A stretch of 24,677 bases of DNA, from the IMG/VR virus record IMGVR_UViG_3300020172_001361, positions 1 to 24,677 of that record. One strand, given 5' to 3'. A program made the translations under genes and the position numbers. This DNA is from a virus. The number at the start of each line of letters is the position of its first letter. The stretch's first letter is position 1. Below, piece by piece: positions 1 through 24,677 of this stretch. The notes beneath the pieces were generated by a model, which saw nothing but the letters and a program-made list of their open reading frames with translations, had not been told where the DNA came from and searched no databases.

Positions 1-162
1 GATGGTGGGTTTCAATCCAACACCACCAAATCCCGCCTGAATGCACTTCTTCAGGCACACGGAATCGGAGGCGAATCTGTATTCCAAAAGAACTTCCAAT
101 GGTTCTTCCGTATGTCTGACGGTGCAGAGATTCCCTTCTTCTCTGGTATGCGTCTCAACTGA
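1..162 (+). CDS. Small cyanophage-type hypothetical protein, C-terminal end only
   Basis: Frame 1 is open from the window edge to a TGA at 160-162 and encodes the last 53 residues of a protein whose start lies outside the window. The visible part reads TTKSRLNALLQAHG, then VFQKNFQWFFR, and ends in SGMRLN. It has an amphipathic helix followed by an aromatic stretch and no membrane segment. I recall similar short proteins with a VFQKNFQWF-type motif from cyanophages, where they have no assigned function. Codons favour C in the third position, unlike the baseplate genes further right. Being coding is fairly certain; the function is unknown. Confidence 0.7.
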   Translation, partial: DGGFQSNTTKSRLNALLQAHGIGGESVFQKNFQWFFRMSDGAEIPFFSGMRLN

Positions 163-223
163 ATAATGGGAAAGGGTTAGCCCTAAAGTTACCCACAAAA
201 TTACTCATTCGTGTCGATCACAG

Positions 224-424
224 ATGACTCTCAAAACCAAAGTCCACCACCTGATGACTTCCCACAATTTCACCCTGATTCGTGATAAGAATCACCAAGT
301 GTGGAAGCATACATCAGGAGCACAAGTTGTAGTCGGAAAGACAATATCTGACGCTCGCGCCTTTAAGAACATTGAGCGCGACATTCGCAAGGTCCTCAAT
401 AACACTGAGTTTGCCCTCGCCTGA
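224..424 (+). CDS. HicA-like (YcfA-type) small protein
   Basis: This 66-residue protein has the size and pattern of the HicA/YcfA fold, a small dsRBD-like domain that in toxin-antitoxin systems acts as an mRNA interferase. The N-terminal helix (residues 5-12) is followed by a strand, FTLIR, and then NHQVWKHTSG (23-32). His24 falls where HicA carries its catalytic histidine in a GSHxxF-like motif. Next come the strand AQVVVG and a C-terminal helix, FKNIERDIRKVL (47-58). The usual Gly-Ser before the histidine is Lys-Asn here, so activity is uncertain. HicA is normally paired with a HicB antitoxin. The next gene (492-644) is only 50 residues and does not look like HicB. Upstream is 61 bases without a clear ribosome-binding site. 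The gene is likely real; the family call is moderate. Confidence 0.65.
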   Translation: MTLKTKVHHLMTSHNFTLIRDKNHQVWKHTSGAQVVVGKTISDARAFKNIERDIRKVLNNTEFALA

Positions 425-491
425 GTAACAATGGGAACGGCAGCGCCCTATAAAGACTCCACCACTTTACCCACTTTGATCTAACCTACTC

Positions 492-644
492 ATGTCCCGC
501 GAAACCATCTTCGGTATGCTCCGTCAAGGTAATACTGGTAATGAAATTCTTTCGATTCTTGAACTCATTGGTAGCGGGGGTGCTGATGATGACTCTGCTC
601 AATCTATGCTCGCTGAACCAACACTCAGCACCATTGAGTTCTGA
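492..644 (+). CDS. 50-residue hypothetical protein
   Basis: ATG at 492 opens a 50-codon frame ending at TGA 642-644. The product starts MSRETIFGMLRQGNTGNEIL, continues with an amphipathic helix SILELIG, a Gly-Asp loop (GSGGADDD) and an acidic tail ending TIEF. It has no membrane segment or cysteines. The motif LRQGxTGNEILSILE resembles short uncharacterised proteins I recall from cyanophages. Codon use (CTC, CGC, ACC) matches the two genes before it, so the three form a compositional block. The intrinsic terminator 19 bases downstream closes the block. No strong Shine-Dalgarno is visible. Function unknown. Confidence 0.6.
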   Translation: MSRETIFGMLRQGNTGNEILSILELIGSGGADDDSAQSMLAEPTLSTIEF

Positions 645-662
645 TAGTCCAGCACTGAATGT

Positions 663-689
663 AGAGGGGCACGAATAGCCCCTCTTTTT
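663..689 (+). terminator. Intrinsic terminator closing the left gene block
   Basis: A perfect 8-bp GC-rich stem (AGAGGGGC at 663-670 paired with GCCCCTCT at 678-685) with a 7-base loop runs into a T tract ending at 689. This is a classical rho-independent terminator on the + strand, 19 bases after the stop of the 50-residue gene. It separates the ~50% GC block from the AT-richer region to the right. Confidence 0.9.
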
Positions 690-834
690 GTATTCGTTCG
701 TGAAGCACTAAGGCACAGGGACAGTGTATTATATAATGGTATCGTTATGTCGGCGCGGCCGTGCGATGCCCCCCCTTATTAAAAATCGATAACTACCCTA
801 ACCTACAACGGACCAAAAGAGCGAGAGTATTATC
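690..834. other. Intergenic region after the terminator
   Basis: I see no credible gene between the terminator and the doubtful ORF at 835; if that ORF is not real, the gene-free stretch extends to 994. The region holds a TATAAT box (732-737), a strongly GC-rich patch of about 25 bases (751-775) ending in a run of seven C, and then AT-rich sequence. No tRNA cloverleaf or repeat array is visible. It may carry a promoter for the genes from 995 onward. Confidence 0.6.
732..737 (+). promoter_or_regulatory. Possible sigma-70-type -10 box
   Basis: TATAAT at 732-737 is a perfect consensus -10 hexamer located just after a terminator and before the genes starting at 995, which is where a promoter is expected. 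However, the sequence 16-18 bases upstream (around 709-714, TAAGGC) does not resemble TTGACA, and no TGn extension is present. TATAAT also occurs by chance in AT-rich DNA, so this is weak. Confidence 0.35.
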
Positions 835-1029
835 ATGTTCATAAAAAAAATTTTTCCAGAAAAAAACGGACCCATAAGGTTTTCGGATGAACTCTACTAC
901 ATTCTAATATGTGTGGTTGAAACATTGAAGATTCTCATATATAATTTTGTATTGAAATACACGAAGTACAAAAAAATTTCGCGGAAAAAAAATCATGGAC
1001 AAGGTTTATCATATATACGCAAAGGATAG
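835..1029 (+). CDS. Doubtful small ORF, possible membrane peptide
   Basis: A 64-codon frame starts at ATG 835 with only a weak GAGAG upstream. The product has a Lys-rich start, a hydrophobic central stretch (residues 21-40, YYILICVVETLKILIYNFVL) that could span a membrane, and a basic tail. It overlaps the better-supported gene at 995 by 35 bases. Much of the frame is A/T tracts that give Lys, Ile and Phe by composition alone. I recognise no family. It could be a real short phage membrane protein, or a chance ORF in an AT-rich leader; I lean slightly to the latter. Confidence 0.3.
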   Translation: MFIKKIFPEKNGPIRFSDELYYILICVVETLKILIYNFVLKYTKYKKISRKKNHGQGLSYIRKG

Positions 1030-1180
1030 GTGCATCTATCATTCACTGAATAGAGAAGAGTTTGAAAATGTTTGGGAAACTCTAAGTCTTTTGGTTGAGA
1101 TTTATACGGAAGTTCAACCAGACGATCTACAATATGTTGAGCTCACCACGACAAAAACCGAACTCGAACCATCATATTGA
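995..1180 (+). CDS. 61-residue cyanophage-type hypothetical protein
   Basis: The protein begins MDKVYHIYAKDRCIYHSLN, followed by an acidic helix EEFENVWETLSLLVEIY and a second unit DDLQYVELTT, ending in EPSY. The KVYHIYAKDxCIYH opening followed by EEF..xW and a D/E-DLxY segment matches a short protein type I recall from several T4-like cyanophages. There it has no known function. It is soluble and has no membrane segment. ATG 995 directly follows an A-rich GGAAAAAAAA tract (983-992) that may serve as a weak ribosome-binding site. The gene is followed by a 48-base gap with a possible late-promoter core and then the glycosyltransferase gene. Confidence 0.7.
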   Translation: MDKVYHIYAKDRCIYHSLNREEFENVWETLSLLVEIYTEVQPDDLQYVELTTTKTELEPSY

Positions 1181-1185
1181 CAATT

Positions 1186-1193
1186 ACTAAATA
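1186..1193 (+). promoter_or_regulatory. Late-promoter-like box (ACTAAATA)
   Basis: ACTAAATA matches six of eight positions of the T4 late box TATAAATA, including the TAAATA core. It lies 35 bases before the glycosyltransferase start in a 48-base gap. The core is common by chance in AT-rich DNA, so support is positional only. Confidence 0.3.
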
Positions 1194-1228
1194 GAACGAT
1201 AAAATTGATCTGAGGTTATTCAAATTTT

Positions 1229-1996
1229 ATGGCAAAAGGATTCACTGTTAAAGCAGCAACACCTAAGAAAGCTGAACTTGAGTGGGACTACGAAGCAATC
1301 AAAGAAAGGATGCGAGGTAAAACGATCGTATTCTGTTTGCCTGGACGTAGTTGCTCATATAACTTTCTGAAATCATTTGTACAATTGTGTTTTGATCTTG
1401 TACAAAATCAAATGAGTATTCAAATTTCTCAAGATTACTCATCAATGGTAAACTTTGCACGTTGTAAAGTACTCGGAGCAAATGTTCTAAGGGGTCCGAA
1501 GCAAATTCCTTGGGATGGTAAACTACCTTATGATTACCAACTTTGGATTGATAACGATATCGTCTTCAATACTGAAAAGTTCTGGCAACTCTGCGATCTC
1601 GCACTTCCAGCAGAAGGTGCAGAACGTGAAGTAGCAGCAGGTTGGTATATGACTGAAGATGGTCGTACTACATCCGTTGCTCACTGGCTTGAAGAGGAAG
1701 ACTTCCGTAATAACGGTGGAGTCATGAATCATGAGACTGGTGAAAGCATGTCGAAGCGTCGCAAACCATTTACTGTAGACTATACTGGATTTGGTTGGGT
1801 TCTGATTAAGAATGGTGTATTTGAGAATCTCGAATACCCTTGGTTTGCACCTAAGATGCAAGTCTTTGAATCTGGTGCGGTTCAGGATATGTGTGGAGAG
1901 GATGTCTCATTCTGTCTCGATGCAAAGGAAGCAGGTTTTGAGATTTGGTGCGATCCACGCATCCGTGTCGGTCACGAAAAAACTCGCGTTATCTGA
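1229..1996 (+). CDS. Glycosyltransferase-like protein (GT-A type)
   Basis: This 255-residue protein resembles small GT-A-fold glycosyltransferases, which use a nucleotide-sugar and a metal ion. After a short basic N-terminus, KTIVFCLPGRS (31-41) gives the first strand and sugar-nucleotide-side loop. YQLWIDNDIVF (103-113) holds an Asp-Asn-Asp triad (108-110) in the position of the metal-binding DxD motif. Near the C-terminus MCGEDVSFCLDAKEAGFEIW (221-240) is the GED-type acceptor-site signature, and the following H249 lies in a GHE motif that often provides the last metal ligand. A glycan target such as a virion protein, host surface or DNA base cannot be told from sequence. The gene ends TGATG, sharing one base with the next gene, so translation is probably coupled. 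Sampled GC is near 50%, above the baseplate genes. Confidence 0.7.
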   Translation: MAKGFTVKAATPKKAELEWDYEAIKERMRGKTIVFCLPGRSCSYNFLKSFVQLCFDLVQNQMSIQISQDYSSMVNFARCKVLGANVLRGPKQIPWDGKLPYDYQLWIDNDIVFNTEKFWQLCDLALPAEGAEREVAAGWYMTEDGRTTSVAHWLEEEDFRNNGGVMNHETGESMSKRRKPFTVDYTGFGWVLIKNGVFENLEYPWFAPKMQVFESGAVQDMCGEDVSFCLDAKEAGFEIWCDPRIRVGHEKTRVI

Positions 1997-2151
1997 TGAG
2001 ATACAACATTTATTACAAGGGGGAGAAACTCTATGAGAATCTCTCTCCTGAAGAATGTGCAGAAGCTTTTCAAGATTTAGCCACTCAGTATTATGAGGGT
2101 GAAAAAACAGACTTTAATGAAATTTATTTGGAGGAAATCGTAGATGGCTAA
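1996..2151 (+). CDS. 51-residue hypothetical protein
   Basis: I start this gene at ATG 1996, whose A is the last base of the glycosyltransferase stop codon (TGATG). This gives the product MRYNIYYKGEKLYENLSPEE onward. The alternative upstream ATG at 1945 would run 51 bases into the glycosyltransferase and add residues with no sensible pattern. The protein has a beta-type opening (YNIYYKGEKLYENLS), an acidic helix (PEECAEAFQDLATQYYEG) and a DFNEIYLEEI strand, so it looks like a small alpha/beta acidic domain. It overlaps the next gene by eight bases. This overlap cassette suggests co-translation. No function can be assigned. Confidence 0.65.
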   Translation: MRYNIYYKGEKLYENLSPEECAEAFQDLATQYYEGEKTDFNEIYLEEIVDG

Positions 2152-2284
2152 AGGTGGTAGTAATAAAGTGCTGTTCGAACCAGGAGCACCTAAAAAGACT
2201 CGTCAAGGTCGTTCTTCTCGTACATTGCTAAGCGCAACTTCTCGTAATGGGAAGAAGAAAAGGTATCGAGGTCAAGGTAAATAA
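2144..2284 (+). CDS. 46-residue very basic conserved cyanophage protein
   Basis: ATG 2144 is set by a strong Shine-Dalgarno, GGAGG at 2130-2134, nine bases upstream inside the preceding gene. The product begins MAKGGSNKVLFEPGAPKKTR and ends KKKRYRGQGK. I count 14 Lys/Arg against one acidic residue in 46 positions, so it is strongly cationic and probably disordered, apart perhaps from the central SSRTLLSATSRN. I recall near-identical small proteins from many T4-like cyanophages, always unassigned. The charge suggests binding to nucleic acid or another polyanion, but this is inference. The gene is the last of the overlapping cassette, and a terminator follows ten bases after the stop. Confidence 0.75.
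   Translation: MAKGGSNKVLFEPGAPKKTRQGRSSRTLLSATSRNGKKKRYRGQGK
2276..2283 (+). promoter_or_regulatory. Weak late-promoter-like box overlapping a stop codon
   Basis: GGTAAATA keeps the TAAATA core of the late box TATAAATA and overlaps the stop of the 46-residue gene. If it were used, the transcript would begin just before the terminator at 2294 and would have to pass it. I consider it weak. Confidence 0.2.
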
Positions 2285-2293
2285 TATAGATAG

Positions 2294-2318
2294 AGCAGGA
2301 AGAAATTCCTGCTTTTTT
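2294..2318 (+). terminator. Intrinsic terminator after the basic small gene
   Basis: The stem AGCAGGAA (2294-2301) pairs perfectly with TTCCTGCT (2306-2313) around a GAAA loop and runs into six T (2313-2318). It is a strong rho-independent terminator ending the 1229-2284 cassette. The next start codon is only ten bases after the T run. Confidence 0.9.
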
Positions 2319-2328
2319 ATTAGAAACT

Positions 2329-3033
2329 ATGTCTTATCTAAATCATAACCTTCCAACAATTACATGTTATATTCGTAATGAATTTCTCTTCAATCATAAA
2401 AAAGGTCATGGTGAGGTAACTTTATGCGACGTACACTCTGTAGCGTCCTTAGAGAAGCACGTACCCCTCTTTGAGGCGTTTTTAGAGAATGGAGTGAACT
2501 GGACTCGTAGACCAATTCATGCGTTTTGTTGGAAACCAGATGCACCAGTACCAAAATTAGAAGAGTGTATGTGGTGGGATTGTTTTTCTCCTTATATTGA
2601 TGTTCAAGTTCGGGCAAGATTGGCTAACTTACGAGCTGAATTAATCAATTATCGCGGAGAAAAGAATGAAGGGACGTATATGTTCACTCTTGATTGGTCA
2701 TGGGAGTCAAAATCAACACTGAATACTAACTTTAGTGAGACTCCGGAGCATAAATGTGCTCATTTTTTCAAGATGGACAACGGAAACTTCTATGCATATC
2801 CAAATAATAAGATTTTATGGTACGATGATGCATGGACTAAGAACAGAATTACCAAAAATCCAGGGTATGAAATCGATTTGACCGAATATTCAGTTGAAAA
2901 TCGTCGCAAAATCGAGACTTCAGACGATTTTATGTACGAAGTTACAAAAATTCGGGATAGCAACCCCGTAAAAAGTTCTGATTTAACAAATCAGGAGAAA
3001 GCAAATGAATCAACGAATGCTCAGGGAGATTAA
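2329..3033 (+). CDS. 234-residue cyanophage-type hypothetical protein
   Basis: The protein opens MSYLNHNLPTITCYIRNEFL and is rich in aromatic residues. Landmarks are PIHAFCWKPDAP (62-73), WWDCFSPYIDVQVRARLANL (82-101), a TYMFTLDWSWE strand, a SETPEHKCAHFFKMDNGNFY segment with Cys/His, and PNNKILWYDDAWTKNR. I recognise this set (YLNHNLPT, HAFCWK, WDCFSPYI, FTLDW, PNNRxxWYDxAW) as a family common in T4-like cyanophages with no known role. The Cys/His residues could bind metal, but this is not shown. The last ~30 residues are polar and overlap the next gene by 29 bases. There is no visible Shine-Dalgarno, because the start lies almost directly after a terminator. The gene is clearly coding. Confidence 0.8.
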   Translation: MSYLNHNLPTITCYIRNEFLFNHKKGHGEVTLCDVHSVASLEKHVPLFEAFLENGVNWTRRPIHAFCWKPDAPVPKLEECMWWDCFSPYIDVQVRARLANLRAELINYRGEKNEGTYMFTLDWSWESKSTLNTNFSETPEHKCAHFFKMDNGNFYAYPNNKILWYDDAWTKNRITKNPGYEIDLTEYSVENRRKIETSDDFMYEVTKIRDSNPVKSSDLTNQEKANESTNAQGD

Positions 3034-3175
3034 TGAAGACGATATGACTCCCAAAAAACACGATTTTATTCATCAAAATGAATTACATGAAAAAATTAGA
3101 AATGATGAAGACTATGATGACTGGGAATATGGTACTGAACCTGCTTACGGAGATAAAAGGATCCTAAAGGACTGA
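3005..3175 (+). CDS. 56-residue acidic hypothetical protein
   Basis: ATG 3005 lies inside the end of the 234-residue gene, preceded at seven bases by a strong Shine-Dalgarno AGGAG (2993-2997), which argues that it is a real start. The product begins MNQRMLREINEDDMTPKKHD and ends YGDKRILKD. It has about 16 Asp/Glu against 9 Lys/Arg, including a DEDYDDWEYG run (34-43), and no hydrophobic segment. Its TGA stop (3173-3175) overlaps the late-promoter-like box before gp25. I do not recognise a family. It is likely a translated small protein at the end of the transcription unit before the baseplate genes. Confidence 0.6.
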   Translation: MNQRMLREINEDDMTPKKHDFIHQNELHEKIRNDEDYDDWEYGTEPAYGDKRILKD

Positions 3176-3181
3176 TAAATA
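3174..3181 (+). promoter_or_regulatory. T4-type late promoter box (GATAAATA) before gp25
   Basis: GATAAATA matches seven of eight positions of the T4 late box TATAAATA. It sits 22 bases before the gp25 ATG and overlaps the stop codon of the preceding gene. T4 late genes are read from such boxes by gp55-directed polymerase on the sliding clamp; relaxed versions of the box are known in cyanomyoviruses. Start of RNA would be expected roughly 6-7 bases after the box, giving a leader of about 16 bases without a Shine-Dalgarno. Confidence 0.65.
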
Positions 3182-3184
3182 AAG

Positions 3185-3192
3185 TATAAATT
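3185..3192 (+). promoter_or_regulatory. Second, tandem late-promoter-like box (TATAAATT)
   Basis: TATAAATT also matches the late box at seven of eight positions and lies four bases after the first box. Use of this one would leave a leader of only about five bases before gp25. Confidence 0.4.
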
Positions 3193-3203
3193 GATCTTTT
3201 TTT

Positions 3204-3608
3204 ATGCCTTTAGAGAGGGTTTCCAGATCTTTTAAGGATATAAGCCTTTCATTCGTTAAAAATCCGGCAACAGATGATGTTACGGCTTTAACGAATGAAA
3301 GAGCAATAGCTCGATCTGTTAGAAATTTGATCACAACATCGAAGGGTGAGCGTTTTTTTCAACCAGAACTTGGATCAAGCGTAGCAGATCTCTTATTTGA
3401 GAATATGCTTGATGTCAATACTTTAGATGTTTTAAAAGATGAAGTTAAAGTTGTTATTGAATCCTACGAACCAAGAGTAGAAATCGAAGAAGTTATTGTA
3501 GTACCAATTGATGGTAACAATGCTATAGATATTGGTATTATCTACACTATCATTGGTCTGGATGTTCCAAGACAACAATTATCATTTGTATTTCAACCAG
3601 TAAGGTAA
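3204..3608 (+). CDS. 25: gp25 baseplate wedge protein
   Basis: This 134-residue protein is the T4 gp25/GPW-type wedge subunit, which in contractile tails links the baseplate wedge core to the sheath start. The family core is visible: LTNERAIARSVRNLITTSKG (29-48), then GERFFQPELGSSVADLLFE (48-66), and the conserved EPR triad in SYEPRVEIEEV (88-98). It ends in a beta-type tail, QLSFVFQPVR. The length is close to T4 gp25 (132 residues). It is preceded by late-promoter-like boxes, and its TAA abuts the gp6 ATG with no gap, so gp25 and gp6 are surely on one transcript and probably translationally coupled. There is no clear Shine-Dalgarno (a T-rich tract precedes the ATG). Identity is secure. Confidence 0.93.
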   Translation: MPLERVSRSFKDISLSFVKNPATDDVTALTNERAIARSVRNLITTSKGERFFQPELGSSVADLLFENMLDVNTLDVLKDEVKVVIESYEPRVEIEEVIVVPIDGNNAIDIGIIYTIIGLDVPRQQLSFVFQPVR

Positions 3609-5522
3609 ATGTCCTTAGTAAATTTTTCAAATTTAGATTTCCAACAAATAAGAACTCAAATTATTGACTATTTGAGAGCGAATAGTACTTTTTCAGACTA
3701 TGACTTTGAAGGATCTAACCTGTCGGTAATTATTGATACATTAGCATATAACACTTATATCAATTCCTTCAACGCTAACATGCTTAGCAATGAAGTTTTT
3801 ATTGATAGTGCTACTTTAAGAGAAAATGTTGTCTCTCTTGCTAGAAATATTGGATATGTACCGCGCTCAAGAAAGGCTGCAAGAGCGTCAGTATCATTTC
3901 TCGTAAATTTTGAAGGGCAGTCAAATATTCCGGTTACAGTAACTCTTAAAAAGGGACTAGCGTTTATATCATCAGCAAATGTTGGGCAGTCAACCTACGT
4001 ATTCTCAATTCCAGATGATATTACACTTCCAGTTATAAACAACATAGCATTATTTCGAAATATTGAAATTTATGAAGGTGTACTTGTAGAAGAATCATTT
4101 ACATACAATCCATCTATACAAGATCCTAGAATTGTATTGGGCAACCCAAATGCAGATACAACTACTTTAAAAGTTCTTGTTAGAAATTCATCAATTGATG
4201 TTGGTGGGGATAGATTTAGATTAATTGATAATTTGTTTCAGGCAAAAGAAAAGGCAAATATATTCTTTATTCAAGAAGTAGAAGATCAAAGATATGAATT
4301 ATTATTTGGTGATGATATTTTTGGTAAAGCATTGAAACCAGGAAATGTAGTTGATGTTTCGTATGTAGTTTCCAATGGAGAATCTGGAAATGGCGTAAGA
4401 GGATTTACTTTTTCAGGAAAATTATTAGATAACAACGGAATCACTATTATTTCTGGAATAAGTCCAATAGAAACTGTATCTCCATCAGTTTTTGGTACTG
4501 AAATCGAATCCGTCGATTCAATTAAAAAATACTCCACAAAATTATATCAATCACAATATAGAGCAGTAACAGCAGAGGATTATGAATCGATAGTTCCTTT
4601 TGTATATCCAGAAGCTTCTGTGGTTTCTGCATATGGTGGGGAGACTTTAGATCCACCAGAATATGGAAAAGTTTTTATTGCAGTAAAACCAAGATTTGGT
4701 CAGTTTTTGTCGGAGGGTGATAAAAGAAATCTAATCACAAACTTGAGAAGTTACTCAGTTGTTGGTGTGGATGTTGAAGTTGTTGATATGAAGTTTTTAT
4801 ATGTAGAATTTGAATCATATGTTTACTACAATCCAAACAAAGCATCATCTTCAGCAGCAGTTCAAAGCATGATATTTGATACTGTTAATAAGTATTCAAA
4901 GTCAAGTGAATTAAATGGTGTTGGTAGTAGATTTAAATATAGTAAATTTCAAAAAATAATTGATGATAGTCATAAAGCTATCACATCAAACCTAACAAAT
5001 ATTCAAATCAGAAGGGACTTAGTTCCTACAGTAAATACAGTTGGAACATATGAAATTTGTTTTGGAAATGCTTTTGCAGTTTTAAATGGAGATAGGGGAT
5101 ATAACATAAGATCTAGTGGATTTAGAGTTGATGGTGTTGATGGCGAAGTGTTTCTAGGTGATATTCCAGATGATACCGAAACTCTAGGAAAGATTGTTAT
5201 ATTCAGAATGTCTGCGAATAATAAAACCACTATTCTAAGAGAAGTTGGTAACGTTATTTACGACAAAGGTGAAATCAGACTTTTCAATATTAATATCGAA
5301 GGAACTAGTAAAACTAGAGATGGTCAACCAATCATTGAAATTTCAGCAGTTCCAGAATCAAATGATGTAATTGGACTACAAGATTTGTATTTACAACTAT
5401 CTGTTGGGACTAGCAAAGTTATTATGATTGACGATAGAATTTCATCAGGGGCAGATATTTCGGGATCTACATATATTAGGAGATCTAGTTATTTTGATTT
5501 TAACGAAGACGTAATTAGATAG
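3609..5522 (+). CDS. 6: gp6 baseplate wedge protein
   Basis: This 637-residue protein is the gp6 wedge subunit (660 residues in T4), whose dimers form the inner ring of the baseplate with gp25 and gp53. The N-terminus carries NLDFQQIRTQIIDYLRANST and LSVIIDTLAYNTYINSFNAN, the helical start typical of baseplate J-like proteins. YELLFGDDIFGKALKPGNVV sits before the AVTAEDYESIVPFVYPEASV segment (319-338), which is the J-family T-x-x-DYE signature. It is followed by EYGKVFIAVKPRFGQFLS and a beta-rich C-terminal third. The ATG follows gp25 directly; AAGG at 3602-3605 may be its ribosome-binding site. Its TAG overlaps AGGA (5521-5524), which can serve the giant gene downstream. Length, order and motifs agree. 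Confidence 0.92.
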   Translation: MSLVNFSNLDFQQIRTQIIDYLRANSTFSDYDFEGSNLSVIIDTLAYNTYINSFNANMLSNEVFIDSATLRENVVSLARNIGYVPRSRKAARASVSFLVNFEGQSNIPVTVTLKKGLAFISSANVGQSTYVFSIPDDITLPVINNIALFRNIEIYEGVLVEESFTYNPSIQDPRIVLGNPNADTTTLKVLVRNSSIDVGGDRFRLIDNLFQAKEKANIFFIQEVEDQRYELLFGDDIFGKALKPGNVVDVSYVVSNGESGNGVRGFTFSGKLLDNNGITIISGISPIETVSPSVFGTEIESVDSIKKYSTKLYQSQYRAVTAEDYESIVPFVYPEASVVSAYGGETLDPPEYGKVFIAVKPRFGQFLSEGDKRNLITNLRSYSVVGVDVEVVDMKFLYVEFESYVYYNPNKASSSAAVQSMIFDTVNKYSKSSELNGVGSRFKYSKFQKIIDDSHKAITSNLTNIQIRRDLVPTVNTVGTYEICFGNAFAVLNGDRGYNIRSSGFRVDGVDGEVFLGDIPDDTETLGKIVIFRMSANNKTTILREVGNVIYDKGEIRLFNINIEGTSKTRDGQPIIEISAVPESNDVIGLQDLYLQLSVGTSKVIMIDDRISSGADISGSTYIRRSSYFDFNEDVIR

Positions 5523-5535
5523 GATTTAGAAAAAA

Positions 5536-8500
5536 ATGGTAAGAAACAAAGTAAAGTTAAGTTCTATTGTAAATTCACAGATTCCTCTTTTTGCAAGAGA
5601 ATCATATCCTCTATTTGAAGAACTTTTAGAGGCATACTTTGATTATTTGGAAACTGCTGGACAACCAGCAGATATTTTAACAAATATAGAAACTTACACA
5701 AAACTAGATTTTGTTAGTAATTGGATTAATTACGTCAAATTAGCAGAAGAATTATCTATTTTCGATACCGAAATCTCAGTAAGCACAACTGAAGGATTTC
5801 CTAAAGAGAATGGATTATTAAAGATTGGTGATGAGATAATTTTTTATAGAACCAAAACAGCAACTACCTTTGAGGATTGCACCAGAGGATTTAGTGGTGT
5901 AGTTAATTATTCGGATCCAGAGAATCCAGATCATTTAGTATTTGAAGAGTCTTCAGCATCAGAACATGGTATTGAGTCTGACGTTGTTAATTTAAACTCT
6001 CTTCTTTTAGATGAATTTTTACAAAAAATAAAAATACAATTTGCTCCTGGATTTGAGAACATTGAAATAAATCCAATCGTTGATCAAAGTTTATTCATAA
6101 AGCAGGTAAAGGATTTTTATGAATCCAGAGGTACTGATAATTCGTTTATAATTTTATTTAAAGCTCTATATGGATCTTCCCCAAAAGTATTCAGACCTAG
6201 AGATTTTTTATTCACTCCATCGATTGCAGATTATAGAAAAACTCTAGATCTAACGGTAGAATCCTATATTGGGGATCCATTACAGATCGTAAATAGAGTC
6301 TTATATCAAGATCAAGATGGATCTATACCAAAAGCTTATGGTACAGTTACCGGATGTAAGGCATTTGTTAAAAATGAAAGAGCAATATACTATAAAGTAA
6401 GTCTAGATTATGGATATAATAAAGATCTTGGATTTACTGGATCCGTATTTGGCAATTTTACAATCCACCATCAGACACCAACTCTAAGTAAAGTCTCTAT
6501 AGGTGCTAGTGTAATTACAGTAGACTCAACCATTGGGTTCCCGGATGATGGAGAACTTATAGTTCTTTTCCAAGGGGAAACTGCAGATGATGACACCTGG
6601 ATGCTTCTTAATTATGAATCAACCAATACAAATCAATTCTTAGGTGTTACTGGAGTTACTAGGGAAATTGACGAGGGTGCATTCTTAAGCGTAAATGCTT
6701 ACGTATACTCTTATGATAATGAAGGTGAAGAAGTTAGAATGCGAGTTACCGGCATTCTATCCGATTTAGTTGAAGAAGTTCCAACCCCATATTCTGTTGT
6801 TGGAGAGCCTGTTCAAGTATGGGAATTGGGTAAAAAAGCAGAATCTGTACAGGCAAATTCTTGGATATTTAATCATGCAATATCTAATAGAGTTTTACAA
6901 TTAGTTGATGAAGGAAATTTAAACTATGCTATAACAACATATGATAATTGCTACGTTAATCGCGGTGATATTGTAAATCTTAATTGTGAAGTTAGAAATT
7001 ATGATGGTAGTTTAGAAACCATCGAAAAAGAATTTGAAGTCTCTTCTGGACCAACTCCAAATAATTCATTTAGAGTTGTAAATGATAGGCCAATAACACA
7101 AGCATATTATGTAAAGAGAAGAATTACAAAAGTAACTGGATCCGAAATTATTGCGAATGTTCAGAACACTTACATAGATAATAGAAATGATGTTTATGTA
7201 ACATCAAATTCACTACCAAACTATGGTAATGAATTTTTAGATTTAAAATATAGAAGCGTTATTATAAGTGGAACTTTTGATAATCAGCAAACTATAGTAG
7301 CAAAAAATCATGGATTGTATACTGGAGATGCTGTATATTATGATGATTCATACACCGAAAATAATACTCTAAACCTATCTGCAATTTATTTTGCATATAG
7401 AATTGATAGTGATACTTTTAAATTAGCTAGAAGTAGAAATAATTTAGATTCTGCAGATTACGTATACTTAACTGGAACAACACAATATTCCAAGTTAGTT
7501 AGATTGAATAATGCTAATGAAGTTGGAAAAGAATATGAATTACTTCCACAAAAATTAGTTAAAAAAATAACTACAGATCCGCAAGCCAGAATATTTGATT
7601 ATCCAATTGACCCAGAAGAAAGAATTGGTATATTCAGAAATGGAGTTGAAATTTTAACATATAAATCAAAGGACTTTTGTTACTACGGTGAAATTGAAGA
7701 AGTAATCGTTAATTCTGGTGGGGAGTCTTACGATGTTATAAATCCACCAAGATTGGATATATTAGATGTTAATGGGTCAGGATTTTCTGGTGATGTCGTT
7801 GTTTCTGGAAGTCTTTTAAAAATTGATGTTCTAGATGGTGGTTTTGACTACATCGAAAACAAGCCAAGAGTTTTAATCAAGGGTGGAAATCCGACTAGAA
7901 CTGCTAGTGCGTCAGCGAACGTAAAATCTGTTCGCCATAAAGTATTTTTCAGATCAGATGCACAGGGAGTGAATATTGTTGAAGATACAATATCATTCGC
8001 ATCTCCTCATAAATTTAGAAATGCGGATAGAGTTTCATATTCTTCTCAGGGTCAACAAAAAATTTCAACATTGGAGGAAGGATCCTTATACTATGTTGGT
8101 GTAATTAATAATAAAAAAATAAGTTTACATCGTACTATTGAAGATGCCCTTGGAATAGTAAACCCATTAAATCTTGGATATGGTATTGGAGAACATACCC
8201 TTGAAGCATCTATTTCAAAAACTATTGTAGAATCAATTTCTATTGGTAATCCTGGATCTGGATATTCAAATAATAAAGTTATAGTAACTTCTGTTGGAAT
8301 TAATACAGCAAATTATGTTATAACTTCAAAAAATCATAATTTTAAGCGGGATGATAGATTAGTATATACTTACACGGGTTCTCCTATTTCTGGATTATCA
8401 ACAACAAAAACATATATTGCATCAATTTTAGATAAAGATAGTTTTATTTTATATGAGGAAAATGAAACTCTAGGAGAAAATCCATTAAAGTTTAAAAATA

Positions 8501-11500
8501 AAAATGAAGTAGTAAAATTAAATTCAGCTCCATCTGGATATCATACTTTTTCATATCCACCAATAACAGTTGAAGTTGTTGGTGAAAAGGGAGTAGGATC
8601 TCTAGTTGAGGGAGATTGTGTTACAATTTTAAATCCAATATTTAGAGGTGAAGTAACAAAGGTTGCAATAAGAAATCCTGGAACAAACTATGGATTAAAA
8701 GATATATTAAATTTCCATAAACAACCACGATACTATTTTAGAACAGGAGAATCGGCTATTGTTCAACCAATAATCTTTAATGGATCTATTAAAGATGTGG
8801 TTATATCTTCACAAGGAGAATATTATTTTAGTTCACCAAACATTTATGTATTTGAATCAGATCCAACAGTAAAACCAATTAATGCAACTCTTTCACCAGT
8901 TATAAGTAATGGTAAATTAGTTGATATTAAAGTTATAGATGGTGGTTTTAACCATAGTGCAAATGCAAAAATTATTGTAGAATCTCCAGCAACAGGAGCA
9001 TCTTTACAGTTTAAAATAAAATCATGGAATGTTAATATAGTAGATAGGCTTATAAGAGAAAATAGTATTCCTCTTGATGACGGCATTCTTGTGAGGTCTA
9101 CTAATAATAATAGTTCTTATGGATTGCAATATACTCATGCATACGCACCAAGAAAGTTGCGTAATATGGTATTTTCTCAAAAATTTGAGGAGGGAATATT
9201 AAAATACCAAACCGATTTGAATAGTGATACATCAACACCATATCACTCACCAATTATTGGATGGTCCTATGACGGTAATCCAATCTATGGTCCATATGGA
9301 TATGATACCCCATCTGGTGGAAGAATTCGTCAGATGGTATCTGGATATACCAGATTTGATTCTGGAAATAGACCGGATTTCCCATTAGGATTTTTTGTAG
9401 AAGATTTTATCTTTAGAGGGTCCGGCGATTTAGATGAATATAATGGTAGATATTGCATTACTCCAGAATATCCAAATGGAACATATGCATATTTCCTAAC
9501 CTTAGATAATACTTTGCAAAAAGAAGGAATATTCGCTCAAAATAAACTTCCGTCTTTCCCATATGTGATAGGGCCATCCCATTATTCTCAACCAGTTAGA
9601 TTTAATAATAGCACACAATTTGATCAAAATACTTTTGACTTCGAAGCATTTAAATGCAGAAGAAATACATTCCCATATAATCTAAAGGAATGGTATAGTG
9701 GTTATGATTATATTGTACAACCAAATAAAGTTGATGCTCATTATTCAGTTGTTAAAGAAATTACACCTTCATCAATAGATACCATTGAAATTATAGATCC
9801 AGGAACTGGATATAAAGTTAAAGATCCAATTCTATTCGATAACGTTGGAACTGGAGGAACTGGTGTTTCTGCAAGTGTTAGTGAAGTAAAAGGAAGACCA
9901 ATATCATCAATTATATCGTCTGAGAATTATATTAATGGAGTTAAATTATATCAATCAAAATCATCTACAGGATTTATTGCAATATGTAATGAACCACATG
10001 ATCTTATATCAAACGATATTATTTCAATAACTGGTGTTTGTACATCTAAAAATTATGCAGTTGATTCTAAAGAAAAAGTAAGAATTCCTTCAACAAATTA
10101 CATTCTTGGAAAAGATTTAGGAACTCCAACCACAACTGGAGTAACAACTTACATAACAGTTGCTAGTGGAGTTTTATTCTCACCACTAATTGACGAAAAT
10201 GATGTTCTTATAATTGGTAGTGAAAAAATGAAGGTTTTAAGCGTTGACTTAAAATCTTCAAGAATTAGAGTTTTAAGAAATTATAAGTCTACTGTAGGTA
10301 CAGCATACTCAGCATCCACCTCATTCTCGGTTGTACCAAGAAAATTCTTTATTGATGGATATCTAATTAATGAATTAAATATCGGCAGGTATGATAGAGA
10401 GTATTATTTTAATCCAGTAGAATCTGTTGGAATTGGATCCACTCATGGACCGGGAGTAACCACATCAATATACATAACAAATTCTGGATTGGGAAATACC
10501 ACATTACTCGTTCCAACAAGATCAATTTATATTGAAAATCATGAGTTAGAAACTGGAGATTTAGTTACTTATGCAACAAATGGTGGAAATCCACTTGTTG
10601 TTTCAGTAACAGGAATTGGAACAACTGTAATACAGAATAATTCAGATTTATATGTTGTAAAATTTAGTAAAGATACGATTGGATTATCAACAGTTAAAAT
10701 TGGATTAACAAGTTCTTTTGATGGATTTGAATATGCAGGTATAACAACAAATATCAATGCAAGACCATTATATTTTGTAGGTATTGGAACTGGAGATTAT
10801 CATAGCTTAAAAACTAATTATGACCATGTTTCTTCGGAGGTTTTCCAATCCACAATAACTGTGAATACGACGGAAGATAATCAGTTAGAAATAGGAGATA
10901 AAATTAGATTAGAATTAATTCCGTCATCTATAAAAACATTTAAAGTTTTTTACAATGATAAAAATAGAAGATTACTTATCAATAGACTTCAAATAAGTAG
11001 CGTAGATATATTAAATGACCAAATTATTATTCCAGATCATGGACTCACTGATGGTGAAAAAATTATTTACATTTCATTAAATCCAATAGGTGGACTTATA
11101 ACTGATACAATTTATTATACAGTTTATATCAATAAGGACACAATTGAATTAACTACTGATTACAACGAATCACAATTAATGTCTGGTGAAAGAGTAAATC
11201 TTACCAGTAGTGGTGGAGATGGATATATTTACAGAGTAAATCCACAAATAATATCTGAGAGAAATGATACTGTTGTATTTGATTTAAGTGATTCTTCACT
11301 ATCATATATTGATGGTACAACTAGGCTTTCGGCATTTGAATTTAAACTGTTTAGAGATTCAAAATTTAAGGAAGAATATATTACTGATGAAACATCTTCA
11401 AGTTTTTCTGTAACATCTAGTGGTGTAATTGGCGTCGATTTAAATGCTAATGTAACTTTAAAAGTTGGTGAGTTTTCACCTTTAGAACTTTATTATGCTT

Positions 11501-14500
11501 TAGTTCCAAAGAAAAGTCAAGGATTATCTAAAGTAAAATCAGAAATCATAACTGATACTTATAATATTACACAACCAAATAAATTAATTTTAACATATCC
11601 ACGCATTAATGCATCCGTTCACAGTACAGTATCAACTTCTTCAACATCGTTTACATTTAAAACTCCAGTTAATTTAACAAAAGTATCTTATGCAACAACA
11701 GAAGCTTCAATAAAATATTATACAACATCATCTAAAACAACTGGACCAATTAGTGGAATAACATTATTTAATGAAGGATCTGGGTATAAAACTCTTGTTG
11801 GAATAGCAACTGTAATAAGCAATACTGGAATTGACGCAAGAGTAAAGGCTAAGGGACCAACCATTGGAACAAGAAAAGAATTCCATACTGAAGATGTTGG
11901 TTGGGATTATCCAACAGATCCCACACTATTCCCAACTGCAAAAATGCCTGATGTTTTTGAAGTTGACCAATTATATTCATTTGATACCATAACTTTAAAG
12001 TATTCTGGAGTAAACTATACAGTTTTACCAAATTTAGTTGTACAGGATTCCACAACTTTAGAAATATTGGATGATTTAATACTGGATTATAGAAATAATA
12101 AAGTTGAAATTGTAAAAAATACATTTAGATTAACAAATAATACTCCCGTTTTCATCCCTATTAACAATTCAAATGGTTTTAGTATTAAAAATTTATCCTT
12201 TAATACCACAACTAAAGAGGTAACTTTAACATTTAAAACCAGCTTTAGTGATCCAAATAGATTCCCATTTGTGGTTGGGGATAAAATTTTAATCGAAGGT
12301 TGTGCGTCAAAAACTCTTGGTAGTAAAAATAGATCTTTTAATAGTTCTGATTTTTCATACAAATTATTCACCATTACAGAAATTGATGCGAATATTGGTG
12401 GTTCAAATGCAACTTTAAAATACAACCTTTCGGGTATAGTAGATGCTGATGAAACTCTAGGACTATACGATGAGGTATCTTCAACTGGAATTGTTGTACT
12501 ACAAAAACATTTCCCAACATTCACTTCAGTAATCAAAAAGAGTGCTTATGTTGCTGGGGAATTGATTTTTGGAGCAACAAGTGGGGCTATTGGTGAAGTT
12601 CATTCTTGGGATGCAAGTAATGAAATAATTAAATCATTTGGTCCATATAACTTTGCTGTTGGAGAGCTTATAAGAGGTGAAAAGAGCGGAACTGTATCAA
12701 GAATCTCCAAAATTTATAAGAGTGAGATGTACTATAAAATTGGACCCGCCGCTGAAGTTGTGAAAGGATGGTTAAACGAGAAGGGATTCTTAAATAATAA
12801 TTTCCAAGTTGTACAGGATAGTTTCTACTGGCAGAGATTTTCTTATGCAATTCAGAGTAATATATCTGAAAATGTATGGGAAAGTAGTGTAGAAAGTCTA
12901 AATCATCTTGCTGGATGGAAGAGATTTAGTGATCATACTATTGAATCTAAGAATTTATCTTTCGTTGGTATTAACACATCGCAAGATGGTGGAGATTTCT
13001 TATCAATAGCAGATCTAAATCAAACAATTGATTTAAATTGCTCCTTTGATTTTGATATAGTTCTGGATGAAACTTCTCTAATTGGATCTAGAAGAGTATC
13101 TACTGGACTAGTATTTAATAGCAGAGATTTGCAAGATTATGAAAAATCCATAGGAAATAGAGTTCTTGTTATAGACGATGTAAGTGATCAGTTTAATAAT
13201 ACTCCAAGACCAGATCCATATAGTGTAATCAGTACCTTTAAATTAGCAAATGTAAGATCTAGAAAGTTTTTAGTATACGCTAGAGATAAGAGATTTACAG
13301 GTGAAAGACAGGTATACTTAGTTACAACAATTCATAACGGTTCAAATGCATACTTGAATCAATATGGAAGGGTCGAATCTGTTGGGGCACTTGGATCTTT
13401 TGATATTGATATAAGAGGGGATGAAGGAAGATTATTATTCTATCCTAATAAATTCAGAGTAAATGATTATGATTTAAGTCTCGTATCTTATGATGTAAGA
13501 GATTATATTTCTGGAGTTGGTAATACAAACTTTGGAAATATTGTTAACATACAAAGTATTTTTACAAATAGAACATCTGCTATAGGTTCAACAACTATAG
13601 CATCAATTCCTTTAGATTATAGAGCGTCTAAATTATTGGTTCAAATTGAAGATTCTCAAAATGTATTTGAATATGATGAAATCACAGTTCTTCATGATGG
13701 AACTAATGTTGAAATGCTTGATTATGGACAAATAACTACAGGAGTTGGAGCTTCTTTAGGAATTGGAACATATTACGCCTATATTTCTGGATCAAATTTA
13801 AAAATAGATCTGATACCAGATTATCCATATGATGCCGATATTAATGTTCTAAGAGTTTCTATAGCATCTTCAGAATCTGGTTTTGTTGATACTGGAGCAC
13901 AGGATTTAAATACGACAAGATTGCAGTCACACTATGTTGCAATTGCTTCAACTAATAGTCTTAATCCAACAAAAATAGCAGAATTTGAAAATGGATTATT
14001 GAATTATAGTGGTGGATATTTAATTATTAGTATTGAAGATAAAACAAATCAGAGATATCAAGTTTCTGAAATGAATGTAATTACTGATGACTCGGAAGCA
14101 TACTATGCTGAGTTTGGAATACTTTATAATGATAGTGAAATAGGCATAATTACAGCTGGTGTTAATGCAGGATATACTGAAGTATACTTCACTGCAGATT
14201 CGAATATAGATGCTGAAGTTAGAGTTTTTGGAAATTATATTGGATTAGTTGATACATTTAATCCAAATAATGAGATTCTTATGAATAATACTAGAATATT
14301 TACAGGATATGGTGAATATGAAGGTACTGAAAGATCTATAAAGAGAGAATTTGAATTATATCATAAAGGAAATCCTATCTTTGAAAAGAAATTCAATGGA
14401 GAAAACACAGAGGTTATTAAAATTGCTGATAACTTAATAGAACTTCCACAACATTATTTTGTTACTGGTGAAAAAGTATTTTATTCATATGATATGTTAA

Positions 14501-17500
14501 ATGAACCGATTGGAATTGCTACAACAACAATTTCTGGAATTGGTTTAACGGACAAACTTCCAAGCGAAATTTATGTTATCAAAGAAGATGATTTAAATGT
14601 TCGTTTTGCATCCACTGCGGAAAATGCATTAAAACTCGTACCAATTCCACTAACAATTACAAGTGTTGGATTTGGTTCAGATCATTACATCACTTCACAA
14701 AAACAAAATGTTAAATCCCTGATATCTATTGATAATATGATACAATCACCAATTGTATCAACTGCAGTTACATCTGGATTATCAACAAGTATTCTAACTA
14801 CTGACGATATTATAACTTTAACTATCAATGTCGAATTCTTCTTCAGTGGAGATTTGATTAAAATTAACGATGAGATAATGAAAGTAAGTATTGTTGGTTA
14901 TGGTGGATCTGCAAATAACATTTATGTACAGAGACCATGGATGGGAACAACATTATCCACACATAGTCAATTTGATGAGGTAACTAAGGTTGTTGGAAAC
15001 TATAATATTTCTAGAAATACTATCAGTTTTGCATCGCCACCATATGGAAAATATCCATTAGGACTTCCAGAAAATAGACCAGATTCTAGAGATTATACTG
15101 GTATAACAACACACTCTACTTTTAGTGGTAGAACATTTATGAGATCTGGTGTTACAGATTCATCAATTGAACCTTACACCAAAAATGTTGTTTTTGATGG
15201 TATTCAAGATTCATTTACTGGATTTACAAGTTCATTTACTCTAACAGTTGATGGGTCCGATGTAACTGGAATACTGGACAGTAATGCAATTATTACAGTT
15301 AAAGATATTTTCCAAGCACCTAGGGTTCTTGGTAACGTAGTTAGCATTCCTGGAAATTATTTCCTAGAGGAAGATGAAATTTTAGGAAAAACCACTATCT
15401 TGTTTGAAGATAATAATTATTCTGGTAATGATGTATTAACTAGGGGACTTCCAACTGGAGGAAGAATAGTTTCTGTTGGTTCCAGTAAAGGATTTGGATA
15501 TCAACCACTAGTTTCTGCTGCTGGAACTGCAATTGTTTCTTCTGCTGGAACAATATCATCCATTAATATTACAAATATTGGTTCAGGTTATAGATCTGGT
15601 ATCCAAACAGTTTATGTTGGACTGCAGACTTCAAGCACAGACTCTTCTGGAATTACAACTCATATTGGTCTAGCATCTATAAGTAATGGTAGAGTTAACA
15701 GCGTAACTATTATAAATCCAGGAACTGGATTTACTCATTCAAACCCACCTCTAGTTATATTCGATAGTCCACTATCATATACAAATATTCCTTTAGAATA
15801 TGCACCAACATCTATTGGTAGAACAACAGGAGTAAAAGCAACAGTTGATATAGTTGTTGGACAAGGTTCAAGTGTTATTGACTTTAGCTTTACAAACATC
15901 GGTCATGGATATGAAATTAATAATGTCCTTACAGTTTCTGTTGGTGGAACAACTGGAATTCCTACAACTGCAGGATATTTTGAAAATTTTGAAATAACTG
16001 TAACGGATACTGATACAGATGAGTTTACTGGATGGACAATAGGAGATCTTCAAGTAATTGATGATATAAGTGACTTGTTTGATGGTGTAACTACTAGATT
16101 CCCAATAAAATTTGATGGTATTAGAAGGTCAATTAAAGCATCTACAGGATCGCTAATTGATGTTCAGTCAACTTTACTAATCTTCATTAACGATATTCTC
16201 CAAGTTCCTGGGCAAGGTTATATATTTAAGGGTGGAAGTGTAATTAGATTTAGTGAACCACCAAATGAAGGTGATAAATGTACTATTTTATTCTATAAAG
16301 GAACTGGTTCTATTGACGTTGAAGAAGTTGATATTTTAGAAACAATTAAATCGGGTGACGTTGTAACAGTTCATAGTGATAATCCAATTCAAGATCAAGA
16401 TGATAGATCCGTAAAGGATGTAACATCTACGGATTCTGTAGATACTTTTATTTACGGTGGTCCTGGAATATCTGCTGATCCATTTTTAGCTAGACCTGTA
16501 AACTGGTGTAAGCAATCTAATGATATTATAGTTGATGGTATTGAAATAACAAAAGATAGAGATCTTTATGAAGCACAAATCAATCCATTAACAAATATAA
16601 TTTATGATGTTGGAACAGCCTCAACAACAATTTATGTTGAAAGTGTAAAGACATTCTTTGATAATAAAAAAGAAAATACAAATGTAAATTATATTAATAC
16701 TATTGATATAGTAACTCAGGACGAAACAAGAGAATGTTTGGCTGTTGCATCAGTAAATTCTTCTGGAATTGTTACAACAATAACATTGGTAGATTCTGGA
16801 TTTGGATATTCATCAATTCCAACAGTAACTATTGCTAATCCAATAGGTGTTGGTACAACTGCTTTAGCAACAGCGTCCATATCTGGCGGAAAAGTCACCA
16901 CTATTAATGTTATATCCGGTGGATCTGGTTATATTCAATCATCACCACCAATAGTGTTGGTATCTCCACCAAATCCAAGCGGTGAGGTAGCATTTAGAGT
17001 TAATTATGAGGGCGACTTTGGATTGATAACAGGTATAGGAACAACCTCAGTTGGAGTTTCATCGGTTGGTTTAGTCTTTGAATTTACAATTCCAGAAAAT
17101 TCACCTCTGAAAGATCTATCAATTGTCGAGGACGCAATTGATTATAGTGGAATTGGAACTGGAGATTTCTTTGTTGTTAAAGAAACTAACATTGGTTATG
17201 GAATAACTTCAATAGAGTTGGATGGATCTCCATTAGTAAGTGGAACCGAATATATTAATAATGTCTATCAAGTTCATGATTTAATAACTGATATTCCATA
17301 TACTGTCCTTGTTGATGATTTTATTGCAAGTTTAACAAGATATGGATCATTCTCAGTTGGATTGGGAAGATCAACTACGGTATCTATTGGCGCTACTCTA
17401 ATAATAGAGGATCACACCAAAGTTGTAGCAGTTGTACAAGATTTTAATAATATCGGCATAACTTCCTTCTTAACTAGATCATTCTTTGGTGAATATTCAT

Positions 17501-17637
17501 ATGGTAAACTTACAAATGTAACTAGACCATACCCAGAAGAATATCCCATATATAGAAACAATGGATTAGTTGGAATTTCAACTTCACCAATAGTAAGAAG
17601 AACTAATGCTTTAAAATACCGCAATTACCTCTCATAA
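5536..17637 (+). CDS. Giant modular baseplate protein with gp7-like N-terminus
   Basis: One uninterrupted 4,033-codon frame fills half the window. It sits where T4 has gene 7, between gp6 and gp8. Residues 16-220 resemble the C-terminal part of T4 gp7: YPLFEELLEAYFDYLE (24-39) and FYESRGTDNSFIILFKALYG (194-213). The rest is beta-rich and modular, with IGDEI-type units (77-125, 319-395, 1537-1600, 3076-3155), HGLxTGD units (from 588), GxGY units (722-1155, 1414-1444, 2074-2100, 3339-3812), a YHYH-like domain (1236-1330), SGA units (2341-2395), a WxxRFSY segment (2412-2472) and FDG/QxPG units (3220-3295, 3512-3590). There is no signal peptide, membrane segment or enzyme motif. At about 110 Da per residue it would be near 440 kDa, against 1,032 residues for T4 gp7. 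AGGA at 5521-5524 precedes the start by 11 bases. I infer a wedge protein with a long arm or fibre-like extension; the wedge role is inferred, the modularity is seen. Confidence 0.85.
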   Translation: MVRNKVKLSSIVNSQIPLFARESYPLFEELLEAYFDYLETAGQPADILTNIETYTKLDFVSNWINYVKLAEELSIFDTEISVSTTEGFPKENGLLKIGDEIIFYRTKTATTFEDCTRGFSGVVNYSDPENPDHLVFEESSASEHGIESDVVNLNSLLLDEFLQKIKIQFAPGFENIEINPIVDQSLFIKQVKDFYESRGTDNSFIILFKALYGSSPKVFRPRDFLFTPSIADYRKTLDLTVESYIGDPLQIVNRVLYQDQDGSIPKAYGTVTGCKAFVKNERAIYYKVSLDYGYNKDLGFTGSVFGNFTIHHQTPTLSKVSIGASVITVDSTIGFPDDGELIVLFQGETADDDTWMLLNYESTNTNQFLGVTGVTREIDEGAFLSVNAYVYSYDNEGEEVRMRVTGILSDLVEEVPTPYSVVGEPVQVWELGKKAESVQANSWIFNHAISNRVLQLVDEGNLNYAITTYDNCYVNRGDIVNLNCEVRNYDGSLETIEKEFEVSSGPTPNNSFRVVNDRPITQAYYVKRRITKVTGSEIIANVQNTYIDNRNDVYVTSNSLPNYGNEFLDLKYRSVIISGTFDNQQTIVAKNHGLYTGDAVYYDDSYTENNTLNLSAIYFAYRIDSDTFKLARSRNNLDSADYVYLTGTTQYSKLVRLNNANEVGKEYELLPQKLVKKITTDPQARIFDYPIDPEERIGIFRNGVEILTYKSKDFCYYGEIEEVIVNSGGESYDVINPPRLDILDVNGSGFSGDVVVSGSLLKIDVLDGGFDYIENKPRVLIKGGNPTRTASASANVKSVRHKVFFRSDAQGVNIVEDTISFASPHKFRNADRVSYSSQGQQKISTLEEGSLYYVGVINNKKISLHRTIEDALGIVNPLNLGYGIGEHTLEASISKTIVESISIGNPGSGYSNNKVIVTSVGINTANYVITSKNHNFKRDDRLVYTYTGSPISGLSTTKTYIASILDKDSFILYEENETLGENPLKFKNKNEVVKLNSAPSGYHTFSYPPITVEVVGEKGVGSLVEGDCVTILNPIFRGEVTKVAIRNPGTNYGLKDILNFHKQPRYYFRTGESAIVQPIIFNGSIKDVVISSQGEYYFSSPNIYVFESDPTVKPINATLSPVISNGKLVDIKVIDGGFNHSANAKIIVESPATGASLQFKIKSWNVNIVDRLIRENSIPLDDGILVRSTNNNSSYGLQYTHAYAPRKLRNMVFSQKFEEGILKYQTDLNSDTSTPYHSPIIGWSYDGNPIYGPYGYDTPSGGRIRQMVSGYTRFDSGNRPDFPLGFFVEDFIFRGSGDLDEYNGRYCITPEYPNGTYAYFLTLDNTLQKEGIFAQNKLPSFPYVIGPSHYSQPVRFNNSTQFDQNTFDFEAFKCRRNTFPYNLKEWYSGYDYIVQPNKVDAHYSVVKEITPSSIDTIEIIDPGTGYKVKDPILFDNVGTGGTGVSASVSEVKGRPISSIISSENYINGVKLYQSKSSTGFIAICNEPHDLISNDIISITGVCTSKNYAVDSKEKVRIPSTNYILGKDLGTPTTTGVTTYITVASGVLFSPLIDENDVLIIGSEKMKVLSVDLKSSRIRVLRNYKSTVGTAYSASTSFSVVPRKFFIDGYLINELNIGRYDREYYFNPVESVGIGSTHGPGVTTSIYITNSGLGNTTLLVPTRSIYIENHELETGDLVTYATNGGNPLVVSVTGIGTTVIQNNSDLYVVKFSKDTIGLSTVKIGLTSSFDGFEYAGITTNINARPLYFVGIGTGDYHSLKTNYDHVSSEVFQSTITVNTTEDNQLEIGDKIRLELIPSSIKTFKVFYNDKNRRLLINRLQISSVDILNDQIIIPDHGLTDGEKIIYISLNPIGGLITDTIYYTVYINKDTIELTTDYNESQLMSGERVNLTSSGGDGYIYRVNPQIISERNDTVVFDLSDSSLSYIDGTTRLSAFEFKLFRDSKFKEEYITDETSSSFSVTSSGVIGVDLNANVTLKVGEFSPLELYYALVPKKSQGLSKVKSEIITDTYNITQPNKLILTYPRINASVHSTVSTSSTSFTFKTPVNLTKVSYATTEASIKYYTTSSKTTGPISGITLFNEGSGYKTLVGIATVISNTGIDARVKAKGPTIGTRKEFHTEDVGWDYPTDPTLFPTAKMPDVFEVDQLYSFDTITLKYSGVNYTVLPNLVVQDSTTLEILDDLILDYRNNKVEIVKNTFRLTNNTPVFIPINNSNGFSIKNLSFNTTTKEVTLTFKTSFSDPNRFPFVVGDKILIEGCASKTLGSKNRSFNSSDFSYKLFTITEIDANIGGSNATLKYNLSGIVDADETLGLYDEVSSTGIVVLQKHFPTFTSVIKKSAYVAGELIFGATSGAIGEVHSWDASNEIIKSFGPYNFAVGELIRGEKSGTVSRISKIYKSEMYYKIGPAAEVVKGWLNEKGFLNNNFQVVQDSFYWQRFSYAIQSNISENVWESSVESLNHLAGWKRFSDHTIESKNLSFVGINTSQDGGDFLSIADLNQTIDLNCSFDFDIVLDETSLIGSRRVSTGLVFNSRDLQDYEKSIGNRVLVIDDVSDQFNNTPRPDPYSVISTFKLANVRSRKFLVYARDKRFTGERQVYLVTTIHNGSNAYLNQYGRVESVGALGSFDIDIRGDEGRLLFYPNKFRVNDYDLSLVSYDVRDYISGVGNTNFGNIVNIQSIFTNRTSAIGSTTIASIPLDYRASKLLVQIEDSQNVFEYDEITVLHDGTNVEMLDYGQITTGVGASLGIGTYYAYISGSNLKIDLIPDYPYDADINVLRVSIASSESGFVDTGAQDLNTTRLQSHYVAIASTNSLNPTKIAEFENGLLNYSGGYLIISIEDKTNQRYQVSEMNVITDDSEAYYAEFGILYNDSEIGIITAGVNAGYTEVYFTADSNIDAEVRVFGNYIGLVDTFNPNNEILMNNTRIFTGYGEYEGTERSIKREFELYHKGNPIFEKKFNGENTEVIKIADNLIELPQHYFVTGEKVFYSYDMLNEPIGIATTTISGIGLTDKLPSEIYVIKEDDLNVRFASTAENALKLVPIPLTITSVGFGSDHYITSQKQNVKSLISIDNMIQSPIVSTAVTSGLSTSILTTDDIITLTINVEFFFSGDLIKINDEIMKVSIVGYGGSANNIYVQRPWMGTTLSTHSQFDEVTKVVGNYNISRNTISFASPPYGKYPLGLPENRPDSRDYTGITTHSTFSGRTFMRSGVTDSSIEPYTKNVVFDGIQDSFTGFTSSFTLTVDGSDVTGILDSNAIITVKDIFQAPRVLGNVVSIPGNYFLEEDEILGKTTILFEDNNYSGNDVLTRGLPTGGRIVSVGSSKGFGYQPLVSAAGTAIVSSAGTISSINITNIGSGYRSGIQTVYVGLQTSSTDSSGITTHIGLASISNGRVNSVTIINPGTGFTHSNPPLVIFDSPLSYTNIPLEYAPTSIGRTTGVKATVDIVVGQGSSVIDFSFTNIGHGYEINNVLTVSVGGTTGIPTTAGYFENFEITVTDTDTDEFTGWTIGDLQVIDDISDLFDGVTTRFPIKFDGIRRSIKASTGSLIDVQSTLLIFINDILQVPGQGYIFKGGSVIRFSEPPNEGDKCTILFYKGTGSIDVEEVDILETIKSGDVVTVHSDNPIQDQDDRSVKDVTSTDSVDTFIYGGPGISADPFLARPVNWCKQSNDIIVDGIEITKDRDLYEAQINPLTNIIYDVGTASTTIYVESVKTFFDNKKENTNVNYINTIDIVTQDETRECLAVASVNSSGIVTTITLVDSGFGYSSIPTVTIANPIGVGTTALATASISGGKVTTINVISGGSGYIQSSPPIVLVSPPNPSGEVAFRVNYEGDFGLITGIGTTSVGVSSVGLVFEFTIPENSPLKDLSIVEDAIDYSGIGTGDFFVVKETNIGYGITSIELDGSPLVSGTEYINNVYQVHDLITDIPYTVLVDDFIASLTRYGSFSVGLGRSTTVSIGATLIIEDHTKVVAVVQDFNNIGITSFLTRSFFGEYSYGKLTNVTRPYPEEYPIYRNNGLVGISTSPIVRRTNALKYRNYLS
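5581..6195 (+). other. gp7-like N-terminal region of the giant protein
   Basis: Residues 16-220. Two motif blocks resemble the C-terminal region of T4 gp7 as I remember it: an F-x-x-x-x-EAYxxYL helix near the start, and an FxESRG...FxxLFKxLY block near residue 200. An IGDEI-type beta unit (77-125) is inserted between them. The comparison is from memory, so an alignment or a structure model is needed to be sure. Confidence 0.6.
5764..5910 (+). repeat. IGDEI-type module, copy 1 of 4
   Basis: Residues 77-125 contain GFPKENGLLKIGDEIIFYRT followed by a CTRGFSG turn. Related units lie at residues 319-395 (GFPDDGELIVLF), 1537-1600 (DVLIIGSEKMKVLSV, then RVLRNYKSTVGT) and 3076-3155 (GDLIKINDEIMKV, then VQRPWMGTTLSTH). 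The shared plan is a GxxxIxDEIM/IxV strand pair, an aromatic/basic strand and a small-residue turn. Divergence is high, so the units are old. Confidence 0.5.
7297..8460 (+). repeat. HGLxTGD modules, first cluster
   Basis: Three ~45-52-residue units share the plan xNHGLxTGDxVxY ... YxxxxIDxDTFxL: residues 588-632 (KNHGLYTGDAVYY ... YRIDSDTFKL), 819-870 (SPHKFRNADRVSY ... VINNKKISL) and 928-975 (KNHNFKRDDRLVY ... ILDKDSFIL). Further copies occur at 1663-1722, 1828-1875 and 2966-3033, with a short one at 1480-1506. The pattern predicts small beta domains. Confidence 0.65.
7699..9000 (+). repeat. GxGY repeats, N-terminal cluster of six
   Basis: Six ~22-29-residue units follow the plan I-x-V/I-x-x-x-G-G/S-x-Y/F-x(4-6)-P-x-V/I: residues 722-745 (VIVNSGGESYDVINPPRL), 761-785 (IDVLDGGFDYIENKPRVLI), 900-921 (ISIGNPGSGYSNNKVIV), 1040-1060 (AIRNPGTNYGLKDIL), 1086-1108 (VVISSQGEYYFSSPNIYV) and 1127-1155 (IKVIDGGFNHSANAKIIV). 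Two isolated units follow at 1414-1444 and 2074-2100. HGLxTGD units at 819-870 and 928-975 are interspersed among them. Confidence 0.7.
9241..9525 (+). other. YHYH-like domain in the giant protein
   Basis: Residues 1236-1330 carry YHSPIIGWSYDGNPIYGPYG, then LDEYNGRYCITPEYPNGTYA. This is the signature order of the YHYH domain family (IxGWAxDGxPIYGPYGY, then the NGR...TPEYPxGTYHYxxT block). The closing YHYH box itself is degenerate here: TYAYFLT lacks both histidines. The biochemical role of the family is not known to me. Confidence 0.8.
11017..11160 (+). repeat. HGLxTGD module, well-kept copy
   Basis: Residues 1828-1875 read IIIPDHGLTDGEKIIYI, a short loop NPIGGLITDTIYY, then YINKDTIELTTD. 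This is the clearest match to the first-cluster plan. Neighbouring copies are at 1663-1722 (ENHELETGDLVTY ... KDTIGL) and 2966-3033 (PQHYFVTGEKVFY ... EDDLNVRF). Confidence 0.6.
12556..12960 (+). other. SGA units and conserved WxxRFSY segment
   Basis: Residues 2341-2395 hold two SGA units, GELIFGATSGAIGEV and GELIRGEKSGTVSRI. They are followed by GWLNEKGFLNNNFQVVQDSF and YWQRFSYAIQ, then NHLAGWKRFSDH (2412-2467). I recall a similar GFLN...QDSxYYQxFSY...HxAGxxxF arrangement from other marine phage structural proteins, so this block may be the ancestral centre of the extension. Confidence 0.55.
15193..15420 (+). repeat. FDG...QxPG module, copy 1
   Basis: Residues 3220-3295 contain VFDGIQDSFTGFTSSFTLTV, then ITVKDIFQAPRV and KTTILFED. 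The second copy (residues 3512-3590, positions 16069-16305) reads LFDGVTTRFPIKFDG, then LLIFINDILQVPGQGYIF and CTILFYKG. Both follow the plan FDG..T.F, V.I.DI.Q.P, .TILF. Confidence 0.6.
15550..16971 (+). repeat. GxGY repeats, C-terminal cluster of five
   Basis: Units at residues 3339-3363 (INITNIGSGYRSGIQTVYV), 3386-3412 (VTIINPGTGFTHSNPPLVI), 3447-3471 (FSFTNIGHGYEINNVLTV), 3745-3769 (ITLVDSGFGYSSIPTVTI) and 3786-3812 (INVISGGSGYIQSSPPIVL). They are closer to each other than to most of the N-terminal cluster. The second FDG...QxPG unit is nested between copies three and four. Confidence 0.7.
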
Positions 17638-17640
17638 ATA
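17633..17640 (+). promoter_or_regulatory. Late promoter box (CATAAATA) across the giant gene's stop codon
   Basis: CATAAATA matches seven of eight positions of the T4 late box. Its bases 17635-17637 are the TAA stop of the giant gene, and it lies 19 bases before the gp8 ATG. RNA start about 6-7 bases after the box would give a leader of about 13 bases. A fresh promoter here would free gp8 and the next gene from dependence on a 12-kb transcript. Confidence 0.65.
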
Positions 17641-17659
17641 ATTAGAAAATTTACAGAAA

Positions 17660-19216
17660 ATGTCTGCTATTATAACTGATCAAATTAGAATTCTTAATGC
17701 GAAAAATTTCTTAGATCTTGCTGATGATAGCGAGAATAATTCTTTTTATGCTTTTATAGGATTACCAAATCCTAGTGATGCTTCATCAACATGGGATTCT
17801 TCTCCACCAGCACCAAAGGATTCATTTGAGCAAGAATTTGATTATTGGGATACTATGATTGCTCTTAAAAAAATTTCTTCAGGAGATATAAGACAAGTAA
17901 TAAGAAAAATAACTTGGACTTCTGGAACAACATATGATATGTATCGTCATGATATAAGTAGAACAAATCTTGCTAGCCCATCTAACGCCACAAGTTTATA
18001 TTCTTCAAATTTTTATATTATGAACTCTGATTATAGAGTTTACATATGTTTGCAGAATGGAACAACTCCGGAGACCCCAAACGGAAAACCTTCACTAGAT
18101 GAACCTCTATTTACTGATTTAGAACCACAAGTTGCTGGAAATAGTGGTGATGGTTATATATGGAAGTACTTATTCACTATTAAGCCAGCAGATATTGTTA
18201 AATTTGATTCTATTAATTTTATTCCTGTACCGAGAGACTGGGAAACAAGTTCAGTCCATGCTCCAATAAGAGACAATGCAGAAAGTAGTGGACAAATAAA
18301 AATAATAACAATAAAAAATAGAGGGGTTGGACTTGGAACCGGTGGAGTTACCTTTTCAAATATTCCAATAAATGGTGATGGATCAGGAGCAACAGCAACT
18401 ATTGTAATTAATAATGACTCAAAGGTTGATACAATAACCATTTCTTCGGGAGGGGATGGTTATACTCATGGAAGAGTTGATATTTCAAATACCTCACTTG
18501 CTTCTGCAACAGTTGCACCACAATTTGATGTTATAATCCCTCCCGTTGGTGGACATGGATTTGATATCTATAGAGAACTTGGAGCAACTAATGTTTTACT
18601 ATACACTAGAATTGAAAATGATACATCAAATCCAGATTTTATCGTAGGAAACCAAATTGCTAGAATTGGAATTGTACAAAATCCAACTCAATTTGGATCA
18701 AATACATCATTGTTAACCTCCGATAAGGTAAGTTCTTTGTATGCATTAAAATTAACTGGAGTTGGATATAGTTCAGCTTCATTTGAATTTGATACATTTA
18801 TAACCCAAACAGTTGGTCTTGGAAGTACTGCTGTTGGTAGAGTTGTATCATATGATAGAGAAACTGGAGTATTAAAATATTGGCAGGATAAATCCATGGT
18901 TGGATTTAATACCAATGGAACTCAAAGAACCCCACAATATGGATATACACTGCATAGATTTACTTCAGATTTTGATCCAGGTGGAAGTTTAAATATAACT
19001 GGAGGTTCTATTCCACTAACAGTGGACGATAATTTTACAGGTATAACAACGACTATAAATAATAACACATATAATCTTGGACAGAATTTTTTTCAAGGAG
19101 TTTCAAATCCTGAAGTTCAAAAATATTCGGGAAATATAATTTATGTTGATAATAGACCATCAATTACTAGGTCTAAGAGTCAAAAAGAAGACATTAAGGT
19201 TATTTTGCAATTTTAA
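17660..19216 (+). CDS. 8: gp8 baseplate wedge protein, enlarged
   Basis: This 518-residue protein has both ends of T4 gp8, a wedge protein of 334 residues that dimerises in the baseplate. The N-terminal side shows ENNSFYAFIGLPNPSDAS (25-42), DYWDTMIALKKISSGDIRQV (61-80) and NSGDGYIWKYLFTIKP (161-176). The last matches the gp8 GDGYxWEYLF box. The C-terminal YSGNIIYVDNRPSITRSKSQ (489-508), followed by a final strand, matches the gp8 HSGExIYxENRPPI end. Between them, roughly 210-410, is extra sequence that includes a GxGY unit (ITISSGGDGYTHGRVDI, 259-275) and an SGA-like unit (GLGSTAVGRVVSYDRETG, 386-403), both related to modules of the giant protein. A late-type box precedes it; no strong Shine-Dalgarno is seen. 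Identity is good, from motif recall and position. Confidence 0.85.
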   Translation: MSAIITDQIRILNAKNFLDLADDSENNSFYAFIGLPNPSDASSTWDSSPPAPKDSFEQEFDYWDTMIALKKISSGDIRQVIRKITWTSGTTYDMYRHDISRTNLASPSNATSLYSSNFYIMNSDYRVYICLQNGTTPETPNGKPSLDEPLFTDLEPQVAGNSGDGYIWKYLFTIKPADIVKFDSINFIPVPRDWETSSVHAPIRDNAESSGQIKIITIKNRGVGLGTGGVTFSNIPINGDGSGATATIVINNDSKVDTITISSGGDGYTHGRVDISNTSLASATVAPQFDVIIPPVGGHGFDIYRELGATNVLLYTRIENDTSNPDFIVGNQIARIGIVQNPTQFGSNTSLLTSDKVSSLYALKLTGVGYSSASFEFDTFITQTVGLGSTAVGRVVSYDRETGVLKYWQDKSMVGFNTNGTQRTPQYGYTLHRFTSDFDPGGSLNITGGSIPLTVDDNFTGITTTINNNTYNLGQNFFQGVSNPEVQKYSGNIIYVDNRPSITRSKSQKEDIKVILQF

Positions 19217-19222
19217 TAAGCC

Positions 19223-22200
19223 ATGCCACAGGAAACTAATTTAAACGTTGCTCCCTATTTTGACGATTTTGATAGAACAGAAGATTACTATAGAGTTCTT
19301 TTTAAACCTGGGTATCCTGTTCAAGCAAGAGAACTAACAACTCTACAATCAATACTTCAGAATCAGATAGAACAATTTGCAAGTCACTTCTTTAAAGAAG
19401 GTACTGCGATTAGTGGTGGACAAATTAATTATATTTCAAATTTACCATGTGTTCAAGTTGAAGATTCATATAATAGCAGAAGTTTAATTGAATATGCGGC
19501 TGAATTAATAAACACTGTTATAATTGGATCTCGGAGTGGTGTTAGAGCAAGAATTGAAGCATTTTTACCAGCTTCTTCATCTGAAAGGGGATATGATACA
19601 TTTTATCTCTCATATCTATCATCAAACTCAGCGTCTTCGAGATTTACTGGATTTATTCCCGGCGAAGATTTATTATCAGAATCTGGATTTCAAACAGCAT
19701 CTTCTTTAGATCGTGATCCCGGAGATGGTCCAGATGGACTTGTAGAAAGTTTAGATAATCTTATAGTAATTTCAAGAAGATCTGGATTTGCAAAATGTAT
19801 TGCATCAAATCCAAATGCAATGGGTTCTGCAGTTGTTCTTAATGCAGGAACTTATTACATTAGAGGTCATTTTGTTGAAGCTCCAGCAAAAACTTTATTG
19901 TTAGACCAATATAGCACCCAACCTTCATACAAAGTTGGATTCTATATCTATGAATCTATAGAAACTTTTGCTGAAGATGAGGACTTATTAGATAATGCAC
20001 AAGGGTATCCAAATTTTACCGCTCCAGGCGCTGATAGATTTCAACTAGAAATCGAGTTAGTAAAATTAGATATTAATGAGAAAAAGGATCTTACAAATTT
20101 TGTACAAATTCTAGAAATTAGATCTGGAATTTTACAGAACCAAAACAGAACAACAGAATATACCAGACTAGCTGATGAACTTGCTAGAAGAACATTTGAC
20201 CAGGCTGGTAATTTTTATGTGAAACCACCATCCCTATCAGTAAGAAATTCTCTTAACGATAGAAAGGGAAATAATGGATTATTTAATGAAGGTGAATCAA
20301 CACTACTTGGACAAACGCCATCAGATTCTCTTGGTGTTTATTCAATATCACCATTAAAAGCATATATTCAAGGATATGAAGTTGAAACTATAGCTCCTTC
20401 TATTCTAGATTTCCAAAAACCAAGAACAACTAAGACATTAACTGAGCAGACAGTTACGTATTTTACGGGTCCAACATTTGTAGTTAATAGGGTTTATGGT
20501 TATCCAACTCTAGGAATCACTACAAGTTTTTATGTTTCTCTAAGAGATTCTAGAAGTGAATCTGATCAAACTCTTCCACCGGGCAAGGAAATTGGTGTAG
20601 CAAGAGTTTTTGATTATGAGTTAGAAACTGGTAGTTACAATACATCAAATGCAAATTTAAATGAGTGGGATGTTTCTTTATATGATGTTCAGCCATATAC
20701 TGAATTAACTTTAAATGAGCCAATATCATTACCAATACCAACTAGTATAAGAGGTAAATCGAGTGGTGCTACTGCACACTTAAGATATTCTACAACTAGT
20801 TCTGGAATTTTAACTGCCTATAACATAAGTGGTAGATTTAGTATTGGTGAAAAGCTTTTCTTTAATGGAGTAGAAAACCCAAGAGTAACTAGGGTAGTGA
20901 AGGAGTATTCAACTTCAGATGTTAAGTCATTATATGGAGTAAATTCCAATTCAACTTACTTCTGTGCTGATACAAAATTATATCCAAATATTTTAGTTGG
21001 ACAAGTAACAATTAGTCCTAGATCATTAGGAATTTCTACAGTAACATCAACAACTGTAGATTTAAATCAAGTATTTAATGTTGGTGATATCTGCGCTTAT
21101 TCAGATCCATCATCATCCACGGTTGTATATTCAAAAGTAACAGCAGTATCAGTTCAAACAATAAACATTGCTGGTATAGCTACTGTTACTGGAATAAACC
21201 AGGGAGCACTACCAGCATCACAAATAACCCCAAGTGACTTTAGAAAAGTATCACCATCTTTACAAAGATCAACGGATAATACTTTATATACACTTTTACC
21301 TAAGAAATATATATCTTCGGTTAATTTAGAAAATTCTGTATTAACAATAAGAAAAACTTATCCAGTTGCTATAACTGGGGGAGTGACTAATTTAATATCC
21401 TCTGGGACTGATCTTAAGTTTTTACCATTTGATGCAGGAAGATATATTTTAACAAGAGATGATGGTACATTTGAGGTTTTAACGGAAGATAAATTTGCTT
21501 TTGGTAATGGATTTAAAGAATTAACTATTTTAGGTTTAGGTTCTAACACAACTGGTGTTTTAGTAGCAACTTTAGAAAAAACAAATGTTAAAAATAAAAC
21601 AAAAATAAGAAATAAGGTAGCATCAATAATTGTAGATAAATCTAGAGATGTTGGTTCTGGAATAGGAACAACAACTTTAAATGATGGATTAACTTATGGT
21701 AATTTCCCATATGGAACTAGAGTTCAGGATGAAGAAATTTGCTTAAATTATCCAGATGTAACAAAAATACTCGGAGTTTATGAATCAGATAATTTATTAG
21801 AACCTGATCTAAGGAAATTAAGACTTCTTAATTTAAATGGAACATCATCAACAACTGCTGATTTAATTGTAGGTGAAGAATTAGTTGGACAAAGTAGTGG
21901 AGCTGTTGCTATTTTAGTTAAAAAAACTGATGCTTTAACAACAGAATTCATTTATTTAAATACTGCAACTTTTAGAGTTGGTGAAAAAGTTAACTTTAAA
22001 GAAAGTAGAATACAGGCAGATATTGTAGAATTACTAGGATCAGATTTAGATATAACATCAAAGTATACACTAGATTCTGGTTATAGAAATACAATATATG
22101 ATTATTCTAGAATAGTTAGAAATCAATCCGCACCCGCACCAACCAAAAAATTAAAAATAGTATTTGAATATGCTTCATATAAAGACTCAGATACAGCAGA

Positions 22201-24677
22201 TATTACCACAGTAAATTCATATTCAACATATGATTATTGTGATATTCCAAAAATAGATGGAATTAGTAATGCTGATATTATTGATATAAGACCTAGGGTT
22301 GATCCATATAGTGTTTCATCTGGATCTAGATCACCATTTGAATTTTTTGGTAGATCTTTTGATGCATCAAATAATTCATCTGAGCATATTTTAGCATCTG
22401 ATGAATTAATAACTGTAGATTATTCATATTATCTCCCAAGAATTGATAGAATTTTCCTGGATAAGTCTGGACAATTCCATTTAGTTAAAGGTGAACCTGC
22501 AGAGAATCCAACATTACCTGCAGCTAAATCTGATGCATTAGAAATTGCAACTATCTCATTACCACCATATCTCTGCGATGTATCTCTATCCAATGTTACA
22601 TTGGCTGAGTACAAGAGATATCAAATGCAAGATATCAAAAAACTTGAAGATAGAATTAAGAATTTAGAGTATTATACATCACTATCACTATTAGAATCTG
22701 ATACATCTAATTTGTTTATTGGAGATTCTAATGGATTGAATAGATTTAAATCTGGATTTTTTGTAGACAATTTTGAGAGTGCAGCAACTCAACTAAAAGT
22801 AACTGGAGTAAAAAATTGCATAGATGTTAAATCAGGAGAATTAAGAGCTGCACCTTTTACAACTGAGATTGATTTATTACTAGGTACATTTTCATCTCTA
22901 GGTATTGGTACTGATGTTACAAGTCCAATTGATTTGGATTATAAATTTGATACTAATTTAATAGGCGAAAACGTAAGGAAGACTGGAAATGTAATAACAA
23001 TAGATTACGAAGAAGTTAGAGAAATTGTTCAAATTTATGCAACTGATGTTGTTCCTGTAGCTTCTTATGCCGATGTTTATTATGCTGGAACTGTTGATTT
23101 AGTTCCAACTTCAGATACTTGGGTTGATCAGGTAAAGTTAGAACCAAACGTTGTTGATGTTCAAGGAAAGTACACAAAGACTCAAGCTCAATTAACAAAA
23201 GAACAGTTTAATTCTCAAAGCGGATTTGGTCCAGTATTTTGGAATTCTTGGGAGACCACATGGACAGGTGAAACTCAAATTCCAAAAGGAACAAAAGACA
23301 CACTCCAAGGTTATGATATTGTTAGAGAAACACTAGCTGCAACTAAAAAAACTGGAACATCTACTAAACAAGGATTTGCAGAGAAAGAAATTGATGCTTT
23401 TAATAAAGTTTCTCTAGGTCAGGCTATAATAAGTACAGATTTCGTTAAAACAATGAGATCTAGAAATATTGAATTTGTTGCTAAAAAATTAAAGCCACTT
23501 ACTAGAGTTTATCCATTCTTTGATAAAATTTCAATATCCAATTTCTGTGTTCCTAAACTCTTAGAAGTTCAGATGGTTTCGGGAGTTTTCCAAGTTGGAG
23601 AAACTGTAAAGTCTCTGCAAATAAAAGTCCCATCAGCAGGAAATGGATCTGTTGTTGGTGGAGTTGCAAATCCTTATATACAATTTAGACTAGCATCACC
23701 AAATCACAAATCAGGTCCTTTCAATCAACCAAGAAACTTATACTCAACAAATCCATATAACAGTACGGAATTACTCCCACAATCATATTCAACTACATCT
23801 AGAGTTTTGAATGTTGATACTTTCTCTTTAGCAAATCAACCTCAAGGAGAATACTATGGTTATGTAACTGTTGGAATGACTTTAGTTGGTCAAACTAGTG
23901 GGGCAAGAGCAGTAGTTAGCGACATAAGACTCATAACTGATTATGTTGGAGAAGTTGCTGGTAATTTCTACATTCCAGACTCTAACGTTCCAAGCAATCC
24001 AAAATTTGAAACAGGAACTAAGATTTTTAGATTAACAAGCCAACCAGATAATGTAACTATTGGTGGTATTCCAACATGTGGAGCTGAAGAAAAATTCTTT
24101 GCAGAGGGTCAGGTTAGAACTCTTCAAGAAAATGTTCTTTCAGTTAGAAACGTTCAAGTTGTTACAGCAACTGTAACTGAGACAAAACCTGCAATTGAGA
24201 TCGGTGAACCATTTGTTGTATCCACTGCTATTATTGGAAATATTAAACCACCACCTCCTCCAACTATTGAACCACCAGTACAACCACCAATAGATCCTCC
24301 ACCAGAAGGTGGCGGTCCAACACCTCCAGGTGTTCCAACACCACCAGGAGGTGATGATGCCCCTGGACCAATTATTATTCCACCAACACCACCACCAGGA
24401 ACAGAAGATACTGATGAGGATCCAAACGTTGGAGAAGTAATAACTGGTACTGGTGGTGAAACAGAAACTGTTAGAGTTGTCGATCCAACTGTACTAACCC
24501 CAGAGCAAATAAAAACTGCTAAAGTTACATATGTATTTGATAAAAAGGGTAGAGCTCTTCCCGTATGGTATGTTCCATATACTTATAAGAGAGGAAGAAG
24601 AAAAGGTGATACTGCACTACTAACTTTTGATAAAATTAAAAGGAATGGTGGAAGAAAGGCAGCTAACCGTGCATTTA
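19223..24677 (+). CDS. DUF4815-type virion structural protein, 3' end outside window
   Basis: From ATG 19223, six bases after the gp8 stop, the frame stays open to the window edge, giving 1,818 residues so far. The opening FDRTEDYYRVLFKPGYPVQA (16-35) with RELTTLQSILQNQIEQF (36-52), and DNAQGYPNFTAPGADR (257-272), are hallmarks of the DUF4815 family of tail/baseplate-associated phage proteins. Later landmarks are SGA units (IRGKSSGATAHL 509-520, VGQSSGAVAIL 888-898, VGQTSGARAVV 1555-1565), a coiled-coil-like MQDIKKLEDRIKNLEYYT (1135-1152), WNSWETTWTG, and RSRNIEF...RVYPFF (1412-1433). A Pro/Gly-rich linker (1676-1725) then leads to a basic tail with KRGRRKGD. It probably forms part of the baseplate periphery or fibre attachment. 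There is no strong Shine-Dalgarno, so translation may be coupled to gp8. Confidence 0.85.
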   Translation, partial: MPQETNLNVAPYFDDFDRTEDYYRVLFKPGYPVQARELTTLQSILQNQIEQFASHFFKEGTAISGGQINYISNLPCVQVEDSYNSRSLIEYAAELINTVIIGSRSGVRARIEAFLPASSSERGYDTFYLSYLSSNSASSRFTGFIPGEDLLSESGFQTASSLDRDPGDGPDGLVESLDNLIVISRRSGFAKCIASNPNAMGSAVVLNAGTYYIRGHFVEAPAKTLLLDQYSTQPSYKVGFYIYESIETFAEDEDLLDNAQGYPNFTAPGADRFQLEIELVKLDINEKKDLTNFVQILEIRSGILQNQNRTTEYTRLADELARRTFDQAGNFYVKPPSLSVRNSLNDRKGNNGLFNEGESTLLGQTPSDSLGVYSISPLKAYIQGYEVETIAPSILDFQKPRTTKTLTEQTVTYFTGPTFVVNRVYGYPTLGITTSFYVSLRDSRSESDQTLPPGKEIGVARVFDYELETGSYNTSNANLNEWDVSLYDVQPYTELTLNEPISLPIPTSIRGKSSGATAHLRYSTTSSGILTAYNISGRFSIGEKLFFNGVENPRVTRVVKEYSTSDVKSLYGVNSNSTYFCADTKLYPNILVGQVTISPRSLGISTVTSTTVDLNQVFNVGDICAYSDPSSSTVVYSKVTAVSVQTINIAGIATVTGINQGALPASQITPSDFRKVSPSLQRSTDNTLYTLLPKKYISSVNLENSVLTIRKTYPVAITGGVTNLISSGTDLKFLPFDAGRYILTRDDGTFEVLTEDKFAFGNGFKELTILGLGSNTTGVLVATLEKTNVKNKTKIRNKVASIIVDKSRDVGSGIGTTTLNDGLTYGNFPYGTRVQDEEICLNYPDVTKILGVYESDNLLEPDLRKLRLLNLNGTSSTTADLIVGEELVGQSSGAVAILVKKTDALTTEFIYLNTATFRVGEKVNFKESRIQADIVELLGSDLDITSKYTLDSGYRNTIYDYSRIVRNQSAPAPTKKLKIVFEYASYKDSDTADITTVNSYSTYDYCDIPKIDGISNADIIDIRPRVDPYSVSSGSRSPFEFFGRSFDASNNSSEHILASDELITVDYSYYLPRIDRIFLDKSGQFHLVKGEPAENPTLPAAKSDALEIATISLPPYLCDVSLSNVTLAEYKRYQMQDIKKLEDRIKNLEYYTSLSLLESDTSNLFIGDSNGLNRFKSGFFVDNFESAATQLKVTGVKNCIDVKSGELRAAPFTTEIDLLLGTFSSLGIGTDVTSPIDLDYKFDTNLIGENVRKTGNVITIDYEEVREIVQIYATDVVPVASYADVYYAGTVDLVPTSDTWVDQVKLEPNVVDVQGKYTKTQAQLTKEQFNSQSGFGPVFWNSWETTWTGETQIPKGTKDTLQGYDIVRETLAATKKTGTSTKQGFAEKEIDAFNKVSLGQAIISTDFVKTMRSRNIEFVAKKLKPLTRVYPFFDKISISNFCVPKLLEVQMVSGVFQVGETVKSLQIKVPSAGNGSVVGGVANPYIQFRLASPNHKSGPFNQPRNLYSTNPYNSTELLPQSYSTTSRVLNVDTFSLANQPQGEYYGYVTVGMTLVGQTSGARAVVSDIRLITDYVGEVAGNFYIPDSNVPSNPKFETGTKIFRLTSQPDNVTIGGIPTCGAEEKFFAEGQVRTLQENVLSVRNVQVVTATVTETKPAIEIGEPFVVSTAIIGNIKPPPPPTIEPPVQPPIDPPPEGGGPTPPGVPTPPGGDDAPGPIIIPPTPPPGTEDTDEDPNVGEVITGTGGETETVRVVDPTVLTPEQIKTAKVTYVFDKKGRALPVWYVPYTYKRGRRKGDTALLTFDKIKRNGGRKAANRAF
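24248..24397 (+). repeat. Pro/Gly-rich linker in the DUF4815 protein
   Basis: Residues 1676-1725 are dominated by Pro and Gly: PPPPPTIEPPVQPPIDPPP, then EGGGPTPPGVPTPPGG and IIIPPTPPPG. An acidic stretch TEDTDEDP follows. The DNA is built from CCA/CCT codons and is locally repetitive. Such linkers are extended and flexible, so this one probably separates the DUF4815 body from a distinct C-terminal domain beyond the edge. Confidence 0.75.

Follow-up and report, generated by a model that had tools for sequence, protein, structure and literature searches.

A predicted giant gp7 in a T4-like cyanophage-type myovirus, with a long beta-modular insertion between two gp7 segments

The window, that is, the whole 24,677-base stretch of viral DNA analysed here, carries a run of baseplate genes in the order gp25-gp6-gp7-gp8-VrlC (Table 1); the first four genes recur in this order in relatives, usually followed by VrlC. 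The gene between gp6 and gp8, the place that gp7 takes in the wedge operon of T4-type phages, begins with an ATG at position 5536 and is read through to a stop codon that ends at 17637. As the sequence-only reading had put it, this is a 12.1-kb gene, and it forms one open frame of 4,033 aa without internal stops (predicted mass 444.6 kDa), with neighbours identified by both Pfam and PHROG profiles. The VrlC-type gene and the gene annotated as VrlC in P-HM1 are members of one family. Because the virus record is only a fragment of this length, genome-wide statements, including the absence of any other gp7, are drawn from the genomes of relatives.

Table 1. Baseplate genes of the window and subdivisions of the giant gp7 (positions are those of the window, residues those of the giant protein).
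Feature	Residues	Position	Strand	Evidence or remark
gp25 homologue		3204..3608	+	Pfam GPW_gp25, E 2e-13
gp6 homologue		3609..5522	+	Expected gp7 partner in wedge; Gp6-like_1st, E 7.8e-17; phrog_219, E 2.5e-186
Giant gp7 (predicted baseplate wedge subunit)	4,033 aa	5536..17637	+	phrog_2885, 3007 bits; end-to-end blastp
gp7 core, first helical segment	5-62	5548..5721	+	EAYFDYL at 32
Small nested beta module	66-153 (type A module 78-121)	5731..5994	+	Between two core segments
gp7 core, second segment	178-300	6067..6435	+	FYESRG..LFKALY, then domain V-like stretch
Beta-modular insertion, ~2,100 residues	301-2409	6436..12762	+	Flanked by two gp7 anchors
YHYH-type domain	1198-1324	9127..9507	+	Pfam PF14240, E 2.4e-20; metal-site histidines degenerate
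Second gp7 anchor	2410-2480	12763..12975	+	T4 gp7 847-892; IQSNISENVWESSVESLNHLAGW at 2439
C-terminal extension, ~1,550 residues	2481-4033	12976..17634	+	T4 counterpart not found
Conserved block in C-terminal extension	3496-3642	16021..16461	+	Also in P-HM1, Syn19, S-SZBM1
gp8 homologue		17660..19216	+	Phage-Gp8, E 8.4e-17; phrog_438
VrlC-type protein		19223..24676	+	phrog_358, DUF4815; continues past window end

Upstream of the baseplate genes, positions 1229-1996 match phrog_1574 (unknown) and, weakly, glycosyltransferase families. The stretch 2329-3033 matches phrog_3704, whose ferredoxin label looks doubtful here, there being no match to a ferredoxin Pfam family.

The N-terminus of the giant protein does hold the two gp7-like motif blocks that had been claimed for it: EAYFDYL at residue 32 (EAYIQYL at 669 in T4) and FYESRGTDNSFIILFKALY at residue 194 (FYSTKGIEASYKFLFKVLY at 734 in T4), set 162 residues apart in the window versus 65 in T4. 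When the N-terminus of the family is aligned with T4 gp7 by hhalign, the score is 51.8 (P 5.9e-6), against at most 19.0 for the controls, which were eight T4 baseplate proteins other than gp7, gp7 reversed, and eight shuffled versions. The second segment alone aligns with T4 gp7 726-813 (P 1.9e-8), that is, the FYxxKG..LFKxLY core segment of T4-type gp7 is present in the giant. The first segment falls in the right place, at T4 647-675, at a P of 0.17 that is not significant alone, and Pfam reports no PF21428 helical domain (T4 643-689) in the giant protein. This segment is conserved in phages X1, pf16, Mosig, Melnitz-3, and phiM9 (iE 2.6e-7 to 1.7e-12), and the AlphaFold2 (AF2) model has helices there. 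Domain V homology comes solely from the extended alignments, as T4 760-870 taken alone gives no match to the N-terminal profile, nor does T4 860-1032.

In a wider search, with a profile built from 11 N-termini and run against the full set of PDB sequences, only two hits were significant, both of them T4-type gp7 (9f4a, E 2.9e-5, columns 188-289 on 731-815; 5hx2/5iv5, E 4.4e-5). Profiles are required here, for phmmer with a single N-terminus found no match in PDB. Within T4, the profile finds a single place, which is gp7 (E 1.9e-7). In the reciprocal direction, phrog_964 (the T4 gp7 family) finds the same motif in the giant gene in six of ten complete cyanophage genomes (best E 1.1e-10, in S-SCSM1); it has no other match in any of the ten, and none at all in the remaining four. 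A gp7 homologue elsewhere in the genome, which would have spoken against the assignment, was thus not found in these ten relatives. For residues 1-343, AF2 gives a model of moderate quality (pLDDT 73, pTM 0.45); in a comparison of this model with 350,542 PDB chains, two T4-type gp7 chains rank first, weakly (E 2.7e-3 and 0.012) and with low TM-scores (0.13-0.14); this ranking is given low weight and is not independent of the sequence, as Foldseek uses residues too. Judged by these profile comparisons, the 12.1-kb gene is a gp7 homologue of a T4-like cyanophage-type myovirus.

T4 gp7 (1,032 aa; PDB 5IV5, 5HX2) has an N-terminal bulk of ~640 residues that the giant lacks: with hhalign, the conserved N-terminal region of the giant family finds no match in T4 gp7 1-640. 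We do not hold this bulk to be defining outside T4's group. Short gp7s without it are found in Xanthomonas phage X1 (498 aa), Pseudomonas phage pf16 (523 aa), and Pseudoalteromonas phage XG4 (419 aa), and also in pelagiphage Mosig (874 aa) and in Melnitz-3 (896 aa). In all five, the conserved segments follow one another as they do in the giant, those annotated adjoin gp6, most are annotated as "hypothetical protein", and their insertion amounts to merely tens to a few hundred residues. The description of the giant as a "stripped" gp7 therefore stands insofar as the T4 bulk is absent, and a loss is unproven because the non-cyanophage relatives of 419-523 aa are also without it. The bulk may instead be a gain in T4, which we infer to be simpler than a loss in the giants, the data fitting either course.

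Several "hypothetical proteins" beside gp6 are gp7 homologues (L205 8545-11169, from a pelagiphage; L208 8458-11148, from a Methylophilales phage; L206 4965-6536, from pf16). In Sinorhizobium phage phiM9 (L207 4203-6914), the gp7 core begins only at residue ~266, and this phage therefore has an N-terminal addition of its own.

The gp7-like part had been thought to end at about residue 220-320. Scanning the giant in blocks against the short gp7s and T4 brings out a second gp7 segment far downstream, at residues 2410-2480, which corresponds to T4 847-892 and which we call the second anchor. Block 2331-2480 matches X1 gp7 377-439 and T4 gp7 848-888; its hhalign score against T4 gp7 is 39.0 (P 1e-4), with other T4 proteins and shuffles reaching 18.0 at most, and its C-terminal half gives a P of 3e-5. 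The shared motif, KS..W..V..HPxGF, reads IQSNISENVWESSVESLNHLAGW in the window and IKSNLPSSRWKSDVIRFVHPVGF at residue 866 in T4. PDB-wide, T4 gp7 is the only hit of this block at E<=10, with an E of 0.073 that is weak alone. The match to T4 leans on position and on the short gp7s as intermediates, namely those of Xanthomonas, Pseudomonas, Pseudoalteromonas, Sinorhizobium, Pelagibacter, and Methylophilales phages (iE 8.5e-10 to 1.9e-21; X1 6.1e-13, pf16 5.9e-18). A profile of the half-block falls in the gp7 gene in each of the 18 genomes searched, T4 included.

The two segments, T4 726-813 and 847-892, are ordered alike in T4 and in the giant; in the giant, ~2,100 additional residues separate the two motifs and another ~1,550 follow the second one. 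Counted from FYxxKG to the second motif, the spacing is 132 residues in T4 versus 2,245 in the window. What had been read as a single extension of ~3,800 residues is thus, by these alignments, ~2,100 residues inserted between pieces of gp7 and ~1,550 residues at the C-terminus; most of it therefore lies inside gp7. One could still picture a gp7 of which only the C-terminal part remains, with one unbroken extension after it, given that the strongest T4 match sits at the N-terminus and that T4 residues 1-640 have no counterpart. We regard this as very unlikely, for it leaves aside a T4-gp7 segment at 2410-2480 that keeps the order of T4 and of all the short gp7s, and short gp7s of non-cyanophages are also without the N-terminal bulk.

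Among the relatives surveyed, both anchors are present in 86 open reading frames (ORFs), always in the same order, with 249-2,760 residues between them (counted between profile ends, and so a different count from the motif spacing of 132 and 2,245). The second anchor occurs in all 76 ORFs that have the core and at least 2,450 residues downstream of it, and in no ORF without the core. One shorter gp7 ORF (L083) runs on in another frame and was taken as a probable frameshift. The spacings form a series: 249 (X1), 707, 1,051, ~1,520, 2,059-2,321, 2,685, and 2,760. From this series, its upper steps rounded to ~2,060-2,320 and ~2,700 residues, gp7 of cyanophages and their relatives probably grew by stepwise insertion at one core junction, with the beta-modular mass looping out. 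The small nested module is a separate case: it is absent from X1 and T4, and its site holds several hundred residues in Syn19, S-SM1, and S-SZBM1.

No T4 gp7 match was obtained for the C-terminal extension with block profiles 2480-3300, 3490-3650, and 3840-4033, and Pfam reports no domain VI (T4 920-1012) for the giant, which these block profiles likewise left unmatched. One might suspect that gp7 has here been fused to peripheral baseplate proteins working as separate parts, which would either be cut after assembly or, in some phages, have genes of their own. In phage B23 (L011 14004-25783) the co-linear protein is divided between ORFs of 2,845 and 1,081 aa, which overlap by 4 bases and each carry a gp7 annotation; the split falls at window residue ~2902-2916, the second ORF starting at the equivalent of residue 2916. 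S-CRM01 has a gp7 of 1,454 aa followed by separate ORFs of 317 and 504 aa. The two-ORF state of B23 could, however, be a sequencing frameshift as well as a gene split, the S-CRM01 ORFs gave no match to the window's blocks, and the other genomes examined have a single ORF. Moreover, to detach the 2,100-residue insert would require cutting gp7 itself, since the insert lies inside it. We consider a fusion of this kind unlikely, and keep to the reading of one gp7 chain with an insertion and a C-terminal extension.

The length of the gene is not an artefact, because the S-B05 and S-SCSM1 proteins align with it end to end in blastp (1-4031 to 1-4022 of 4,024 aa, 35.0% identity; 1-4031 to 1-4117 of 4,120 aa, 35.9% identity). 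Environmental contigs that are ~80% identical across long stretches also support a real coding frame. The match to the PHROG_2885 profile is near full length (best stretch residues 3-3368). A tblastn search with residues 1-320 found 463 phage records, nearly all cyanophages, and the IMG/VR collection holds more than 100 further contigs with relatives of the giant. In the gp7 slot of cyanophages, the genes encode 1,454 aa in S-CRM01, 3,274 in Syn1, 3,884 in S-CAM9, 4,024 in S-B05, 4,120 in S-SCSM1, 4,314 in S-CAM7, 4,446 in P-HM1 (annotated gp7), 6,180 in S-SM1, 6,483 in Syn19, and 6,619 in S-SZBM1. That of S-CRM01 (L017 2701-7065), the shortest cyanophage gp7 seen, is without a YHYH domain and ends near GGQ collagen-like repeats.

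The window gene thus belongs to a known kind, because the giants are already catalogued, both as PHROG_2885 and under the label "baseplate wedge initiator" in P-HM1, B23, S-CAM9, and S-B05. GenBank already holds gp7-annotated genes of 3,884-4,446 aa and unnamed homologues of up to 6,619 aa; the window adds a further member to a family, not a new phenomenon. The PHROG_2885 giants of P-HM1 (PHM1_087), S-B05 (QCW22831), S-CAM9 (S050808_072), and S-SCSM1 (SSCSM1_15) sit in the same slot between gp6 and gp8 and share with the window gene the 3,884-4,446 aa size class, the core, the YHYH domain, and the second anchor. Those of S-B05 and S-SCSM1 are co-linear with it from end to end at ~35% identity, and those of P-HM1 and S-CAM9 align in blocks. 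The database entries of these giants give no account of the insertion architecture, and in the part of the literature that we covered we found no published description of an insertion in gp7. With the gp7 assignment itself already in databases, what is new, in a modest way, is the insertion architecture.

Profile labels on these genes call for care. PHROGs phrog_701, phrog_4406, phrog_19630, and phrog_18802 are labelled "head and packaging" and yet match the giant gp7, and matches of phrog_3465 ("head closure Hc2") fall on gp7 segments. The same "head closure Hc2" label from phrog_460 was set aside, as its match falls on the GSGY repeats and has no functional meaning.

In the extra mass, modules of type A occur twice and those of type C (HGL) six times, alongside 12-13 type B (GSGY) repeats and a single YHYH domain; the insertion itself comprises modules of all three types together with the YHYH-type domain. 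The gp8 of the window (17660-19216) bears two weak GSGY repeats, and such modules are therefore common to several baseplate genes. For residues 560-1400, the AF2 model is rich in beta structure (pTM 0.63) and has no significant match in PDB, and in particular none to an enzyme fold; its most frequent weak match is ubiquitin E1, including the first catalytic cysteine half-domain, which is a small fold of beta type.

A YHYH domain is present in 10 of the 11 giants examined. For jumbo phages a metal-dependent hydrolase has been suggested and a Zn site predicted (PMC7824862), so that the extra mass could be taken as chiefly enzymatic, with this domain as the hydrolase. In bacterial (Bacteroidetes) proteins the motif is Y-H-x-H, and none of the ten phage giants with the domain has either of these two motif histidines: the window reads YTHA, others read YAAV, YGYL, YTHL, FVHA, YTHC, YAHI, and YGIV, and S-CAM7 is without the stretch. 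The window protein accordingly departs from the histidine pattern of metal-binding YHYH proteins. Because of these missing histidines, metal hydrolase activity appears unlikely in the YHYH domain of the phage giants, and with no significant enzyme fold for residues 560-1400 either, we find a chiefly enzymatic role for the extra mass highly improbable. A YAYF stretch was considered as the degenerate motif and rejected, as alignment with the bacterial proteins puts the true motif upstream, at 1199-1202. An ORF of more than 2,000 aa on contig L196 (1-6441), from a Woesearchaeota metagenome-assembled genome (MAG), combines GSGY repeats with a YHYH domain of the phage type, and this contig is probably a misbinned phage sequence.

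The published view is a different one. T4 Gp7 is stated to be absent from cyano- and pelagimyophages and apparently substituted by VrlC, and YHYH proteins are counted as putative receptor-binding proteins (PMC7029224); gp7 is also listed within the non-cyanophage core (PMC3037559). On those statements, the giant would be a separate receptor-binding or tail-fibre protein in the gp7 slot. Against this, both the giant and its pelagiphage equivalent are matched by the gp7 profile, and VrlC (phrog_358) is found together with gp7 in the window, in P-HM1 and S-SM1, and in phage X1. Substitution of gp7 by VrlC is thus hardly tenable, and the statements in PMC7029224 and PMC3037559 need revision, because gp7 profiles match genes of cyanophages and of pelagiphage Mosig, and VrlC coexists with gp7.

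One giant orthologue is a virion protein: in S-SM1, SSM1_102 (6,180 aa, T4-GC969) bears all gp7 segments, and T4-GC969 is reported to be among the proteins detected by mass spectrometry in purified S-SM1 virions (PMC3037559). Putting this together, the gene likely encodes a gp7-type wedge subunit, made of the core and the second piece, with a junction grown by beta modules. As in T4-type wedges, the core helices would pair with two gp6 chains to form the wedge, with one giant chain per wedge and six per virion. The insertion, anchored by its two ends, would loop out of the wedge; the C-terminal arm would depart from the second anchor. With a copy number taken from T4, where gp7 is present in six copies (PMC3004832), the giant would add up to 2.67 MDa in total.

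The insert and arm probably make up the baseplate periphery, a mounting surface for tail fibres and for contact with the cell surface, and would replace both the N-terminal bulk of T4 gp7 and gp10/gp11; of all parts of this reading, we are least sure of this one. We lean toward this role because gp7 counterparts elsewhere anchor spikes or fibres, and because gp11 was undetected in all of ten cyanophages and gp10 shows in four of the ten merely an N-terminal match of ~40-80 residues. In phage XM1, the core loop and C-terminus of the gp7 counterpart gp17 (242 aa) hold the tail spikes (PMC10457771), and in A-1(L) the C-terminal loop of gp32 (roughly 150 aa) helps hold the long tail fibre (PMC10966104); according to the published structures of these simpler contractile tails, both are small wedge cores in which a loop or C-terminal part does the anchoring. 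The additions of the giant look like occupants of analogous places, the likeness being one of analogy only, as no sequence match of the giant to XM1 gp17 or A-1(L) gp32 was obtained.

Giant gp7 genes are among the largest of very abundant ocean viruses and are often recorded as "hypothetical" or "virion structural protein", and PHROGs place part of them under head and packaging; for their annotation the gp7 anchors offer a simple homology landmark. Since cyanophages and pelagiphage Mosig have a gp7, and VrlC coexists with it, gp7 would belong to the shared T4-like core, which has until now been drawn up without it. If growth by stepwise insertion is right, the periphery of these baseplates would be an insert in a wedge subunit instead of being assembled from further proteins, of the kind that T4 has in gp10 and gp11, with up to ~2,700 residues per wedge held in the wedge at both ends. 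Insertion at one core junction also predicts where, in a cryo-EM map, the extra mass would leave the wedge.
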